From NCBI RefSeq assembly GCF_034008315.1, contig NZ_CP125377.1:4042001-4106000 (forward strand): DNA of 64,000 bases, written 5' to 3'. The notes beneath the pieces were generated by a model, which saw only the letters and a list, made by a program, of their open reading frames with translations, did no database searches and was not told where the DNA came from. Positions 1 through 64,000 of this stretch are shown here, in pieces; position 1 is the stretch's first letter, and each line of letters begins with the position of its first letter. The DNA comes from Pseudomonas sp. P8_241 (lineage in GTDB: Bacteria; Pseudomonadota; Gammaproteobacteria; Pseudomonadales; Pseudomonadaceae). The position numbers and the translations under genes are program-made.

Positions 1-413
1 ATGTAGCTGTTGCGCGGTCCGGCGGTGGTCAAGCCTTCATACGACATCTGCACCCGCTCGCGAAGGGCATCGTCTTCCTCCAGCACCTGCGGCGTCGGCG
101 GCACCGTGCTCGAATCTCCCGCCTGAATCACCAGACGCTGCAGATTGACGTTGGCGGCCAGGTGATCGAGGTCGCCGCGCACGGCGTGGGCCAACAGCAA
201 GGCCTTGCCCGCGTCGTTGACCCGCGCCCGATTCTGCACGGCGCCGTACGCGGCCTGTTCGATCAGCTTGAGCACCGGGTCGCTTTCCAGTTCCGCGCTC
301 CAGTTGTCGCCCATGCTCAGGCGGAAGGCTTCCAGCTTCTCCTGGTAGACCACTTCAAAGTCAAGGTCCTCCAGCACTTGCGGCGGCGGCAGTGCTGCCA
401 GTTCCATGGTCAT
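1..413 (-). CDS. Baseplate assembly protein J (partial)
   Basis: N-terminal 137 residues of a gpJ-like baseplate wedge protein of contractile-tailed phages; the rest lies beyond the left edge. The reverse strand reads MTMELAALPPPQVLEDLDFE, the usual opening of this family. The start at 413 gives a 4-base ATGA overlap with the stop of the upstream W gene, so the two are translationally coupled. It closes the visible leftward V-W-J baseplate run. Family call from overall resemblance and gene order; no frameshift seen in the visible part. Confidence 0.82.
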   Translation of the reverse strand, partial: MTMELAALPPPQVLEDLDFEVVYQEKLEAFRLSMGDNWSAELESDPVLKLIEQAAYGAVQNRARVNDAGKALLLAHAVRGDLDHLAANVNLQRLVIQAGDSSTVPPTPQVLEEDDALRERVQMSYEGLTTAGPRNSY

Positions 414-745
414 GCGGACACCTCCAAAGTCACATCACTGCCCAGGTACTGCCCGGTCAGCTCGAACGTAATACGCCCGTCGAGGATGGCCACGGCGCGC
501 ACCCGGCCCAGCTTCAGGCGTGGCTCCCACCGCCCGAGCGTGCTCGCCACTTCGGCCTGCACGGCACTTTTCCAGCCGTCATTGACCGGCAGGTCGACAA
601 AGCGCCGCAGCTTGCTGCCGTATTCCGAGCGCATGCGCCGGCTGCCCAACGGCGTGGACAAAATGTCCTCGATGGACTGGCGCAGGTGATCGAGGCCGGA
701 AATGAGCTGACCGGTGCGGCGGTCCAAGCCGATCATCCCAAGCAT
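410..745 (-). CDS. Baseplate wedge protein W (gp25-like)
   Basis: 111-residue protein of the gpW/T4 gp25 family, a baseplate wedge component in P2- and T4-like tails. The recognisable core is DHLRQSIEDILSTPLGSRRM, followed by the R-x-E-YGS stretch typical of the family. I start it at 745 (MLGMIGLDRRTG) rather than the longer upstream ATG, because that start overlaps the preceding stop by a few bases and matches the usual N-terminus. It sits between the 73-aa protein and J, the normal order in P2-type tails. Confidence 0.85.
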   Translation of the reverse strand: MLGMIGLDRRTGQLISGLDHLRQSIEDILSTPLGSRRMRSEYGSKLRRFVDLPVNDGWKSAVQAEVASTLGRWEPRLKLGRVRAVAILDGRITFELTGQYLGSDVTLEVSA

Positions 746-749
746 TGGA

Positions 750-971
750 TCAGCCCTCGACCGCGACAAAGTCCTTACGGCCGCGCAAATACTCCAGCGC
801 GACCGCGTCATCCGAAGCCACCGCCACCTGCGCCTTTTCCACTTTCAAGGTGCGCTCGGTCTCCAGCAGGACCAGCACCCGCGAGGTGTATAAGGTGTCG
901 CGAAAGACGCTCAACGTGGCCGGCGCCGGCGCCTCGGTGGTAGTTGGGACGTCCTTGGTTTTACTGGTCAT
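750..971 (-). CDS. Small phage tail-region protein
   Basis: 73-residue protein beginning MTSKTKDVPTTTEAP, with an alanine/proline-rich N-terminus and a more ordered C-terminal half. The start at 971 is preceded by GGAGAAA at good spacing. Genes of this size lie between baseplate V and W in related Pseudomonas prophages, but I do not recognise a named domain. Probably a minor baseplate or tail component by position; function unknown. Confidence 0.6.
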   Translation of the reverse strand: MTSKTKDVPTTTEAPAPATLSVFRDTLYTSRVLVLLETERTLKVEKAQVAVASDDAVALEYLRGRKDFVAVEG

Positions 972-988
972 GGCTTTCTCCAGACATG

Positions 989-1010
989 AAAAAACCCGCA
1001 CGCGGCGGGC
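989..1010 (-). terminator. Hairpin with T-tract after baseplate V
   Basis: On the minus strand a CCCGC/GCGGG stem (arms 1005-1009 and 995-999) is followed by six T residues. It lies just past the stop of baseplate V and before the 73-aa gene. It could attenuate leftward late transcription rather than end it, because W and J follow. Confidence 0.5.
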
Positions 1011-1027
1011 TGAAGGTGAATGTTCAC

Positions 1028-1558
1028 TCAATGCGAGTGGTTGTTGCTGTTGCCGCCGGCATCCATGATGGCGCCGGCGCCGGTGATGTCGCCGGACACG
1101 CTCAACGCACCGTCGATGCTCACCTCACCCGCCAGGGTGATCTGGCTGGCCGTCACCCGGATTTGATCCGGCGTCACTTCAATCAGCGAGCCACCGACCG
1201 TGATGGCCGCGCTCGTGCCGCCGGGTAACGCGATGCTGTAGGAGCCAGCCTCCCAGTCGTAGATCAGCGAGCCGCCATCGTCGAAGTACCAGGCCTCGAC
1301 ATGGTCACGGTTATCCGGCGGGGCCCCGGCGTTGCCATACAAGCCCGGGATAAAGGTGCCCATGGCCGGGTCACCGCTCGGGCTGAACAGCGCGCCCTGT
1401 TCATTCAGGCTGGGTGCGCGCCAATGACGGGCCTTGCCGGCGGCTAGGCTGTGCCAACGCACCCAGGCACTGACCCACGTACCGGCCTTGACCCGCACCC
1501 GAGCGGCCAGAAGATCGACGCCGACCACCACGCAGGGCAGCAGCATCGCCGCGATCAT
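1028..1558 (-). CDS. Baseplate assembly protein V (spike)
   Basis: 176-residue gpV-type protein, the central baseplate spike of P2-like tails. The start at 1558 (MIAAMLLPCVVVG) overlaps the upstream stop in an ATGA, a better choice than the ATG at 1588. The N-terminal OB-like part carries the family block VRWHSLAAGKARHWRAPSLN. The C-terminal part is a repetitive beta-rich region (ITVGGSLIEVTPDQIRVTAS) ending in a histidine/asparagine-rich tail (NSNNHSH), as expected for a metal-binding spike tip. Intact. Confidence 0.85.
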   Translation of the reverse strand: MIAAMLLPCVVVGVDLLAARVRVKAGTWVSAWVRWHSLAAGKARHWRAPSLNEQGALFSPSGDPAMGTFIPGLYGNAGAPPDNRDHVEAWYFDDGGSLIYDWEAGSYSIALPGGTSAAITVGGSLIEVTPDQIRVTASQITLAGEVSIDGALSVSGDITGAGAIMDAGGNSNNHSH

Positions 1559-2118
1559 CCGGTCGTGTTCAGCGCTGACGTATCCCATGCCAGATCCTCC
1601 GGCGGAAAGTAGTGATCTTCATTGCCGGTACCGGTGCAGCCATCGACGTTCAGATACAGGGTGCCCGGAGGCTCGACAGGCCACAGCCACTCCACCTCAC
1701 CGAGGTGAATCTGCTGGGTCCACTCCACCGTCCATGCGGTGTAACCATCCAGCTCCGGTTTGGTCCAGTCTTGCCGCGAGGCCACAAACTGCGCCTGTTC
1801 GACGTTATCCAGCCCCCAGGTTTGCGCTCGCAATAGCACCGCAATCTGTGCCGCCAACTGGGCACCCAATTGCTGATGACGTGCCAGCTCGGGCGCGACA
1901 ATGGCCCGTGCTTCAAAACGCAACACCAACACCGTTTCACCGGTACCAATGTCTGTCCCAGGTTCAAACTCAACCGGCTCCAGAAACACCGCCGGCAGTG
2001 CGATTCGGTCCTGAATGTCCGGGCAGGTCGCCACAAACCGCACCGTCGGCAAGGCTTGACGGATGTGGTCCTCGATGGCGGCGTACAACGCATCCAGCGA
2101 AAAGGCAGGATCAGACAC
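1555..2118 (-). CDS. Phage tail completion-type protein
   Basis: 187-residue acidic protein (MSDPAFSLDALYAAIEDHIR) lying between the minor tail protein and baseplate V. Proteins of this length and position in hybrid lambda-head/P2-tail prophages are annotated as tail completion or tail terminator-like proteins. That role is inferred from position; the sequence shows no catalytic motif. It overlaps its neighbours on both sides by a few bases, consistent with one leftward operon. Intact. Confidence 0.6.
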   Translation of the reverse strand: MSDPAFSLDALYAAIEDHIRQALPTVRFVATCPDIQDRIALPAVFLEPVEFEPGTDIGTGETVLVLRFEARAIVAPELARHQQLGAQLAAQIAVLLRAQTWGLDNVEQAQFVASRQDWTKPELDGYTAWTVEWTQQIHLGEVEWLWPVEPPGTLYLNVDGCTGTGNEDHYFPPEDLAWDTSALNTTG

Positions 2119-2746
2119 GGGCGTTCCCCTTCAGGTATTTATGCAGTTCGAAGTTCATCTCCTGCCGAAACACGACCAGCAGGCGCTCGTCGGCCTTGTT
2201 GGCCCAGGTGTAAAAAGGCCCTTCGACGTCTTCAAGCGAGACCTTGGCCTTGGCCAAGGGAAAGCGGTTGTCGTTTTCCGCGATCCAGCCCGAACTGGTG
2301 CCGCCGCCCATGGACGCGCTGCTGCCGGGATAGTCGTCCGGGTTGAAATGTTTGCTGGAGGTGCGAATCCAGATGTCCGCCTTGTTGCCATAGACGCGTT
2401 TATAAAACGCCCCCTGATAACGCCGACCCGCCACCGAAACACCCGCCTTGCCCTGACGGGGATTGCCTGTCCGGCTGGCCTCAATCGGGTTGGTGCCAAA
2501 CCAGAGTTTGCCCAATTGGCCCGGGCCTTTGATGGGATAGCTGCGCAGGCGCTGACGCACCGCCCGCACGGCAATCCGCTCCTGCTTACTGACATCGCGG
2601 GCCATGTGCGTGGCCAGCCAGCCCAAGGTCTTGTTGATCGCCCGTCGTTGCGCCGCGGCAGCGGCCTTGGGCATGACCTTGGCCAGCTGTTTAAACGCCT
2701 GCATATCGTCGGTAGAAAACCGCATTGCCACCGGCACGGCACTCAT
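2111..2746 (-). CDS. Phage minor tail protein (GpZ-like)
   Basis: 211-residue basic protein resembling phage minor tail protein Z, which acts at the head-tail junction during tail completion in lambda-like phages. Visible features are the Lys/Arg/Ala-rich N-terminal helix (KVMPKAAAAAQRRAINKTLG) and the central block GRRYQGAFYKRVYGNKADIW. It overlaps both neighbours by a few bases. Intact. Family assignment rests on these patterns plus order between the head-joining gene and the tail-completion gene. Confidence 0.7.
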   Translation of the reverse strand: MSAVPVAMRFSTDDMQAFKQLAKVMPKAAAAAQRRAINKTLGWLATHMARDVSKQERIAVRAVRQRLRSYPIKGPGQLGKLWFGTNPIEASRTGNPRQGKAGVSVAGRRYQGAFYKRVYGNKADIWIRTSSKHFNPDDYPGSSASMGGGTSSGWIAENDNRFPLAKAKVSLEDVEGPFYTWANKADERLLVVFRQEMNFELHKYLKGNARV

Positions 2747-3057
2747 GCTTTTAACCTCAACGACAAGGCCACCAGGCCATCGCCTGCGGGCTCAAGGTGA
2801 GTCAGGGTGTACTCGCCGCCACCGTCCAGGACGGGCAGATCGATGTGCACCGTCTGCGTTTTTTCAACGCCGGCGGCATCGGCCACCCGGATGTGAAAAC
2901 ACGGTTCGCGCAGGCCCGTGTTCAAGCGCCCGACCTTGGGCTGCAACCACGGGGCCGAGAACATGCCCAGCACGCGCCGGCCTTCGATGTAGCCGACATC
3001 GCCCAGGGTGTCGAACACCACACTGTCGATCCTCTCGACCAGCTCTCGAAAGGCCAT
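2743..3057 (-). CDS. Head-tail joining protein
   Basis: 104-residue protein immediately downstream of the capsid gene, the place of the FII-type head-tail attachment protein in lambda-like operons. I start it at 3057 (MAFRELVERIDSVVFDTLGD), two bases past the capsid stop, instead of the longer upstream GTG/ATG that would overlap the capsid gene. The body is beta-rich with the block GRRVLGMFSAPWLQPKVG. Function inferred from position and size. Confidence 0.62.
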   Translation of the reverse strand: MAFRELVERIDSVVFDTLGDVGYIEGRRVLGMFSAPWLQPKVGRLNTGLREPCFHIRVADAAGVEKTQTVHIDLPVLDGGGEYTLTHLEPAGDGLVALSLRLKA

Positions 3058-3059
3058 GC

Positions 3060-4055
3060 TCAGAGCGTCAGCAGGATCTGTGCCCGGGGCCGTGTACACA
3101 GGTGCAACGGGTTGGACTGTGCTTCACCGGCCATGCCCTTGTTGAACGGCAAAGGCTCCAATTTGCTGTAATACGGTAGGCCTTGGGTATTGGCCGTTTC
3201 CATGTAATCCGCCGGCGCAAAGCAGGAGATGTACAAATCCGGTACGCCTTCCGGAATCAACAGCGCGGTATCGTCATGAATAAACGACACCCCGGCGATG
3301 CGTCCGCGGTAACGCTCCCAGACAATGCCGCCCAGCTCAAAGCTGTCCCGCGCATCGCCGCGCAATTCCGCGGCCTGGATCGTATTGAGGTAGGTTTCTT
3401 CCACCGACTTGTGGGTGATCAGCTTGTTCCAGAAATTCTTGCCGCAGAAGGCCCGCGCGCCCGAGCTGGTGACGCTGCCCAGTTCATCGTCCTGCATGTC
3501 CAGCGCTTCGCCACACTTGACCCGGATTTTCGTCGCCGAGTCATTGAGGCCCATGGACAGGCTTTGTTGCTCCACGCCAAACGCCTGATAGATGTTCAGC
3601 AGGACCGTCGAGCCGTCCGCGTCCAACACCAGACCGTTCAGCGCGCCCATACGCTGGAACTCATGGGTGGCATCGAGCTGACGTTTGGCGTTGCTCAGAC
3701 GTGTATTGACCACGCCCTGCACCGCCTGCAATTCGCTCGTTGTGCCAAAGGCACGAATGCCCTGAATCTCGTCGGCCTTGATGGTGAAACGCTGCGGCAG
3801 ATGCACGGTGTTGAACGGGATCATCTGACGCTTGCTGACACCCACGACCAGCCCCGAGGTACCGCGTTCACCCGCCGGCACCAGGGCCAGGGTGTTGCCG
3901 TCCTTTTCAATCTGCACGGTCAGGGTGCTGATGCCTTCCTCGCGAAACAGGCCCAGGCTGCTGATGCGCCCCGGCAGGTATTCCTGCTCATTGATCGCCG
4001 CGGTGAGCGAGGACACGGAAAAAACATCGTCGGTAAAAATGCCAATGTCGGCCAT
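3060..4055 (-). CDS. Major capsid protein (lambda E family)
   Basis: 331-residue major head subunit of the phage lambda gpE family (lambda E is 341 aa). Conserved features include the N-terminal block DDVFSVSSLTAAINEQEYLP, the E-loop-like region VPAGERGTSGLVVGVSKRQM, and the C-terminal GRIAGVSFIHDD. Order decoration protein - capsid - joining protein is as in lambda. Intact, with normal codon use, so head assembly capacity appears preserved. Confidence 0.92.
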   Translation of the reverse strand: MADIGIFTDDVFSVSSLTAAINEQEYLPGRISSLGLFREEGISTLTVQIEKDGNTLALVPAGERGTSGLVVGVSKRQMIPFNTVHLPQRFTIKADEIQGIRAFGTTSELQAVQGVVNTRLSNAKRQLDATHEFQRMGALNGLVLDADGSTVLLNIYQAFGVEQQSLSMGLNDSATKIRVKCGEALDMQDDELGSVTSSGARAFCGKNFWNKLITHKSVEETYLNTIQAAELRGDARDSFELGGIVWERYRGRIAGVSFIHDDTALLIPEGVPDLYISCFAPADYMETANTQGLPYYSKLEPLPFNKGMAGEAQSNPLHLCTRPRAQILLTL

Positions 4056-4071
4056 GAAGGACTCTCCAAAA

Positions 4072-4098
4072 AAGCAAAACCCCGCACAGGGCGGGGTT
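4072..4098 (-). terminator. Hairpin between decoration and capsid genes
   Basis: On the minus strand AACCCCGC (4098-4091) pairs with GCGGGGTT (4085-4078), followed by TTGCTTTTTT. It sits in the only sizeable gap of the head operon. It probably causes partial termination, adjusting capsid dose relative to upstream genes, or stabilises an mRNA end. Confidence 0.5.
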
Positions 4099-4117
4099 GG
4101 GATGAAAGGGAAATGAC

Positions 4118-4462
4118 TTAGCGGGCAATTACAAACTGAGCCGCCAAGGCAACCTCGGCCTCAGCATCGAAACCGGTCAGGTGCACTTCGCTGACCTCGG
4201 CCAGCCGCACCACGGCACTGGCGCGGCGCTCTTCGGTCGATTCACCCAGCGGTCCGTAGAGGATGCAAGCCGCCACTTCAGTGCCATCGACGGCGGCAGG
4301 ATCGTAGGGGGCAAATTCATTGCTCGCCGCGATCAGCCCCAGCACTTGCCCGGCGTTCAGGGCGGCACCAGCGGCGACCAGAATGGATTCACGAGAAATC
4401 TTCCCGGCCCCCTCGGAGAGCAGAAACTCGCCAGCGTGTAGCGTTTCGTACTTGATGGTCAT
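4118..4462 (-). CDS. Head decoration protein D
   Basis: 114-residue protein of the lambda gpD family, which trimerises on the expanded capsid and stabilises it after packaging. The family opening is visible (KYETLHAGEFLLSEGAGKIS), as is the VLGLIA core. It overlaps the upstream protease/scaffold gene by four bases and precedes the capsid gene, the lambda C-D-E order. Intact. Confidence 0.9.
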   Translation of the reverse strand: MTIKYETLHAGEFLLSEGAGKISRESILVAAGAALNAGQVLGLIAASNEFAPYDPAAVDGTEVAACILYGPLGESTEERRASAVVRLAEVSEVHLTGFDAEAEVALAAQFVIAR

Positions 4463-5643
4463 GCGCGTGCTCCTTTTGCATTGTTGGATTGGCTGCCGTG
4501 AGCCGCTTGACGGGCCGCCCAGATCGATGGGGGATCCGGTTGTTTCGCCTGCGCTTTCGGAGCCGGGTCATGATTAAGCGGCAGGCTGTTGTCGATCTCG
4601 AAACCGTTGCCGCTGCTGACGATTTTGTCGAACAGACGTGCGCGCACCGCGGGCTCGTCCAGCCCCGCGGTCACGTACTCGACGCTGAGTTCGGGCAGAC
4701 GCGCTGCGACACACAGGTCATGCACCGCCTTGGCCCGGGTCAACCCCGCCAGGACAACTTCCTCACTTTCAAGCTGAGTCGAACTGAGCAATGGCGCGAC
4801 CAGGTTGCTGATCCCTGACTCCGCGCAACGCTGCGTAATCAACAATGCCAGCTTGGCTGAGTCGATCGCAAGCTTGGGTGGATCGTTTGGTTCTAGCTCT
4901 GGCTCTGGCTCTGGTTCTGGTTCTGGCTCCACCTCCGGAGCGGGCTCAGGCAATTCATCGAGCTGGGCCAGCAACGCCGCGGGAGTGTGCTGGTAACGCT
5001 GCATCACCCCACCCTGCCCCAGGCACGCTTTCACCTGGACCCCGTCACCTACTTCATCGGCCAGCCCCAGTGCCACAGCTTCACTTGCGGTCAACCAGGT
5101 TTCGGCGGCCACCATCCCTCGTAACTCCACCTCATCGATGTCCGGTGCCTTGGCCTTGTAGGCCGCGATGATCGCCTCCATGGTCTGATCGAGAACATCG
5201 GCCACTTTACGAAAGCTGTCCGCGTCGCCGGCTGCGTACGTCCACGGGTTGTGAATCATCAACATCGCATTGGACGCGATCACCACCTTGTGGGCACCGC
5301 ACACGGCGACACTGGCCGCACTCGCCGCCAGTGCATCAATACGTGCCGTGCAACGCTCTCCGAGCCGCGACAAGGTGTTGTGCATGGCCAACCCGTCGAA
5401 CAGGTCGCCGCCGATGCTGTTGAACGCCGCGATCACCGGTGACACACCGTCATCCACGGCGCGCAGGTCCTGCATAAACTGACTGGCGGTAATGCCCCAG
5501 GTGCCAATTTCACCGTACACAAAGACTTCGATCACCCGCTCGGCGGCTTCGCCACTGGCGTGCACGGCGTACCAGCTTTTGTCCTGCACCGGGACCGGCT
5601 GACCGGCCTTGTTGTAAATGCGCGGCGGCGTGTTCTTGCTCAT
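4459..5643 (-). CDS. Prohead protease (ClpP-like) with scaffold tail
   Basis: 394-residue head maturation protease. The N-terminal half (about residues 30-205) is a ClpP-type serine protease with the Ser in ALAASAASVAVCGAH and the His in AMLMIHNPW. A Pro-Glu repeat linker (about residues 225-250) separates it from a C-terminal region of about 140 residues that likely serves as scaffold, as in the lambda C/Nu3 arrangement. Overlaps the portal gene by four bases upstream and decoration gene D downstream. Intact. Confidence 0.87.
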   Translation of the reverse strand: MSKNTPPRIYNKAGQPVPVQDKSWYAVHASGEAAERVIEVFVYGEIGTWGITASQFMQDLRAVDDGVSPVIAAFNSIGGDLFDGLAMHNTLSRLGERCTARIDALAASAASVAVCGAHKVVIASNAMLMIHNPWTYAAGDADSFRKVADVLDQTMEAIIAAYKAKAPDIDEVELRGMVAAETWLTASEAVALGLADEVGDGVQVKACLGQGGVMQRYQHTPAALLAQLDELPEPAPEVEPEPEPEPEPELEPNDPPKLAIDSAKLALLITQRCAESGISNLVAPLLSSTQLESEEVVLAGLTRAKAVHDLCVAARLPELSVEYVTAGLDEPAVRARLFDKIVSSGNGFEIDNSLPLNHDPAPKAQAKQPDPPSIWAARQAAHGSQSNNAKGARA

Positions 5644-7124
5644 GCTTGCTCCTTGTCGTCGAGCGCCTGAAGCAGCTCGACGAGCGTGCTGTAATTGAGA
5701 CCTTTGCCCCGAGCCCGTTCGGCATCGGCGGCGTTTTCTTCGTCCACCGTTTCGGCGTCATAGCCGGTACGCAAGACCATCTCGCTGCGCGAGGCAAAGC
5801 CGGCGTTGACCTCCATCGCGCGTGACTGAACATCCTGGACTGGGTGGATGTAGGCCCAGCCTTGGGGCACCCAACGGGTACGCAGGTACTCACGGCGCCG
5901 CTGCGCGTAGTCCGGCAACAGCACGGCACCACTGAGCACGGCCATGTCCATCCACGCGGCCCGCACCGGACGACATAACTGGTGGACATACACACCGAAC
6001 TGCAGCTGCTCCAATCGACGCCGAAACTCGGTGAGCACTACCCGCAGCGCTCGGTCATTCACTTCACGCATGTCGCCGGTAAGGATCTCGTACGGCATCC
6101 CGGCACCCGCTGCCGCCGCCATCAATTGCTGACGCATGAAGTCCGGATAGTTGTTGCCGGCATCCGGCGGCGAGGAAAACTCGACCTCCTCTCCCGGCAA
6201 CAACTCCTGCATGGTTCCGGGCTCCAACGCCACCATGGGTGTGAAACCGTCCGAAGAAAGGTTCAACGGCGCCCCGGTGACCGGGTCCACCGGGGTTTGA
6301 ATGTCATCCGGTGAGGGCTTTTTGATAAAGCCGGCGAACAGGTTAGCCACCTCTTGGCGGAACAACACGGCATCGTCGTAGTTGTCCAAACTGCGCAGAC
6401 GCTTGAGCACTGGAGACAAGCGCGGCAAGCCACGCAACTGCCCCGGCTCGACCGGTTCAAAAATATGCAGTACCTGACTGGCCGGAACCCGCACCAACTG
6501 GTTGTATCCGCTGTTCAGTGAGGAGGCATCGCCAGGGTGTGAGCGGTACATCCAGTAGGCGACCCGGCGGCTGTCCGGACTGAACTCAATGCCGGCGCGG
6601 ATAATGTTGCCGTTGCGTACTGCCTCAAATTTGTCGTGCGGCACAAACTCCGGGGCCAGCACCTGAAGCTGCAACGGCACCACCAACCCTTCGTCGAGAC
6701 TGCGCGGACGCAGGCGGACAAAACACTCACCGGCGGTTTCCACCGTTCGGGCGATCAACGCCTGCTGTCCATAAAAGTCGGTGAGGCCATCGGCATCGGA
6801 CTCTTCGGTCCAGTCGGCCCAAAGCTCCTGCAACAGATGCCGCAGGTCATCGTCCTGGGTTTTCGGCCGCGGCGTAATACCGGTGCCGATCAGGTTACTG
6901 ACCCGTTTGTCGATGATGTTGAAGGCGTAGGGATCGTTGCGCACCGCAGCACGGGAGCGTGAGCGCAGGTTACGAAGCGCCGGAATGGCAATGCTGTTGA
7001 ACCCGGCGTCGGGCGCATCCCAACTGGCGGAACGACGCCCTTCGGCAGCGCCTTCATAGCTGGCCTTGATGTTCGAGGGGATCAGGAATCCGCTGCGACC
7101 CAAGGTAGGAAAGTGAGAAGCCAT
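5640..7124 (-). CDS. Portal protein (lambda B family)
   Basis: 494-residue portal subunit; the dodecamer forms the packaging vertex. Typical of the lambda gpB family are RNDPYAFNIIDKRVSNLIGT near residue 65 and GMPYEILTGDMREVNDRALR near residue 345. It overlaps gpW at 7124 by one base and the protease gene by four. Intact and close to the lambda B length (533 aa). Confidence 0.92.
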   Translation of the reverse strand: MASHFPTLGRSGFLIPSNIKASYEGAAEGRRSASWDAPDAGFNSIAIPALRNLRSRSRAAVRNDPYAFNIIDKRVSNLIGTGITPRPKTQDDDLRHLLQELWADWTEESDADGLTDFYGQQALIARTVETAGECFVRLRPRSLDEGLVVPLQLQVLAPEFVPHDKFEAVRNGNIIRAGIEFSPDSRRVAYWMYRSHPGDASSLNSGYNQLVRVPASQVLHIFEPVEPGQLRGLPRLSPVLKRLRSLDNYDDAVLFRQEVANLFAGFIKKPSPDDIQTPVDPVTGAPLNLSSDGFTPMVALEPGTMQELLPGEEVEFSSPPDAGNNYPDFMRQQLMAAAAGAGMPYEILTGDMREVNDRALRVVLTEFRRRLEQLQFGVYVHQLCRPVRAAWMDMAVLSGAVLLPDYAQRRREYLRTRWVPQGWAYIHPVQDVQSRAMEVNAGFASRSEMVLRTGYDAETVDEENAADAERARGKGLNYSTLVELLQALDDKEQA

Positions 7125-7330
7125 TACAGTCCCTTGCCTCCATGGTAAAGCCGCACGATGCGTGAACGAGGTCCGGCCGCCGCGATCAACGAGCTACGGA
7201 TTTCATCACGTGCCCTGAGCAATTCGTCGATGTCACGGTACTCAACGTTTCGATCCGCGTAGCGCACGATTTTCTCGCCGCGTGCGATTGCCGTCTCGAC
7301 CGCATCGAGTTGCTGTTGGGTAAAGGCCAT
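7124..7330 (-). CDS. Head-tail connector gpW
   Basis: 68-residue protein of the lambda gpW family, which joins the portal to the tail adaptor and stops DNA leakage. The sequence MAFTQQQLDAVETAIARGEK and the following VEYRDIDELLRARDEIR are classic for the family, whose members are 60-75 aa. It lies between large terminase and portal, as in lambda. Confidence 0.93.
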   Translation of the reverse strand: MAFTQQQLDAVETAIARGEKIVRYADRNVEYRDIDELLRARDEIRSSLIAAAGPRSRIVRLYHGGKGL

Positions 7331-7383
7331 GGGGATCGCTCTAAAAGAGAAAAACTACGTAAGGTAAAACTGCGTGCTTCCAC

Positions 7384-9390
7384 TCAGCGCCGCTTGAGGT
7401 AGCCGCTGCTGGAGCTTCGACGTTGTGGGGGGCGTGCTACGGGCAGCGGTGCCACTGCCGGCTTGGCCGGTTGCGGTACGGAATCAGCAGGTGGCTGCCG
7501 GGGTGTGACCGGAGCGCTGACGCGTTCGACCGTGACGGGTTTCTCGCCCGGTGTTGCCGCTTGAAACAGCGCATTTCTCACCCGCTCCCAGTCGTGTTCC
7601 TTGTAGCGGTTCAGCCCCAGGTAATGCGCCATCGCCAAGCTGTACACCATCAGATCGAGGGCTTCGTTGCGCTCCGCCTTGCCCTTGACCCATTCGATTT
7701 TTTTGTAGCCTTTGACATAGCGGGTCACCTTGCGCTCGGCGACGCACTGGGCGAAAAAATCGTCCGGCAGATCATTGGCAAAGTGCAGCGCACCGGGACC
7801 GTCCTCCACCGGATAGCGGTTGTAAATCCAGTCCTTGGCCGTGTCAGTACCGACGAACCACAGCTCGACACCTTTGCGCTCGGTCAGGCCTTTCCAGGTG
7901 ACATCCATCATCGAGGGCCGTTGCGCAATCACCGGCCGACCCGGCTTGCTCGCGCCCTTGACCGCGAAAATGTTGCGCCAGCGGCGCAGCCGGCAGAACT
8001 GATACACCTCGTCGGTGTGGTTGCCGCCGGAGTCGATGCCGGCAGCACGGATCGTCAGCTGCGCCCCACACGGATGCGGGTAACGCACCTTGAGTTTGTC
8101 GTCGAGCACCGACCAGGTGCGCTCATCAGAGGGGTCGCCCCAGATCACCTGGTAGTCGATGATCCAGCGCTCCATGCCAGCGCCCCAACCGACCACCATG
8201 AACTCCAACCGGTTGGCTTGCACATCGACCGAGGCCGTGAGCATCAGCACGGCGGATGGCATCGAACCCAGCCCATAGGTTTCAAGGCGCGCCCGGGCCA
8301 TCAGCACATCGGCTTTGGTTTGCTCTTGGGCGCTGTCCCAGACCCTGGCCAGACGGGTGTTATAGAACACCTGCATCGGCTCCAGATCGCCGCGTGACAT
8401 GGCGGTCTTGGCCTTTTCGAACTGCTTTGCTAGCGCGGCCCATCCGGTCCAACCGGGTGGCGAGTACAACGCGTTGAGGTTGAAGCCGACGGTTTCGCCA
8501 TCACCCTCGGCATGGGCGCGCCATTCGCCCTTGGCCAACATCTCGCCCTTGTGATGCTCTTCGATCAGCACATCACAGTCAGGCCCGGCGCACTCGTAGT
8601 GCGCCAGTTGGCAATCCGCCGAGTAATGCAGGCGCTCCCATTCCAGCGCTTGCATGTGCCCGCAATTCGGGCACGGCACGTAGTAATAACGCTGATCGCT
8701 GATCTCGAACAAATCGGCGATGCGCGAGGCGCCCCTGATCGTCGGTGAGCTGGAAAAGTAGAACTTGGCGTTACGGCCAAACGTACTGCCGCGAGTTTCG
8801 GCCAGCTCAATCGGATCGCCCTCATCGCCCACGTCCACCACCCAGCGATCCACCTCATCGCCATAGATGTAGCGAGCCGACAGCTCCGACAGGTTTGCCG
8901 CCGAGCCGGCCGTAGTGACATACAACGAGCCCCCTTCGAACTCTTTGGTGTCCATAGTGTTGCGCGCATCACGCGCACGGTTCGCCGCCACACGCTCGCG
9001 CAGCACCGGGGTGGCCTTGATGGTCTTGCCGATGCGCGACGAGACGCGTTTGGCCAATCCCAGGCTGGGCAGCAGCGTGAGAATGTTCGACGGTGCCATA
9101 TGGATCAGGCCACCAATCCAGTTCAAGGCAATTTGGGTTTTCATCAACTGCGAGGCCACCATGGTGACCACGCGTTTGCATGGATGAGCCGGCGACAAAC
9201 ACCGCATGGGCTCGCGGGCATACGGGGTCCGCGCCGTACGGTACTGGCCGGGTTCGGCGGCGCCGGCATCACGCGGGATGCGCATGTACTCGTCGGCCCA
9301 CTGATCGATCCAGAGATCTGGGTCCGGTTGTAGCCCACGGAAATGCGCCTCACGGTACACCGTTGCACCATTTGGGATCTCTGAGGGCAT
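7384..9390 (-). CDS. Terminase large subunit (GpA family)
   Basis: 668-residue packaging motor and cos nuclease of the lambda GpA type. N-terminal ATPase region with VASQLMKTQIALNWIGG at the Walker A-like position (about residue 78), the family block YIYGDEVDRW and a zinc-finger-like PCPNCGH followed by a second Cys pair. The C-terminal nuclease domain contains IDSGGNHTDEVYQFC and ends in a Pro/Arg-rich tail. Usual family length is 640-690. Intact. A GpA-type terminase implies cos packaging. Confidence 0.93.
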   Translation of the reverse strand: MPSEIPNGATVYREAHFRGLQPDPDLWIDQWADEYMRIPRDAGAAEPGQYRTARTPYAREPMRCLSPAHPCKRVVTMVASQLMKTQIALNWIGGLIHMAPSNILTLLPSLGLAKRVSSRIGKTIKATPVLRERVAANRARDARNTMDTKEFEGGSLYVTTAGSAANLSELSARYIYGDEVDRWVVDVGDEGDPIELAETRGSTFGRNAKFYFSSSPTIRGASRIADLFEISDQRYYYVPCPNCGHMQALEWERLHYSADCQLAHYECAGPDCDVLIEEHHKGEMLAKGEWRAHAEGDGETVGFNLNALYSPPGWTGWAALAKQFEKAKTAMSRGDLEPMQVFYNTRLARVWDSAQEQTKADVLMARARLETYGLGSMPSAVLMLTASVDVQANRLEFMVVGWGAGMERWIIDYQVIWGDPSDERTWSVLDDKLKVRYPHPCGAQLTIRAAGIDSGGNHTDEVYQFCRLRRWRNIFAVKGASKPGRPVIAQRPSMMDVTWKGLTERKGVELWFVGTDTAKDWIYNRYPVEDGPGALHFANDLPDDFFAQCVAERKVTRYVKGYKKIEWVKGKAERNEALDLMVYSLAMAHYLGLNRYKEHDWERVRNALFQAATPGEKPVTVERVSAPVTPRQPPADSVPQPAKPAVAPLPVARPPQRRSSSSGYLKRR

Positions 9391-9394
9391 AGAT

Positions 9395-9952
9395 TTAACT
9401 CGGGGTTACGGCGTGCTCTAGATCCGCCAATGACACTCGTTCGGCGTCTTCCAGCGCTTGTCGAATCGCCGCAGTCAAAAGCCTCTCGATTTGCCAGGGG
9501 TCGGTCATCCCTGCCATTTCCGGGGCCAGGCGCGGAGGCAATCCCAGCAACTGATCACGCACTAGGCGGCCAGCGTTATAGGCTGCATTTTCCACTGCCT
9601 TTCGCTCAACGAGTGTGCCCTGCTGGGTATGAAAGTTGGCCTGCTCTTGCAAGGCCAAATAGTGTTCCCGCATAGCGCGGGCCTTCTGAAAATCCGGCGC
9701 CAGTCCCAGCTGATCAGCTTCGATTTCTTCGCCCGCGCTGGGGGCGTCGCGCTGAAGTCGCTGCTGCTCGTGTCGAGCAGCGACGCCGACTTTACTCGGA
9801 TCGCTGGTCATCGCCAGGAGCTGATCGCTAGCATTCACGTCAATCAACCCGGCGCCGTTCACAACCAGCCTTTCATTTTGGACCAATTTACTGATGTGCT
9901 GCCTCGACCAGCCCTTCAGTTCGCCATATTCCTTGCGAGTTAAAAAAGCCAT
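9395..9952 (-). CDS. Terminase small subunit-like protein
   Basis: 185-residue protein directly upstream of the GpA terminase. It opens with a winged-helix/HTH-like block (TRKEYGELKGWSRQHISKLV) like Nu1/DUF1441-type DNA-recognition subunits, then a long helical region that would contact the large subunit (LVERKAVENAAYNAGRLVRD). Role inferred from the HTH and gene order. Intact. Confidence 0.78.
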   Translation of the reverse strand: MAFLTRKEYGELKGWSRQHISKLVQNERLVVNGAGLIDVNASDQLLAMTSDPSKVGVAARHEQQRLQRDAPSAGEEIEADQLGLAPDFQKARAMREHYLALQEQANFHTQQGTLVERKAVENAAYNAGRLVRDQLLGLPPRLAPEMAGMTDPWQIERLLTAAIRQALEDAERVSLADLEHAVTPS

Positions 9953-10337
9953 ACACCTTCACCTGTTTATTTCCGGGTAACGCCTAAAATTGTCAACTTA
10001 CTTGACAGGCTTCCCAAGCGTTTATCCGAGAGTTTCAATGTGAACATCTGAATAGAGCAGATAGGCGTTACGACCAGTCGTAACGGGCCTGTGCGGAGAA
10101 ACGATGAGGGGGGATAAGTACAATCTTTGACGGCTCAAAATCGGGGATTTGCTGTCAACCTGTCAACCTGTGTCAACTAACTTTCAGACCCTGCCGCTAG
10201 CGCGTTTGCGCGAGTCTTATGCCCCGTGTTCCTTGGAAGTTGCCAGGGTCCCCGATGGATTTGGAAACCCCCGAAGGTCTTGCGCTGGTTGACGACCGCG
10301 CTTGAAACGGAGGCAGTCGAGATCGCGTGTGAAAGAC
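9953..10337. other. Non-coding gap with TGTCAAC repeats; cos candidate
   Basis: 385 bases without a convincing gene, between the small terminase and the fibre-like gene. TGTCAAC occurs at 9991-9997, 10153-10159, 10161-10167 and 10171-10177, the last three in a tight head-to-tail cluster. With a GpA-type terminase next door, the cohesive-end site and terminase-binding repeats are expected about here. That identification is inference. Confidence 0.4.
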
Positions 10338-10784
10338 TCATACAGGTAGCGCTGCAATCTGGCGGGCAATCTCGTCATGAATCAGTTTGGCTGACCAGGT
10401 ATGCGCGATGAGGTCGGTACCGGCTTCCAGCAGTGCAGCATCACCCTCGGCTGGAATGGCCGGTTTGTCGCTCAGATCATTGTAACTACCGGAGAAGTCC
10501 GAAGTTCCACTGCCGATTGCAACACGAGCAGCGGCGGCGTCGACGCTCACCAGCACGGCCTTGCCTACATCCGAGGCGTCCGAGATGTTTTCAGAGGTGA
10601 TATCACCTGGCGTGCCGGCTGCATTGTTCGTTCCCTTCACCACAGCCTGAAGCACTTGAAAGCCCTCAGTGATGGAAACAGGGCTACCGTACGGCTGCCA
10701 GCCATCGGCAATGGACTCGGTCAGCTTGGCCACCAGATCTTCAGCATTATCGGCCACGATTGCGGCATATTGGGTGTAGGCCAT
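10338..10784 (-). CDS. Phage head-fibre/appendage-like protein
   Basis: 148-residue protein starting MAYTQYAAIVADNAEDLVAK. Residues 1-50 resemble a DUF1737-like module (SIADGWQPYGSPV), followed by a low-complexity Ala/Asp/Ser stretch (TSENISDASDVGKAVLVSVD) similar to fibre and head-appendage proteins, and a helical C-terminus. It lies in the late operon just before the terminase block. A structural appendage role is likely; the specific role is not established. Confidence 0.55.
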   Translation of the reverse strand: MAYTQYAAIVADNAEDLVAKLTESIADGWQPYGSPVSITEGFQVLQAVVKGTNNAAGTPGDITSENISDASDVGKAVLVSVDAAAARVAIGSGTSDFSGSYNDLSDKPAIPAEGDAALLEAGTDLIAHTWSAKLIHDEIARQIAALPV

Positions 10785-10787
10785 TCT

Positions 10788-10916
10788 TTAAACCTCGCGA
10801 TTGAATGATTGAGCAGTGAGCGGCTGGCATGCCGGCGACTCACCACAATGGATGTAGCCGGTGCTGGCATAGGCCAACAGGAGCACAAGAGGCAGCAACC
10901 AAGGAAGGCGATTCAC
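10788..10916 (-). CDS. Small membrane or secreted phage protein
   Basis: 42-residue ORF missed by usual length cut-offs. It starts at a GTG (10916) that overlaps the holin stop in GTGA and ends four bases before the next gene. The N-terminus reads MNRLPWLLPLVLLLAYASTG, a hydrophobic signal or anchor, followed by a short tail with two Cys (HCGESPACQPL). Position right after a holin suggests a lysis accessory (spanin-like) part, but no family is recognised. Confidence 0.55.
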   Translation of the reverse strand: MNRLPWLLPLVLLLAYASTGYIHCGESPACQPLTAQSFNREV

Positions 10917-11250
10917 GGCGCCGAATCCGATTTTGGAAACTTGCTTTCAGCAATCCGATCAGCCCAGTGGGCGACTTTCTTCACCCCAAGGAAACCCACC
11001 CAAATGCCGACCGGCTGGGCCAGCGATGGCGACAAACCCATCAACTCGAAGCCCCAAATAATGCTCAGGGAGAGCAAGACACACATGGGACCTTCGATCA
11101 GCGCGTCTTTCCAAGTGCCGCCCGTGTAGAACACACACCCAGCACATTCATAGACTGTGACAAAAATGCCGCCCAAATAGTTTGCGAATGCTGACTCAGC
11201 CACATGAATGCAATGGCCCAGGTATCGGGTTTGTCCGGCATGTTCGGCAT
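10913..11250 (-). pseudogene. Phage holin, frameshifted
   Basis: A holin of the type found in Pseudomonas prophages, broken by a frameshift. From the ATG at 11250 (preceded by GGGAGGAA) the frame reads MPNMPDKPDTWAIAFMWLSQ and then runs to an early stop. The second half (FYTGGTWKDALIEGPMCVLL, FELMGL, WVGFLGVKKVAHWADR) is in another frame. The switch coincides with an AC/GT dinucleotide tract at 11131-11138; removing one GT unit restores a single 111-aa frame with the usual membrane segments. Lysis is therefore probably defective in this copy. Confidence 0.75.
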
Positions 11251-11335
11251 CTCGGATTCCTCCCTCTCGGGGAGTGAATAGATCCGGCTCCAACAGCACT
11301 CCCAGCTCGGAGCGATGGGTGTGGTGGAACCGAAA

Positions 11336-11364
11336 ACGAAAAAGCCCCGCTCAATGGCAGGGCT
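11336..11364 (-). terminator. Leftward terminator upstream of holin
   Basis: Minus strand AGCCCTGC-loop-GCGGGGCT followed by a T5 tract. It separates the early region from the late operon that starts with the holin, and is a plausible site of action for the antiterminator Q. Confidence 0.55.
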
Positions 11365-11375
11365 TACAAGTAATT

Positions 11376-11402
11376 AAAACCCGATTTAATGGTCGGGTTT
11401 TT
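11376..11402. terminator. Bidirectional hairpin AAAACCCGA/TCGGGTTTT
   Basis: Nine-base perfect stem (11376-11384 with 11393-11401) flanked by A and T tracts, so it can work in both directions. It lies with the preceding terminator in the 11251-11598 gap, which holds no gene. Confidence 0.6.
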
Positions 11403-11598
11403 GAAAGCGTCGGGCTGCGTTCACAGCAATACACGCTGCTATAAAAACAGATCTATTCCGCGCGGAAAAGAGGTTTTTTTTCATTTTTCGCCTTCTACTG
11501 ACGCGCCTGTTGCGGTTTGAAGCTTTGAACCGGCAGAAAAAGTTACTATGCTGAAGCCTCGAACCTTCAACCTGCCCGTGAGCTGGCGAATAAAAATT

Positions 11599-12478
11599 AT
11601 GGCAACTGTCCCTCACACGTTATACAAGTATGTAACAGCTGAAAGAACTGATATCTTAAAAAACTTAAAAATACGATTTACACAACCACTCGCCTTAAAT
11701 GACCCATTTGAATTTAACCTGTCATTTCAGGAGCTAGTTTCAGATAACGAACTGGCCGAAAAAATACTCACACTTGATAAAGAGCTATTGATTCGCCAAA
11801 CTCTAGAAAAACTTCCAGCGCCTGAGCGAGCCGCCTTTAAGAGCGCCATCGCCTGAGGCTTTCGAGCTCATAATGGCCCAGGCACAGAAAATCTACTCTT
11901 TGGAAAACATTAGAAAAATCAATAGCGAATTTATAAGACCCCATACAAATAGAATCAGAAGCGAAATCTCATCAGGCTTAAACAAAAACATAGGGATATT
12001 AAGCCTCAGTTCCAAATGCGATATTGCACCAATGTGGGCGAGTTATGCCAATAGCTCTAAAGGCTTTGTAATTGGCTTTGATACAGCGAATCAATTCTTT
12101 AATCAAAGACGTTCAGAATCCGATGAGTTTTACCATCTACGGAAAGTAACCTATAAGACCATGCAGCTTTTCGGTAGCGTGTCGGAAATGACAAACGATA
12201 TGCTCATTCAAAAAAATGAAAGCTGGGCGTATGAGGAGGAGTGGCGAATGTTACTCCCCCTCAGTACAGCAAACACGAAAATCCCCAACCCACAAGAAGA
12301 CATTTTTCTTTTCGACTTCCCGGCCAGTGCTATTTCTCAAATTATTTTTGGGTTACACACTGAAAAATCAACCATCGCGGAGATTAGGGAAGCCATATCA
12401 CAAATCAACCCTAACTCTCATATTCAGTTTAGCAGGGCTATCAGGGGCGCTACTGGATTTGAAATTGTTGAAATTTAG
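11599..12478 (+). pseudogene. DUF2971 family cargo gene, frameshifted
   Basis: AT-rich gene in rightward orientation inside a leftward prophage region, a typical moron. The first part (from ATG 11599, MATVPHTLYKYVTAERTDIL, then IRFTQPLALNDPFEFN) is the DUF2971 signature. The second part (from about 11855, ending 12478) continues the family in the next frame, with SKCDIAPMWASYANSSKGFV and AYEEEWRML. The frames switch near 11845-11857, so one indel splits a gene of about 290 codons. DUF2971 function is unknown. The base composition implies recent transfer. Confidence 0.75.
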
Positions 12479-12579
12479 TCTTGAAGCTAAAATTATAATT
12501 GCTGCCACGCAAAGGCTACTATAATTCATGCAAAACCTTTTGCTCGTAAAAACAAGCCACGGGAATAGTTCCAAACTGA

Positions 12580-12975
12580 TCATGCCGCGTTTCTAATTCC
12601 CACCGCGCAATCGATCCACGGGATTCCTGGGCTCGCCAATTCCCCGCGTCTTCCCTTCGCTTATGCCGTAGTGTTTGCCAACTCCTGAACCATGGTCCAT
12701 TTGAAGCACCGTAGTAAAAGCCAAAATAATATCGCCCATCTGCTGATCAGCCCGCGATAGCTGCGCAACCGCACTATCAATAGCTCCTGCCCACTCATCT
12801 GGAGATGCGCACAGTTCTTGCTAGCCGACACTTGCGGCATCGCTCGACGCATCAACGCAAAAGTCGGCGAGTTGTAACCAGAAACTCCTGCGCCGTCCAT
12901 CCGCCACCAACCCCATTGTTCCAGCAGGGGCGCGGTATCGCCAAAAGGTCGGCTTGCCGGCTTGCGAATCATCAT
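12580..12975 (-). pseudogene. Antitermination protein Q-like, multiply frameshifted
   Basis: N-terminus RPFGDTAPLLEQWGWWRMDG is typical of the Pseudomonas phage antiterminator family (DUF1133-like). After about residue 60 the homologous sequence jumps frame: IDSAVAQLSRADQQMGDI, then HYGISEGK, then ARELASPGIPWIDCAVG ending at 12580 lie in successive frames. Several single-base indels are therefore needed to rebuild the usual protein of about 130 residues. The late operon would lack its normal activator if no other Q is supplied. Confidence 0.72.
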
Positions 12976-13179
12976 ATTCTTCAACTTTCTCTGTATTCTG
13001 ATCCGCCGGCGCCGCGACGGCTGTTCTGTTTATATTCAGCCGGGCCTGTGACGACGATCCATGCTGGGGCGCGTCTACCCCTCGCTGGGCCTGCTGCAAC
13101 TGGAAGCTCAATTGAGTCACCAACTCGTCCGAAGAAAGCACCAACTCCAGCTATTCTTGGTTAACCCAACCTGAGCCAT
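12960..13179 (-). pseudogene. Degraded small phage gene upstream of Q
   Basis: A reading frame beginning at 13179 (MAQVGLTKNS) and continuing in a second frame as LSSDELVTQLSFQLQQAQRG, then a polar tail (SQARLNINRTAVAAPADQNT) that runs into the Q start. The amphipathic composition looks coding, but no single frame spans it. Family unknown; low confidence. Confidence 0.35.
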
Positions 13180-13279
13180 TGCAAGCAGTGGGCCACATCA
13201 ACCTATAAAACAGCCCTTTTCACTCATTGCTTTTACTCCCTTGCAGGTCGGGCAAGACTCCAGCTCGATCCGTTTTCTC

Positions 13280-14637
13280 TTAAAAGCCAAGCCCCCTGCC
13301 CTTTCTGGATGTTTCTGCGAATTCTCTCCTGTGGTTGTTTTCTGAAGGCGCATCGCAGGCCTTGTTCTGTATGGCCTCCAGAGGTTTACGGGAATCTCCG
13401 GATCTAACACCGGTCAACCCGTGAATCATGGAAAAACCCTTCTGATCTAGATGGATGTGCCACTGCTCCAGTGCATCGAGCTTGCGACTCATGACGTCCG
13501 ACTGGATGTACACCTTCACGTTGTGGCCCATGGCGTGGTTGATCAGTAGCTCGCCGATCAGATGGTCAATGCCGATATCTGCCCAACCGGTGCGCGCCAA
13601 TTTGCGTAGATCGTGGCTGGTCCATTCGCCTTGCCCCAATCGGGTCAATGCAGCACCGGGCCTGCCTCTTCACTGAGAGCCTTGCCATGGCGCGCCGGGA
13701 ACAGGAATTGGCCGTCGCGCTCCTTAGTCTGCTGAATGTCGCGATAACGAATCAGCAGCTCGCGCACCTGGTCCGTCAGTGGCAGGTGATGCTCGACACC
13801 AGTTTTGGTGTGCTCCGCCGGGATGAACCACTCGCGCTCCGCCAGACTGATATGCGACCAGCGTGCCTGCCGGGTTTCGCCGATACGCGTGCCATGACAA
13901 AGCATCATCAGCGCCAACATGGCGTCGGCCGGCGCCGTCAGCACGACATGGGACAATTGCTCCAGTAGTTGCGGCAACTGAACACCACGTAACCGGCCAG
14001 GCTTGGCTCCGACTTTCGTCTTGCTGAAGTCGCTGAATTTGATTCCCGCCATCGGGTTAACGCGGATAAAGCCAAGTTTGAATGCCTGGTGCATCGCCTG
14101 GACCAGAAGCTTAAACACCAGCTGCACATAGCCCGCTGAGTAGCTTTCCTGCAACGGCCAGATCAGCTCGCTGTCGAGCATGGCTTTGTTGATATCGCTT
14201 AGAGGCAGATCACCCAGACGCGGCATCAAGTGACGTTTGATGGCCGAAGCGGCAGTGCTCTTGCGCTTGCTGGAAAGGCTGCGATCACGGGACATGCGTT
14301 CGGCGTACCATCCCAACAGCTCGCTGGTCGTGCCCCACTTGGACAGCGCCGAACCTTCGTTGGCAGCCACCCGCAAACGAACTGCCGGCAGTGCCGTGAC
14401 CACTTGCTTGGTGCTTAGATCAGGGAAACCGCCGATACGGTGCCAGGTGCGTTTGCTGAGCAGGTACCATGAGCCACGGGAACGGTTCTTCGCAAAGCGA
14501 AAGTGCAACGCCGGGTGACTGGCATCGCGCAGATCTCGAACATGCAGCTTCTTGGCGTTGCGTTCGATCTCGGCATCCGACAGCTTCACCGCAGGGGGGG
14601 AACAAAGGGCGTCATTTTTGGGCTCAGTGAGGATCAT
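13280..14637 (-). pseudogene. Internal tyrosine recombinase, frameshifted
   Basis: A phage-type tyrosine integrase distinct from the one at 24.2 kb. From ATG 14637 (MILTEPKNDALCSPPAVKLS) the first frame includes a core-binding domain and the first catalytic Arg (LCHGTRIGETRQARW), and ends at 13645. The remaining catalytic block (SHDLRKLARTGWADIGIDHL, MGHN, then VKVYI) lies in another frame from 13648 to 13280. One missing base near 13650 separates them, so the protein would lose the His-x-x-Arg box and the Tyr. The start overlaps the upstream stop in TGATG. Confidence 0.8.
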
Positions 14638-14853
14638 CAAGACCAACGACTTGAAACGTGGTCGGCTAAATACGGGCGCCATAAAGCCAGGCCATTGCGG
14701 TCAACGAACAGCGCCAAAGCGTGGTCGGGGTGCTGCCCATATCCATCTTGAACAGAAACGCAGCAGAACACGGCGAACCGATAGTTCGCCGGGTTTGGCT
14801 GTAGGAAAGCGGCGATCAGGCATATCCAAACCGATCGCCAAGCGCTTGCGCAT
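14637..14853 (-). pseudogene. Small phage gene, one frameshift
   Basis: Starts in a TAATG overlap with the upstream 79-aa gene and ends in a TGATG overlap with the integrase start. The frame reads MRKRLAIGLDMPDRRFPTAK, then switches to give DHALALFVDRNGLALW before the stop. Length 217 is one base off a multiple of three, fitting a single indel. Function unknown; coupling shows it belonged to the same leftward operon. Confidence 0.55.
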
Positions 14854-15092
14854 TAGCCCCCCTTCAGCAGAGATTGCAGGAGCTTGAATTTTTCGAGTGA
14901 TTCAGCGGTGGACTCACGCTCGGCCTCGACGGAAAGCGCCACTTCCTCGATACGCGCCGCCAGCTTTTTCATGCGCTGTCCGACCTCCTCGGCAAAGTGG
15001 ATAACTTCGCCAGACAGCATTGCCAACGTATCCAGAGCGCTGATCTCGGCTTTTTGAATGGTCATGGCGGCCGGCTGGGTTGGTTTTGACAT
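14853..15092 (-). CDS. Small helical phage protein
   Basis: 79-residue protein starting at 15092 (MSKPTQPAAMTIQKAEISAL) behind a GAAGGA ribosome site. Almost entirely helical and charged, with LAARIEEVALSVEAERESTA suggesting a coiled coil. It precedes two translationally coupled genes. No family recognised; likely an early-region accessory protein. Confidence 0.6.
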   Translation of the reverse strand: MSKPTQPAAMTIQKAEISALDTLAMLSGEVIHFAEEVGQRMKKLAARIEEVALSVEAERESTAESLEKFKLLQSLLKGG

Positions 15093-15101
15093 GCTCTGAT
15101 C

Positions 15102-15314
15102 CTTCGGGGATTTGATAGTAATGGCGGTACGCTGAAAGTGACCGTTAACGGGTTCGCGAATGAGACAAACCTCCCTTCGCTCACCCAGGCCGCGGGGGAC
15201 AGCCAAGAACTGGCGGGCCCCCAGGCATCGGAAGCCATCAACGAACTGAAAAATATCGTGGGCACTACAACGCTCACGGATTGGGGCGACACGGAATTTC
15301 ATGCGGGCAAGTGA
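15102..15314 (+). pseudogene. Rightward coding remnant, tail-fibre-like
   Basis: A plus-strand frame ending at 15314 reads DSNGGTLKVTVNGFANETNL and then PQASEAINELKNIVGTTTLT, with composition like a fibre or appendage repeat. There is no start codon with a ribosome site, and the frame has no upstream domain here. Best seen as a fragment left by recombination between two minus-strand genes. Low confidence. Confidence 0.3.
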
Positions 15315-15357
15315 AGATTGTCCGGCGGGCATGTTTTGTTTAGCTTGGCTGCATTCA

Positions 15358-16219
15358 TCAAGAAGCCACCTGTGGGATTGAATGGATCAGGGGAGGGAGT
15401 TCAAGCGGGTACGTGGAAGCGAGGCGGAATGCTGCTCGCGTTTGACCCGGCCAGTGGCAAAAGCAGACCCTTAACTCGGCGCGAGCGACCTTGCCGTCAA
15501 GCGGGATCGACTGTTGCGACATGGTCATCAACAACCGCGCCTCGCCGTGCTCTTCCGCCAGCTGTGTTTCGGGCTTTTGCGAGTCGTGGCCAATGCCAAT
15601 GGCGATGTCTTCGAGCGGCTGTCCGCTGACCAACATCCGAATCGTGATGTCGTAAGCTCTGTCAAAGACCTTGCTGGCTTTGTCGGAGATAAGATACGGG
15701 GTTGTGTGGTTCACAGTGGAGCGCGGCATGTCGAACGGCGGGATGAGAACGGGTGCGGTCGCCAAACCGGCGTGGATGGGAATTCTCCAACGCCTCGCGA
15801 AACGCCCGATCACGTGCGGGTGAATGCCAAACATCTCGGGTGTCGGCTGGCACAACGAGATGAACTTTTGCCGACGCTCGGCATGAAGTCGATGCCCAGC
15901 GATCAACGGCGCTCAATGCCGAACCGAATCTGCTCAAGCTGGCTGATTCCTTCGACGATGAAGGCTTTGGTCCAGCTGCGCCGGACGGTATTCAACGCGG
16001 CATCCGTCTGGGCGGGCTGCTTCCACGCTGGGAATATCGCCTGCAGCTGCCTGAAGAAGGGCGTTGACGACATCGATTATTCCCCGATGGCTTGAAGGTC
16101 TTCGGGATGACGGACATGGCCGGTGGCTGATAGCTGTCAACTGCGGCGCGCAAGTCTGTGGTGGCACCAGCGGACTTCATGAGCTGGGTCGCGCTTCTCA
16201 TCGGCGCAGGTTTGCTCAC
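15358..16219 (-). pseudogene. Replication protein P-like, frameshifted
   Basis: Relic of a lambda P-family helicase-loading protein. It starts with GTG at 16219 in a GTGA overlap with the preceding gene (MSKPAPMRSATQLMKSAGAT). The C-terminal half in a different frame is diagnostic of Pseudomonas phage P proteins: LISDKASKVFDRAYDITIRM, VSGQPLEDIAIGIGHDSQKP and LAEEHGEARLL. Intervening segments (FREALENSHP) lie in a third frame. At least two indels; no functional protein can be made. Confidence 0.68.
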
Positions 16220-16960
16220 AGGACAGCGTCCAGGTTGTCAGCCCAGTCCCGGCTATCGAAATCAGGGCCGTTTGCTTGCCGGGCACGAAGTGGAACAACC
16301 CGAGCAGCTTTGACGTTGTCGCGCTTCACACTGCCAACTGGTGCGGCAACCCACTGTTTCTCGGTCTGAGCGAGCCCTTTGGCTTCGTGGTGCAGGACGA
16401 AGCCTAATATCGCGTCCGGGGTAAACACCGAGGCGTTGAGGCCGGCACGAATGGAGTAGGCATTGAGCAGATCCGAGTCGGGCGCCCAATCCAAACTCAT
16501 TGCAAATGGACCACGCGGTGTGGTGTGTAGATCTCTGTTTCCCAAGCACTCCAGGGGTGAGGGCTCCGCGACCATTCGACGAGTCTCTCGTAAATGCATG
16601 GCAGAAGTGTTCGTTGAAGGCGGTCTTCTAGGGGTTGAACGAAAGACGGGTGCTTGATAGTCGGCTTATCAATCTTTTGGTGATGCCAGCCATTCACATG
16701 AAGGTACAGCTTCGCCGAATGGGAGTAGACCGATAGAAGACCGTTCGACTCAAGCTCGGCGAGCAGATCGGCAACACGGTTCGCAGTGATGAAATACCGA
16801 GGGAACACAAGAGCCTTCTAGGGTCTTGGGCGGCAAAGGTGATTGCCTGCGTCATCGCCGAAATTGCAGATCCCAATAAACAGGGGCGAGCGGGCGCTGC
16901 ATTACATGACCTGCTCACTGGACCAGAAAACTCAGGTTTGACGGTACGTATGCGGGCCAT
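16216..16960 (-). pseudogene. Phage replication initiator (O/DnaT-like), degraded
   Basis: Opens MARIRTVKPEF, the family signature of phage replication proteins, and then loses frame. The continuation (SPLFIGICNFGDDAGNH) contains in-frame stops at 16902-16904 and 16818-16820. The middle (FITANRVADLLAELESNGLL, VNGWHHQKIDKPTIKHPSF) and the C-terminal DnaT-like part (WAPDSDLLNAYSIRAGLNAS, NGPDFDSRDWAD) lie in further frames. Two nonsense changes plus at least two indels show long-standing decay. Confidence 0.75.
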
Positions 16961-16983
16961 TACGCGCGGCCTCCTGCAGAAGT

Positions 16984-17661
16984 TCAGCGAGGGTGGGATG
17001 TTTTTGTGGGAGGTCGAAGGCAGCCCGCTCGATTCCGGGTTTTGGGGTCAGGCTTGAGGGCTGTGACTTTGTGGGTCATGTGACCAGAGGTGATACGAGG
17101 CTGGTAGGCAACCCAGCGCTTGCAGCCGCGGCGGCGGAAGATCCAGCGGCGCTGCTCCAGCCATGCGAACAATCGTGCCGGCTGCATGCCCAATTGTTTT
17201 GCCGCATCAGTGATGCAGATGGCACCGCCAGCGGCGGCCAACCGGTTAATGGCGGCGATCTTAGGTGCTTGCTTTGAGATGACACGCTGAAGCTTGCCAT
17301 TCTGGTCGGCTAGGTCGGCCGCCAGGCGGAGAGCCTCGGGCAGTGTCTGGGGAATCGTGACATCCTGTCGTGACACGTTTTCGAGTTCGCTCAATCGTGT
17401 CACGACACGGTGACGAAGCGGGATGCTGTAACCAGTCAAAAGGGTTTCAGTCAAGATCCGGCCAAGGCGGAACTCCGCGGTATAACCCCGCCCATCCTTG
17501 ATCTCATGGAGATGGCGCAGATCTGCGCCATCATCAGCCAGGGCTTTGCACATCACACGGATGTCGCGGATGACGTCCTTGTGTTGCTTCCCCGTGAGTT
17601 CGGCGATCTCCCGGCTCGACATGCTGACCGTATTGTTCTGGTTAGCGACGATCGTGTTCAT
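16984..17661 (-). CDS. Rha/KilAC-type antirepressor, C-terminus shifted
   Basis: Two-domain phage regulator. N-terminal Rha domain (SREIAELTGKQHKDVIRDIR, about residues 14-95) and C-terminal KilA-C/ANT domain (TDAAKQLGMQPARLFAWLEQ, about residues 140-205). Such proteins antagonise repressors. The last 20 residues are out of family; shifting one base near AAAACCCGG restores GIERAAFDLPQKHPTLAELL, which would run to about 16937. Both main domains survive, so activity is possible but uncertain. Starts at 17661 behind GAGGATCC. Confidence 0.7.
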   Translation of the reverse strand: MNTIVANQNNTVSMSSREIAELTGKQHKDVIRDIRVMCKALADDGADLRHLHEIKDGRGYTAEFRLGRILTETLLTGYSIPLRHRVVTRLSELENVSRQDVTIPQTLPEALRLAADLADQNGKLQRVISKQAPKIAAINRLAAAGGAICITDAAKQLGMQPARLFAWLEQRRWIFRRRGCKRWVAYQPRITSGHMTHKVTALKPDPKTRNRAGCLRPPTKTSHPR

Positions 17662-17733
17662 AATGGATCCTCTAGTTTTACTGCTGGTGTTGAAAAAGCC
17701 GACCTTCTCCGTCGGCTTTTTTGTGCCTGCGAT

Positions 17734-18156
17734 TCAGGCAGCCTTTAACGACACACGGAGAACCTGCAGCGCGTCGATTGCTTCAAGGATTGCTTTATCG
17801 CCTTGAGCCTTTTCGTGCTGACTGATGTGGTTGTCCTCGGCAGCATCGAAGATCAGTCGGCCAACATCTCCGCATTCAGCAGAAAGATGACCCAGCGCTA
17901 CCATCAGCGGTTTGGCCGACGGCTTCTCGCGGGACACCAGGTCAAAACAGAACTCGTCGGCCAGCGCAGCAAGTGGGCGCATGTCGCCTGAGTGCAGCAA
18001 CAGCGCATAGAGATGTTTAACGTTCATCCAGTGACCATCGTCGTCTGGATTCGCGCGCTGGAGCAGGCTCACGGGCGGCATATTCATCAGCGTCGCAAGC
18101 TTCTTGGTATCCGCGTCCTTGACCACGTCGTGACAGGCCCTAAAGAAACCTTCCAT
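17734..18156 (-). CDS. Phage regulatory protein CII family
   Basis: 140-residue protein of the CII-like family (Phage_CP76 type) found next to Cro in Pseudomonas prophages. I start it at 18156 (MEGFFRACHDVVKDADTKKL), behind GAGG, instead of the upstream ATG. Visible features are the HTH-like MNMPPVSLLQRANPDDDGH and a central helical region (LYALLLHSGDMRPLAALADE). It would regulate the lysogeny decision or late early-gene expression. Intact. Confidence 0.72.
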   Translation of the reverse strand: MEGFFRACHDVVKDADTKKLATLMNMPPVSLLQRANPDDDGHWMNVKHLYALLLHSGDMRPLAALADEFCFDLVSREKPSAKPLMVALGHLSAECGDVGRLIFDAAEDNHISQHEKAQGDKAILEAIDALQVLRVSLKAA

Positions 18157-18215
18157 TCGTAAAACCTCAGATTTGTTTCCGTAGCGATTTGCCAGCAGAT
18201 TGGTAAAAATTCGTC

Positions 18216-18389
18216 TCACCGAACGGTTCGAGCGGCTTTGAACTTTCCTTTAGAAAGAACCTGTATTTGGTACTGACGGGACTCCGGAATTGTTTCCCCC
18301 CACATCGTCACGGCGCTGGGATGAATACCTAACGCCACTGCTAGTTTTTTCTTGCTGCCGAAATGTTCGGCAACCTCACGCGTATTCAT
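18216..18389 (-). CDS. Cro-like repressor
   Basis: 57-residue helix-turn-helix protein divergent from CI. The start at 18389 (MNTREVAEHFGSKKKLAVAL) follows GAGGAA. The HTH is GSKKKLAVALGIHPSAVTMW, of the YdaS/Cro type. It shares the intergenic control region with CI and should bind the same half-sites. Intact. Confidence 0.82.
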   Translation of the reverse strand: MNTREVAEHFGSKKKLAVALGIHPSAVTMWGETIPESRQYQIQVLSKGKFKAARTVR

Positions 18390-18419
18390 TGCGCATTCCT
18401 CGTTCAAGCGTGCCGCAAT

Positions 18420-18490
18420 TTCAGCATGCTTAAGTTATTGCGTCAACGAGGATTTAAAAGCTCTGCATACTTAAATTCAGCTAACTTAAT
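18420..18490. promoter_or_regulatory. CI/Cro operator region
   Basis: Three related sites sit between divergent cro and cI: GCATGCTTAAG (18424-18434), GCATACTTAAA (18465-18475) and GCTAACTTAAT (18480-18490), two of them preceded by TTCA. The pattern GC-WWRC-TTAA repeated three times in a switch region is what is expected of lambda-type operators. The same motif recurs near 19.69 kb. Confidence 0.62.
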
Positions 18491-18499
18491 ATTGGCGTC

Positions 18500-19153
18500 A
18501 TGGATAGACACGAACGTATTGCCCGAGCCATCGCGCTCAGCGGGAAAAAGAAAGGCGAAATCGCGTCCCTATGTGGGGTTGCGAACTCTGCTGTGACGCA
18601 GTGGATTTCAGGGGAAAGTAAAAGCCTGCGCCCTGAAAATCTTTATGCGTTAGCTAAGGCGACTGGCTTCCGCGCTGAATGGCTCGCTATAGGTGAAGGC
18701 GCAGAAACGGAGCTTTCCGATTCGAACGTGAAGGACACACGTCAACCAGTCGAGTCGTTTCGATACCCGGTAATCAGCTGGGTTGCCGCTGGTGATGGGC
18801 GAAAGTTAATCGGGTCCTTCCCTCCCGGGTTTTCAGATCGATACGAGCTATCGGACTACAACTCAAAGGGCCCGGCTTTCTGGCTTGAGGTGAAGGGCGA
18901 CTCGATGACATCTCCGGTCGGGACAAGCGTGACTGAGGGAACGCTGATCCTGGTTGATACCGAGGCTGACGTTCAGTCCGGAAAACTAGTGGTGGCCAAA
19001 TTGGCGGACAGTGACCAGGCTACCTTCAAGAAGCTCGTGGATGACGGTGGTCGACGTTACTTAAAGCCTTTGAACCCTGCCTACCCTACAGAGATGTGCG
19101 CAGAGAACTGCCGAATTGTTGGAGTCGTGGTTAGGGCGCTACAAAAGTTATAG
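18500..19153 (+). CDS. CI-type repressor with S24 peptidase
   Basis: 217-residue lysogeny repressor. The N-terminal HTH (residues 14-40, GKKKGEIASLCGVANSAVTQ) is followed by a LexA/S24 autoprotease domain: Ala-Gly cleavage site in SWVAAGDG, catalytic Ser in VKGDSMTSP, and Lys in SGKLVVAKL. It should self-cleave upon RecA activation. Divergent from cro, with a terminator after its stop. Intact, so the lysogenic state could be maintained despite the broken replication genes. Confidence 0.92.
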   Translation: MDRHERIARAIALSGKKKGEIASLCGVANSAVTQWISGESKSLRPENLYALAKATGFRAEWLAIGEGAETELSDSNVKDTRQPVESFRYPVISWVAAGDGRKLIGSFPPGFSDRYELSDYNSKGPAFWLEVKGDSMTSPVGTSVTEGTLILVDTEADVQSGKLVVAKLADSDQATFKKLVDDGGRRYLKPLNPAYPTEMCAENCRIVGVVVRALQKL

Positions 19154-19180
19154 GACGTCCATCTTGTCTGCCTTTATAGA

Positions 19181-19205
19181 GCCCGCCATGCGCGGGCTTT
19201 TCTTC
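19181..19205 (+). terminator. Terminator after cI
   Basis: GCCCGC (19181-19186), short loop, GCGGGC (19192-19197), then TTTTCTT. Positioned 28 bases after the cI stop. Confidence 0.75.
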
Positions 19206-19363
19206 TTCGGTCCACTCAAGTCTTTCACTTCTCTTACGCCCGCGGTGTGCGTTTCTCTGTTTTGCACAAAGCTTTTTCAGTTGGCTGAAATGGGATATCC
19301 CAGCACGTCAAACATTTGACATTTTATGGGGCGCTTCCAAACGATAAAACTAAGGATCACTGC

Positions 19364-19615
19364 ATGCATCGCCCCCCACCTCCTGCAAGCTCAGTTGGGA
19401 CCTCCTGTGAGCTTATACGCCGACGTATCCAACACCTGATCTCTGCACCGGATGCGCAGAAAACCCAATCCATCGTAATCACCAGGTCAGAGGACGAATC
19501 TGCTGAAGCGTGGTTACATATCCTTCATGAAATTGAAGAAACAGACGGGATCAGAATGGATCGCCTAGAAAGTGGCGTTGTAAGGATCGGGTGGCGACAG
19601 TACTGCGAATCGTGA
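19364..19615 (+). CDS. DUF1654 family protein
   Basis: 83-residue protein of the Pseudomonas-associated DUF1654 family. The start at 19364 follows AAGGA. Family pattern is visible in CELIRRRIQHLISAPDAQKT, SEDESAEAWLHILHEIEETD and the final beta strand VVRIGWRQ. Function unknown; members occur in prophages and bacterial genomes. It is followed directly by a terminator, so it is a one-gene unit. Confidence 0.8.
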   Translation: MHRPPPPASSVGTSCELIRRRIQHLISAPDAQKTQSIVITRSEDESAEAWLHILHEIEETDGIRMDRLESGVVRIGWRQYCES

Positions 19616-19618
19616 ATT

Positions 19619-19644
19619 GAGCCCGCCAATGAGCGGGCTTTTTT
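19619..19644 (+). terminator. Terminator after DUF1654
   Basis: GCCCGC (19621-19626) pairs with GCGGGC (19633-19638), followed by a six-T tract. Confidence 0.75.
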
Positions 19645-19681
19645 ACGCCCATGAGTTTCAGATTGCTGAATTATTAATTCA

Positions 19682-19714
19682 GCATGCTTGACTCTTCTAT
19701 TTCAGCTTGCTTAA
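19682..19714. promoter_or_regulatory. Extra pair of CI/Cro-like sites
   Basis: GCATGCTTGA (19682-19691) and GCTTGCTTAA (19705-19714), each preceded by TTCA, match the three motifs of the cI-cro region. They lie upstream of the rightward degraded genes at 20.35-21.13 kb and may be the right operator for that operon. The 19645-20352 stretch otherwise holds no gene I can support. Confidence 0.5.
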
Positions 19715-20010
19715 ATTATCCCAAGCCAAGCGAAACCGGCCAGCAGCGAAAGCCGCGCCACTCTTTAACAGTCAGCGCAACAAACAACAGACCGCATTGC
19801 CTCTACCGGCGACCGGCGAGCAGACAGGCCCGAAAGCCTGCCCACGACAGGAACAACCTGGACGGCTGCTCGATGGTGAAAAGCCAGAACCGTGTGAATG
19901 ACCCGGCAAGCAATGCCGCCCCGCCACTCCGGCGGAAATAGGTTGAACTGCACCACTGCACGTCAGCCTGACGATAACTGCCCGAGCACTTGGTACTCCC
20001 CAGCACCAGG

Positions 20011-20085
20011 CCGCATCGGTGAGCTCTGAAGCACAACGATTGTTGGATGGTCTCTGTGCCATCGCTTCAGAGTTCACCGATGCGG
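20011..20085. repeat. 22-bp inverted repeat, 31-base loop
   Basis: Arms 20011-20032 and 20064-20085 are complementary at 21 of 22 positions (one arm CTCTGAAGC, the other GCTTCAGAG). No T-tract follows, so it is unlikely to be a terminator. It could be a structured RNA, a recombination footprint or a processing site. Confidence 0.55.
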
Positions 20086-20221
20086 ACGAAATCCCGGCTT
20101 ATACCGGCCACCCGCATGCAACAAACCAGAGTACGGCGAGCGCCCGCCAAGATGCCAACGGCGCGCATTCGAGGATGACCATCATGAAATAAACCATAGC
20201 CCAAAGATCACTGCATCTGCG

Positions 20222-20254
20222 AAAGGCCCGAACGTCCAACGGGCCTTTCTTTTT
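20222..20254 (+). terminator. Hairpin AAAGGCCCG/CGGGCCTTT with T-tract
   Basis: Nine-base perfect stem (20222-20230 and 20240-20248) followed by CTTTTTC. A rightward terminator before the next degraded gene. Confidence 0.65.
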
Positions 20255-20352
20255 CACGCCTTTATCCGTCAGCACTCTCCCCTGCGCGCAACGGCAACCA
20301 GCAACCGGTCCGAGTGCTGACGAATACACGCAACCCACACTGAGGAATCGTC

Positions 20353-20683
20353 ATGAACCAAACGATCAGACAGAGCCAAGCAATCCTCCAAGGGGTGCGG
20401 TTCCAGACGTCCCAGGCCACCACCAAAATGTACCAACGCGCCAGGTCGTGATGAGCCCGTTCGCATACTTGACTACACCGCTGCACCAGGCGGCGGCATC
20501 ACATTTCAAGTAATCGAGCGCTCCACTGGTACGGAAAAAAGTGAGCCGTCTGGTCATAACAATGCCAGCCAGTTCGCTGCCAGCCACAAGCCAGCGAAAG
20601 CATTCGCTCGCACGCTTCTGCATTGGACCACCGGTTCCGCGTTCCTGCTGATCTTGTTCGCCTACTTCGGCGCAGGACATTGA
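20353..20683 (+). pseudogene. Small phage gene with C-terminal membrane segment, frameshifted
   Basis: The first frame (ATG 20353, MNQTIRQSQAILQGVRFQTS) ends at a stop near 20449. The next frame continues as EPVRILDYTAAPGGGITFQV and ends with a transmembrane segment (HWTTGSAFLLILFAYFGAG) at 20683. The indel lies near 20436-20441. The combined product would be about 109 residues; function unknown. Confidence 0.6.
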
Positions 20684-20767
20684 GATCAATTCGCAAGTTG
20701 GTGCGCCAACGCCGCCAACAGACTTGGCTGGGTCTACCGGCACACGGACTTGAAGAGTCAGGCCACC

Positions 20768-21134
20768 ATGGCCGAAAAGCCGGGGCTGACGGAGGAAGCC
20801 CAAAAGCAACGCAAGAAGCGCAAGAAGGGAGCGGCCGAGAATTGCGCGCAGAAGGCGTCGAGAAGTTAACTATTGAAGGGTGCCGGCGTGTTCAAGCCGG
20901 ATCTCAATCAAGTGATGAAAGAAAACGGCTTCAACAACCAGCATAAAGTGTATCAGAATTTGCTGCGCAATGTGAGTGCCGCTGACTTCGATACCGCAGC
21001 GCGCAGCGATGGCGCTTCGCGGTGTCACGACGTGGAAGGAGGCAAGCGAGATAGTGTCTGAAGTATTTCAGGACGAGAGCTTGGCGGAACTAAAGCGAGA
21101 TCCGGGAGATGAGTTCATTAAACCGCGGAACTAA
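20768..21134 (+). pseudogene. Small basic, regulator-like phage gene, three frameshifts
   Basis: A Lys-rich start (ATG 20768, MAEKPGLTEEAQKQRKKRKK) is continued in other frames by LRAEGVEKLTIE, then FKPDLNQVMKENGFNNQHKV, then AMALRGVTTWKEASEIVSEV ending at 21134. The order and polarity suggest one ancestral protein of about 120 residues, perhaps a DNA-binding phage regulator. At least three indels. Confidence 0.5.
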
Positions 21135-21462
21135 CGTCCTCCCATTGTGCCTTAGCCCAGTAAGTTTCCAGCGCTATGCTCGCCGCCCAGGCCTGATAAT
21201 GGTGAAGCTGTTGAATATCTACTTGCTCCTTGTCACCAATGACATTCCAGTCATTTAGCCGCAAGCAAATAGACCAGGCGAAGTCCGCACCCACCTTCAT
21301 TTCAGTCAACATGTAAACCTGACCAGGATCGAGATCGGTGATAAGGATGGAGCGCAGTGCCTCAATGTGAGGCGGCCACTTCATCTGCCACTGATTTCCA
21401 AGATATGGATTGATGGAGTTCTCGCCAAAATCGTTAACAGCATTCAAAAGCGTACTGTGCAA
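21118..21462 (-). CDS. Hypothetical protein, lower-GC cargo
   Basis: 114-residue acidic protein (MHSTLLNAVNDFGENSINPY) rich in Trp and aromatic residues, with no recognised domain. Base composition is lower in GC than its neighbours. It converges on the degraded rightward gene, overlapping its end by 17 bases, and sits in front of a membrane-protein gene on the same strand. The pair may be a two-gene moron. Function unknown. Confidence 0.5.
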   Translation of the reverse strand: MHSTLLNAVNDFGENSINPYLGNQWQMKWPPHIEALRSILITDLDPGQVYMLTEMKVGADFAWSICLRLNDWNVIGDKEQVDIQQLHHYQAWAASIALETYWAKAQWEDVSSAV

Positions 21463-21486
21463 AAGTCGGAGCTGCTCCTTTTGGTT

Positions 21487-21771
21487 TTATAAATAGTAAA
21501 AGCAAAATTCTACGCAGTCGTCACTGGGGGCGATCTTTTTTAGCTTCATGAAAGAAAATAGAGGAAAGAAGCCAGCGCCAGCAATAGCCAATATAAGAAA
21601 CGATTGCTTGCATCCAAGCAGCCGCCGCCACGCTCTCAGAAGTTGATAGAACCCCTGAAGCTTGGCGGCAGGGCTCATAAGTATCCAAGACGCCGGTACG
21701 CACAACAGAATCACCCATGTCAGCCTAATTGCGAAGGGGGCGCTGTCGATCATAGCTTTGCGAATGTTCAT
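21487..21771 (-). CDS. Small two-helix membrane protein
   Basis: 94-residue protein with start at 21771 (MNIRKAMIDSAPFAIRLTWV) behind AGGAAGG. Two hydrophobic segments (about residues 14-35 and 60-80: SFLILAIAGAGFFPLFSFM) and a short polar tail. Same strand as, and just upstream of, the 114-aa gene. No family recognised. Confidence 0.5.
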   Translation of the reverse strand: MNIRKAMIDSAPFAIRLTWVILLCVPASWILMSPAAKLQGFYQLLRAWRRLLGCKQSFLILAIAGAGFFPLFSFMKLKKIAPSDDCVEFCFYYL

Positions 21772-21881
21772 TGCCTTCCTATTTCCTCGGCTCGATGCCG
21801 GCTCCCGTAATACCCCACCTAAAATCAAATTGCCACTGTCGCATCCGGTCACGGAGGGCGGCGCCTGATCGGAGTACCACC

Positions 21882-22472
21882 ATGAGCGTGTACAAGCGCT
21901 ACTTCCGCGTCACAACCGGTCTCCTTGTAAATCGGATCAAAGAGATATTTGCCGAGCGTGAGGCTGCCACAAAACAATGGGACGACCTTTGTCGGGATGT
22001 CGGTGCGCTCAGCGCACATGCTGGTCGAGCCTTTGCGGGCCTCAAGTTCAGCCCGCCGGGGCCCGAGGATGCAAAATCTTGGAAACAATCGGGCGCGCTG
22101 TGGCTTCCAAAGAAAAGCACGAAGGCTGGAAAGGCGTTGCAGCAGCGGATTGACGCACTAACCGTACCGACTCAATTGCAGGAGGCGCTTAAGGTAGTCG
22201 ACCTTCATACCGGCCCAGCTCTGGTTGAAAGCAATCGCTGGTATGGGCCCACACTCTGCGGCAAAGATTCTGCTGGGGTCTGGTTCGTATCGGTCCCATG
22301 GCGAGATGATCATCCGCGGGCGCTTGAGCAGTACCAAGCGGATCGTAATGCGGGCACTCGCATGGACGGATGCCTTGACCACCTGCTCTGGACTCCACCG
22401 CCAGAGTTCACAGAGGTCAAGCGCTGGCAGTTCGAAAAGGAATACGAAGAGATCATGGGCAAAACCGCCTAA
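21882..22472 (+). CDS. Hypothetical phage protein
   Basis: 196-residue protein starting at 21882 (MSVYKRYFRVTTGLLVNRIK) behind GGAG. Contains an aromatic-rich central part (GKDSAGVWFVSVPWRDDHPR) and a helical C-terminus (FTEVKRWQFEKEYEEIMGK). Proteins of this appearance occur in the accessory region of Pseudomonas prophages; function not known. Intact. Confidence 0.6.
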   Translation: MSVYKRYFRVTTGLLVNRIKEIFAEREAATKQWDDLCRDVGALSAHAGRAFAGLKFSPPGPEDAKSWKQSGALWLPKKSTKAGKALQQRIDALTVPTQLQEALKVVDLHTGPALVESNRWYGPTLCGKDSAGVWFVSVPWRDDHPRALEQYQADRNAGTRMDGCLDHLLWTPPPEFTEVKRWQFEKEYEEIMGKTA

Positions 22473-22479
22473 CCCACCC

Positions 22480-22665
22480 TCACCCCTTGCGCTGAAGCGC
22501 TAACTCATCCGGGTAGACAACTTCCCGCCATCGGGCCAACTCAGCAATCACTCGAAGCCCTGCGCGAGTCTCGGCCTCGTCAAGCATTTCCTCGGGAAGG
22601 CTGAGCAACCGAACCACCTCATCGCCGATAAATCGTAGAGCCATCACATCGATTTTCGCACTCAT
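22480..22665 (-). CDS. Small hypothetical phage protein
   Basis: 61-residue helical protein, start chosen at 22665 (MSAKIDVMALRFIGDEVVRL). It converges with the 196-aa gene, leaving seven bases between. Leu- and Glu-rich; no recognised domain. Confidence 0.5.
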   Translation of the reverse strand: MSAKIDVMALRFIGDEVVRLLSLPEEMLDEAETRAGLRVIAELARWREVVYPDELALQRKG

Positions 22666-22743
22666 CGCAGCCACCGTCAGGTTTGCGCCAGGTGCAAATC
22701 ATCATCCCAATTTACGAATCACGCCAGCCGGCGAGGATCCCCT

Positions 22744-22920
22744 ATGTCCCCCTACAAATTGTCCGGGACGACGGTCGTCAGCTTTTCCGGCGGATGCACC
22801 AGCGCCTACATGCTGCGCAAGGTGCTGGACAACAACGAAGACCTGAGCGATCTGATCGTTACCCAATTCGATATGTTCACCGACCATGACGAGGCTATTG
22901 TCTGCTTTTGTGGCGACTGA
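22744..22920 (+). pseudogene. PAPS-reductase-like PP-loop protein, truncated
   Basis: 58-residue fragment beginning MSPYKLSGTTVVSFSGGCTS. The SGGxTS motif is the pyrophosphate-binding PP-loop of phage phosphoadenosine-phosphosulfate-reductase-like proteins, which normally run 200 or more residues. The frame ends in VCFCGD six bases before the inserted HEPN-type cassette. The N-terminus is well preserved, so truncation by that insertion is likely. Confidence 0.6.
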
Positions 22921-22925
22921 CAGCG

Positions 22926-23665
22926 CTAGAACTCTTTCATACGGCGCTCTTTAGCTTGGCGAGCCTTAACGCTCTTCACATTGGGATCAAGTTTTTCTGC
23001 CAAATTACCAAGCTTTACTGCCAAACTTAAAAACCTTGGACCATTGTTCGTAAAAGCCTTGAGATACGCGCCAACGGTTTTAACATCTTTGTGAGAAATC
23101 TTTAGATCCGAGTGATCAGAATGATCCCCTAACTTTCTCAAAGCCTCATTCATTAAGCGCCGTGATTTCTGACTCTCATGAGCTATGAAATTCCTCATCG
23201 CGATAGCGGCATGAATCAAAGATTCGTCCTCAGGTCGCAACGAAAGTATTGGTTTTGACAGATCAGAAGAGATCCATTTCTTTGCTTTATCCTTCATATC
23301 CTTTACGTTTTTGAACGTAATATTCGCTTGATCCGCATCAAGCATTATCCGGACATCATCCAGCTTTATATGTTTTTCCGTCTTGAACTCGGTTCTGTCT
23401 TTCAACCATTGAGGGACAGCATTTGAAAAAGAACTCAATGCATGAGAGTGAAGCGTTTTTTGATATTGAGATGGATCGATATTGCTTTTGCTACAAAAAG
23501 TTCAGACAGATAGACCTCAAACGAAACATATAATTTATGAAAACACAGCTCAGCCTGCTTGCTTGAATATGAGTCGCTTGAAGAGAGACTTCTAAATGCA
23601 ATAATAGAGTCCGTATAAAACTCCATTAAAAACGTAAATTCTTTTCTGAATTTAAACAGAGCCAA
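22926..23665 (-). pseudogene. HEPN-like cassette, split by frameshift
   Basis: AT-rich leftward gene in two frames. The first part (23665-23435, MALFKFRKEFTFLMEFYTDS) and second part (about 23450-22926, SSFSNAVPQWLKDRTEFKTE) join at an A6 tract (plus-strand T6, 23456-23461). The second part holds AMRNFIAHESQKSR, an R-x4-H motif as in HEPN ribonuclease domains (RiboL-PSP-HEPN type), followed by a basic helical tail. HEPN proteins are often toxins or abortive-infection effectors. Joined length would be about 240 residues. Inactivated, or expressed as two pieces. Confidence 0.6.
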
Positions 23666-23744
23666 ATATCTGCGTCTGCTACCCTCATCTCACCTATCCC
23701 TTGATTTCCATGGATCGCGACTGTGGGAAAGAAGAATCCCTATA

Positions 23745-23846
23745 GGCACGATATTCTGGCGTCTGATCGCCAAGCTGCGTGACCGCCAAACGTTCGCCGA
23801 GTGGCTCATCGACCGCGCCCAGCTATCACCCCGTACCTGGGCATAG
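23745..23846 (+). pseudogene. C-terminal coding remnant after HEPN cassette
   Basis: A short plus-strand frame, TIFWRLIAKLRDRQTFAEWL then IDRAQLSPRTWA and a stop at 23846, looks coding but has no start. It lies on the far side of the AT-rich cassette from the truncated PP-loop gene and may be the tail of a gene the cassette replaced. Family not recognised. Confidence 0.35.
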
Positions 23847-23958
23847 TGTCCGCCGACGGGCCCGAGATGTAAACGCATCGACTCGGCGGCTAGGCGAAAG
23901 TCTGCCGAGCCCTACCCCCTCCCAACCTTCTGCCGCCACGCGCGGCATGGAACATCAC

Positions 23959-24198
23959 ATGGAATCCGAAATCCTCTCGAAGGAAGAGCTCGTGGAACTC
24001 ACCGGCTATAAGGTCCCAGCACGCCAAAGACAATGGCTGATAGATCGCCAGTGGGTGTACGAGTTAAGCCGTAATCGCCCACGAGTTGGTCGGTACTATG
24101 CCCGAATGAAACTGGGCATGGTGATAGCTACTTCTCTCAAACCGGCCCCTGCGCCCACAGCGCCAGTATGGACGCCCGACTTTTCGCGAGTGAACTGA
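23959..24198 (+). CDS. DUF4224 protein, excisionase-like
   Basis: 79-residue protein (MESEILSKEELVELTGYKVP) of the DUF4224 family, a small winged-helix-like domain usually encoded just upstream of phage integrases. The core ELTGYKVPARQRQWLIDRQW is diagnostic. It ends one base before the integrase start, so the two are co-expressed; a recombination directionality role is likely. An in-frame ATG at 23947 is an alternative start. Confidence 0.8.
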   Translation: MESEILSKEELVELTGYKVPARQRQWLIDRQWVYELSRNRPRVGRYYARMKLGMVIATSLKPAPAPTAPVWTPDFSRVN

Positions 24199-24199
24199 T

Positions 24200-25249
24200 A
24201 TGCGTCCGCGCAAGACCGAGCACCATCATCTCCCACCTCGAATGTATCAGCGGTCCCGAACTCGCAAAAACGGCCAAGTATGGACGGCGTACTACTATCG
24301 TGACTTTCTCGGCAAGGACATACCTCTAGGGAAGGACTTAGATAAGGCTAGGATCAAATGGGCCGAACTCGAAGCCGAAGAAAAGCCCTTGGACCTACGC
24401 ACCATGAAGGGCATCTTCGACAGGTATATCCGCGACATCGTCTCCAAGAAAGCACCGCGCACCCAGAAGGACAACCTGTCGGAGATCAAGCAGCTTCGCC
24501 CTATGTTCGACAGCGCCCCTATCGACTCAATCACGCCAGCCACAATTGCCGGATACCGGGATGCGCGAACGGCAAAGGTGCGGGCAAACCGCGAGATCGC
24601 CACCCTGTCCCACGTTTTCAACATCGCACGGGAGTGGGGCCTGACAACAAAGGAGAATCCATGCCAGGGCGTGCGCAAAAACAAGGAAACACCGAGGGAC
24701 TACTACGCAAATGATGTGGTGTGGGAGGCGGTTTACAAAAAAGCAGCTCAAGAGCTGAAAGACGCGATGGACCTGGCCTACCTTACCGGGCAACGGCCGG
24801 CAGATGTCCTGGTGATGCGAAAGGATGATGCAGAAGGGGGATATCTGGGTGTGAAGCAAAACAAGACGAACAAAAAGCTGCGTATTCAGATGACGACTGG
24901 CGGAGAAGCAAACAGTTTGGGCCGACTGATCGCAGAGATAACCGAGCGCAATGCTCAGCATGTTTCGAATTACCTGATCGTCAGCCGACACGGCAAGCGG
25001 ATGACCGCGACGATGCTGAGAAAGCGTTGGGATACTGCTCGCGATAAGGCAAAGCTGGCTGCGGTCGAGGTCGGCGACGAACTACTGGCGGCCAAGATTG
25101 GCGGGTTCCAGTTCAGGGATATCAGGCCGAAGGCTGCGTCGGAAATCTCCGATGTTGGCGAGGCGAGCCTACTGTTAGGGCACACCAAAGGCGACATCAC
25201 CGAGCGGGTTTATCGACGTATCGGCGCCATTGCTAGACCGTCAAAATAG
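24200..25249 (+). CDS. Prophage tyrosine integrase
   Basis: 349-residue site-specific recombinase. N-terminal Arm-type DNA-binding part (residues 10-60), core-binding SAM-like domain (about 65-160) and catalytic domain with Arg in TGQRPADVL, the FRDIRPKAAS box, the LLGHTKGDITERVYRR segment and the nucleophilic Tyr in that last motif. It lies 124 bases from the tRNA-Ser fragment, the usual arrangement for a tRNA-targeting integrase. Intact, unlike the internal recombinase at 13.3 kb. Confidence 0.93.
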   Translation: MRPRKTEHHHLPPRMYQRSRTRKNGQVWTAYYYRDFLGKDIPLGKDLDKARIKWAELEAEEKPLDLRTMKGIFDRYIRDIVSKKAPRTQKDNLSEIKQLRPMFDSAPIDSITPATIAGYRDARTAKVRANREIATLSHVFNIAREWGLTTKENPCQGVRKNKETPRDYYANDVVWEAVYKKAAQELKDAMDLAYLTGQRPADVLVMRKDDAEGGYLGVKQNKTNKKLRIQMTTGGEANSLGRLIAEITERNAQHVSNYLIVSRHGKRMTATMLRKRWDTARDKAKLAAVEVGDELLAAKIGGFQFRDIRPKAASEISDVGEASLLLGHTKGDITERVYRRIGAIARPSK

Positions 25250-25372
25250 CCAAAAAAAGCGTTCCATAACTCAAAGTAGACCCCTTGTAGAATGCGGTCT
25301 GTAGAGGTGCTCAAAAATGAAAGTAATGGAACGGAAAATCGCTGCACGCCGCGTATTTAGCGACTTTAAATA

Positions 25373-25433
25373 GCGGTCTTGAAAACCGTCGACTGTAACA
25401 GGTCCATGAGTTCGAATCCCATCGCCTCCGCCA
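25373..25433 (+). tRNA. tRNA-Ser(TGA) 3' fragment; prophage attachment site
   Basis: 61 bases matching the 3' part of tRNA-Ser: anticodon arm GCGGT-CTTGAAA-ACCGT with anticodon TGA at 25380-25382, variable arm, T-arm (GTTCGAATC) and acceptor end CGCCTCCGCCA. The 5' acceptor and D-arm sequence is absent; upstream is phage DNA. This is the attachment-site duplication left by integration. The intact tRNA should lie beyond the left edge of the window. Confidence 0.85.
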
Positions 25434-25440
25434 TCTTTAT

Positions 25441-25474
25441 ACGACAAAGCCCTGATTTTTCAGGGCTTTGTCGT
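25441..25474 (+). terminator. tRNA terminator, 14-bp perfect stem
   Basis: Arms 25441-25454 and 25461-25474 are perfectly complementary (CAAAGCCCTG/CAGGGCTTTG core) around an ATTTTT loop. This is the native terminator of the tRNA-Ser gene and marks the first chromosomal sequence outside the prophage. Confidence 0.75.
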
Positions 25475-25685
25475 CTCTGGCTTTTGGAAAAACTTGCAGC
25501 CCACACTTCGGCCCACACCTTGGATAAAGCATTACTTTTCGACCAGCGGCTAATTCTTCGTATGGTCTCTTGCCTGCACCCGCAGCCCTGAAGAACGGGT
25601 TTTGAGTCAGCTTCCGCAGGAAGCGCCGGAACGAAAACAGAGGTGTGATCTCACTGCGACGCAGTCCAACAAATCACGCATAAAT

Positions 25686-26009
<324 letters not shown>

Positions 26010-26011
26010 CC

Positions 26012-27068
26012 ACTACACCCTACATGGTGCCTCCGATGCGGTGGAATACACCCGATTCGATTGCAAGGTCGCCGGCGGCGAAGCTGAACGCTTGATTCGT
26101 CTTTATATGGACGCCGTCAAAGCCGAGCAAAAGGTTTTGCTGTCGTTTCGTGTTGGTGATCTGTGGATCGATCCGTTTCTCTACGAGAAAGGTGAGAGAC
26201 AGGGCCAGCCAGGCGCAAGCCTGAAAGGTCGTTTGTTCTTCATCGACTGGATCAAGGTCAACGGCTCGCTCGAGTACAAAGCGCCCGCCCGGCAGGAAGC
26301 AACAGCCCCTGCTGAGCAAACGTCAAATCATGAATCCTCTTCAACGTCGGCGGATGCCGAAGCGGAGGCTCAACCCACTCCACGCACCGCGGGCCGTGAC
26401 GCCAGCAGCGCCGACAAGCTACCGATCAACCTGCACGCCGATGAGTTCAACGAATTGATGGGCGATGAATTTATTCCGCTGATCAACAAAGGCGGCGGCG
26501 CGGGCATCCAGGTGACGGCTTACACCCAGACCCTCAGCGATATCGAGGCGCGCATCGGCAACCGGGCCAAAGCCGGCCAGGTCATCGGTAACTTCAACAC
26601 CCTGCAGATGCTCCGGGTGCGCGAAACTGCCACTGCCGAGTTGCTCACCCAACAATTGCCCAAGATCAACGTGCTGACGAAAACCCTGGTCTCGGGCGCC
26701 ACTGACACCTCCAACCCCGAGGCCAACACGGACTTCACTTCGTCCTCCCAAGATCGGGTCAGCAGCAACAGCGTGCCCCTGATCGAGCCAGCGCATATCG
26801 TTAGTCTGCCCAAGGGGCAAATGTTCTCCTTCCAGGTGGGCGGGCAGCTCTGGAAAGTCCGCATGCCACTGCCCAAGCCTTCGCCGGACGATGCCATGCC
26901 CAAGAGTTTGCAGGAGCTGGCTCAGCGGATGCGCGCCAGCTGCAGGCGGGACACTGGTGGAGCGCGAGCGGGGGCGGTCCGACGCTCGACTTCGATCCAG
27001 ATCGGGTTACGCCTCCACGCACTTCTTCAGCAGTAGATACGAGTGCGCCCACTCAGGAGGCGCCGTGA
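26012..27068 (+). pseudogene. Fused ICE remnants: DUF3577 and TraD C-terminus
   Basis: Two gene fragments joined in frame. About 26020-26300 is the C-terminal part of a DUF3577 (STY4534-type) ICE replication-associated protein (VEYTRFDCKVAGGEAERLIR, LFFIDWIKVNG). About 26330-26950 is the C-terminal part of a PFGI-1-class TraD coupling protein (LHADEFNELMGDEFIPLINK, QVTAYTQTLSDIEARIGNRA, LWKVRMPLPKP). The native TraD ending (RQLQAGHWWSAS) follows in another frame to the stop at 27068. An internal deletion fused them and the IS truncated the front. Confidence 0.75.
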
Positions 27069-27102
27069 CGCCGTCGGACTTGCACCGCGCTTTGGAGTAA
27101 AG

Positions 27103-27834
27103 ATGGTGACTTCAGTTCAGCGCCCTCCATCGCAACCCATCCAGCGCCCTGGGCTGATCGTTTCGGCGATAGGCCTGGTCCTGCGCATTATAGGTTTGCT
27201 GATCGCCTCGTTGCTGTTCTCAATCCTGGTCGAGCTCGTCGGTCTGCTGCTGTTCTGGGGTGATCAAGGTTGGCGACACTGTCAGGCGATGCTGAGCAGC
27301 GAACTGGGCTGGCTCAGTGAGCACTTCACACTCTCACTGATTGTCCAACAGCCTGGACAGACGATTGTCCAGTGGCTGGATTTCCTCAAGCAGTGGTTAC
27401 TGGTCAAGACCGGTTTTATGGATTTCGCCCAGCAGGCGCGAGTGTCGAGCCAAGACAACGGTTTGTGGGGAGGGATCAGTCAGCGGTATGTGAGTATTGA
27501 GGATTTTGTCCTGGCGGCGGTGTATGCCACCTTCACTTTCGTGGTGCGCCTGACCATTCTAGCGCTGGCGCCCCCCCTTTTTTCTGCTGGCCATGCTCAC
27601 CGGTTTCATCGACGGTCTGATGCGCCGTGACCTGCGTAAATTTGGCGCCGGGCGAGAAAGCAGCTTTGTCTATCACCGGGCCAAGCGAGCGGTCATCCCA
27701 CTGCTGATCGTGCCCTGGATCCTTACCTGTCCCTACCCTTTTCGCTCAACCCAATGGCCGTACTTCTGCCTTGCGCCGTGATGCTCGGGGTGGCCATGGC
27801 CATCACAGCGGCGACATTCAAAAAATATCTCTGA
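27103..27834 (+). pseudogene. ICE membrane protein (TIGR03747 type), frameshifted
   Basis: The gene that normally follows traD in PFGI-1-class elements. First frame MVTSVQRPPSQPIQRPGLIV with membrane segment LIASLLFSILVELVGLLLFW and the conserved QQARVSSQDNGLWGGISQRY. After a C7T6 tract (27571-27583) the homologous sequence continues in other frames as FLLAMLTGFIDGLMRRDLRK and VIPLLIVPW, ending at 27834. Homopolymer slippage plus a second indel break it. Confidence 0.72.
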
Positions 27835-28030
27835 GTGCGACATAAACTCTTACTTTTGCTTATATATCAATATGATATGAAGAATAATAAAAATAAACTA
27901 AAAGCTTTGACTGCCATTGTTAAGCGTCCGATGGCAACTTTATCGCCCGGACTTTGACCTGCTGTACGACCAGCAGCAGCTCAAGATTGTAGAAAAATAC
28001 TCAAAGGATGTGATTTAATCCAAAAATCAA
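27835..28030. other. AT-rich junction between ICE scar and catabolic island
   Basis: About 200 bases, strongly AT-rich around 27840-27905. A short plus-strand coding-like tail (YRPDFDLLYDQQQLKIVEKY, stop at 28016-28018) precedes the first operator, but I cannot assign it. No complete gene here. Confidence 0.4.
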
Positions 28031-28048
28031 AGACCGTATAGTCGGTCT
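28031..28048. promoter_or_regulatory. Catabolic operator A
   Basis: AGACCG-TATAGT-CGGTCT, perfect in both half-sites. It is 75 bases upstream of the decayed CoA ligase copy, the same relation as operator B to the intact ligase. TATTAT follows directly (28048-28053) as a possible -10. Confidence 0.7.
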
Positions 28049-28122
28049 ATTATTTAATTGCTATTCAATCAGTCCACTACACTCGTCCAGCGTCATAGCC
28101 ATAAAGAGACCAAGAGACCCTC

Positions 28123-28601
28123 ATGAAATTCCAGTTCACTGCAACGGTACAAACGTTTCGCTACTCTAAACCCCATGCACATAGCTTCCCACTGCAATGA
28201 ACGGGAACGTACCCGGGCTGACCAAGCAAGCGCACCTAACCTCGACGCTGATTAACCTCGGAGTCCATCGCGATGTTAGGCCTCTATTTCGACCACTGCC
28301 TTGAGTAGATGTCAGAGGAATGCTGGGCTGTCGGTTCCCTCAACCCAATGAACGCTCGCTGGAGCCCTAGTAAGATGACCTACTCATTGGATGACTGCCA
28401 AGCGTGGGTTCTACTCATTGACGACAAATACAAAACACTGGCAGTGAAATCCGGGGGGCTTGCAGCACTCTGTAGACGTTCATCTACGCAGGGCCTGGCG
28501 AATGCCCTCCTTTGATGCTTGATTACGAACACCGACTGAGGGAAAACAAACCCGTGGCACAGGTGCCGCGTACTGACAATGAACTGACCGGCGTGTTCTA
28601 A
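28123..28601 (+). pseudogene. Decayed acyl-CoA ligase, second copy
   Basis: Degraded relative of the ligase at 29.7 kb. It begins MKFQFTATVQTF (compare MHFQMTQTLHRL in the intact gene). After frameshifts it gives GLYFDHCLE, a stop, then VGSLNPMNARWSPSKMTYSL and DDCQAWVLLIDDKYKTLA, closely matching ALNPVNTRWSVAEIAYSLDD and ILLIDEHFAPLA. It ends near DNELTGVF (compare QDLAGVFYTGG), before the AMP-binding motif. Only the first third survives. Confidence 0.72.
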
Positions 28602-28825
28602 CTCAGAGAGCCCTTGTGATGCGACATTGATCGGAGGGTGAACTAAGCGAGCCATTCCCGACGCTGAAAACGAAGACATGACGCTTTTCAGCCCCGGCCA
28701 CGTTAGCCAGAGCCGCTTCAGCCCATTCTGCCGGATACGGAAACCCCTAGGCTATCGAGCGCCACCTACTAAAAAAAGGTAGGATTAGGCATTTTTTATA
28801 CACTAGACAGGAGCAAATAAACCCC

Positions 28826-29431
28826 ATGAGCCGCGTCAGAGCAGACGATTACGACGACAAGAAACAGCTCATTCTGAAAAAGGCAGCCGCTCTATTTGCA
28901 ACCAGAGGATTTGGTAGTGCAACCATGATCGACGTTGCCAAAGCCTGCGGTGCGTCGAAGTCTAGAATTTATCATTACTTTTCCAGTAAGGAAGACGTCC
29001 TTTTCGACATCATCATCGAGCACATCAAGAATCTGAGCGATGAACTCAGCACGATTTCCAGCCGCCCAATCCCGGCTAAAGAGCGCTTTGCGCAGTTCGT
29101 CACGGCCTTTATCAGATGCAGTGCCGATTCGCGAAATGAACACCTGGTACTGGTCAACGACATCAAGTTCTTGCCTGAAGACAAGCGCAAGCAAGTGCTC
29201 AAACTGGAAACCCACCTGGTTTCCATGCTGATTACCCTGCTACAGGAAATTAACCCAACCTTAATGACCCCCGTGAAAGTCCGCACACCCTACGCCATGC
29301 TGCTATTCGGAATGGTGATCTGGACCTTCACATGGTATGAGAAAAACGGCGCCGTCTCCCCCGAAGAGCTGGCCTCACGCATTTCTCACCTCTTCCTCGC
29401 AGGCTTTCAAGACAGCACCCCACCCGTTTAA
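28826..29431 (+). CDS. TetR-family regulator 1
   Basis: 201-residue TetR/AcrR protein. N-terminal HTH (residues 15-60: KKAAALFATRGFGSATMIDV, then ACGASKSRIYHYFSSKEDVL) and a helical ligand-binding domain resembling the group that senses acyl-CoA compounds (PaaR/KstR2-like C-domain). Encoded at the left end of the catabolic island, divergent from nothing and without an operator of the AGACCG type in its own upstream region. A likely repressor of the island, binding the shared dyad with or instead of the second TetR. Effector unknown; an acyl-CoA intermediate is plausible. Confidence 0.85.
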   Translation: MSRVRADDYDDKKQLILKKAAALFATRGFGSATMIDVAKACGASKSRIYHYFSSKEDVLFDIIIEHIKNLSDELSTISSRPIPAKERFAQFVTAFIRCSADSRNEHLVLVNDIKFLPEDKRKQVLKLETHLVSMLITLLQEINPTLMTPVKVRTPYAMLLFGMVIWTFTWYEKNGAVSPEELASRISHLFLAGFQDSTPPV

Positions 29432-29598
29432 TACCCCTACTATCGTGGATAGGGTTTGCGCGACCATAACCTTGAAGCTGCTGCCCAGATTGTCATAGCA
29501 AGCCGTTGAGTCGGCGACTCAACGGCTAACGCTGGGTACGGTTTATCGGACTTGCATTCAGCCCGTCTAAAACACAACATGGAGACACGCATTAGCCA

Positions 29599-29629
29599 TT
29601 GACAGACCGTCCGGACGGATTATTATATA
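29599..29629 (+). promoter_or_regulatory. Promoter with operator B, CoA ligase operon
   Basis: TTGACA (29599-29604) and TATTAT (29621-29626) at 16-base spacing, with the dyad AGACCG-TCCGGA-CGGATT (29604-29621) filling the spacer. A repressor bound here would block RNA polymerase. The ligase ATG follows at 29682 with AAGAGG upstream. Confidence 0.72.
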
Positions 29630-29681
29630 GTCCGTATACCTATCGCCCCGTGCGCCTACAAAAATAACAAGAGGTACCCAT

Positions 29682-31244
29682 ATGCACTTCCAGATGACTC
29701 AGACTCTCCATCGGCTGATTCAGCAAAAGCCGAACCAGGAGGCTTACCACTACCAGAATCGGCGCCGTACCTGGACCGAGTTCGGTGATCGCGTTGCTCG
29801 CCTAGCCTCTTGCCTGCAAGCATTTGGTATGGAGGGGGGAGATCGAGTCGGAATTCTGGCTTTAAACTCCGACCGTTACCTGGAATACATGATGGGCGTC
29901 TGGTGGGGCGGTGGAGCCCTCAACCCGGTCAATACCCGTTGGAGTGTGGCGGAAATCGCCTACTCGCTGGACGACTGCAACACCCAGATATTGCTGATTG
30001 ATGAGCACTTCGCACCTCTGGCTGAAGAGCTGCGTGCGCGCTCAAAATCGCTGAAAACCATTATTTTCGCCGGTGACGGAGTCGCCCCTGAAGGGCTGCC
30101 AAACTATGAAGAGTTACTGAAGCAATACCCGCCCGTGCAGGATGCCGAGCGCCAGGATCAGGATCTCGCCGGTGTTTTCTACACAGGTGGCACGACCGGT
30201 TTCCCCAAAGGCGTCATGCTGAGTCACACCAACCTGCTGAGCAATGCCCTGGCGTACCTGCTGGACTTGGACTACCGGGAAGATGAAGTGGTGCTCTGCG
30301 CTGCGCCTATTTTCCACCAAGCAGGTATGTGCGTCGTTATACGTGCATTTGTCCGGGGTTGCCGCTGCACCATCATTAATGGCTTTGACACCCTTGAGAT
30401 CCTCGAAGCGATCGAAAAGGAAAAGGTCACCTTCACATTGCTGGTTCCAACCATGATCCAGCGCATTGTCGACCACCCAGAAGTTGCCAACTACGACCTC
30501 AGCAGTCTGCGTCGCATCCTGTATGGCGCCTCCCCCATCAGCGAAGGCCTCCTTGAGCGCAGCTTCAGCGCTCTGCCCAATGTCGAGTTCCTGCAGGGTT
30601 ACGGCATGACCGAAACCGGCGGACCCTATACTGTCTTGTCGGCATTCTGCCACACACCGCAGGGGCGCAATCCGGATCGACTTCGCTCAGCTGGCAAGAC
30701 CATCTGGGGCATGGAAATTCGCATCATTGGCGATGACGGCAAACAGTTGCCCAACGGCCTGGTGGGCGAAGTCATTTCCCGTGGCCCGGGCGTGATGCTT
30801 GGCTACTGGAACCGCCCAGAGGAAACAACCAAGACCATGGTGAATGGCTGGGTACATTCAGGAGACGCCGGCTACCTGGATGACGAGGGTTATCTGTTCC
30901 TGGTGGACCGGGTCAAGGACATGATCGTCTCTGGCGGCGAAAACGTTTACTCCTCTGAGGTTGAAAACGCTATCAGCTTGCACCCAGACGTTGCCTGCTC
31001 GGCTGTAATCGGTATTCCAAGCGAACGCTGGGGCGAAGCAGTCCATGCACTGGTGGTACTGCATCAGGGCCGAAACATGACACCCGAAGCATTGCGCGCG
31101 CACTGCAAGGAACTTATCGCGGGCTACAAATGCCCGGTCAGCGTCGAGTTCCGCGAGTCCCTCCCGGTTACCGGTGCCGGCAAAATCCAAAAGAACGAGC
31201 TGCGTGCGCCCTACTGGAAAGACCACAGCCGTCGTGTCGGCTGA
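29682..31244 (+). CDS. Acyl-CoA ligase (AMP-forming)
   Basis: 520-residue acyl-adenylate-forming ligase expected to activate the carboxylic substrate as a CoA thioester. Motifs in order: P-loop YTGGTTGFPKGVMLSH (about residue 167), GYGMTE (about 307), adenylate-binding SGDAGYLDDEGYLFLVDRVK (about 395), DMIVSGGENVYS, and catalytic Lys in GAGKIQKNEL near the C-terminus. Medium/long-chain or aryl-type specificity cannot be read from sequence. First gene of the rightward operon with the reductase; activation is probably the entry step of the pathway. Confidence 0.9.
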   Translation: MHFQMTQTLHRLIQQKPNQEAYHYQNRRRTWTEFGDRVARLASCLQAFGMEGGDRVGILALNSDRYLEYMMGVWWGGGALNPVNTRWSVAEIAYSLDDCNTQILLIDEHFAPLAEELRARSKSLKTIIFAGDGVAPEGLPNYEELLKQYPPVQDAERQDQDLAGVFYTGGTTGFPKGVMLSHTNLLSNALAYLLDLDYREDEVVLCAAPIFHQAGMCVVIRAFVRGCRCTIINGFDTLEILEAIEKEKVTFTLLVPTMIQRIVDHPEVANYDLSSLRRILYGASPISEGLLERSFSALPNVEFLQGYGMTETGGPYTVLSAFCHTPQGRNPDRLRSAGKTIWGMEIRIIGDDGKQLPNGLVGEVISRGPGVMLGYWNRPEETTKTMVNGWVHSGDAGYLDDEGYLFLVDRVKDMIVSGGENVYSSEVENAISLHPDVACSAVIGIPSERWGEAVHALVVLHQGRNMTPEALRAHCKELIAGYKCPVSVEFRESLPVTGAGKIQKNELRAPYWKDHSRRVG

Positions 31245-31299
31245 CCCATCAGCCAACGCCTGGACGCAGCCATGCAAGCCCTTCATTTGGGAGTAAGAC

Positions 31300-32556
31300 A
31301 TGAATCAAATCAATTCCCGCCCCGGGGTCGTCATCGTGGGCGCAGGGCAAGGTGGGGGTGAAGCCTCGACCGCACTGCGCCAGCAAGGTTATCAGGGAAG
31401 CATTACCCTCATCGGCGATGAACCGCAACTGCCCTATCGTCGACCGCCGCTGTCCAAAGCCTTCCTGCTCGGCGATATGACCGTGGAAGACTTGCAGCTC
31501 AAGCCAGCTGAAACCTACGAGCAGTTCAATATCCAGTGCAATCTCGGCACCCGTGTCGAGACCATTGATCGTCACAACCGGCAGGTGCAGCTCTCCGATG
31601 GTTCGAACGTAGCCTACGAGCATCTGATCCTGGCCACCGGCGGTCAGGCCAGACGCCTGACACTGCCAGGCAGCCAGCATCGCAATGTGCATTACATCCG
31701 CACCGTGAGTGATATTGAGCGCTTACGTCTGGATCTGCAGCCTGGTCGTCGGCTGGTCATGGTCGGCGGCGGCTATGTAGGATTGGAGGTCGCCGCCGTG
31801 GCCTGCAAGAAAGGTCTACACGTTACCGTCGTGGAGGCCATGCCCCGAGTTCTCGCCCGGGTGACAGCTCCGGAACTTTCAAATTTTTATGAGCAGGCAC
31901 ACCGCCGCCGTGGTGTCTCGATATTAACTGGTTGCGGTGTTGAGGCCTTTCATGGACAAACACAGGTCGAGCAAGTCGTACTCGCTGACGGACGTCGCCT
32001 GGACGCTGATCTGGTTATTGTTGGTATTGGTCTGATCCCGGGGATCTCACTGGCACAACAGTGCAATCTTGCAATCACCGAAGGCGCCATTGCCGTTGAT
32101 GCCCATACACGCACCAGCGACCCTCACATCTTTGCGATTGGCGACTGTACCTATCACGAAAATCGGTTTTATGAAGGTCGCCCCATGCGGCTGGAATCGG
32201 TACCCAATGCAACGGAGCAGGCCCGAATAGCCGCGGCCAATATCTGCGGCAAAGACTCCAGCTATGATTCAGTGCCCTGGTTCTGGTCCGATCAGTTTGA
32301 TCTAAAGCTGCAGATGGTCGGCCTATCCTCGGGTTACGACCAGCTAGTGATCCGCGGCAGCATGAGCGATGAGTCCTTTATCGCATTCTATCTTGCGAAG
32401 GGCACCATCATTTCCGCTGACGCGGTCAATCGCCCGCAAGACTTCCTTTTCGCCAAGAAGCTTGTTGCCCAGCGCAGCCGGTTAAGCCCTGAACAACTGG
32501 CCGATATGGACACGCCGCTCAAATCCCTCCTCACACTGCCTCCTGTTTCAGCTTGA
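31300..32556 (+). CDS. Ferredoxin reductase of the Rieske system
   Basis: 418-residue FAD/NADH-dependent reductase of the putidaredoxin/rhodocoxin reductase type. FAD-binding VIVGAGQGGGEASTALRQQG at the N-terminus, NAD-binding VMVGGGYVGLEVAAVACKKG (about residue 150), FAIGDCTYHENRFY (about residue 283) and a C-terminal dimer domain with PWFWSDQFDLKLQMVG. It should pass electrons from NADH to the [2Fe-2S] ferredoxin at 60.8 kb and then to the Rieske oxygenase. In one operon with the CoA ligase, 28 kb from its partners but under the same operator motif. Confidence 0.92.
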   Translation: MNQINSRPGVVIVGAGQGGGEASTALRQQGYQGSITLIGDEPQLPYRRPPLSKAFLLGDMTVEDLQLKPAETYEQFNIQCNLGTRVETIDRHNRQVQLSDGSNVAYEHLILATGGQARRLTLPGSQHRNVHYIRTVSDIERLRLDLQPGRRLVMVGGGYVGLEVAAVACKKGLHVTVVEAMPRVLARVTAPELSNFYEQAHRRRGVSILTGCGVEAFHGQTQVEQVVLADGRRLDADLVIVGIGLIPGISLAQQCNLAITEGAIAVDAHTRTSDPHIFAIGDCTYHENRFYEGRPMRLESVPNATEQARIAAANICGKDSSYDSVPWFWSDQFDLKLQMVGLSSGYDQLVIRGSMSDESFIAFYLAKGTIISADAVNRPQDFLFAKKLVAQRSRLSPEQLADMDTPLKSLLTLPPVSA

Positions 32557-32565
32557 GGCTTAATA

Positions 32566-32592
32566 GGCGCACCGACGGGTGCGCCTTTTTTT
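32566..32592 (+). terminator. Terminator between reductase and lyase
   Basis: GGCGCACC (32566-32573), GACG loop, GGTGCGCC (32578-32585), then seven T. It ends the ligase-reductase transcript, at least partly, before the lyase gene, whose ATG is only 14 bases further. Confidence 0.8.
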
Positions 32593-32606
32593 CAAAGGAT
32601 TTTTTC

Positions 32607-33425
32607 ATGATCTCAAACGCGCGATCCGCACTCTTCGTCCCGGGTGATCGTCCCGAGCGTTTTGCCAAGGCATACGGTAGCGGCGCAGATTACGTCATCA
32701 TCGACCTGGAAGATGCTGTGGATGAATCAAGCAAAGAGCAGGCCCGGCAGAACGTGGCCGAATTTGCCGGAGCAAATCCTGGGCATATGTTGTTGGTAAG
32801 AATCAATGTCGCCGGACATCCGCATCATGAATCGGATCTGGAGCTCTGCAGAACATGTCCCAATGTCGCAGGGGTTCTTTTGCCGAAAGCCGAAAGTACG
32901 GAGCAGATTAACCAAGCTACACGCTGCCTGAAACCGATCTGGCCGATCATAGAAAGCGCCCGAGGGCTAGCCAACATCGAGAGCCTGGCAAGCTGCCACG
33001 GGATTGGACGCATGTGCCTGGGCACTGTGGACCTGTCGTTGGACCTGAACCTGGAAGACGGTGGGGCCGCCGAAGTCATACTCAATCAGGCACGCTATGC
33101 GCTGCTGGTTCACTCACGTGCCAACTCGTTGGAAGCACCGCTCGATGGTGTGTATGTCGCTCTGGATGATAATCCGGGGCTGGCCGCTACCGCAAAACGT
33201 TCCCGCGCCATGGGGTTTGCCGGCATGCTCTGCCTACACCCCAAACAAATCCCGACGATTCATACTGCTTGGCGCCCTGACGCCAGTGCAATTGCATGGG
33301 CTCGACGGGTCGTTGAGGCCGCCCAGGGCACCGGGGCCTTCCGCTTGGATGGTCAGATGATTGATGCACCAGTCATCGCCAAAGCAAACAAACTGCTTGC
33401 CTTGGCAGAGCCCGATCAGGACTAG
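32607..33425 (+). CDS. CitE-like citramalyl/malyl-CoA lyase
   Basis: 272-residue HpcH/HpaI aldolase-citrate lyase family protein. Start at 32607 behind AAAGGA. Family blocks: SALFVPGDRPERFAKAYGSG (N-terminus), VIIDLEDAVDESSKEQAR with the metal-binding acidic residues, LLPKAESTEQI and CLHPKQIPTIH. Relatives cleave beta-hydroxyacyl-CoA thioesters such as (S)-citramalyl-CoA into acetyl-CoA and pyruvate. Together with the Mct-like and Meh/Ich-like enzymes this is the expected last step. Stop overlaps the convergent crotonase gene by four bases. Confidence 0.82.
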   Translation: MISNARSALFVPGDRPERFAKAYGSGADYVIIDLEDAVDESSKEQARQNVAEFAGANPGHMLLVRINVAGHPHHESDLELCRTCPNVAGVLLPKAESTEQINQATRCLKPIWPIIESARGLANIESLASCHGIGRMCLGTVDLSLDLNLEDGGAAEVILNQARYALLVHSRANSLEAPLDGVYVALDDNPGLAATAKRSRAMGFAGMLCLHPKQIPTIHTAWRPDASAIAWARRVVEAAQGTGAFRLDGQMIDAPVIAKANKLLALAEPDQD

Positions 33426-34597
33426 CGCTGTGCCCTTTTAGCGCCGAAAGCCTTGAGAGCTTGTTGCACCTCTGGCTTCGCCGCTGAACGACACAACGCA
33501 TCCGTTTCGGCTTCCAGTTGCTCGGAGAGGGACTTGTCCCAACTTTGCCGTAGCAGCTGACGCGCCTGTGCAAAGCCCGTCGCAGCGCCCTGAGCCAGGC
33601 GACGCGCGCAAGCCATCGCCTCGGGCTTAAGTTGATCGACCGGCACCACTCGATTGACTAAGCCCCACTCCAAGGCTTCCTGGGCAGACAGTACCCTATT
33701 CTCGAAGTACAGTTCAGCCGCGCGACGCGCGCCCACCAAACGCGGCAAGAACCAGGAATTTGCACCATCCATAGACAGCCCCAGCGCAGAGAATCCCAAC
33801 GCAAAGCGACAGTCTTGCGCTGCCAGAACCAGATCTGCGCAGTACATCAAACCTAGCCCGCCACCGGCAGCCACGCCTTGCACTGCGGCAATGACAGGCA
33901 CCGGCAAGCGATTGAAAATACGCAACGCTTCATGGTAGTGCGTGGTCATGTCACCCAGCATGGCCGGCAAGGCATCGGCCTCTACCGATGAAAGAAAATC
34001 AATGTCCCCGCCAACGGTGAAAGATTTCCCCTTGCCTTGCAGCACTACGACGCGCAGCGATGGGTCGGCAGCACAACGCCTGGCCACTTCCAGCAGCTCA
34101 CGTGCCATTTGCGCATTGATACCGTTGTTCGCGCTGGCCCGATCCAACTGAATCAGGGCTATGCCCTCCTCCACCTGCACATCCAGTGTCGCCACTGGCG
34201 TCAGCGCCGCCTGCCACGCCCCACTATCGGTAATCTGTTCTAGTGCCAGGAGACGCCCCCCACGAAAACGCAGTAGATGTACAAAGCGGGCATCCAACGG
34301 CGTACCAGACTTGATCCCGTGGCCGGTATACACACCCACCACCTGTAGCTGATCCTCCGCCACCCGGACTATCTGTTCAATTTCTGCCCGTGCCTGATAG
34401 TGCCGGGCCAACGTCCCCCAGAAATGCCTACGCATCTGCTCGGGGCCCTGATAAACCCCGCCAAGGTTCAGCGGCAACCCCCGGGTAGTGGTACCAACAA
34501 ACTGCGGATGCAAAAGCTCGTCAAGTACAGCACGGTCACCAGCCGCTAGCGCCTGATAAAAGCGCTGCGCCTGGCCCTCCAATTCATTGATCGTCAT
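33422..34597 (-). CDS. SnoaL-like/crotonase fusion protein
   Basis: 391 residues from start 34597 (behind AGAGGAAA). Residues 1-125 form an NTF2/SnoaL-like cone (QRFYQALAAGDRAVLDELLH, GVYQGPEQMRRHFWGTLARH). Residues 140-391 are a crotonase with oxyanion-hole block GKGKSFTVGGDIDFL and AAGGGLGLMYCADLVLAA. The hydratase Glu pair is absent; GLSMDGANSW places Asp where PaaG-type isomerases have it. So isomerase or ring-opening/hydrolytic chemistry is likelier than simple hydration. The fusion suggests channelling between an NTF2-fold step and the crotonase step. Second gene of the operon starting at 35774. Confidence 0.8.
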   Translation of the reverse strand: MTINELEGQAQRFYQALAAGDRAVLDELLHPQFVGTTTRGLPLNLGGVYQGPEQMRRHFWGTLARHYQARAEIEQIVRVAEDQLQVVGVYTGHGIKSGTPLDARFVHLLRFRGGRLLALEQITDSGAWQAALTPVATLDVQVEEGIALIQLDRASANNGINAQMARELLEVARRCAADPSLRVVVLQGKGKSFTVGGDIDFLSSVEADALPAMLGDMTTHYHEALRIFNRLPVPVIAAVQGVAAGGGLGLMYCADLVLAAQDCRFALGFSALGLSMDGANSWFLPRLVGARRAAELYFENRVLSAQEALEWGLVNRVVPVDQLKPEAMACARRLAQGAATGFAQARQLLRQSWDKSLSEQLEAETDALCRSAAKPEVQQALKAFGAKRAQR

Positions 34598-34613
34598 CGC
34601 AAATTTCCTCTGA

Positions 34614-35774
34614 TTAGAATCGCTTGGCCACTTCTTCCAGCATGACTTCCGTTGCACCGCCACCAATGGTCAGAATTCGGGCATCTCGCACCATGCGCTC
34701 GATTGGCGTACCCACCATATAACCGGTACCACCATGCAGTTGCAGGCAGCCGTGCACTACTTCCTGCAGTGTTTCCGCTGCAAATGCCTTGAGCATGGAG
34801 ACCTCGGCCACGGTATCGCGCCCCTCCTCGAGCATTTGGGCACAACTGTAAGTCAAGGCGCGCGAAGCGGCCGCCTTGGAACACAGCCAGGCCAGGCGCT
34901 GACGTACCGCCTGCTGGTCCCACAGGGTCTGGCCAAAGGCGCGGCGGTTCTTGACGTAATCGATAGTCAGCTCCAGCGCCTTGGCGCACTGGCCGGCACA
35001 CATGGCTCCCACAACCAGGCGCTCGTTCTGAAAGGTGCTCATGATGTAGTAGAAGCCCTGGCCTTCTTCACCCAGAAGGTTTTCAGCCGGCACACGTACA
35101 TCATCGAAAAACAACTCGGCAGTATCGGAGGAACGCCAGCCATGCTTCTCGAACTCATGCGCCACGGTCAGGCCCGGAGTGCCCTTTTCGACGATGAAGA
35201 GCGAGATGCCACGGCTGGCCTTGACCTCGGTATTGGTACGCGCGGCCACGATGTAGATATCGCCGTACACCCCATTAGTGATAAACGTCTTGCTACCGTT
35301 GATCACCCATTCATTGCCATCACGCACTGCGCGGGTCTTCATACCCGCCACATCGGAACCAGCATGCGTCTCGGTCACGCAGATGGCGCCCACTTTTTCA
35401 CCAGCCGCAGCGGCGGGCAGAAAGCGCTGCTTTTGCTCATGGGTGCCACGGTGAACAATGTGCGCCAGTGACATATCGGTATGCACGTTTACCGATGAGG
35501 CAAAGCCACCAAAGCTGCTGCGTGACAGCTCTTCGGCCATCACCACTGAAGCCAGCGGTCCCAGTTCACTGCCATCGTATTCAACCGGAAAACGCATACC
35601 CAGCAGGCCCAGTTCACCCAGTTGGCGGAACACGCTGCGCGGAACACAACCATCGCGCTCCCATTGCTCACCATTGGGCTCAACCACTTCTGTCACGAAA
35701 CGACGCGCCTGCTCACGGAGCATGCGCAGCTCTTGTCCTACGATATCGGGCTCTTTGAATTCAAAAACGCTCAT
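34614..35774 (-). CDS. Acyl-CoA dehydrogenase, IVD/LCAD type
   Basis: 386-residue FAD-dependent acyl-CoA dehydrogenase, start 35774. FAD-binding block AICVTETHAGSDVAGMKTRA (about residue 125), WVINGSKTFITNG, and C-terminal LQLHGGTGYMVGTPIERM. The MCAD-type catalytic Glu near the C-terminus is missing (ILTIGGGATEVM). Instead FQNERLVVGA offers Glu at the isovaleryl/long-chain dehydrogenase position, pointing to a branched or bulky substrate. First gene after operator C, followed by the SnoaL-crotonase fusion 17 bases later. Confidence 0.88.
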   Translation of the reverse strand: MSVFEFKEPDIVGQELRMLREQARRFVTEVVEPNGEQWERDGCVPRSVFRQLGELGLLGMRFPVEYDGSELGPLASVVMAEELSRSSFGGFASSVNVHTDMSLAHIVHRGTHEQKQRFLPAAAAGEKVGAICVTETHAGSDVAGMKTRAVRDGNEWVINGSKTFITNGVYGDIYIVAARTNTEVKASRGISLFIVEKGTPGLTVAHEFEKHGWRSSDTAELFFDDVRVPAENLLGEEGQGFYYIMSTFQNERLVVGAMCAGQCAKALELTIDYVKNRRAFGQTLWDQQAVRQRLAWLCSKAAASRALTYSCAQMLEEGRDTVAEVSMLKAFAAETLQEVVHGCLQLHGGTGYMVGTPIERMVRDARILTIGGGATEVMLEEVAKRF

Positions 35775-35810
35775 TGGGAAATCATCCTCGACTGACTGCG
35801 GAATCCTAAA

Positions 35811-35834
35811 CAAAGACCGTCTAGACGGTCTTTG
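35811..35834. promoter_or_regulatory. Catabolic operator C, perfect dyad
   Basis: The most symmetrical site: AGACCG-TCTAGA-CGGTCT (35814-35831), extended by three more paired bases on each side to a 24-bp perfect palindrome. It lies 37 bases upstream of the acyl-CoA dehydrogenase start and just after the DUF1329 stop. Confidence 0.78.
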
Positions 35835-35849
35835 TACTAGCAAAATTAG

Positions 35850-37208
35850 TTAACGAACACCACTGCCGGCCATTTCCTCGGAGCTAAAGAAGCCCTCTGG
35901 CTGACTGTCACGGTACATAACTTTCGACTTGGCGCCGCTTAGCAGGAAGTACATGCTCCAGGTCGAGGAGTTGAGGTCATGGTACATCGACGTCCAACCG
36001 GAGAATGGCGTCTGCTTGTCATACGCCTGAACCGTCATCAGCAAGGGTACGCGCCACAGTTGCCCTTGGTTGTCATAGGATTCAGCCGCCGAAACCGCCC
36101 AGGTGTCTTCATCTACATAGTAACGACGCTTGCTGTAGACATGGCGTTTTCCCGGCTTGAGCGTAGCTTCCACCACCCACACCCGGTGCATTTCCCAGCG
36201 CACGGCATCCGGATTAACGTGGTTTGGCGTCAACATGTCTTCTTTAGGTGTCCAGAACACTGCGCGATAGTTGTTATAGGGAACTAACATCTCGCGCTTG
36301 CCAAGCAGTTTCCAGTCAAAACGATCCAGAGCGCCGAGCTGGTTATCGTCATAGGTAGTCATCCCCGCAGAGGTCGGATTCGGAGTGTCGTGACCGACAT
36401 CCGGGGCCAGGCGCACACGACGCTGACCCGGCAAATAGGCCCAGGCCTTACGACCGATCGCTTGATCATTCACCGGTTCCTTGAGCAGTAACATCTCCCC
36501 GGCACGACGGGTCGGCATCTTGTAGTCGACACGGAACATGGAAAAGAACTGCCCCTTATCAAATTGCTCACGGGCATCGGGATCCCAGAAAACGTTGTGG
36601 AAATCCTGATCAAGAGCGGATGACAGTACGGCCCGGCCATTGGAGCCGATGTTGTAGCTTTCCGAATCCACAACCGAGAGGTATTTACCGAGCATGCGAG
36701 TCTTGTGGTTCCACATGACCTCCATACCGTTCTGCGGGATCGGGAAAAGTACGCAATTGAAGCCGCCGGTAAAGCCGTAACCCTCTTCATCCGTCAGCTT
36801 GGCATTGACTGCACAGTCCTTGGTCGCCTTGAGAACGGACTCCGGATAAGCCGCTGTGCGATGGGTCGGATATACATCGACGCGGAAGGTGGAATATTTT
36901 TTCAGCAGGGCTTTCGTACCCTCGGTCAGGCTCGACTCGTACTCCCCCATATTCTTGGCAGAAATACTGTACAGCTGCTTTTCAGCTGCAAAAGGGTCTA
37001 CATATTTGCCCGAGCCAGGCACATAGCCGGCGGGAGCGCTGGTAAGGCCGCCGGTATAAGCCGGGATACGGCCGTCGGCGCTGGCACCGGCCTGCGCTCC
37101 AAACAGTGTCAGCGAAGTACCGAGTTTTTTCGCTTCTTCGACAGATACCGCAGCTACAGCGGTATTCATCAGTGCCAGGGCGAGCCCGGAAATCATCATA
37201 CGTTTCAT
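35850..37208 (-). CDS. DUF1329 periplasmic/outer-membrane lipid-handling protein
   Basis: 452-residue DUF1329 (LolB/LppX-fold-like) protein with a signal peptide (MKRMMISGLALALMNTAVAA). Conserved blocks include GRIPAYTGGL near the N-terminus and LNSSTWSMYFLLSGAKSKVM near the C-terminus. Genes for DUF1329 and DUF1302 are repeatedly paired beside an RND protein and a YCF48 protein in hydrophobic-compound catabolic loci; roles in moving lipophilic substrate across the envelope are proposed, not proven. Last gene of the operon starting at 42551. Confidence 0.85.
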   Translation of the reverse strand: MKRMMISGLALALMNTAVAAVSVEEAKKLGTSLTLFGAQAGASADGRIPAYTGGLTSAPAGYVPGSGKYVDPFAAEKQLYSISAKNMGEYESSLTEGTKALLKKYSTFRVDVYPTHRTAAYPESVLKATKDCAVNAKLTDEEGYGFTGGFNCVLFPIPQNGMEVMWNHKTRMLGKYLSVVDSESYNIGSNGRAVLSSALDQDFHNVFWDPDAREQFDKGQFFSMFRVDYKMPTRRAGEMLLLKEPVNDQAIGRKAWAYLPGQRRVRLAPDVGHDTPNPTSAGMTTYDDNQLGALDRFDWKLLGKREMLVPYNNYRAVFWTPKEDMLTPNHVNPDAVRWEMHRVWVVEATLKPGKRHVYSKRRYYVDEDTWAVSAAESYDNQGQLWRVPLLMTVQAYDKQTPFSGWTSMYHDLNSSTWSMYFLLSGAKSKVMYRDSQPEGFFSSEEMAGSGVR

Positions 37209-37225
37209 GTTGATGTTCCTGATTA

Positions 37226-38884
37226 TTAGAAAGTTGTCTTGAAGGTGAGGCTGACGTTGCCACGGTCTTGCAGCAGAGCATTCGAACCGTTGAATACGCG
37301 CGCTCCTGCACTGTTCAGCGAGCTCCGCCCGAAGTAATCGGTGTAACGCAGGTCGACTCGGTAACGGCTAAGCACATCGGCCCCTACGCCGACTACATAG
37401 TTACCGGCATCCTGGTTGCCTCCGGAGGTCACCGCCGCGTTACCATGCAATCCATAGGAGATGCTGACAGGCATGAACAGATCCACGCCATTCATCACCT
37501 GGTAGAAGGTAGGTGTCATGCTCAGAGCCAGGCCCACATAGTCACGATCGACTTTGTCTATAGCGTTATAGCTACTACGCCCCTTGTACAACGCTTCGTT
37601 CTTCGTAACCTTGTCAACATGGCTCCACGTTAGTTCGGTGGACCAGTTCAGGGCGTCCCAAAGACCGTTGCCGGCACCTACCCCCATGACGTTGACCAGA
37701 CCGTGCCACGTATTGCCTCGTGCACCCGGCACCGCACCTTCATTCAACCAGTTGACGATAGAAGCAGTTTCACTGACCAAGGGCATATTGACGCGATACG
37801 ACAGTTCAGCACCGACACTCAACCCTTGAATTTGCTGGGTCAAACTGATGCCGTACAGATCGATGTTGTCCCCGTAAGCCAGGTGATACTGTCCGGTGGT
37901 CGGCGTGAGAAACACTTGAGGCAGCTTATCCGCGAAGTTTCTGTAATAGAAACCAAGCGTGCCGGTCCCCATCCAGCTGGGCGACCAGCGCGCGGCAACG
38001 CCCCACTCCCCATGGTTATCCGGCGTCACGTCGTGACCTCGAAGGAAGCGCCTGCTGCCCGCAATCAGTGACTCGCCACCATCAAGTAGCACATCACTGG
38101 TTCCCAGGTAGCTTCCAGCCTCAGGTATGCGGAAAGCCTCCCACTCCAGGAAGTACTGCATGGCGATCGATAACTCTTCATTCGGACGCAGCTGCAGCGA
38201 AATCTGATTCAGCGGACGGAACAGTTCCTTGGCTTCTGTGCCTGGAATCGCCGCTGCCTTGGCCAGATCCAGGCCACTTTGCCCGTAGGTAATACCGTGC
38301 AGAACCCCATTACTCATAAGACTCTCGCCCCAGTACACCACATGACGTCCAGCACGAATGTCTGTCGTCACGCTGCCCAGTTCCAGCCGGGTGAACGCAA
38401 AGGCATCCAGCAGCTCACCGGACGGCCCGCGGTAGTAACGTTTGACACTATTGTCCAGGCCGAATCCGGGAGCACCGCTACTGGTAATATGGTTGCTCGT
38501 CGCCAGCGAGTCATTATCCAGAGAACCGCTATACCCATGGTCATACCAGCCCGCGACACTGACCCGTGCGCCATGATTGCGCTTGTAGACCAGATCTGCC
38601 TCGGACAGAAGGTCAACACGTGTCGAGACCATCCCCTTGTCAAAGTTGCGGTCACCATCGTCGGCATTCACTTGATTGAGAATGTCCTTGTCCTGGCTCT
38701 CAACACGATTCACATAGTTCACTCGAACCGTGTTATCCCATCGCAGCTTCCAGTCCGGATTATCGGTGTCAATTGTGAATGCCTGAGCCGAGCCCAAGCT
38801 ACCGGCGCCCAGAGCGATAGCAAGTGTCAGACGGGAAAGAGCTGGCCAACGAGCCATACACACAAAGCCATTTGTTTGATTCAC
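37226..38884 (-). CDS. DUF1302 outer-membrane protein
   Basis: About 552 residues. I prefer the GTG start at 38884, which has GGAGG seven bases upstream, over the longer ORF. A signal peptide follows (MARWPALSRLTLAIALGAGS ending SAQA), then a beta-strand-rich body (WKLRWDNTVRVNYVNRVESQ, the family opening) ending in a C-terminal Phe (VSLTFKTTF), the hallmark of outer-membrane beta-barrels. Probably a porin-like channel for a hydrophobic substrate. Coupled to DUF1329 17 bases downstream. Confidence 0.87.
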   Translation of the reverse strand: MNQTNGFVCMARWPALSRLTLAIALGAGSLGSAQAFTIDTDNPDWKLRWDNTVRVNYVNRVESQDKDILNQVNADDGDRNFDKGMVSTRVDLLSEADLVYKRNHGARVSVAGWYDHGYSGSLDNDSLATSNHITSSGAPGFGLDNSVKRYYRGPSGELLDAFAFTRLELGSVTTDIRAGRHVVYWGESLMSNGVLHGITYGQSGLDLAKAAAIPGTEAKELFRPLNQISLQLRPNEELSIAMQYFLEWEAFRIPEAGSYLGTSDVLLDGGESLIAGSRRFLRGHDVTPDNHGEWGVAARWSPSWMGTGTLGFYYRNFADKLPQVFLTPTTGQYHLAYGDNIDLYGISLTQQIQGLSVGAELSYRVNMPLVSETASIVNWLNEGAVPGARGNTWHGLVNVMGVGAGNGLWDALNWSTELTWSHVDKVTKNEALYKGRSSYNAIDKVDRDYVGLALSMTPTFYQVMNGVDLFMPVSISYGLHGNAAVTSGGNQDAGNYVVGVGADVLSRYRVDLRYTDYFGRSSLNSAGARVFNGSNALLQDRGNVSLTFKTTF

Positions 38885-38973
38885 AGACAAACCTCCAGCT
38901 ATTTTTCTTTTTGTTGTCGAGGGACATCCTGCCGGGCTGAAACAGCTCACTGCGGCCCGACAGAGAATCTTTG

Positions 38974-41421
38974 TTAATTATTCGAATCAGTTGTGTAATT
39001 GAAGGCCTGTGAGTCGTGACTCATGGGGGCAGAACGAACCGTCCCAGGTATCAGAAAGTGTGAAAGCGCAGGGATCAGAACCAGTGCGCCGACCATGTTC
39101 CACAGGAACATGAACGCCAGCAGGATGCCCATATCGGCTTGAAACTTGATCGGTGACCAGGCCCAAGTAATCACGCTCACCGACAGGGTCACCCCCACCA
39201 CTGCCACCACCTTTCCGGTGAAACTCAAGGCCCTGCGGTATGCCTGCGCCAGCGTTGCACCGGCGCGCTGCTCAGCCAACTGAATACTCAGCAGATAAAG
39301 CGCGTAGTCGACACCGATACCGACCCCAAGGGCAATCACCGGGAGTGTGGCAACCTTGACTCCTATGCCGAGATAGACCATCAGGGCCTCGCACAGGAAA
39401 GAGGTCAGTGCCAGCGGCAGCACCGCCACGACCACAGCGCGCCAACTACGGAAGGTAATGAAGCACAGCACTGCCACCGCCAGGTACACATAGACCTGCA
39501 TTTCGATCCAGGCCTTGCGCACCACCTGATTGGTGGCAGCCTCGATACCCGCATTGCCTGCCGCTAGCAGGAATTGATACTGCTCATTGTTATGACGCGC
39601 CGCGAAGTCCTCGACCACAGCGGCGACCTGGTCAAGCGTATCGGCCCGGTGATCGGTCAGATAGGCAATCACCGGCATCACCGAACACTCAACGTTGAAC
39701 AAGTCCTGATTGTTCACGCTGGCCGCCTGAGCGCCGTAGTTGATGACATCCTGGTTACGGCTCAGTGTCAGCCACTTAGGGTTACCCTCATAGCTGCCCG
39801 AGGTGATCTGCCGCACAGCCCCCACCAGCGACTGGGTCGTCTGCACTCCCGGCAACTGCTCAAGCTCCCAGGCGAGGCGATCCACTGCATCCAGCACCTC
39901 ATAGCGCATACAACTGTCCGGCGGCGTTTTCACAATCACGGCAAACTGATCGCTGGAAAGGGTGTAATGATTCACCACATAGGCATTATCAAGGTTGTAG
40001 CGAGAGTCCGAGCGAAGCTCCGGCGCACCGGCATCAAGATCACCGATCTTCAAGTGGAAACTGGTCATGAAGCCCAGCCCCCCCAGAAGCAGGCCAGCCA
40101 ATAGCGCTGAAACGGCCCACCTGCGGCGGGTGAAGGCTTGCAGACGTACCAACACTCCGACCAGGCTCCAAGGCGCTGGCTCACTTTCCTGCTCCTGCAG
40201 GCTACGCTGTGCTGCCGAAGCGCTAACACCGGTATAAGACAGAAGGACCGGCAGTAGAATCAGGTTGGTAAACACCAGCACGCCCACACCGATACTGGCC
40301 GCCAGTGCAAGGTCTCGGATTACCGGGATATCGAACAACATGAGGACAGCAAAGCCCACCACATCCGCCAGCAACGCAGTCAGCCCCGCCAGGAACAAAC
40401 GTCGGAAGGTTAACCGCGCAGCAACCAGCCGATGCACTCCGCAAGCAATATCTTGCATGATGCCATTCATTTTCTGCGCGCCATGGGACACACCAATCGC
40501 GAAGACCAGAAACGGCACCAGAATCGAGAAAGGATCAAGCTTGAAGCCCATTAGCGCCACGAGCCCCAACTGCCACAACACGGCAACCAGCGAACAGGCG
40601 ACGACCAGCAGAGTACTAATCAGGCAGCGGGTATAGAAATAGATGATTAGGCTTACGATCAGCGTGGCGACGGCAAAGAACAGCATCACCTGCGATAGTC
40701 CCGCTACCAGCTCACCGATGATCTGGGCGAAACCGACGATATGGAGGCTGACCTTTCCCTGGGCCTCGTACTTGTCGCGAATTTCAGCAATTCGCTTGGA
40801 TAATACCGCGTAATCCAATGCCTGACCGGTGGTGGGATCCTTGTCCAGCAACGGAACGAAGATCATGCTCGAGCGGTAGTCATTGGCTACCAGGTCCCCG
40901 AGAATCCCTGCCCGCCCGAGATTACGCTGCAACTTTTGCAGCTCTGCTTGCGAGCCGTCATATGCGCCAGGCATGACCGGACCGCCGCGAAAGCCTTCCT
41001 CAGTCACCTCAGTCCAGCGTACGGCGGGTGTCCACAGCGACTTGACCCATGCCCGATCCACACCGGGCACCATAAATAATTCATCGGTGATCTGGCGCAG
41101 CAGCTCCAGGTACTGCGGATCGAAAATCTCGCCATGGGGGTTGGCCACCACCACTCGTAGCGCCCCGCCAAGACCACTGAGCTCTTCGCTGTTGTGCAAG
41201 TAGTTCAGTACATAAGGGTGGCTTTGCGGCAGCATCTTTTCGTAGCTGGCACTCAAGCTCAGGCGCGTCGATACCACGTAGGCCATCAGTACGGTCATTA
41301 TCGCGCAGAGCAACAACACCACCAGGCGATGATTGAAAACCAGGCGTTCGGCACGGCCACCCGAGGCGGGATCAAACACTAGATTGGTTCCCGACTCCTG
41401 CACGCTCATAGACATGTTCAT
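38974..41421 (-). CDS. RND/MMPL-family transporter
   Basis: 815-residue inner-membrane RND protein with two repeats of a first helix, a large periplasmic loop and a five- or six-helix bundle. First half MTVLMAYVVSTRLSLSASYE and ILVPFLVFAIGVSHGAQKMN; second half LPVIALGVGIGVDYALYLLS with the Gly-Asp-Tyr proton-relay-like motif. Relatives (MMPL/HpnN-type) move lipids or sterols rather than drugs. The start overlaps the YCF48 stop in ATGA. With DUF1302/DUF1329 it probably forms an envelope transport system for the lipophilic substrate; direction is unknown. Confidence 0.87.
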   Translation of the reverse strand: MNMSMSVQESGTNLVFDPASGGRAERLVFNHRLVVLLLCAIMTVLMAYVVSTRLSLSASYEKMLPQSHPYVLNYLHNSEELSGLGGALRVVVANPHGEIFDPQYLELLRQITDELFMVPGVDRAWVKSLWTPAVRWTEVTEEGFRGGPVMPGAYDGSQAELQKLQRNLGRAGILGDLVANDYRSSMIFVPLLDKDPTTGQALDYAVLSKRIAEIRDKYEAQGKVSLHIVGFAQIIGELVAGLSQVMLFFAVATLIVSLIIYFYTRCLISTLLVVACSLVAVLWQLGLVALMGFKLDPFSILVPFLVFAIGVSHGAQKMNGIMQDIACGVHRLVAARLTFRRLFLAGLTALLADVVGFAVLMLFDIPVIRDLALAASIGVGVLVFTNLILLPVLLSYTGVSASAAQRSLQEQESEPAPWSLVGVLVRLQAFTRRRWAVSALLAGLLLGGLGFMTSFHLKIGDLDAGAPELRSDSRYNLDNAYVVNHYTLSSDQFAVIVKTPPDSCMRYEVLDAVDRLAWELEQLPGVQTTQSLVGAVRQITSGSYEGNPKWLTLSRNQDVINYGAQAASVNNQDLFNVECSVMPVIAYLTDHRADTLDQVAAVVEDFAARHNNEQYQFLLAAGNAGIEAATNQVVRKAWIEMQVYVYLAVAVLCFITFRSWRAVVVAVLPLALTSFLCEALMVYLGIGVKVATLPVIALGVGIGVDYALYLLSIQLAEQRAGATLAQAYRRALSFTGKVVAVVGVTLSVSVITWAWSPIKFQADMGILLAFMFLWNMVGALVLIPALSHFLIPGTVRSAPMSHDSQAFNYTTDSNN

Positions 41422-42551
41422 GGCTGTACTCCGCTCTTGCTGGTCACGCTTCGCACCCCGTGGATGCCAGCCAGTACCAGGCCGGCATTCGCCGTAGCCG
41501 CGACTGCAAAGAAGGGATAACGCTGCTCGATATCCTGGGATTGAAAGTGCCGGCCTCCATCAGCAGAGCGAAACACCTCACCACCAAGACTCACCATCAC
41601 CAGATCCTTCCCATTGGCAGTACTTGCCGAAGTTAGTGCCAAGGCACTGTCGAGTTGGCTTTGCTGCCAGCTGGCGCCGCTGTCGCGAGTGATCCAGGCA
41701 TTGCCCATCAGGCCATAAACCAGCAAGCTGTCGGCATCTCCCAACGCCCCAAACCAGGAGCCTTGATAAGGACTCTGAACCTTCTCGAAGGCCTCGCCAT
41801 TCAGTGCCTGGCGCAGAATCAGGCCCTGCTCGCCGACGATGAACAGACGCCCGAAGGCTTGCTGCATACCGTAGAGATGCAGACCACGTGGGTTTTCGAT
41901 CTGATCGGATACCGACTGCCAATTCTGACCACCATCGCGGGTACGCAGCAGCAAGCCACCTGCACCTAATGCATAGCCATCGTTGGCATCAAGGAAATGC
42001 AGTGCCAGCAGCGACTGATTCAGGCCCTGCGAAGCGGCCTGTTCAAGATCGAGCAGAGCGCGCGGGTTCAAATCGCGATCCATACGTGCCGCTTGTGCCC
42101 TCAGCAGCTCGGCAATCCGATGCCCATCCAGCTGCAACCGCCAAGTAGCCCCGGCATCCTGAGTGTGCAGGATTACGCCGTCGTGCCCGACAGCCCACCC
42201 CAAGCGTTCACCAACAAACTGTAGGGCCGTCAGATCGGAGCTGACCGGAACCTGCGCCTGGTGCCAACTGTGACCACCGTCATCGGACCAAAGGATATGA
42301 CCACGTTGTCCGGCGGCGATCACGCGCTGGCCAGCCACGCTCAGAGCCGTCAGCAGACCCTCGCCAGCCTTTTCGGAAAGTCTAGAGGGAACCTCTAGAC
42401 GGTCCGTCAGGGAGCGTTCCTGAGCAGACACGCTACCTACCATCAGACCAATCCCCAGCAGCGACAGGCACAGGAGTTGGCGAACGCCCTTGATGCTAAA
42501 AGATGGGGCAAATACGCAACGGCCACCCGGGACGAAGAATCGTTTTCTCAT
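41418..42551 (-). CDS. YCF48/BNR-repeat exported protein
   Basis: 377 residues, start at 42551 behind GAGGAG. N-terminal signal segment (LLCLSLLGIGLMVGSVSAQ) followed by a beta-propeller of Asp-box-like repeats: SDDGGHSWHQ, TQDAGATWRL, TRDGGQNWQS, TRDSGASWQQ, SADGGRHFQS. YCF48-like propellers assist assembly of membrane complexes; here the partner is likely the RND transporter, whose gene overlaps it. First gene of the envelope operon behind operator D. Confidence 0.83.
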   Translation of the reverse strand: MRKRFFVPGGRCVFAPSFSIKGVRQLLCLSLLGIGLMVGSVSAQERSLTDRLEVPSRLSEKAGEGLLTALSVAGQRVIAAGQRGHILWSDDGGHSWHQAQVPVSSDLTALQFVGERLGWAVGHDGVILHTQDAGATWRLQLDGHRIAELLRAQAARMDRDLNPRALLDLEQAASQGLNQSLLALHFLDANDGYALGAGGLLLRTRDGGQNWQSVSDQIENPRGLHLYGMQQAFGRLFIVGEQGLILRQALNGEAFEKVQSPYQGSWFGALGDADSLLVYGLMGNAWITRDSGASWQQSQLDSALALTSASTANGKDLVMVSLGGEVFRSADGGRHFQSQDIEQRYPFFAVAATANAGLVLAGIHGVRSVTSKSGVQP

Positions 42552-42678
42552 GGGCTCCTCCACCCTCTTATCAGGGCTTTTATTCTTATTGCCGCACCAG
42601 GCAACTCAGTACGGATTGGCTGTTTTCGCTCCCCCCGGCACATAGGCCAGGGAACGTCACATGAACAAACACTACATA

Positions 42679-42696
42679 AGACCGTCTGGACGGTCA
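42679..42696. promoter_or_regulatory. Catabolic operator D
   Basis: AGACCG-TCTGGA-CGGTCA, one mismatch. It lies 128 bases upstream of the YCF48 start. On the minus strand TTGACC overlaps its edge as a possible -35, with TAGTGT 17 bases on as a weak -10. It opens the envelope operon 42551 to 35850. Confidence 0.68.
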
Positions 42697-42761
42697 ATAT
42701 AAAGGCAGCACTTATTTTCACCGTGCAGCCGCTTTCTACTAGCGATCCACAGGCGTGTTAC

Positions 42762-43313
42762 TCAGCGACGTAAATAAGTCTGTACGATCGGCCCGTCTTC
42801 GCGCAGGGCATGACAGCCATTCACCGCAAACTCTGGCAACGTATTTAAGGTATCGAAACCTTCACCATCGCCCTCCAGGCAGTTCCAAAGGGTCTGATAG
42901 GCCACTGTAGAAAGCGGCCCCAACAGCTCGGTGACATGTGTGCAGCCAGCCACCCCACGGAACAGCCTGCGCCCCGCCTGAATGAAGCCCGATTCGATCC
43001 GCATGCCAACGAGCTGCTGGTAAGCCTGCGTGATACTTGAACAAATTTTATAAGGGGAGTGCGTGAAACAGGCCTGCACCTCATGAATAAGCAACGTTCG
43101 ATCGACGGCGACACGCAACATCAATCCGTGAATCGGCTCTTCCGGATGGATCAGTCGACGCTCGATCAAGCCAATTTCGAAGGGTTTGGTATCGACCAGT
43201 GTGGCTTCGATATCCCATAACCCGTCTTCACGGACATAGCCCTGACAAACCACCTTTCGGGTGTGAACCAGACTCCGGCCGGGCTTTGCTGGCGCCTCCC
43301 GTTCAGCGGACAT
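42762..43313 (-). CDS. DUF2889 family protein
   Basis: 183 residues from start 43313 (MSAEREAPAKPGRSLVHTRK), overlapping the racemase stop by 11 bases. The family block HTRKVVCQGYVREDGLWDIE followed by ATLVDTKPF is clear, as is CTHVTELLGPLSTVAYQTLW. DUF2889 function is unknown; these genes occur in aromatic and alicyclic degradation clusters. The conserved His, Glu and Cys residues make a metal or CoA-related role thinkable. Last gene of the operon starting at 49367. Confidence 0.82.
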   Translation of the reverse strand: MSAEREAPAKPGRSLVHTRKVVCQGYVREDGLWDIEATLVDTKPFEIGLIERRLIHPEEPIHGLMLRVAVDRTLLIHEVQACFTHSPYKICSSITQAYQQLVGMRIESGFIQAGRRLFRGVAGCTHVTELLGPLSTVAYQTLWNCLEGDGEGFDTLNTLPEFAVNGCHALREDGPIVQTYLRR

Positions 43314-44481
43314 AGACAGCCCCACTACGCTGTAACACGTCAATGGCCGAAGCCTTGAGGCCAAGCCCCTCCAATATCGAGAGCGTATCCGCGCCCGCCT
43401 GCGGCGCCAGATTACGGATCTGACCCGATGTTCGGCTGAACCTCGGCGCTGGTGCCGGTTGCATCAGGCCCTCAAAGTCCACGAAGGTGCCACGCGCCAG
43501 GTTATGCGGATGGACCAACGCTTCGTGCATATCCAGCACAGGCGCAAAGCAGGCATCCGTGTTTTCCAGCAATTCGCACCAGTGCCGACGTGGGCGTGAG
43601 AGGAACACGGTCTTCAGGCGCTCGCGCAATTGCGGCCAGGTTTTCTTGTCCCACTGGCGTCGAAGTGCAGACTCGGTGATCTCAAGTTTATCCAGCAGCA
43701 GATGGTAAAATTGAGGTTCGATGGCAGCGACCGAGACATAGCCACCGTCTGCGCACGCATAAGTTGCATAGAAGGGCGCCGAGCCGTCCAGAAAGTTTTC
43801 CCCCCGACGCGGGCTCCAGCTTTTTTCCGCCAACAGTCCATAGAGCATGGCCATCAGGGTCGCAGACCCATCACTCATGGCCGCGTCCACCACCTGCCCC
43901 TTACCGGAGTGCCGCACATCCAGCAGCGCGCATACCACGCCGAAGGCCAGCATCAGCCCTCCCCCACCATAATCGCCGACCAGATTCAGCGGCGGCATCG
44001 GCGGTTGCTCAGGATTCCCCATGCCATACAGAGCACCGGATAAAGCAATGTAATTGAGGTCATGTCCGGCCGATTGGGCCAAGGGACCATCCTGTCCCCA
44101 GCCGGTCATGCGCCCATAGACCAGTGCCGGATTGCGCGCCTGGCACACCTGCGGACCAAGGCCCAGACGCTCCATCACACCTGGCCTAAAGCCTTCAATC
44201 AGGACATCCGCTGTCTCAAGCAGGCTCAGCAGCGTTTCTATCGCTTCGGGCTGCTTGATATTCAAGGCCAACGAACGGCGACCACGCCCGATCACTGCCG
44301 TAGCCGCCCGCAGGCTATCGAAATGATCCCCGCCCCCCTCTCTAGGGGGACGATCGATGACAATGACATCAGCCCCGAGATCAGCCAGCAGCATGCCGCA
44401 GAACGGGCCAGGACCGATACCGGCCATTTCGATCACCGTTACGCCGACCAACGGGCCGGAACGCATTGATTGCATAGCCAT
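43303..44481 (-). CDS. Alpha-methylacyl-CoA racemase
   Basis: 392-residue family III CoA-transferase-fold protein. All three catalytic residues known from AMACR/MCR enzymes are present in context: His140 (SAGHDLNYIALSGAL), Asp170 (LNLVGDYGGGGLM) and Glu255 (AAIEPQFYH). The N-terminal MAGIGPGPFCGMLLADLGAD is also typical. It should interconvert 2R and 2S 2-methylacyl-CoA thioesters, supplying the stereoisomer required by an acyl-CoA dehydrogenase. This implies an alpha-methyl-branched intermediate. Overlaps the nitroreductase-family gene by one base. Confidence 0.9.
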   Translation of the reverse strand: MAMQSMRSGPLVGVTVIEMAGIGPGPFCGMLLADLGADVIVIDRPPREGGGDHFDSLRAATAVIGRGRRSLALNIKQPEAIETLLSLLETADVLIEGFRPGVMERLGLGPQVCQARNPALVYGRMTGWGQDGPLAQSAGHDLNYIALSGALYGMGNPEQPPMPPLNLVGDYGGGGLMLAFGVVCALLDVRHSGKGQVVDAAMSDGSATLMAMLYGLLAEKSWSPRRGENFLDGSAPFYATYACADGGYVSVAAIEPQFYHLLLDKLEITESALRRQWDKKTWPQLRERLKTVFLSRPRRHWCELLENTDACFAPVLDMHEALVHPHNLARGTFVDFEGLMQPAPAPRFSRTSGQIRNLAPQAGADTLSILEGLGLKASAIDVLQRSGAVYVR

Positions 44482-45164
44482 TACTCCTCAAATCCACGCA
44501 TAACGACAAACTCATCCAACCCCATACGGGGGCTGTCCAGATGGTTGGCTGGCGCCTGGGCATCCGGCTTTCCGATGGCCATGCCACAGAACAGCATCCA
44601 GTCATCAGGGGAGCCGACAAACTCGGTAACGGTACGGTGATATAAGGCCCAAGCTTCCTGAGCACAGCTGCCATAGCCACGCTCCTCCAGGAGCAGCATG
44701 AGTGTCTGCAGGAACATGCCAAGGTCGGCCCACTGCGCCTTTCCCATACAACGATCGACAAAACAGAACAGGCCGACCGGCGCCCCAAAGAAAGCAAAGT
44801 TGCGAGCAAACCAGCGCTGACGCCCGGCACGGTCTTCACGCTCGATCCCCAGAGTACGGTACAACCGCTGACCAATATCAAAGCGATAGTCCCGGTATGG
44901 CTCCTTCAGGTTCGGCGGGTAAATGGGGTACTCCTCCGGATCAGGCTCCCCCGCCTGCAGACGCACCTGCATCCGGGCACAGAAACGACTCAGCTCCTGC
45001 CCCCCCAGGACATACACACGCCATGGCTGCACGTTGCCGCCCGAAGGTGAGCGCGCTGCCAGTTGCAACACCTCACGCAACACCTCAACCGGTACCGGAT
45101 CACTGCCAAAAGCACGGACACTGCAACGGTTTCGTATGGCTTCGCTCACGCTCTGTTGACTCAT
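44481..45164 (-). CDS. Nitroreductase-family flavoprotein
   Basis: 227-residue FMN-dependent protein of the nitroreductase fold. N-terminal RNRCSVRAFGSDPVPVEVLR and phosphate-binding AARSPSGGNVQPWRVYVLGG, C-terminal MLFCGMAIGKPDAQAPANHL. Members reduce nitro groups, quinones or enones, or desaturate. In this setting, between a racemase and an Mct-like gene, reduction or oxidation of a ring-derived enone or enoyl-CoA is more likely than nitro reduction. Overlaps its neighbours on both sides by a few bases. Confidence 0.8.
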   Translation of the reverse strand: MSQQSVSEAIRNRCSVRAFGSDPVPVEVLREVLQLAARSPSGGNVQPWRVYVLGGQELSRFCARMQVRLQAGEPDPEEYPIYPPNLKEPYRDYRFDIGQRLYRTLGIEREDRAGRQRWFARNFAFFGAPVGLFCFVDRCMGKAQWADLGMFLQTLMLLLEERGYGSCAQEAWALYHRTVTEFVGSPDDWMLFCGMAIGKPDAQAPANHLDSPRMGLDEFVVMRGFEE

Positions 45165-46387
45165 GTCGCATCTCCCTCAGCGGTCGCTACCACACCCCGA
45201 TCAAGCAACTTGCCAAACTCCACCGAGCTCAGCCCCAGCACCTCGGTCAAAACACTTTCAGTGTCTTCGCCCAATCGGGGTGCCGGGCGTGGAGCCTGAC
45301 GCCGGCTGGCAGAAAAGCTCAATGGCAGGCCCGGTATCAGAAGCGGGCCAACACCTGGCTGCTGCACTTGCGAGAACATCGGGTTGGGCTCGTCGCCAGC
45401 CAACGCCTGGACAACCTCTGCCATTTCTCGGTAGCGGCTCCAGCACACCCCGTGATGGTCCAGAATCCGCGCCGCCTCAACCAGGGTCAAACGGACAAAC
45501 CAAGGTTCGAACAGCGCCGCAATGGCATGCCTGCCTAGATAGCGATCACCCTCGCGCGACCAGTCCAGACTCAACTGTTGGGCCAGCGCCTGCAGCGGCT
45601 GCTGAAGCCCTGTCGCCTCACAAAGCCCCTTCCACTGGCGCGCGGTCAGGCCCACGACCATGATGCGGCTCCCATCCGCCAGCACGAAGTCGCGTCCAAA
45701 GGCGCCGTATAGGTAATTACCTACCCGTTCACGCGCTCCTCCCAACTCGGCTTCAGCGGTAAAGCCCAAGTGCGCAACCACAGCTAGCGCTACATCCTCA
45801 AGCGCCAGCTGCACATGCTGGCCTTGACCAGTCAGGCGACGGTGCCGTTCCGCCGCCAGCAGCCCCGTGGCAGCCATTTGCCCAGTGACCAGATCCCAGG
45901 CCGGCAGCACATGATTGACAACAGCTGCAGTCGAAGCCTCGGGGCCTGTGATCAATGGCAACCCCACCGAAGGGTTAACGGTGTAGTCCACCGCCGAACC
46001 ACCCTTGCGGTCGCCCTGCACAGTCAGCTGGATCAAATCCGCCCGTTGCTGGCGCAACTGCTCCCAGTCAAGCCAGCCACGGGGGGGGAAGTTAGTCAGC
46101 AACATACCGGCATCCGCACCCTCCGCGCAGATCAGAGCCATGGCCAATTCACGCCCCTCTTCACTGGCAATATCGATGGCGACCGAGCGCTTGGCCTTGT
46201 TCAGGCCACACCAGAACAGACTGGTGTTATCCTCGGTCACCGGCCAGCGGTGGTAGTCCAGACCTCCACGCAACCCATCGATGCGAATCACCTGCGCCCC
46301 CATCTGAGCCAGCGTCATGCCGCCGAGGGGGGCTGCGACAAAGGCCGAGACTTCGACAACCCGCATTCCTTCAAGAATCGTATTCAT
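45161..46387 (-). CDS. mct: Mesaconyl-CoA C1-C4 CoA transferase (Mct-like)
   Basis: 408-residue family III CoA transferase that resembles 2-methylfumaryl-CoA isomerase (Mct) of the 3-hydroxypropionate bicycle rather than racemases. Telling stretches: VEVSAFVAAPLGGMTLAQMG, GGLDYHRWPVTEDNTSLFWC, GLNKAKRSVAID, DYTVNPSVGLPLITGP, NYLYGAFGRDF and a length equal to the family. Mct moves CoA within mesaconate from C1 to C4. Its neighbour is the Mcd-like dehydrogenase (4-base overlap), and the Meh/Ich-like hydratase is 3 kb upstream. Symbol given by resemblance from memory; not alignment-tested. Confidence 0.78.
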   Translation of the reverse strand: MNTILEGMRVVEVSAFVAAPLGGMTLAQMGAQVIRIDGLRGGLDYHRWPVTEDNTSLFWCGLNKAKRSVAIDIASEEGRELAMALICAEGADAGMLLTNFPPRGWLDWEQLRQQRADLIQLTVQGDRKGGSAVDYTVNPSVGLPLITGPEASTAAVVNHVLPAWDLVTGQMAATGLLAAERHRRLTGQGQHVQLALEDVALAVVAHLGFTAEAELGGARERVGNYLYGAFGRDFVLADGSRIMVVGLTARQWKGLCEATGLQQPLQALAQQLSLDWSREGDRYLGRHAIAALFEPWFVRLTLVEAARILDHHGVCWSRYREMAEVVQALAGDEPNPMFSQVQQPGVGPLLIPGLPLSFSASRRQAPRPAPRLGEDTESVLTEVLGLSSVEFGKLLDRGVVATAEGDAT

Positions 46388-48048
46388 GCTGACTCCAGTG
46401 CGTTCTCCAGCAAGCTGCGTGCAATCACCTTGAGCGCCAACGTTTCTTCAGCGCCTTCGAAGATCGACAGTACGCGCGCATCGACAAAGTAGCGGCTGAC
46501 GGCCGACTCCTCGGCGTAGCCCATACCACCATGAATTTGCAGGGCCTCGCGGGTAATCAACTCTGCCGATCGGCAGGCCAGCAATTTGACCAGGCTGGCT
46601 TCCATACGACCGGCCCCATCTTGCATCAAGCGACCCACGGCATACGTCAGTCGGCGACAAGCCACAAACCGAGACGCCATACGGGCCAACTTGGCCTGAG
46701 TCAGCGGATAATCCACCAAGGGCGCAGCGAATACCTTGCGGTCTCCCGAGTAACGAATAGCCGCCAGCAAAGCCGCACGCATAACGCCACAGGCACGCGC
46801 TGCGGTCTGCATGCGTCCACCCATCATGCCGGCCATGGTGTAGTAGAACCCCTTACCAAGCCCGCCTTGCTCGCCAATCAGACAGTTATCTGGAACGAAA
46901 TAGTTGTCAAAAAACAGATCGAACGAGTGCATGCCCCGATAGCCAATCGTCGGTATCGCGGTGCCCGTCAGGCAACCACCGCCTTCCTGAACTTCTTTGA
47001 AGGCATGCTGATCCGTCGACTGCTTCTCGACCAGGAACAAACTCAACCCCTTGTGCCCCAGGCTACGATCCGGATCAGTACGTGCGACCACCATCAACAA
47101 CCCGGCCTTGCCGGCAAAGGTGCACCAGCTTTTGGCACCATTGAGCAACCAGCCACCCTCGCAGCGACTGGCTCGCAGGGATAGACCGGCCACATCCGAG
47201 CCAAAATCCGGCTCGGTGATAGCAATGCCACACAGTGGCTCGCCAACGGCAATACGCGGTAACCAGTCGTTTTTCTGCTGTTCAGTACCCCCCGCCAACA
47301 AGGCCCGGGAAAGAATCTCAGGACGGGTGATCAGGCTACCGGCAGCGGCCAACGACGCCTGCGAGAGCGCTTCTGTGACCACGATCATCATGATGTTGTC
47401 ATCACGATCATCCGGTGCAGTGCCTCCGAAACGCTGCGGTATTGAAAGGCCGAACACCCCCATATCACGCAACGGCTGCAACAGCGTTTCTGGTACCGTA
47501 AGGTCGTGACGATGAATACCCTCTGCCTGTGGTGCCACCACTTCCTCGGCAAAGCGCCGGAAGCTGTCGCGAGCCATTGCCAGATCCTGATCCTGATCCA
47601 GCGACTCGGCACCGAGCTCATCATCACGCTGGAACACTTCAAGGCCTGCCTGCTGCAAAGCCTCTGCACCACCACCGGCGGCCCGCAGCTCACGCCAGGC
47701 GGTGCTGCGGGCTAACTCTTGCAGGGCGACTGGATCAAGATCCAGCTCCAGAAAAAGCCCCTCAAGACGAGTCAGCAGCGCCTGCACGGCCTCACAGATG
47801 AACACAAGCGCCAGGCGAGCCTCATTACCTGGATCCTTAGCCAGGGTCTCAGCCGCAAGCAAATCGGCGCTGGCCAGTGCCAGCTCGTAGCTGGGAACCT
47901 GGTGCCGATCCAATAGATCGGCATCCAGCTGACCGCACTGACCGCGCCGGCAGCGAATAGCCAGACTCTTGGTCGCAAGCGAGAAAGCCTCACGAAGCGT
48001 TACCAACAACGACTGTGCATTTTCCAGTTGTGCCGCCAGGGCACTCAT
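46384..48048 (-). CDS. Methylsuccinyl-CoA dehydrogenase-like (Mcd-like)
   Basis: 554 residues, about 170 longer than ordinary acyl-CoA dehydrogenases. The N-terminal extension is helical (LENAQSLLVTLREAFSLATK; YELALASADLLAAETLAK), as in (2S)-methylsuccinyl-CoA dehydrogenase of the ethylmalonyl-CoA pathway. The dehydrogenase part has CGIAITEPDFGSDVAGLSLR, IHGGMGYAEESAVSRYFVD and the catalytic Glu in VLSIFEGAEETLALKV. Expected product from methylsuccinyl-CoA is mesaconyl-C1-CoA, the substrate of the adjacent Mct-like enzyme. A larger alkylsuccinyl substrate cannot be excluded. Confidence 0.78.
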   Translation of the reverse strand: MSALAAQLENAQSLLVTLREAFSLATKSLAIRCRRGQCGQLDADLLDRHQVPSYELALASADLLAAETLAKDPGNEARLALVFICEAVQALLTRLEGLFLELDLDPVALQELARSTAWRELRAAGGGAEALQQAGLEVFQRDDELGAESLDQDQDLAMARDSFRRFAEEVVAPQAEGIHRHDLTVPETLLQPLRDMGVFGLSIPQRFGGTAPDDRDDNIMMIVVTEALSQASLAAAGSLITRPEILSRALLAGGTEQQKNDWLPRIAVGEPLCGIAITEPDFGSDVAGLSLRASRCEGGWLLNGAKSWCTFAGKAGLLMVVARTDPDRSLGHKGLSLFLVEKQSTDQHAFKEVQEGGGCLTGTAIPTIGYRGMHSFDLFFDNYFVPDNCLIGEQGGLGKGFYYTMAGMMGGRMQTAARACGVMRAALLAAIRYSGDRKVFAAPLVDYPLTQAKLARMASRFVACRRLTYAVGRLMQDGAGRMEASLVKLLACRSAELITREALQIHGGMGYAEESAVSRYFVDARVLSIFEGAEETLALKVIARSLLENALESA

Positions 48049-49367
48049 GCTCGAACCCCATCAAGCACAGCCAGTGCCTTGGCCGCCGCATTGCGCGCGG
48101 TTACTGCGCAGGCCTGAGTACCGCCATCGCCATACTCCTTGACCGCATCGCCTACCTGCCAGAGGTTGCTCAACGGAGTGTCCTGCGGCATATCGAATCC
48201 GGCACAAGTACGCTGGGCCGGCCATTCACCGCGCATCACACGCACCGACAGCATCTTGGCATTGGCGAAGCCTGGGAACAGGTCATGCAGATCCTGTAGC
48301 GAAGCTTCGATCTCGGCCGCCTCATCGAACGCATCGATGGCCGGGCGCGGTACTGCGTAGGCCACATACAGGTGCCAGCCAGGCGGCGCCATTTCCGGGC
48401 ACGTCGCCGTCATTTCACCCATGTTGCACAAACGACGGGTCGGACCGAAGGTAATCAGACCCGGGGCATCGATCAGGCGCTCACGGGTCGCGAAGTTGAT
48501 CACGATGTTGGACGCCGGACGCAATGTGTTCGCCGCTTGAGCCGCGTAATCACCTGCCAGAATATCCGCTCCGGCCAGCGCCGCAGTTGCCCGCGGACCG
48601 ATATTGCTGATCACTGTGGAGGCAGCGACCCAGATACGCTCGCCATTGCGCTCCACTTCGATGGCAGTGACACGACCGTCTTCAACACGCAGCCCTTGGG
48701 CTCGGCTTTCCAACCAAACTTCACCGCCGTGGGCACGTATGGCATCAGCCAGATCATTCCACAGGCCAATGGTGCCACGGGGGCAGAAACCGAAGCGCTT
48801 GAACGCGCCCTTGACTGCAAAGTAAGTCAGGAAGGCACGAGCGGGCAATTCATCGGAATTGACCGCAAAAATAGCGGCACACAGGTTGCGAAAAATCGCA
48901 TGCACCGTCTGGTTCTTGGTGTACTTGGCCAACCACTCGGCGGTCGTCAGGCGGGCCTCGGGCAGATCTCCACCACGGGCGTCGGCGAACTTGGCGCCAA
49001 TCTTGGCAGCCTGCTTGGTGAAGGTGCCGAGGAGAAAACCCCATCCCCCACCCTTGGCCACGTTGATCACCTTGCCATCCACGTAGAACACGGTTGCCGG
49101 ATTCGGCTCACGTACATCCATCCGTACATCAAGGGCCGCAAAGGTTTCTTCAAAAGTACTGCCTAGCTCGATAGCAATCGCACCGATGTTGACGATGAAG
49201 TCGTCAATCACTTCACTGGAGGCGCGGCCGCCGACACGGTTCAAACTCTCGACGACCAGAACACGTTTTCCGGCTGCGACCATGCGCGCAGCGGCGCACA
49301 TACCCCCTGCACCTGCGCCGAGAATAATGGTGTCGTAATGCTGGACCGCTACATTTGTTGTTGTCAT
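48045..49367 (-). CDS. FAD-dependent oxidoreductase, phytoene-desaturase-like
   Basis: 440 residues from start 49367 (behind CAGGAG). N-terminal dinucleotide-binding ILGAGAGGMCAAARMVAAGK followed by VVESLNRVGGRASS, and C-terminal FAD motif NLWQVGDAVKEYGDGGTQAC, characteristic of the amine-oxidase/phytoene-desaturase group. Such enzymes desaturate or isomerise hydrophobic ring systems. Possible role: introducing a double bond into an alicyclic ring. First gene of the operon 49367 to 42762, directly behind operator E. Confidence 0.8.
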   Translation of the reverse strand: MTTTNVAVQHYDTIILGAGAGGMCAAARMVAAGKRVLVVESLNRVGGRASSEVIDDFIVNIGAIAIELGSTFEETFAALDVRMDVREPNPATVFYVDGKVINVAKGGGWGFLLGTFTKQAAKIGAKFADARGGDLPEARLTTAEWLAKYTKNQTVHAIFRNLCAAIFAVNSDELPARAFLTYFAVKGAFKRFGFCPRGTIGLWNDLADAIRAHGGEVWLESRAQGLRVEDGRVTAIEVERNGERIWVAASTVISNIGPRATAALAGADILAGDYAAQAANTLRPASNIVINFATRERLIDAPGLITFGPTRRLCNMGEMTATCPEMAPPGWHLYVAYAVPRPAIDAFDEAAEIEASLQDLHDLFPGFANAKMLSVRVMRGEWPAQRTCAGFDMPQDTPLSNLWQVGDAVKEYGDGGTQACAVTARNAAAKALAVLDGVRA

Positions 49368-49421
49368 ATGTACTCCTGCTCGCAAGGCATCCACTTAATA
49401 ACGGAAGTTCTTTCAATTAAA

Positions 49422-49439
49422 AGACCGTATGGTCGGTCT
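49422..49439. promoter_or_regulatory. Catabolic operator E
   Basis: AGACCG-TATGGT-CGGTCT with both half-sites perfect. It sits in the only gap (111 bases) of the long leftward series, 55 bases before the FAD oxidoreductase start. Flanking A5 and T5 tracts mean the same dyad could also fold as a weak terminator for the upstream operon. Confidence 0.72.
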
Positions 49440-49478
49440 TTTTATAGCATGCATGTCTACAAATAAAGTCTTATTTTC

Positions 49479-50324
49479 CTAACCGCGCACGACAGCCAGT
49501 GCCGTCATACCAATAAATCCGTCCTGGTCCAGGCTCCACAGCTGCAATTGCTCGCCTTCACGGCGACCACATAACCGAATCGGCCCCTGAGCGAACGTCG
49601 GCCGTATCGCGCGGAACTTAAAATTCTCTACACCCCCAGGTCCTGCCTGTTCCAGTGCCAGCTCCAACAACGCGGTCGCGAGCAGTGGCCCCTGCACCAC
49701 CAGACCGGGATAGAACTCTTCTTGCACAGCATAGTCACGGTCGTAATGGATACGGTGACCGTTATAGGTCAGGGCTGAAAAACGAAACAGCAGCACAGGA
49801 TCTGGCTGTAGCACTCGCTCCCACTGTGCCTCCTCGATCGGCCGCTGTCCTATCGGCAACGGCATGGCCGAGGTGGGTGCATCGCGGTACACCAGATGTT
49901 GCAACTCTCGGACTCGACAGGCCTGCTCCTGGAAAATCAGATGCTCCAGCGTCACGAACACCAGACTGCCCGATTGTCCCTCTTTCAACTCGACGGACAT
50001 TACCCGGCTCTGCCGCCGGGCACTTTGGCCAATGATCAGCGGCTTATCAATGCGCAACTGTCCGGATGCCCACATACGTCGTGGCAGTGGCACCGGAGGC
50101 AGGAAATCGCCTTTGAGCGGGTGTCCATCCACCCCTGTTCCCAGCGTCGAAGGGGTGTCCAGAAAGTACAACCAGTGCCACGAAGGCGGCAGGGGATCGC
50201 CCATTTCAAGCAACGTGTCACGAGACAAGGCCGCCGCCAAGGCACGTGCTGGGAACACCGGCAGTTGATCTTCCATCACCCGCTCACGACCGACCCAGCC
50301 TTCGAGATGCTTAATATCAATCAT
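49479..50324 (-). CDS. Mesaconyl-C4-CoA/itaconyl-CoA hydratase-like (MaoC fold)
   Basis: 281-residue FAS1-like/MaoC dehydratase resembling itaconyl-CoA hydratase of P. aeruginosa and mesaconyl-C4-CoA hydratase (Meh). Family features: KHLEGWVGRERVMEDQL, the segment PLPPSWHWLYFLDTP, VPLPRRMWASGQLRI, and the C-terminal hot-dog motif LTYNGHRIHYDRDYAVQEEF with the catalytic Asp/His, then YPGLVVQGPLLATALL. Product should be citramalyl-CoA, substrate of the CitE-like lyase. Overlaps the 3-hydroxyacyl-CoA dehydrogenase gene by four bases; last gene of the operon beginning at 60414. Confidence 0.82.
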   Translation of the reverse strand: MIDIKHLEGWVGRERVMEDQLPVFPARALAAALSRDTLLEMGDPLPPSWHWLYFLDTPSTLGTGVDGHPLKGDFLPPVPLPRRMWASGQLRIDKPLIIGQSARRQSRVMSVELKEGQSGSLVFVTLEHLIFQEQACRVRELQHLVYRDAPTSAMPLPIGQRPIEEAQWERVLQPDPVLLFRFSALTYNGHRIHYDRDYAVQEEFYPGLVVQGPLLATALLELALEQAGPGGVENFKFRAIRPTFAQGPIRLCGRREGEQLQLWSLDQDGFIGMTALAVVRG

Positions 50325-51850
50325 ACCGCTCTGGCCTCGCGCGCCGGTTCTTCGCTCAGCAGTGACAAGCCGGCCTCAGCGCGGCGCACCAACCAAAGGC
50401 TTGGACGATAACGGGGATCGCCCGTGTACTGATGCAAGTTACGCAGAATCCTCAACACCCGCTTGGGCCCGATCCGATCACCCCAGGCCAATGGCCCGCA
50501 CGGGTAGCCCAGCCCTAGGCGTACCGCGTCTTCAATATCTGCTACGCAGGCAATCCGGCGTTGGGCGATATCGGCTGCAATATTAACAATGGTCGCCAGC
50601 ACACGCTGCAGCACAAATCCCGGGCTGTCATTAATCACCGTTACCGGAGCGCCCAAGGCCACGAACAATGCATGGGCCGCGTCGCGAACTTCGGCGCGGG
50701 TGCCAACCGTCTGCATCAGCGTCACCCGCCCGCCCGGCAGCCCCAAGGGGTCCACTGCGATACAGCGCTGCGGATCCAGCCCCAGACGCAGACAGGCAGT
50801 GGTCGCGTCCTCGCCCCAGGGCTGAACGATCTGGATCGAGGCCTGCTCGGCACTCTCCACGACCCGTGCGCAGCCCGTTGCAATAATGCGATCCAGCAGC
50901 GTGTCGTACTGTTCGCATTCAGGCGCCACCCAAACAGTCAAGGCACCAGGCAGGCGTGGGACGGCCAACGCTTGCGGCTCAATCCGTACAGCGCCGTCAT
51001 AGCGGTACCAGCCCTCTCCCGTCTTACGACCGAACAGGCCGGCTGAAATCCTCGGCGGCACCAACGGTGATGGACGCAACCGCGGCTCCTGCAGGAACTG
51101 GCTATAAATAGAACTCATCACCTTGCCCGAGACATCCAGACCGGTCAGGTCCAGCAACTCGAACGGGCCCATGCGAAAGCCCGCCGCCTCACGCAGAATG
51201 CGATCTACATCAGCGACATCGGCTACCTGTTCCTCGACAATCCGCAAACCCTCAGTATAAAGCCCGCGACCAGCATGATTGACGAGGAAGCCAGGCAGAT
51301 CCTCTGCAACCACCGCACGATGGCCGGCGCTTTCCACCAGCGCCACCAGCGCCGCAACCACTGGCGGTGCAGTACGCACCGCAGCGATGACCTCGACCAC
51401 TTTCATCAGTGGCACTGGATTAAAGAAATGCAGCCCGGCCACCCTTTGCGGAATTCGGCAACCTGCGGCGATGTCGGCCATGACCAGCGACGAGGTGTTA
51501 CTGGCCAGAATCGCTTCGTCGCCGATGATATTCTCCAGCTCAGCGAACAGCTCGCGCTTGACCTGCAAATCCTCGACTACCGCCTCTATCACCACTGAAC
51601 AACCGGCCAATTGCTGCAACTGGTCAACCACCTCGATCGAGGAAAGGATCCGCTGGCCCTGCTCGGCACTGAAACGTCCCTTGCCAACGCCTTTGCCAAC
51701 CATCTCAGCGATGTACTCGAGCGCCTTGCCCGCCGCTCCGGTGAAGGCATCGAATAGTCGTACCCGATAGCCCGCTTCGGCGAACAACTGGACGATGCCG
51801 CGGCCCATTGTGCCCGCGCCGATCACGCCAATAATCTTATTCGTGTTCAT
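50321..51850 (-). CDS. 3-hydroxyacyl-CoA dehydrogenase (PaaH-like)
   Basis: 509-residue dehydrogenase with duplicated C-terminal domain as in PaaH. NAD-binding GVIGAGTMGRGIVQLFAEAG at the N-terminus, catalytic His in VAGLHFFNPVPLMKVVEVI, then a 3HCDH domain (GFRMGPFELLDLTGLDVSGK) and a second one near the C-terminus (VRLGLGYPCGPLAWGDRIGP). It oxidises a 3-hydroxyacyl-CoA to the 3-oxoacyl-CoA that the thiolase would cleave. Length favours dicarboxylyl or ring-derived substrates like PaaH. Confidence 0.9.
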   Translation of the reverse strand: MNTNKIIGVIGAGTMGRGIVQLFAEAGYRVRLFDAFTGAAGKALEYIAEMVGKGVGKGRFSAEQGQRILSSIEVVDQLQQLAGCSVVIEAVVEDLQVKRELFAELENIIGDEAILASNTSSLVMADIAAGCRIPQRVAGLHFFNPVPLMKVVEVIAAVRTAPPVVAALVALVESAGHRAVVAEDLPGFLVNHAGRGLYTEGLRIVEEQVADVADVDRILREAAGFRMGPFELLDLTGLDVSGKVMSSIYSQFLQEPRLRPSPLVPPRISAGLFGRKTGEGWYRYDGAVRIEPQALAVPRLPGALTVWVAPECEQYDTLLDRIIATGCARVVESAEQASIQIVQPWGEDATTACLRLGLDPQRCIAVDPLGLPGGRVTLMQTVGTRAEVRDAAHALFVALGAPVTVINDSPGFVLQRVLATIVNIAADIAQRRIACVADIEDAVRLGLGYPCGPLAWGDRIGPKRVLRILRNLHQYTGDPRYRPSLWLVRRAEAGLSLLSEEPAREARAV

Positions 51851-51868
51851 GCTCGTACCCTGTCGTGA

Positions 51869-52642
51869 TCAACGGCCGATATAGCTCGGTGTTCTTTTCT
51901 CCAGGAAGGCGCGCATGCCCTCCTCCTGATCCTGAGTATCGAACAGCAACAAGAACTCACGATTCTCCAGGGCCAGCGCGGCATCCAGAGACATATCCCC
52001 ACCCTGGGCCAATACCCGACGCGTCGCCGTCACCGCCAGAGGTGGCATTGCTGCAATCCGCCGAGCCAATGCCTTGGCTCTTTCGACAGCCTGCCCCGGC
52101 TCGCATAGCTCTGCCACCATGCCCAGCTGCCAGGCACGCTCCCCCGACAACAGATCGCCCGTGAGCAGTAGCATGCTCGCCACCGGACGCCCAACCGCTC
52201 GCATCAGGCGCTGGGTGCCGCCGGCCCCCGGCATAATCCCTACCTTGAGCTCTGGCTGGCCGAAGCGGGCACTGCTATCCGCCACGATGAAGTCACACAT
52301 CATTGCCAGTTCGCAGCCGGCTCCCAGGGCAAAACCGCTGACCGCGGCAATCAACGGCTTGCGACTCTGCGCGAGCGGCGCCCAATACTGCCCAAGGTCG
52401 AGTTCGGCGACGTCCTGCGCACCCTTATCAACCAGCAGATTGAGATCGGCTCCTGCTGCGAAAACCTCATTGCCACCGGTGATAACAATCACTTTGATGC
52501 CGACCTCGCCTTGCAACTCGATCACGCCGTTGGCAATTGCGCTACGCATGTGCAGATCTAGCGCATTGCGCTTGGCCTCACGATTCAGGCGCAACACACC
52601 GACGTCGCCGTCACGCTCAATCACGACCATTTCTTCACTCAT
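51869..52642 (-). CDS. Enoyl-CoA hydratase
   Basis: 257-residue crotonase with both catalytic Glu residues: GFALGAGCELAMMCDF and FGQPELKVGIMPGAGGTQRL. Oxyanion loop GGNEVFAAGADLNLLVD. This is the only one of four crotonases in the window that keeps the full hydratase pair, so it is the best candidate for the ordinary hydration step of beta-oxidation. Start 52642 overlaps the next upstream crotonase by four bases. Confidence 0.9.
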   Translation of the reverse strand: MSEEMVVIERDGDVGVLRLNREAKRNALDLHMRSAIANGVIELQGEVGIKVIVITGGNEVFAAGADLNLLVDKGAQDVAELDLGQYWAPLAQSRKPLIAAVSGFALGAGCELAMMCDFIVADSSARFGQPELKVGIMPGAGGTQRLMRAVGRPVASMLLLTGDLLSGERAWQLGMVAELCEPGQAVERAKALARRIAAMPPLAVTATRRVLAQGGDMSLDAALALENREFLLLFDTQDQEEGMRAFLEKRTPSYIGR

Positions 52643-53433
52643 ACTTTGAGCCTCGCTGTCAGCGTGAAATCGGGATCTCGCCGGGCACTGAACGCCGCAA
52701 AACCTTCTTTAAAATCGGCGCCTAGCAGCAGGTCTGCCTGATCGTCCTCCTCCCGCTTCAACTCGCTCGGCAAGTCCTCAGCAGGATGGTTCAAACGCTG
52801 CTTCATGCGAGCAAAGGCTTCCTGCGGCAACCGGGCCATTTGTTCGGCCCGATGCAAAGCACCGGCCATGATGTCGCCATCAGTGACGAACTCGTCAGCA
52901 AGCCTAAGACTTACAGCCTCTTCTCCCGACAACACCTGACCGCTTGTCAACAAACCTCGGGCACAGGGCAGACCGACCCGCGCGGGTAGCGTGCGTAGGG
53001 TGCCCCAATCCGGTGTCAGCCCCAGTTTCATGAAGGGGAAGAGGATCTTGCTGCCAGGTCCCACCACAATGTGATCGCCCAGTAGAGCAAGGCCTACGGC
53101 CGCTCCGGCGGCGAAACCTTCCAGCGCCGAAACGACCGGGACAGGTAAAGCCGCCAGACTCAAGCAGAGCCGACGGATATGGGTCATCCGGGAACGCGCT
53201 TGCGCTTCAGTCAACCCCACCATGCTGGGCACATCGCCGCCCGCAGAGAAGATGCCACCCACACCACCACACACCAACGCACGTACGCCAGGATCAGCAC
53301 TGATTTCACTCAGATGTTCGATCAGCGCCTGACGCACGTCGTAGTCGATCGCATTGCGCTTATCCGGGCGGTTGATCAGCAGCCGCGCCACTCCAGGTGC
53401 GGGATCATCCCTCAGCACTACTCGCTCGGCCAT
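52639..53433 (-). CDS. Crotonase-family enzyme, isomerase type
   Basis: 264-residue crotonase. Oxyanion block GGVGGIFSAGGDVPSMVG and GFAAGAAVGLALLGDHIVV lack the first hydratase Glu. MKLGLTPDWGTLRTLPARVG has Asp where PaaG-like delta3-delta2 isomerases have their catalytic Asp. Likely shifts a double bond or acts in ring opening. Overlaps the hydratase gene by four bases and follows the thiolase gene by two. Confidence 0.83.
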   Translation of the reverse strand: MAERVVLRDDPAPGVARLLINRPDKRNAIDYDVRQALIEHLSEISADPGVRALVCGGVGGIFSAGGDVPSMVGLTEAQARSRMTHIRRLCLSLAALPVPVVSALEGFAAGAAVGLALLGDHIVVGPGSKILFPFMKLGLTPDWGTLRTLPARVGLPCARGLLTSGQVLSGEEAVSLRLADEFVTDGDIMAGALHRAEQMARLPQEAFARMKQRLNHPAEDLPSELKREEDDQADLLLGADFKEGFAAFSARRDPDFTLTARLKV

Positions 53434-53435
53434 GA

Positions 53436-54638
53436 TCAGCGTCCTTCCAGACCAACGATCGACACGGAGCAGACGTTCTGCGACGGCTGACCGCCCAGGT
53501 TATGGGTCAGACCCAGGGTCGGGTTGGCTAGCTGACGGGTACCTGCACGGCCCTGCAACTGCAGATACATTTCGTACAGCATGCGAATTCCGCTCGCCCC
53601 GATGGGATGGCCAAAGCACTTCAGCCCACCATCAATCTGACAAGGGATCTTGCCGTCGGCATCGAACACACCGTCCAGCACATCCGCAACCGCACCCCCC
53701 TCGACGGACAGCATCAGATCCTCCATGGTCACCAGTTCGGTAATCGAGAAGCAGTCATGTACCTCCGTCATGCTGATCTCTTCCCGCGGATTGCGTATAC
53801 CAGCTTCCATATAGGCCTTGCGGGCAGCGATGCGGGCGGTATGCACGTAGCTGCCGTCCCACTCGTTGGATTGCATTTCCCAGCCATTGGATACCGATAC
53901 CTGCAACGCCTTGAAGGTCACAAGATCTTTCTTGCCGAGGCTGCGGGCAATTTCCGGTGTGGTCACAATCACTGCCGCTGCACCATCGGATACACCACAG
54001 CAATCAAACAGCCCCAGCGGTTCGGCGATGATCGGCGCATTGAGCACCTGTTCTACGGTGATGTGCTTACGCAGGTGCGCCTTGGGGTTCTTCGCACCGT
54101 TGGCGTGGCTCTTGACCGAAACATGCGCAATTGCGCGCTTGAGCAGATCCACCGGCACCCCATGGCGACGACGATAGGCCGAGGCCAATTGCGCAAAATT
54201 TGCCGGTGCGACGGCGTTGGGGTACCACTGCGGAATCAAGGTGCCCACACTGGCGAGCGGCAAACCGCCATAACCGGTGTCCTTAAGTTTCTCCACTCCC
54301 ACCGCCAGGGCAATATCACAGGCCCCAGCAGCCACGGCATAGACCGCCGCACGAATTGCCTCGGAGCCACCGGCGCAGAAGTTCTCCACGCGAGTAACAC
54401 CAATGTTCGGCAGACGTAGAGCAATGCCCAAGGGAGTTCCGCCACGGCCCACCCCGACATCGTCCATATGGGTCGAGAACCAGGCCGCATCCAGCTGAGT
54501 CGGCTCGATACCGGCATCCAGCATGGCCTCGTTATAAGCCTCTATCATCAGATCTTCGGGGCTTGCATCCCAGCGCTCGCCAAAACGGCTGCAACCCATT
54601 CCGAGGATGGCAACCTTGTCTTTGATTCCAGTACTCAT
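53436..54638 (-). CDS. SCPx-type thiolase
   Basis: 400-residue thiolase-superfamily protein of the SCPx/Ltp (lipid-transfer) group. Nucleophilic Cys88 in VENFCAGGSEAIRAAVYAVA, His in EVHDCFSITE, and GHPIGASGIRMLYEMYLQLQ with the second His near the C-terminus. These thiolases or retro-aldolases work with a DUF35/OB-fold partner on bulky or alpha-branched acyl-CoAs, as in steroid side-chain and aryl-propionate catabolism. The partner gene is immediately upstream (15-base gap). Confidence 0.9.
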   Translation of the reverse strand: MSTGIKDKVAILGMGCSRFGERWDASPEDLMIEAYNEAMLDAGIEPTQLDAAWFSTHMDDVGVGRGGTPLGIALRLPNIGVTRVENFCAGGSEAIRAAVYAVAAGACDIALAVGVEKLKDTGYGGLPLASVGTLIPQWYPNAVAPANFAQLASAYRRRHGVPVDLLKRAIAHVSVKSHANGAKNPKAHLRKHITVEQVLNAPIIAEPLGLFDCCGVSDGAAAVIVTTPEIARSLGKKDLVTFKALQVSVSNGWEMQSNEWDGSYVHTARIAARKAYMEAGIRNPREEISMTEVHDCFSITELVTMEDLMLSVEGGAVADVLDGVFDADGKIPCQIDGGLKCFGHPIGASGIRMLYEMYLQLQGRAGTRQLANPTLGLTHNLGGQPSQNVCSVSIVGLEGR

Positions 54639-54653
54639 AAGTCACTCCAAAAA

Positions 54654-56126
54654 TCAGTTGTCGGCGGATTTAGCCTGGTTGCGCACCGGGGTGGCCTTCC
54701 AGAAATAACGGACAAAGCCGCGTCGCTCATCGATGTCCTTGATCCGGAAAACCATTTCCATCGTGGTTCCGGAATCCACATCGCCCTTATCCAGATCAGT
54801 GAACTCCATCAGGATGCGGCCACCGCCTTCGAAGTCGACCTGCCCGTAGTAATTCGGGGGGGCAGGGTGATACGAGAGGTATTCCGCAGACCAGCTGAGG
54901 ATCTGCGCACGGCGCTCGGCCAGCTTGTAGGGCACCTGTGAGTCGAGCAGAGCACCTGCCGGATCATGAGACAGGCGCGACGGTGGGAAATGCACACGCC
55001 CAGTTTCCCTGCAGCGCCCGCCAACCAGCCCGAGAATCGCGCTTTTGTGCCGATACAGGGTTGTCAGTGCCGTTTTCTTGTCCTGCTCGCCACGCATACC
55101 ACGCTCGAGGCGCAGCTGATTATTGAACGAGAGGAACTTGGTGTAGTTGCTTTCCTCTACACCGCGCGCGAGCCAGCCCGACACGCCCAACCGAGGGCGG
55201 AAGCGAGCAATGTGCTCGGTCGTGCGCAATACGAGCGCCTGGGCACCACTGGCAAACTGGCTGACCACAATAATCTGGCCGGGAGTGGCGGTTTCCAACA
55301 CAGCCGTCAGCATCAACAAGGCGTGCGCAGTACCCGTGTCGCCCACAGTCGCCGCCAGGTTGTTCACCACCGCCTCGGCACGCATCCCAAGGGTTTTGGC
55401 GACGCTCTGATCCAGCTTGGCCATCACACTTGGGAAAATGAAATGATCAACTTGCTCGGCCTTCACGCCGGCGCTTTCCAGTGCAGCCTGAATCACGCCT
55501 GGGACGATCTTGCCAACGCCTTCCTCGCGAACCCAGCGTTCTTCCCAGTGGTAATCGATCTCCTGGCCTGCAGAGCGGAAGTGATCGACAAAGTCCAGAG
55601 TATCCGTCGCGCTGCCCAGTAGCTCAGCCACCACCTCACCACGCCCCACCAACAGAGCCGCTGCGCCATCACCATAATCCAGCTCGGCAGAGCTCGCAGC
55701 ACGGGTGTGACGGTTGTCGGCAGCCAGCACCAGCGCGCAGCCCTTGCGGCTATCAACCTGATGCAACGCATCCTGCAGCGCCCCAAGGCCCGCCCGTAGC
55801 GAGCCTCCCAGGTCACGGGCATCGATACCGCTATCCAGGGTCAAGGCTTCGGCTGCCACCGCTGCATTGAGACGGTCGGCGAACGGCAGCGTGGTCGAGG
55901 CCAGCCACAGCGAACGCACATGGTTGCGATCATCCGACGGCCCCAGACAGTCACGCGCGGCCGCCACTGCCATGGTGATGCTGTCTTCATCCCAGTTGGC
56001 CATGGCGCGCACGCCTTTGGCCTTATTCTGCAAACCTGGCGCAAACCAGGCATTAGCCTGCGCTACTGCCTGCCGACTGAGTCGCAGGCGAGGTACATAA
56101 CTGCCATATCCGAGAATCCCGATCAT
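54654..56126 (-). CDS. HMG-CoA-synthase-like protein fused to OB-fold (DUF35)
   Basis: 490 residues. The N-terminal 330 have the thiolase-like HMG-CoA synthase fold (MIGILGYGSYVPRLRLSRQA, ELDYGDGAAALLVG). The C-terminal 150 form a DUF35-like OB-fold (YYGQVDFEGGGRILMEFTDL). Where the synthase Cys is expected, GGSLRAGLGALQDAL has Ser109, and the zinc ribbon of DUF35 keeps only one Cys (GGRCRETGRVHF). So this half may be catalytically inactive and serve as thiolase partner. Start 56126, no ribosome-site conflict. Adjacent SCPx thiolase supports complex formation. Confidence 0.82.
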   Translation of the reverse strand: MIGILGYGSYVPRLRLSRQAVAQANAWFAPGLQNKAKGVRAMANWDEDSITMAVAAARDCLGPSDDRNHVRSLWLASTTLPFADRLNAAVAAEALTLDSGIDARDLGGSLRAGLGALQDALHQVDSRKGCALVLAADNRHTRAASSAELDYGDGAAALLVGRGEVVAELLGSATDTLDFVDHFRSAGQEIDYHWEERWVREEGVGKIVPGVIQAALESAGVKAEQVDHFIFPSVMAKLDQSVAKTLGMRAEAVVNNLAATVGDTGTAHALLMLTAVLETATPGQIIVVSQFASGAQALVLRTTEHIARFRPRLGVSGWLARGVEESNYTKFLSFNNQLRLERGMRGEQDKKTALTTLYRHKSAILGLVGGRCRETGRVHFPPSRLSHDPAGALLDSQVPYKLAERRAQILSWSAEYLSYHPAPPNYYGQVDFEGGGRILMEFTDLDKGDVDSGTTMEMVFRIKDIDERRGFVRYFWKATPVRNQAKSADN

Positions 56127-56144
56127 TGCGAGAGCCTTCTGCGT

Positions 56145-57050
56145 TTAAGAGTTGTAAGGATTTGAATGAGGCGGCCAATGCGCCTCTAAGTGCTGCCCGA
56201 CTGCGGCGATGGCTTCCTGAGCCTGTGTCAAGTGCTGGGGGAACTGCTGAAACACATGAATCATTGCGTCGTATACCTGCAACTGCACAGCCACTCCGGC
56301 AGCCTGTGCCTTGTGGGCGAACATCCGTGAGTCATCAAGTACAGTTTCGCGATCACCGACCTGTAGCAGTAACGGCGGCAGCCCTTGGAGCTCAGCAAAC
56401 AACGGAGAAACACGAGGATCCGACGCATCCTGCTGGCCGAGGTAATTGCCGGCCATGGCCAACACCATCCGACGCTGATGGATAGGGTCACTATCAGCTC
56501 GCGTCTGGTAGCTTTCACCACTGGCAGTCATATCCGTCCAGGCCGACATCACCGCGGCACTGGCTGGCAACGCCATACCTGCCTCACGTAGCTGTAGCAG
56601 TAGTGACAACGCCAACCCACCCCCAGCCGAGTCACCGGCCAGCGCAATGTTCGTTGCAGGTACGCCCTGCTCCAGCAGCCAAGCGTAAGCGCTCAGCGCA
56701 TCATCCAGAGCGGCCGGAAAAATGTGTTCGGGCGCCAGGCGATAATCCACTGCCAGTACCCGGCAACGCGCTGCTGCCGATAGTCGATGCATCAGGTCGA
56801 AATGCGAACGCACCGACCCCACTTGAAAGCCACCACCATGGAAGTACAACAACACCCGATCCCTATCGATTTCAGGCGCGTCAATCCAGGCGGCGCAAAC
56901 ACCGTCGGCATCCACAGGCTGGGAACTGTCTGGTGACACTGTCTCACCGAAAAGACGATCCCAATCGGCCCGCATCTGAGCCACGGTAGTCTCGCGCCCC
57001 CAGCTGCCGTACACCGCCTGGACCTGCTCAATCACCTGGTCGATGCTCAT
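56145..57050 (-). CDS. Alpha/beta hydrolase, HSL-type esterase
   Basis: 301 residues, start 57050 overlapping the SDR stop in ATGA. Hormone-sensitive-lipase family motifs: oxyanion HGGGFQVGS, nucleophile in ALAGDSAGGGLALSL, Asp in LQVGDRETVLDD and His in YDAMIHVFQQFPQHL. Could open a lactone or ester intermediate, or release the acid from an ester form of the substrate. Lies between thiolase partner and SDR in the long leftward operon. Confidence 0.87.
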   Translation of the reverse strand: MSIDQVIEQVQAVYGSWGRETTVAQMRADWDRLFGETVSPDSSQPVDADGVCAAWIDAPEIDRDRVLLYFHGGGFQVGSVRSHFDLMHRLSAAARCRVLAVDYRLAPEHIFPAALDDALSAYAWLLEQGVPATNIALAGDSAGGGLALSLLLQLREAGMALPASAAVMSAWTDMTASGESYQTRADSDPIHQRRMVLAMAGNYLGQQDASDPRVSPLFAELQGLPPLLLQVGDRETVLDDSRMFAHKAQAAGVAVQLQVYDAMIHVFQQFPQHLTQAQEAIAAVGQHLEAHWPPHSNPYNS

Positions 57051-57775
57051 TGGCCGCACCCCATGCCACCGGATACGCCCAGCACTTCGCCAGTGATATA
57101 GGCCGCTTCGCGAGACACCAGAAAAGACACTGCAGCAGCGACCTCATCCGGAGTGCCCAGGCGCCCGACCAGGGTCGACGAGCACATGGCGTCCAGCAGC
57201 CTATCTCCACCCTCAGCCACCGCTTGACGCAGTAGCGGGGTATCGATGGGGCCTGGCGTGATGACATTAGCCGTGACGCCGTAACGAGCACTCTCACGCG
57301 CAATCGAACGTGTAAAGGCAATGACCGCACCTTTGGAAGCAGCATATACAGCACCGCCGCGCGACCCCATACGACCCGCCTCTGAGGCGATATTCACAAT
57401 GCGTCCGTGGCCACCCGCCTGCATCGCCGGCAACAGCAGGTGAGTGGTATTGAGCACCGAGTAAAGATTCACCGCCATCAGGCGATTCCATTCTTCTACC
57501 GACGTATGAGTGAAGAAGGCGTGTTGGTCGACACCAGCGCAGTTGACCAAAATGTCGAAAGGCTGTCCGGCGAAGGCCTTGACCTGGTCGTAATCGCTCA
57601 AATCAATACAAGCGCTGCTTGCTCCTACTTCTTGAGCTAATGCCTCTGCTGCCAGCACATCACGATCGGCGATGAACACTTGCGCGCCATCCGCTACCAA
57701 ACGTCGAACGACAGACGCACCTATCCCATTGGCACCGCCGCCAACGAAGGCGCGGCGCCCTGCAAGATCAGTCAT
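57047..57775 (-). CDS. Short-chain dehydrogenase (BadH-like)
   Basis: 242-residue classical SDR. Cofactor loop AFVGGGANGIGASVVRRLVA, NAG-type motif ILVNCAGVDQHAFF, Ser in IVNIASEAGRM, and Tyr/Lys in AVYAASKGAVIAFTRS. It resembles 2-hydroxycyclohexanecarboxyl-CoA dehydrogenase (BadH). An alternative is a cis-dihydrodiol dehydrogenase working after the Rieske oxygenase. Context fits both; BadH-like chemistry agrees with the CoA-centred pathway. Confidence 0.82.
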   Translation of the reverse strand: MTDLAGRRAFVGGGANGIGASVVRRLVADGAQVFIADRDVLAAEALAQEVGASSACIDLSDYDQVKAFAGQPFDILVNCAGVDQHAFFTHTSVEEWNRLMAVNLYSVLNTTHLLLPAMQAGGHGRIVNIASEAGRMGSRGGAVYAASKGAVIAFTRSIARESARYGVTANVITPGPIDTPLLRQAVAEGGDRLLDAMCSSTLVGRLGTPDEVAAAVSFLVSREAAYITGEVLGVSGGMGCGQ

Positions 57776-57783
57776 AGCGACTC

Positions 57784-58614
57784 CTAGCGGCCGGTAAATA
57801 CAGCCTTGCGGCGTTCAATCACAGCCGCCAACCCTTCACGAGCATCGGCTGTACCTGAGAGTTCGGATACCGTGCGGCTTTCTTCAGGCAGACAGGCTTC
57901 GACGCCCAGCCCGAGCCCGCTCCAAAGCAAACGCTTGGTGGCAGCCAGCGCCAGAGGCGCTCCAGCGGCCAGTTCTCGCGCCCAGGCAAATGCACTGGAC
58001 TGCAGCTCATCGTCTTCGACAATGCGATTGATCAAGCCAAGCTCCAACGCCTGCTGTGCATCGAGCACCGGATTGGTCAGCAGAATTTCGGTGGCTTTGC
58101 GCAGACCCACCAAACGTGCGAGCGTCACGGAGACACCCGCATCAGGAGCCATGCCAACCCGAGTGGCTCCAGCAAGGAATTTCGCAGAACGCGCAGCGAC
58201 AACCAAATCGGCAGAGCAGACCAGCCCCATGCCCCCGCCACCGGCCGCAAATCCCTGGACGGCAACAATGACCGGCGCATTCAGGTGCATCAGCGAGGAG
58301 GCCGCAATCTGCAGATAGGAAGTCGCTTGGCGCAAGTAGTGGGCAAGCCCTTCTCCCTTGCTGGCGAAATCATGCACATCACCACCGGCACAAAAGTGTT
58401 TGCCTTCGCCAGTCAGCAAAACAGCTCGAACACCAGGCTCGCCGTGACACTGCATGATCACATCATGCAGGGCTCGTAGCAGTTCGATATTCAGGCCATT
58501 GGATGAAGCTGGACGATTCAGACGGATATGCGCAATACCATCCTCGTGCATATCCAACAGCACAGGTCCTTGTGCAACCAACACGCGGATACCACTGTCT
58601 TGTAAGGCATTCAT
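57784..58614 (-). CDS. Crotonase-family enzyme, isomerase type
   Basis: 276-residue crotonase (LNRPASSNGLNIELLRALHD, LTGEGKHFCAGGDVHDF). GFAAGGGGMGLVCSADLVVA lacks the first Glu, and ATRVGMAPDAGVSVTLARLV has Asp at the PaaG position. With the enzymes at 33.4 kb and 52.6 kb it makes three PaaG-type paralogues. Located nearest the Rieske genes, so it may act early, for example on a dearomatised ring-CoA. Confidence 0.83.
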   Translation of the reverse strand: MNALQDSGIRVLVAQGPVLLDMHEDGIAHIRLNRPASSNGLNIELLRALHDVIMQCHGEPGVRAVLLTGEGKHFCAGGDVHDFASKGEGLAHYLRQATSYLQIAASSLMHLNAPVIVAVQGFAAGGGGMGLVCSADLVVAARSAKFLAGATRVGMAPDAGVSVTLARLVGLRKATEILLTNPVLDAQQALELGLINRIVEDDELQSSAFAWARELAAGAPLALAATKRLLWSGLGLGVEACLPEESRTVSELSGTADAREGLAAVIERRKAVFTGR

Positions 58615-58663
58615 CAGCTAATTCCTTGTAGTTGTTTTCGTCGGGGCAACGCTCGCACAGCCG

Positions 58664-59155
58664 TCAGATCAGGAAGGACATGGAGTAGAGCGGCTTCGTG
58701 TTATTGGTCAGCCTGACCTTCTTGAGCACCATCCGCAGCTCGCCATCAACCCGCCGCAGCCGATAATCGTTACGCGACGGCCAGATCGTCTCGCCACGCA
58801 AATTGACTTCGTAAACAAAGGCATTAGAGGTCACACGAATTTCATCGCCTTGAACATCAAGCACCTCGATGTTGGATATCAGACGACGCAAGCTGGAGCG
58901 CGGCGACTGGCTGTGCCGCTTGCCGGTATGTAACTGACGGATTCGCAGCGCGATGCGCGAGCGGTTGTCATAAACAATCGACATGTCGTGCTCAGGGTCA
59001 CCGCCGTCACCATTGGCCGGAATCCAGTAGACGCCATCATCAGTCCAGAGCGCTTCCCAGGCATCGTACTCATGCTCGTCCTGATAACGCCCCTCCGCAT
59101 AGATAAAGCGGGTCACTTCGCGCAGCAACGCATCATCGTGCTCAAAAGCGCTCAT
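58664..59155 (-). CDS. Rieske oxygenase small (beta) subunit
   Basis: 163 residues from start 59155, which overlaps the alpha-subunit stop in TAATG. SnoaL/NTF2-like cone fold typical of ring-hydroxylating dioxygenase beta subunits: EVTRFIYAEGRYQDEHEYDA, WEALWTDDGVYWIPANGD, SRSRIALRIRQLHTGKRHSQ-type core and the C-terminal MVLKKVRLTNNTKPLYSMSF. Structural role in an alpha3beta3 oxygenase. Confidence 0.92.
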   Translation of the reverse strand: MSAFEHDDALLREVTRFIYAEGRYQDEHEYDAWEALWTDDGVYWIPANGDGGDPEHDMSIVYDNRSRIALRIRQLHTGKRHSQSPRSSLRRLISNIEVLDVQGDEIRVTSNAFVYEVNLRGETIWPSRNDYRLRRVDGELRMVLKKVRLTNNTKPLYSMSFLI

Positions 59156-60414
59156 TATTTCGCCTCCATCAGGGAACGGTAATGCGCCCACATGCCCCGA
59201 GACGGAACTTCGTCCGTCGCATCACCAACCATGAATCCATCCTCATCGATTCGTTCACGGTGCTTGCCCCTGCCCAGAAACACCCATTCCGGCTTGCGGA
59301 CCTGAACACCTCGCTGGTTACGCTCATACATCTCTGAATCATCCGCCAGAAGAAATCCGGCCGGTCCAACAGATCCCATCGTTTGCTGACGCATGCGGCG
59401 ATTAAGTTCAGGCGCACCTTTGAACTGCAACGCAGTGACGTGCTGGATGGTTTCATCCACTGCCAGTGGTTGCAGCACAAATATCTGGATTTCAGCAATA
59501 AACAGATTGGGGAAAATCATGGTGTGCGGCGTACCGTCGATCATGATTTCTCGTGCTTTTTCCTCTCCGTATGCGGCTTTCATATCCCCGACATACGCGG
59601 GCATGCGCTCTTCTGTGGTTCCAAACCAACCCAGCGGCTTGTCCAATTTGCGGAATTCCGGACGCAGGTCGCACTCCGAGTGACCATTCCCCAGGTAGCG
59701 AGTAACAGCCGTCGATTCACTGCTATACAGATCGCCAATACCGCTCTCTGCCACACTGAAAATGGAAGCGTGAACAAACTGCGGGTGGTAGCCATCCGTC
59801 TCGTTCTCGACCACAAACTTCCAGTTGGTCTTGGCCTGGTGCTTGAGGAAACCAGCGGTGATTTCCACTTCCCCCTCCGGCGAGTTACGCACCAGGCGAT
59901 CGATGGCTTCTCTAGCTCCGCCCAGATGCTCTTCCAGGCTCGGGCCCTGCTCAGCGAATGAGCCAAATACAAACCCTTTATAGGACTCGACGCGCGGCAC
60001 CTTACCCAGACCCAACTTCGTTCGGTCGACGCCTTCATAGCCAGAAGGGAATGGATAGCCCCGCAGCTGACCTGTATTGGTAAAAGTCCAGCCATGGTAA
60101 GGACAGGTGAAAGAACGTGAGTTGCCCTTTTCCGACAGACACACCTGATTGCCACGGTGCGCACAACGGTTGAGCAATAGATGAATTTGCCCTTCACGGT
60201 CACGCGTCATGATCACCGGCTGCAACCCGATGGACTTCATTACGAAGTCATCCGGGTTTTTAACCTCGCTTTCATGACCGACATAGACCCAGGTGCGGTA
60301 CCAGATCTTCTCGAGCTCCTCCTCGAAAATTTCCTTGTTGGTGTATACCGAACCATGGACATATTCGCCCTTGAAAAACTCACCCCATTTGCGCCCTGTC
60401 GGAATTTCTCCCAT
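59155..60414 (-). CDS. Rieske oxygenase large (alpha) subunit
   Basis: 419-residue ring-hydroxylating oxygenase alpha subunit. Rieske cluster ligands C84-A-H86 and C104-PY-H107 (CAHRGNQ, TCPYHGW). Catalytic iron site in VVENETDGYHPQFVHASIF, with bridging Asp207 and ligands His210 and His215. Benzoate/aryl-type dioxygenase family. It would dihydroxylate (or monohydroxylate) the aromatic or alicyclic ring, possibly of a CoA ester, since a ligase and CoA enzymes surround it. First gene of the long operon behind promoter F; identity of substrate not readable. Confidence 0.93.
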   Translation of the reverse strand: MGEIPTGRKWGEFFKGEYVHGSVYTNKEIFEEELEKIWYRTWVYVGHESEVKNPDDFVMKSIGLQPVIMTRDREGQIHLLLNRCAHRGNQVCLSEKGNSRSFTCPYHGWTFTNTGQLRGYPFPSGYEGVDRTKLGLGKVPRVESYKGFVFGSFAEQGPSLEEHLGGAREAIDRLVRNSPEGEVEITAGFLKHQAKTNWKFVVENETDGYHPQFVHASIFSVAESGIGDLYSSESTAVTRYLGNGHSECDLRPEFRKLDKPLGWFGTTEERMPAYVGDMKAAYGEEKAREIMIDGTPHTMIFPNLFIAEIQIFVLQPLAVDETIQHVTALQFKGAPELNRRMRQQTMGSVGPAGFLLADDSEMYERNQRGVQVRKPEWVFLGRGKHRERIDEDGFMVGDATDEVPSRGMWAHYRSLMEAK

Positions 60415-60531
60415 GACACCACCCTCAGATCGATTGTTGTAGTTGAAAACCTGTGCACCGTCGTCGCATCTACCCTCCCGTCATCCAGGTAGCAGGAAGC
60501 AATCAGCTGACAATCACATTTCCACGACCAC

Positions 60532-60560
60532 AAAATAGTCCGTCCAGCCGGTCTTGTAAA
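60532..60560 (-). promoter_or_regulatory. Promoter with operator F, Rieske operon
   Basis: On the minus strand TTTACA (60560-60555), 17-base spacer, TATTTT (60537-60532). The spacer is filled by the dyad AGTCCG-TCCAGC-CGGTCT (plus strand, 60537-60554). This is the clearest promoter of the island and drives the leftward operon from 60414 to 49479. Confidence 0.75.
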
Positions 60561-60708
60561 CAGTAAAATTCTAGAGCCCCTCCCGAAGCGCTCGCTTGAA
60601 GCGTAATTACCACACCAAGCCCTTTTGGCTTAGGAAAACCGTCGCGATCCCCTGGAGACCAGCCACGGCCATCATCCCTGCTAGACAAGTCTTTTTTACT
60701 CAATTAAT

Positions 60709-60726
60709 ATTCCGTCCGGTCGGTCT
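60709..60726. promoter_or_regulatory. Catabolic operator G, ferredoxin gene
   Basis: ATTCCG-TCCGGT-CGGTCT; right half perfect, left half diverged. It lies 39 bases upstream of the ferredoxin ATG and 155 bases from site F, so the divergent Rieske and ferredoxin genes each have a site. Confidence 0.65.
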
Positions 60727-60765
60727 TTTTAAAACAACAACCATCATCTGGCAGGAGTGCTCACC

Positions 60766-61086
60766 ATGCCTGAGTTGATCTATATCGAAAGCAATGGAAC
60801 TACCCACCGCGTCAACGCCGCCCCCGGTCAAAATCTGATGCAGGTGGCGCTAAGAAACATGGTGCCCGGCATACTGGGGGATTGTGGCGGAATCTGCAGC
60901 TGCGCCACGTGCCATGTAATGATTGATGTCGCATGGCTGGAAAGGCTTCCCGCCATGTCCGAAACCGAGTCATTCCTGATCGAGGGAGTATCTGACGCAC
61001 AAGCAGGTAGTCGCCTGAGCTGCCAAGTCAAGGTGACTGATTCGATTGACGGCATGGTAATTCGGGTGCCGGCGGAACAATTTTAG
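60766..61086 (+). CDS. [2Fe-2S] ferredoxin of the Rieske system
   Basis: 106 residues, start 60766 behind AGGAG. Adrenodoxin/putidaredoxin-type ferredoxin: cluster ligands in GDCGGICSCATCHV (C-x5-C-x2-C) and the fourth Cys in RLSCQVKV. This is a vertebrate-type, not a Rieske-type, ferredoxin, which matches the putidaredoxin-reductase-like partner at 31.3 kb. It carries electrons to the oxygenase. Transcribed divergently from the oxygenase genes. Confidence 0.93.
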   Translation: MPELIYIESNGTTHRVNAAPGQNLMQVALRNMVPGILGDCGGICSCATCHVMIDVAWLERLPAMSETESFLIEGVSDAQAGSRLSCQVKVTDSIDGMVIRVPAEQF

Positions 61087-61243
61087 CCAGCACGTCGGGG
61101 TAGTCTCCTGGGGTTTAGCAGAGCAGTCGGATCTGAACAGGCGACGGCATACCTGGACCGCCTGGTGTCATACATTGGTCAACCCTAGTTTGCACGATAG
61201 CTGTCCGGCAAATGGTCCCTCTTAATGAATACAGGACTCCGAC

Positions 61244-61846
61244 ATGCTTGCGGCCGTCGTCTCCTTCAGTAAAACACCCAGCGCCCGCGACCGTCTTCTC
61301 GATGCCGCGATCGAGCTATTTGCAACCCACGGCTACCAAGCAATTAGCTTGCGTGACCTTGCTAGCCATTTGGGGCTTCGCGCCGGATCCCTTTATCACC
61401 ACATTGAAAACAAACAGAGCTTGCTGTTCGAGCTTATTGAATCAGCCCTGTCGGATCTATTGAACAGCACCAAGCTTCTGATGAAAGGCGCCAAGACCCC
61501 CTCTGACCAGTTATGGAGTTTTGTTCAAGCGTTCGTCGCCTTCGATCTATCGGAAAGGAATCGACTGCTGTTGGTTACCCGTGAATTTCTAAACCTTAGC
61601 GAAGAATATAAGCAGCAAATCAACCAACTGAAAGGCGCACATGCTTCTCTGCTCAGCGCCATAATTGCCGCTGAATATCGAGAGACAGACCGGCTTGATG
61701 AGGATATTTTCCTGGTCACCCATGCGACCATTGGAATGCTCTACGGGCACTCCCTATGGAACAACATCGAGGTGAGCGAGCAGCGCCTGACAGAGACCCT
61801 GACTAATTTTGCCCTGGGTATTATTGCCAGAGGCAAAAAGAATTAG
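61244..61846 (+). CDS. TetR-family regulator 2
   Basis: 200-residue TetR/AcrR protein. HTH in LLDAAIELFATHGYQAISLR and LASHLGLRAGSLYHHIENKQ (residues 15-60), then a helical ligand domain (LNLSEEYKQQINQLKGAHAS). It sits at the right end of the island, next to the ferredoxin gene on the same strand, with a 157-base gap and no AGACCG dyad of its own. Differs clearly from TetR 1, so the two may sense different intermediates or control different operator variants. Confidence 0.85.
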   Translation: MLAAVVSFSKTPSARDRLLDAAIELFATHGYQAISLRDLASHLGLRAGSLYHHIENKQSLLFELIESALSDLLNSTKLLMKGAKTPSDQLWSFVQAFVAFDLSERNRLLLVTREFLNLSEEYKQQINQLKGAHASLLSAIIAAEYRETDRLDEDIFLVTHATIGMLYGHSLWNNIEVSEQRLTETLTNFALGIIARGKKN

Positions 61847-61942
61847 TGCCAAAAGCGCGAGAACGCTAACACCCACTTTTCACCAGAGTCATCAGCTCCC
61901 CAATAAATGTCATTGATCTCTTCATCGAGCACGGCTTAAAGG

Positions 61943-62626
61943 CTAGATTGCAGCGCTCCGGGTTCTGGCGAACGCACTCGTGCCAAGCCAGCGCCACAGG
62001 TTTTCCGCATCCTGCACTGCGCCATCTACACGCAGGTCTCGCGACTGAAGAACATCACTCGGTGTGCGGTCCCCAGTCCACACCTCAGTCAACGCGCGCA
62101 CGCTAGAATCCACGACGAGCGTCAGTTCGCGTCCAGGGTCGTCGCGGCATAGATCTGCTACACCCTGTTCAACCACAAGCCACCACTCTTGCTCGCCAGA
62201 TCGAGCGTCGCGGAACTTAAAGTGAATGACCACCGGCCGGGACGGAAACTTCTCGATGCACGCAAACCGGCGCACGTCCCACATGAGCAGGCCCGCGTCG
62301 AGTTCGTCATCGCGAAGGCGACTGCCTATCCAACGCGCGCCCCAATGCCCTAGCGCCATAATGATGGGGCGCAAATCCTCGCCCGCCTCGGTCAGGCTGT
62401 ACTCCCAGACTTTGCCTGCGGCCGTGCGATGAACGACACCGATATCTTCCAGATGGCGCAGCCGCTGTGCCAGCAAGCTGGTGGACATCCGCGGTACGCC
62501 GCGGTGCAGTTCATTGAAACGCTTGCTTCCGCACAGCAATTCGCGCACGACCAACGGTGTCCAGCGCTCACACAGCGCTTCAGCACCGCGCGCGACCGTG
62601 CAGAACTGACCGTAGCTTTCATCCAT
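61943..62626 (-). CDS. HxlR-family regulator with C-terminal SCP2-like domain
   Basis: 227 residues, start 62626 behind GGAG. N-terminal winged helix of the HxlR type (RWTPLVVRELLCGSKRFNEL, RMSTSLLAQRLRHLEDIGVV). The C-terminal half (FPSRPVVIHFKFRDARSGEQ, GRELTLVVDSSVRALTEVWT) looks like the sterol-carrier-like domain found in long HxlR regulators. Divergent from the nitrilase gene across about 105 bases, so it most likely controls nitrilase and the GFA gene. Separate from the AGACCG regulon. Confidence 0.82.
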   Translation of the reverse strand: MDESYGQFCTVARGAEALCERWTPLVVRELLCGSKRFNELHRGVPRMSTSLLAQRLRHLEDIGVVHRTAAGKVWEYSLTEAGEDLRPIIMALGHWGARWIGSRLRDDELDAGLLMWDVRRFACIEKFPSRPVVIHFKFRDARSGEQEWWLVVEQGVADLCRDDPGRELTLVVDSSVRALTEVWTGDRTPSDVLQSRDLRVDGAVQDAENLWRWLGTSAFARTRSAAI

Positions 62627-62730
62627 CGCCTGTACTCCGCAACTACAACGCTTCAGATTCTGAACTAGCCTCGCGAATTCCCCAGGCGCACGCTTGAACC
62701 TTCCAAAGCCAACCACCACAGGGGAACGTC

Positions 62731-63672
62731 ATGACCAAAATAGCCATCATTCAGCGCCCGCCCGTGCTGCTCGATCGCAGTGCGACGATCGTCCGAGCCG
62801 TACAATCGGTCGCTGAAGCTGCGGCGGCCGGAGCCTCGCTGATTGTTTTACCCGAATCGTTCATTCCAGGTTATCCGTCGTGGATCTGGCGGCTGGCGGC
62901 AGGAAAGGACGGGGCTTTAATGGGCCAGTTGCACACGCGGCTGCTGACCAACGCCGTTGATATCGCCAACGGTGACCTGAGCCAATTGTGCGAGGCCGCC
63001 AGAGCTCACGCCGTGACGATCGTGTGCGGCATCAATGAATGCGACCGTCGCAATGGAGGCGGCACTCTCTACAACAGCGTAGTCGTTATCGGAACGAGCG
63101 GCGAAGTGCTCAACCGACACCGCAAGCTGATGCCAACGAATCCCGAGCGTATGGTGCATGGCTTCGGTGATGCGTCCGGCTTGCGTACGGTCGATACAGC
63201 GGTCGGCCGCGTTGGTGCGCTCATCTGCTGGGAAAACTACATGCCTCTGGCGCGCTATGCGTTGTATGCCCAAGGGGTGGAAATCTACATCGCCCCCACG
63301 TACGACACTGGCGAGGGCTGGATCAGCACGATGCGTCACATTGCACTCGAAGGCAGATGTTTTGTGCTCGGCAGTGGCACTTCGCTGCGCGGCAGCGACA
63401 TACCCGATGACTTTCCGGCGCGTACACAACTGTTTCCCGATCCGGACGAGTGGATCAACGACGGCGACTCGGTGGTGGTCAATCCTCAAGGCCGACTCGT
63501 GGCCGGTCCATTACACCGGGAGGCAGGCATTCTGTATGCGGACATCGACGTCTCACTCGTGGCGCCAGCGCGGCGGGCACTCGACGTCACCGGGCACTAT
63601 GCGCGCCCTGACATTTTCGAACTGCAGGTTCGGCGCACGCCAGCGACAGCGGTGCGCTACATCGACGGGTGA
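62731..63672 (+). CDS. Nitrilase
   Basis: 313-residue nitrilase-superfamily enzyme with the full catalytic triad: Glu42 (VLPESFIPGYP), Lys132 (NRHRKLMPT) and Cys166 (ALICWENYMPL). The CWENYMPL form is that of true nitrilases, which hydrolyse nitriles to acid and ammonia. Acid products could feed a carboxylate pathway such as the neighbouring island, but no shared regulatory site is seen. Followed 75 bases later by the GFA-family gene. Confidence 0.9.
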   Translation: MTKIAIIQRPPVLLDRSATIVRAVQSVAEAAAAGASLIVLPESFIPGYPSWIWRLAAGKDGALMGQLHTRLLTNAVDIANGDLSQLCEAARAHAVTIVCGINECDRRNGGGTLYNSVVVIGTSGEVLNRHRKLMPTNPERMVHGFGDASGLRTVDTAVGRVGALICWENYMPLARYALYAQGVEIYIAPTYDTGEGWISTMRHIALEGRCFVLGSGTSLRGSDIPDDFPARTQLFPDPDEWINDGDSVVVNPQGRLVAGPLHREAGILYADIDVSLVAPARRALDVTGHYARPDIFELQVRRTPATAVRYIDG

Positions 63673-63747
63673 AGCCACCAGGCAACTTTGAGGCGATCCA
63701 CTGCATCAGCAGCGGTATCACCTGACAACTTATCAAGGAGTCATTCC

Positions 63748-64000
63748 ATGAGCATTCAAAGGTCTTACAAAGGCAGTTGTTTTTGCGGCGCAGTCGAATT
63801 CATCGTCAGCGGTGAACCCGCCGCAATGGGCTATTGCCATTGCGAGTCATGTCGGCATTGGTCAGCAGGACCGGTCAATGCCTTCACGCTATGGAAACCC
63901 GAGGCGCTGCACATAACTCGGGGGGCTGACAACATCGGCACCTACAACAAGACAACGCAGAGTTACCGAAAATGGTGCAAGAGTTGCGGCGGGCACATCT
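63748..64000 (+). CDS. GFA/CENP-V-family protein (partial)
   Basis: N-terminal 84 residues of a glutathione-dependent-formaldehyde-activating-like (GFA) protein; cut by the window edge. Zinc ligands are visible as CFCGAV, YCHCESCRHW and WCKSCGGHI. The start at 63748 follows AAGGAG. Same strand as the nitrilase and probably in its operon. GFA-fold proteins have varied or unknown functions; formaldehyde chemistry is not implied. Confidence 0.85.
   Translation, partial: MSIQRSYKGSCFCGAVEFIVSGEPAAMGYCHCESCRHWSAGPVNAFTLWKPEALHITRGADNIGTYNKTTQSYRKWCKSCGGHI

Follow-up and report, generated by a model that had tools for sequence, protein, structure and literature searches.

A putative methylsuccinyl-CoA oxidation module in a Rieske oxygenase gene island of Pseudomonas sp. 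P8_241

Introduction

What becomes of the methylsuccinyl-CoA formed from methyl-substituted rings, and why should Rieske oxygenase operons contain an intramolecular CoA transferase of the type known from CO2 fixation? Both questions are raised by a gene island of Pseudomonas sp. P8_241, located in a stretch of 64,000 nucleotides, the whole of which is called the window hereafter. Judging by its gene content, the island looks made for the breakdown of ring compounds. The original prediction placed a complete methylsuccinyl-CoA oxidation module between positions 45161 and 50324. Genes for a dehydrogenase (Mcd), a CoA transferase (Mct) and a hydratase (Meh/Ich) are indeed located there; since the CitE-like lyase (Ccl) is encoded 16 kb away on the opposite strand, this segment contains three of the four enzymes. 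All four open reading frames are present and intact.

Enzymes of the module

The gene at 46384..48048 (reverse strand) encodes a 554-aa Mcd-like protein, a predicted (2S)-methylsuccinyl-CoA (C1) dehydrogenase. It is 65% identical to PDB entry 8ciw (739 bits) over residues about 8-552, near full length, and the alignment covers the N-terminal extension, confirming the long N-terminus noticed earlier. The function of 8ciw is that of its deposited name, (2S)-methylsuccinyl-CoA dehydrogenase; a literature search found no paper on it. The Mcd ortholog of genome G211, of the same genus, equals 8ciw letter for letter over 555 residues and belongs to an operon of like kind, and a genomic context is now supplied for the enzyme behind this structure. 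The Pseudomonas protein scores 284 bits with the P. denitrificans enzyme PdMCD (6es9), compared with 739 for 8ciw. As read by eye from the alignment, the catalytic Glu535 and the carboxylate-side Arg252, Arg376 and Arg421 (PdMCD numbering) are retained. Residues A285 and F287 of the PdMCD methyl pocket are replaced by Ile and Ile, and E380 by Ser; 8ciw is identical at these places (counted by eye). The 8ciw match, the conserved residues and the tree support the assignment of this protein as Mcd-like, with predicted activity on methylsuccinyl-CoA.

The adjacent gene (45161..46387, reverse strand) encodes a 408-aa putative intramolecular mesaconyl-CoA C1-C4 transferase. It matches two solved Mct proteins with 508 (8apq, Chloroflexus) and 496 bits, the best formyl-CoA transferase reaching 98, and falls inside a nine-row Mct clade with 100/100 support in a 25-row tree that took in the Chloroflexus Mct, formyl-CoA transferase, the racemase described below and eight other family III proteins of the host. 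The predicted grouping with Mct rather than with formyl-CoA transferases is thereby upheld. With TIGR04253 (2-methylfumaryl-CoA isomerase) it scores 534.5 bits, below the NCBI curated cut-off of 725, and the next family scores 96. The Mct residues L43, R47, F101, R104, Y136 and D165 are all present. They include the mesaconate-binding R47 and Y136, D165 and, at position 43, the Leu/Ile of intramolecular transferases. The CoA-contact residues R75 and R314 are absent in five aligned sequences. These similarities support a protein that behaves as Mct but lies outside the TIGR04253 equivalog, its function being a prediction from sequence.

The third gene (49479..50324, reverse strand) potentially encodes a Meh/Ich-like mesaconyl-C4-CoA hydratase of 281 aa, homologous over nearly its full length to the itaconyl-CoA hydratase 8khg (207 bits, residues about 8-255), with which it shares the RIHYD and YPGLVV stretches. 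The fourth (32607..33425, forward strand) encodes a 272-aa HpcH_HpaI protein, a candidate citramalyl-CoA lyase; its ATG start was chosen, the listed 290-aa frame beginning at a TTG 54 bases upstream. Over residues 5-267 it scores 268 bits with 8khl and 9nzb, both acyl-CoA lyase beta chains, of which we take 8khl to be the (S)-citramalyl-CoA lyase of Pseudomonas (P. aeruginosa type); the solved chain that comes next reaches 133. The RipC model NF038242 gives 145 bits, below its cut-off of 375. Six related genomes bear a different CitE-like lyase inside the operon, and as this is only 29-32% identical to the window lyase (four compared), its activity is less sure.

The same dehydrogenation, CoA shift, hydration and cleavage could also serve a larger 2-substituted succinyl-CoA from a ring pathway. 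The Ile/Ile pair in place of A285/F287 and the differences at certain Mct contacts agree with such a substrate. A precedent is found in anaerobic naphthalene degradation where, in the part of the source available, a ring dicarboxylate undergoes first an internal CoA shift and then dehydrogenation (PMC11659651). Against it, 8ciw has identical pocket residues and was deposited as a (2S)-methylsuccinyl-CoA dehydrogenase, the best matches of hydratase and lyase are itaconyl-CoA hydratase and the presumed citramalyl-CoA lyase, respectively, and R47 and Y136 of Mct are retained. On balance, a larger substrate appears unlikely.

The original prediction also described an alpha-methylacyl-CoA racemase (AMACR) with an intact triad next door. 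The 392-aa protein encoded at 43303..44481 (reverse strand) agrees with this: racemases are its best PDB matches (8rmw and 1x74, 374 and 373 bits; chains bearing other names reach at most 130), the tree is consistent with this, and the motifs GHD, GDYGGG and EPQF, presumably those of the His-Asp-Glu triad, are visible. Besides the window, G446, G686 and Variovorax have an AMACR gene close to Mct. Of the six genomes that share the complete gene block described below, G686 and, at 22 kb, G301 showed it within the stretch read, whereas the 100 kb read in G211 and the 80 kb read in G298 showed none close to the block. A Rhodococcus Rieske cluster has AMACR without Mct or a close Mcd. The annotated racemase of Sphingobium TomTYG74 is 31-32% identical to the host's two CoA transferases versus 27% to the window AMACR. 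A role of AMACR as the source of the correct (2S) 2-methyl isomer is hypothetical.

Organization of the gene island

On the reverse strand, the Rieske operon begins with the 419-aa alpha subunit (59155..60414; PF00355, PF00848; PDB 9o71, 216 bits) and the beta subunit (58664..59191; PF00866). Next come a crotonase-family protein, ECH3 (57784..58614; NCBIfam matches below cut-offs), an SDR dehydrogenase whose closest family is BadH, 2-hydroxycyclohexanecarboxyl-CoA dehydrogenase (57047..57775; TIGR03206, 207 bits, below the cut-off of 431), and an alpha/beta hydrolase of the hormone-sensitive-lipase type (56145..57059; NF058651, 274 bits, below cut-off). The product of the gene at 54654..56126 combines an HMG-CoA-synthase-like part with an OB-fold/zinc-ribbon domain (NF003274, 170 bits, and OB_ChsH2_C, both below cut-off). 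No conserved Cys was seen in eight aligned sequences at what we take to be the catalytic place, and this protein is possibly a non-catalytic partner of a thiolase. A 400-aa thiolase of the SCP-x/lipid-transfer type is encoded next to it (53436..54638; NF004810, 691 bits, above cut-off). Two further crotonase-family proteins are encoded at 51869..53433: ECH2 (52639-53433), with no NCBIfam match above cut-off among the matches listed, and ECH1 (51869-52642), whose best match is 315 bits with a cut-off of 355. They are followed by a 509-aa 3-hydroxyacyl-CoA dehydrogenase (50321..51850; NF006124, 625 bits, above cut-off).

Between the Mcd-like and hydratase genes lies a gene for an amine oxidase/phytoene desaturase-type FAD oxidoreductase of 449 aa (48045..49394, reverse strand; PF01593), which had escaped mention in the original prediction. 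By synteny it occupies the slot of the CitE-like lyase in the six relatives. The Mct and Mcd genes overlap by 4 bases, as do those of Mcd and the FAD oxidoreductase. A nitroreductase-family gene (44481..45164, reverse strand; PF00881) is located between Mct and AMACR.

Further forward-strand genes encode a TetR regulator (28826..29431; PF00440), an acyl-CoA ligase (29682..31244; NF004837, 516 bits, above cut-off), a ferredoxin reductase (31300..32556; NF042949, 365 bits, below the cut-off of 450) and a 2Fe-2S ferredoxin (60757..61086; PF00111). A SnoaL-crotonase fusion (33422..34603; PF12680, PF00378) and a second acyl-CoA dehydrogenase (34614..35777; NCBIfam matches below cut-offs), of 393 and 387 aa from assumed starts, are encoded on the reverse strand.

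Operator-like palindromes

A pattern search located GACCGTCYRGACGGTC-like palindromes at seven sites, in line with the operator motif that the operons had been predicted to share. One is at 28032..28047. The others are upstream of the ligase (29605..29620), the second acyl-CoA dehydrogenase (35815..35830), a YCF48/MMPL/DUF1302/DUF1329 run (42680..42695), the FAD oxidoreductase-Mcd-Mct run (49423..49438), the Rieske operon (60538..60553) and the ferredoxin (60710..60725). A looser pattern (at most one mismatch) gave 24 matches, counting each strand separately and including sites beyond the island, while 100 shuffled sequences averaged 7.2 and never exceeded 16; as the pattern was derived from the same sequence, this test is not independent. 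Independent evidence comes from two weaker sites in orthologous gaps of a Variovorax plasmid. The Variovorax cluster has a TetR ortholog 60% identical to that of the window. The TetR protein encoded at 28.8 kb probably regulates the island.

Conservation of the gene order

Six genomes (G211, G298, G300, G301, G686 and G687) have a 14-gene order running from the Rieske alpha subunit through the hydratase, a lyase and Mcd to Mct, and nearly the same order recurs in other genera. Within the genus, Mcd is present in 2/298 genomes and the Rieske oxygenase in the same two (hypergeometric 2e-5). Of 21 genomes of the Zhongshania family, five have Mcd and four have the Rieske oxygenase, all four within the five (hypergeometric 8e-4); the fifth Mcd, from the genome without Rieske, is divergent (55% identical). 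All genomes of these two sets found with this Rieske oxygenase thus also carry Mcd. Twelve loci with an Mcd at least 62% identical were read in their surroundings: Mct was adjacent in 11, an Ich-like hydratase and a CitE-like lyase were in the cluster or island in nine, and the Rieske oxygenase in eight. The Variovorax SRS16 plasmid cluster contains Rieske alpha and beta subunits, hydrolase, ECH2, Mcd and an Mct 61% identical to that of the window (tblastn); across 41.6 kb, neither the hydratase nor the lyase found a match. Conserved order and co-occurrence across genomes bear out the anticipated link of the module to a Rieske oxygenase.

The module or parts of it also occur alone. Nevskia MAG L010 and Paraburkholderia D15 have it without Rieske, and plasmid pAKD34 has an Mcd-Mct pair flanked by two transposase genes, without Rieske genes. 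The plasmid pair would suit capture of an itaconate or methylsuccinate salvage module that is unconnected to the ring, and a P. aeruginosa-type itaconate cluster with Ich and Ccl does degrade methylsuccinate, according to the portion of PMC12290011 available. The host, however, already has two separate itaconate-type clusters elsewhere in its genome, the lyase of one being 54% identical to the window lyase. An itaconate CoA transferase and a C4 dehydrogenase beside Ich and Ccl were found at these two places and not in the island, where AMACR is the sole other CoA-transferase-family protein close to Mct. Identity between the window Mcd and the presumed C4 dehydrogenases of these two clusters is 27-28%. 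With the Rieske-linked order kept across genera and Rieske and Mcd co-occurring, capture of a salvage module is very unlikely.

A role of Mcd as in the ethylmalonyl-CoA pathway is suggested by its more distant relatives: the divergent Mcd (50-57%) of G369, G500 and G458 adjoin double-MaoC proteins presumed, by sequence reading, to be mesaconyl-C1-CoA hydratases, and the Mcd of Sphingobium TomTYG74 is near an annotated beta-methylmalyl-CoA dehydratase. That pathway yields glyoxylate and propionyl-CoA and requires crotonyl-CoA carboxylase/reductase (Ccr). In the host, none of 29 Ccr matches exceeded the cut-off (best 74.5 bits, cut-off 378.6), which argues that the module is not part of this pathway; moreover, Mct, superfluous there, adjoins Mcd. 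We regard such a role as scarcely credible.

Proposed pathway

These features suggest that the four enzymes quite probably form the lower part of a CoA-dependent ring degradation begun by the Rieske oxygenase, and that they take methylsuccinyl-CoA to acetyl-CoA and pyruvate. Beta-oxidation or thiolysis of an opened, methyl-bearing ring would yield (2S)-methylsuccinyl-CoA with its CoA on C1, beside the methyl-bearing carbon. When released in this form, it requires a C1 dehydrogenase and a shift to C4 before hydration and cleavage. Mcd would oxidize (2S)-methylsuccinyl-C1-CoA to mesaconyl-C1-CoA, Mct would move the CoA intramolecularly to give mesaconyl-C4-CoA, the Meh/Ich-like hydratase would add water to form (S)-citramalyl-CoA, and the Ccl-like lyase would split this into acetyl-CoA and pyruvate. 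The module thus offers a chemical reason for a CO2-fixation-type intramolecular CoA transferase in Rieske operons.

More tentatively, and with some doubt on our part, the island may represent an undescribed, widespread aerobic route in which a Rieske oxygenase works within a CoA-dependent pathway, no ring-cleavage dioxygenase takes part in opening the ring and methylsuccinyl-C1-CoA leaves via Mcd and Mct. Ring opening would then be due to the adjoining SDR, crotonase and hydrolase, with Mcd and Mct as the dedicated C1-entry exit. This C1/C4 split would explain the presence of Mct in ring clusters and not in itaconate clusters.

Similarity of the Rieske oxygenase leaves the substrate undecided, the nearest solved chains scoring just 216 bits. 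Among 7998 proteins scored, 3126 reached E <= 1e-80; the names of the 120 listed are generic, apart from a single 'p-cumate 2,3-dioxygenase' and several entries named 'fatty-acyl-CoA synthase'. The plasmid relatives and the neighbours of relatives (10 proteins) gave no deciding evidence on the ring. Conceivable substrates include steroids, diterpenes, terpenoids of the p-menthane/bisabolane kind and methylcyclohexane acids.

Comparison with known systems

The enzymes themselves are known, but a combination of them downstream of a Rieske oxygenase did not turn up in the literature searched. The P. denitrificans Mcd (6es9) shares with the window Mcd the N-terminal extension, the catalytic Glu and the three Arg at the carboxylate end. 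In the 3-hydroxypropionate bicycle of Chloroflexus and Roseiflexus, Mct catalyzes an internal transfer from C1-CoA to C4-CoA, as proposed here, and the last steps cleave citramalyl-CoA to acetyl-CoA and pyruvate. The bicycle is a route of CO2 fixation with glyoxylate and propionyl-CoA as its starting compounds, whereas the window Mct follows Mcd in an oxygenase operon. The SDR, closest to BadH below its cut-off, is reminiscent of the BadH/BadI route. The IpfABDE route of ibuprofen degradation combines a Rieske oxygenase, a thiolase and an OB-fold protein, by description the same types as in the window.

Another parallel is the itaconate-methylsuccinate cluster of P. aeruginosa and C. necator (Ict, Ich, C4-Mcd, Msi, Ccl), with the same kinds of hydratase and lyase, converting mesaconyl-C4-CoA via citramalyl-CoA to acetyl-CoA and pyruvate; as far as the available part of the article describes, it takes in free methylsuccinate by activation at C4, relies on a C4 dehydrogenase and, unlike the island, has neither Mct nor a Rieske oxygenase (PMC12290011). 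The original view that these steps were known only separately does not hold, since the available part of the same article already couples methylsuccinyl-CoA oxidation to Ich and Ccl in one pathway. In the mml pathway of Cupriavidus/Ralstonia, which runs via 4-methylmuconolactone, a methyl-bearing ring is converted to 4-methyl-3-ketoadipyl-CoA, from which the thiolase MmlC releases methylsuccinyl-CoA and acetyl-CoA; the accessible portion of that source does not state the fate of methylsuccinyl-CoA (PMC6449761). For methylsuccinyl-CoA from methyl-substituted rings, the module described here offers a concrete, testable answer to that question.

Organization of the catabolic island

The host, probably a Pseudomonas, has a genome consisting of a single contig of 6.39 Mb. 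The window covers its bases 4042001-4106000, and the catabolic island extends from 28.0 to 61.1 kb of the window. On the plus strand it encodes, in order, a TetR protein, an acyl-CoA ligase, a ferredoxin reductase and a CitE-like lyase. The minus strand begins with a SnoaL-crotonase, an acyl-CoA dehydrogenase, DUF1329, DUF1302, MMPL and YCF48 proteins, a DUF2889 protein (42762-43364, closing the Mcd-Mct run), an AMACR and a nitroreductase. It continues with the Mct-like and Mcd-like proteins, an FAD oxidoreductase, a Meh/Ich-like hydratase, a 3-hydroxyacyl-CoA dehydrogenase, two crotonases and a thiolase, and ends with an HMG-CoA-synthase-like protein that carries a fused OB-fold domain (54654-56126), a hydrolase, an SDR, a third crotonase, Rieske beta and Rieske alpha, from which the ferredoxin gene diverges. 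No ring-cleavage dioxygenase family appeared for the island proteins among the family matches listed (the best 25 for some proteins). At the position of the HMG-CoA-synthase-like protein that we take to be the catalytic Cys place, no conserved Cys was found among eight homologs, that of G211, a genome of the host's genus, lying one residue further on.

A phage-type integrase gene (24200-25249) is located left of the island, which may therefore adjoin an integrated element or form part of one. Genes resembling prophage structural genes occupy positions 1000-10000, including a terminase large subunit of the gpA type (7384-9390).

Predicted identity of the four enzymes

The 554-aa Mcd-like protein (46384-48048, minus strand) matched 8ciw, a PDB chain deposited as (2S)-methylsuccinyl-CoA dehydrogenase, over its whole length with 739 bits, and the Paracoccus enzyme 6es9 with 284 bits. 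In the excerpted text of PMC5798300, Glu535 is the catalytic base of Paracoccus Mcd and Arg252, Arg376 and Arg421 are near the carboxylate; the equivalents of these four residues are kept in the window Mcd. Both this protein and 8ciw carry Ile/Ile in place of A285/F287 and Ser in place of E380. The G211 ortholog, encoded in an operon of the same kind as that of the window, is identical to 8ciw across all 555 residues of the chain, whose source organism is presumably Pseudomonas migulae.

The 408-aa protein (45161-46387, minus strand) was originally predicted to be an Mct, and it does group with Mct, apart from formyl-CoA transferase. It scored 508 bits against the Chloroflexus and 496 bits against the Roseiflexus Mct, versus 98 bits for formyl-CoA transferase. 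In a 25-row tree, the nine Mct rows, Chloroflexus among them, formed one clade (support 100/100, branch 1.84), with the formyl-CoA transferase, eight host paralogs and the racemases falling outside it. Eight Mct residues are named in the excerpts of PMC9813914 and PMC9196870; when five sequences were aligned with Chloroflexus Mct, six of these were kept (L43, R47, F101, R104, Y136 and D165) and R75 and R314 were not.

The 281-aa hydratase (49479-50324, minus strand) matched itaconyl-CoA hydratase 8khg with 207 bits, and the 272-aa lyase (32607-33425, plus strand) matched acyl-CoA lyase 8khl, which we take to be the Pseudomonas citramalyl-CoA lyase, with 268 bits. Two further clusters of the host chromosome (G000:C1:3386180-3390303 and 3612683-3616784) each encode an Ich-like hydratase, a dehydrogenase of about 386 aa, a CoA transferase and a CitE/Ccl-like lyase, and are thus of the itaconate/methylsuccinate type; judging from this gene set, their dehydrogenases would be C4 enzymes. 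The 272-aa lyase shares 54% identity with its counterpart in one of these two clusters. Since the host has these separate clusters, the third lyase and hydratase of the island are not needed for itaconate. Acetate assimilation is likewise argued against as the purpose of Mcd, since no Ccr over the cut-off was found in the host genome.

According to the excerpt of PMC6449761 on the mml pathway, a methyl-substituted ring can give methylsuccinyl-CoA. Thiolysis of 4-methyl-3-oxoadipyl-CoA, or beta-oxidation of 3-methyladipyl-CoA, would yield methylsuccinyl-C1-CoA, the chemistry leaving CoA on the carboxyl adjoining the methyl-bearing carbon. The itaconate/methylsuccinate route described in PMC12290011 instead starts from methylsuccinate carrying CoA at C4. 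Because the ring pathway would deliver this C1 product (methylsuccinyl-C1-CoA), a C1-specific Mcd, followed by Mct, would be needed ahead of the C4 hydratase.

Conservation of a 14-gene block

Fourteen genes occur in one order in six genomes: Rieske alpha, beta, crotonase, SDR, hydrolase, HMGS/OB, thiolase, two crotonases, 3-hydroxyacyl-CoA dehydrogenase, hydratase, CitE-like lyase, Mcd and Mct. These genomes are G211, Zhongshania marina (G298), Zhongshania aliphaticivorans (G301), Haliea (G300), and G686 and G687 from the family of G298. The window has the same order, except that an FAD oxidoreductase stands where the block has the lyase; on the Variovorax SRS16 plasmid, it replaces both lyase and hydratase.

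Mcd (E <= 1e-100) was found in 2 of 298 same-genus genomes, counting the window's own, and Rieske (E <= 1e-150) in the identical two. In the G298 family, 5 of 21 genomes have Mcd (E <= 1e-150) and four have Rieske, each of the latter with Mcd; the fifth Mcd is 55% identical. Hypergeometric values for co-occurrence were 2e-5 (genus) and 8e-4 (G298 family), with independence overstated because the genomes are related. A draw of 369 genomes across the class contained 12 with Mcd (E <= 1e-100), the window's own included; identity in the other 11 was 48-59%. Divergent Mcd genes (50-57%) at three loci (G369:C53, G500:C115 and G458:C33) adjoin genes of double-MaoC proteins resembling mesaconyl-C1-CoA hydratases, which suggests a glyoxylate/propionyl-CoA exit in other genera.

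Separate occurrence of the module and the Rieske block

Hydratase, lyase, Mcd and Mct occur all together in a Nevskia MAG (L010), in whose genome the best Rieske match reached only 32% identity. The Paraburkholderia D15 plasmid also bears hydratase, lyase, Mcd (65%) and Mct (64%), along with genes whose annotations read electron transfer flavoprotein beta and FAD-binding protein; an intradiol dioxygenase and a maleylacetate reductase are about 11 kb and 15 kb off, respectively. On the conjugative IncP plasmid pAKD34, the Mcd-Mct pair (L072 19971-22881) and four unrelated genes are flanked by two ISPps1 transposase genes. Sphingobium TomTYG74 has Mcd (62%) and an annotated beta-methylmalyl-CoA dehydratase, without Mct.

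The Rieske block is also present on the Sulfitobacter sp. THAF37 plasmid (L073), at 66% identity for alpha, 62% for beta, 55% for the crotonase, 63% for the SDR and 50% for the hydrolase. Beside it, in place of Mcd-Mct, stands a set resembling that of the itaconate clusters: a dehydrogenase sharing 61% identity with the dehydrogenases of the host itaconate-type clusters, a hydratase of the Ich type and a lyase of the Ccl type. This fits a Rieske pathway whose end product would be a methyl-branched C5 dicarboxylate with either module.

Candidate operators

Seven GACCGTCYRGACGGTC-like palindromes were located in the island's gaps, and six precede its transcription units. One palindrome (28032-28047) lies about 0.8 kb before TetR, and no ORF of at least 120 aa starts nearby. 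Variovorax had only two matches of at least 12.5 bits (14.4 and 15.7), both inside gaps orthologous to those between ferredoxin and Rieske and between TetR and ligase; for comparison, each of twenty mononucleotide-shuffled versions of the window yielded between 0 and 5 matches of at least 13 bits. As TetR at 28.8 kb has a 60% ortholog in Variovorax, it was taken as the likely regulator of the island. A general role of the palindrome across relatives is counted against by the other scans: among ten stretches from G211, G298, G301 and G300, nine had no match of at least 12.5 bits and the tenth (L026) had one weak match (13.6 bits), and the Nevskia locus had none. On pAKD34, a weak operator-like match (14.0 bits) is found about 40 bases before Mcd.

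Comparison with known pathways

According to the original prediction, no described pathway was known to combine these enzymes with a Rieske oxygenase. This agrees with the open-licence PMC literature (most subscription journals and preprints fall outside it), where none of the matches listed joined a Rieske oxygenase to methylsuccinyl-CoA dehydrogenase or Mct. The enzymes are known, and a C4 relative of the pathway is already published, including in C. necator, as stated in the excerpt of PMC12290011.
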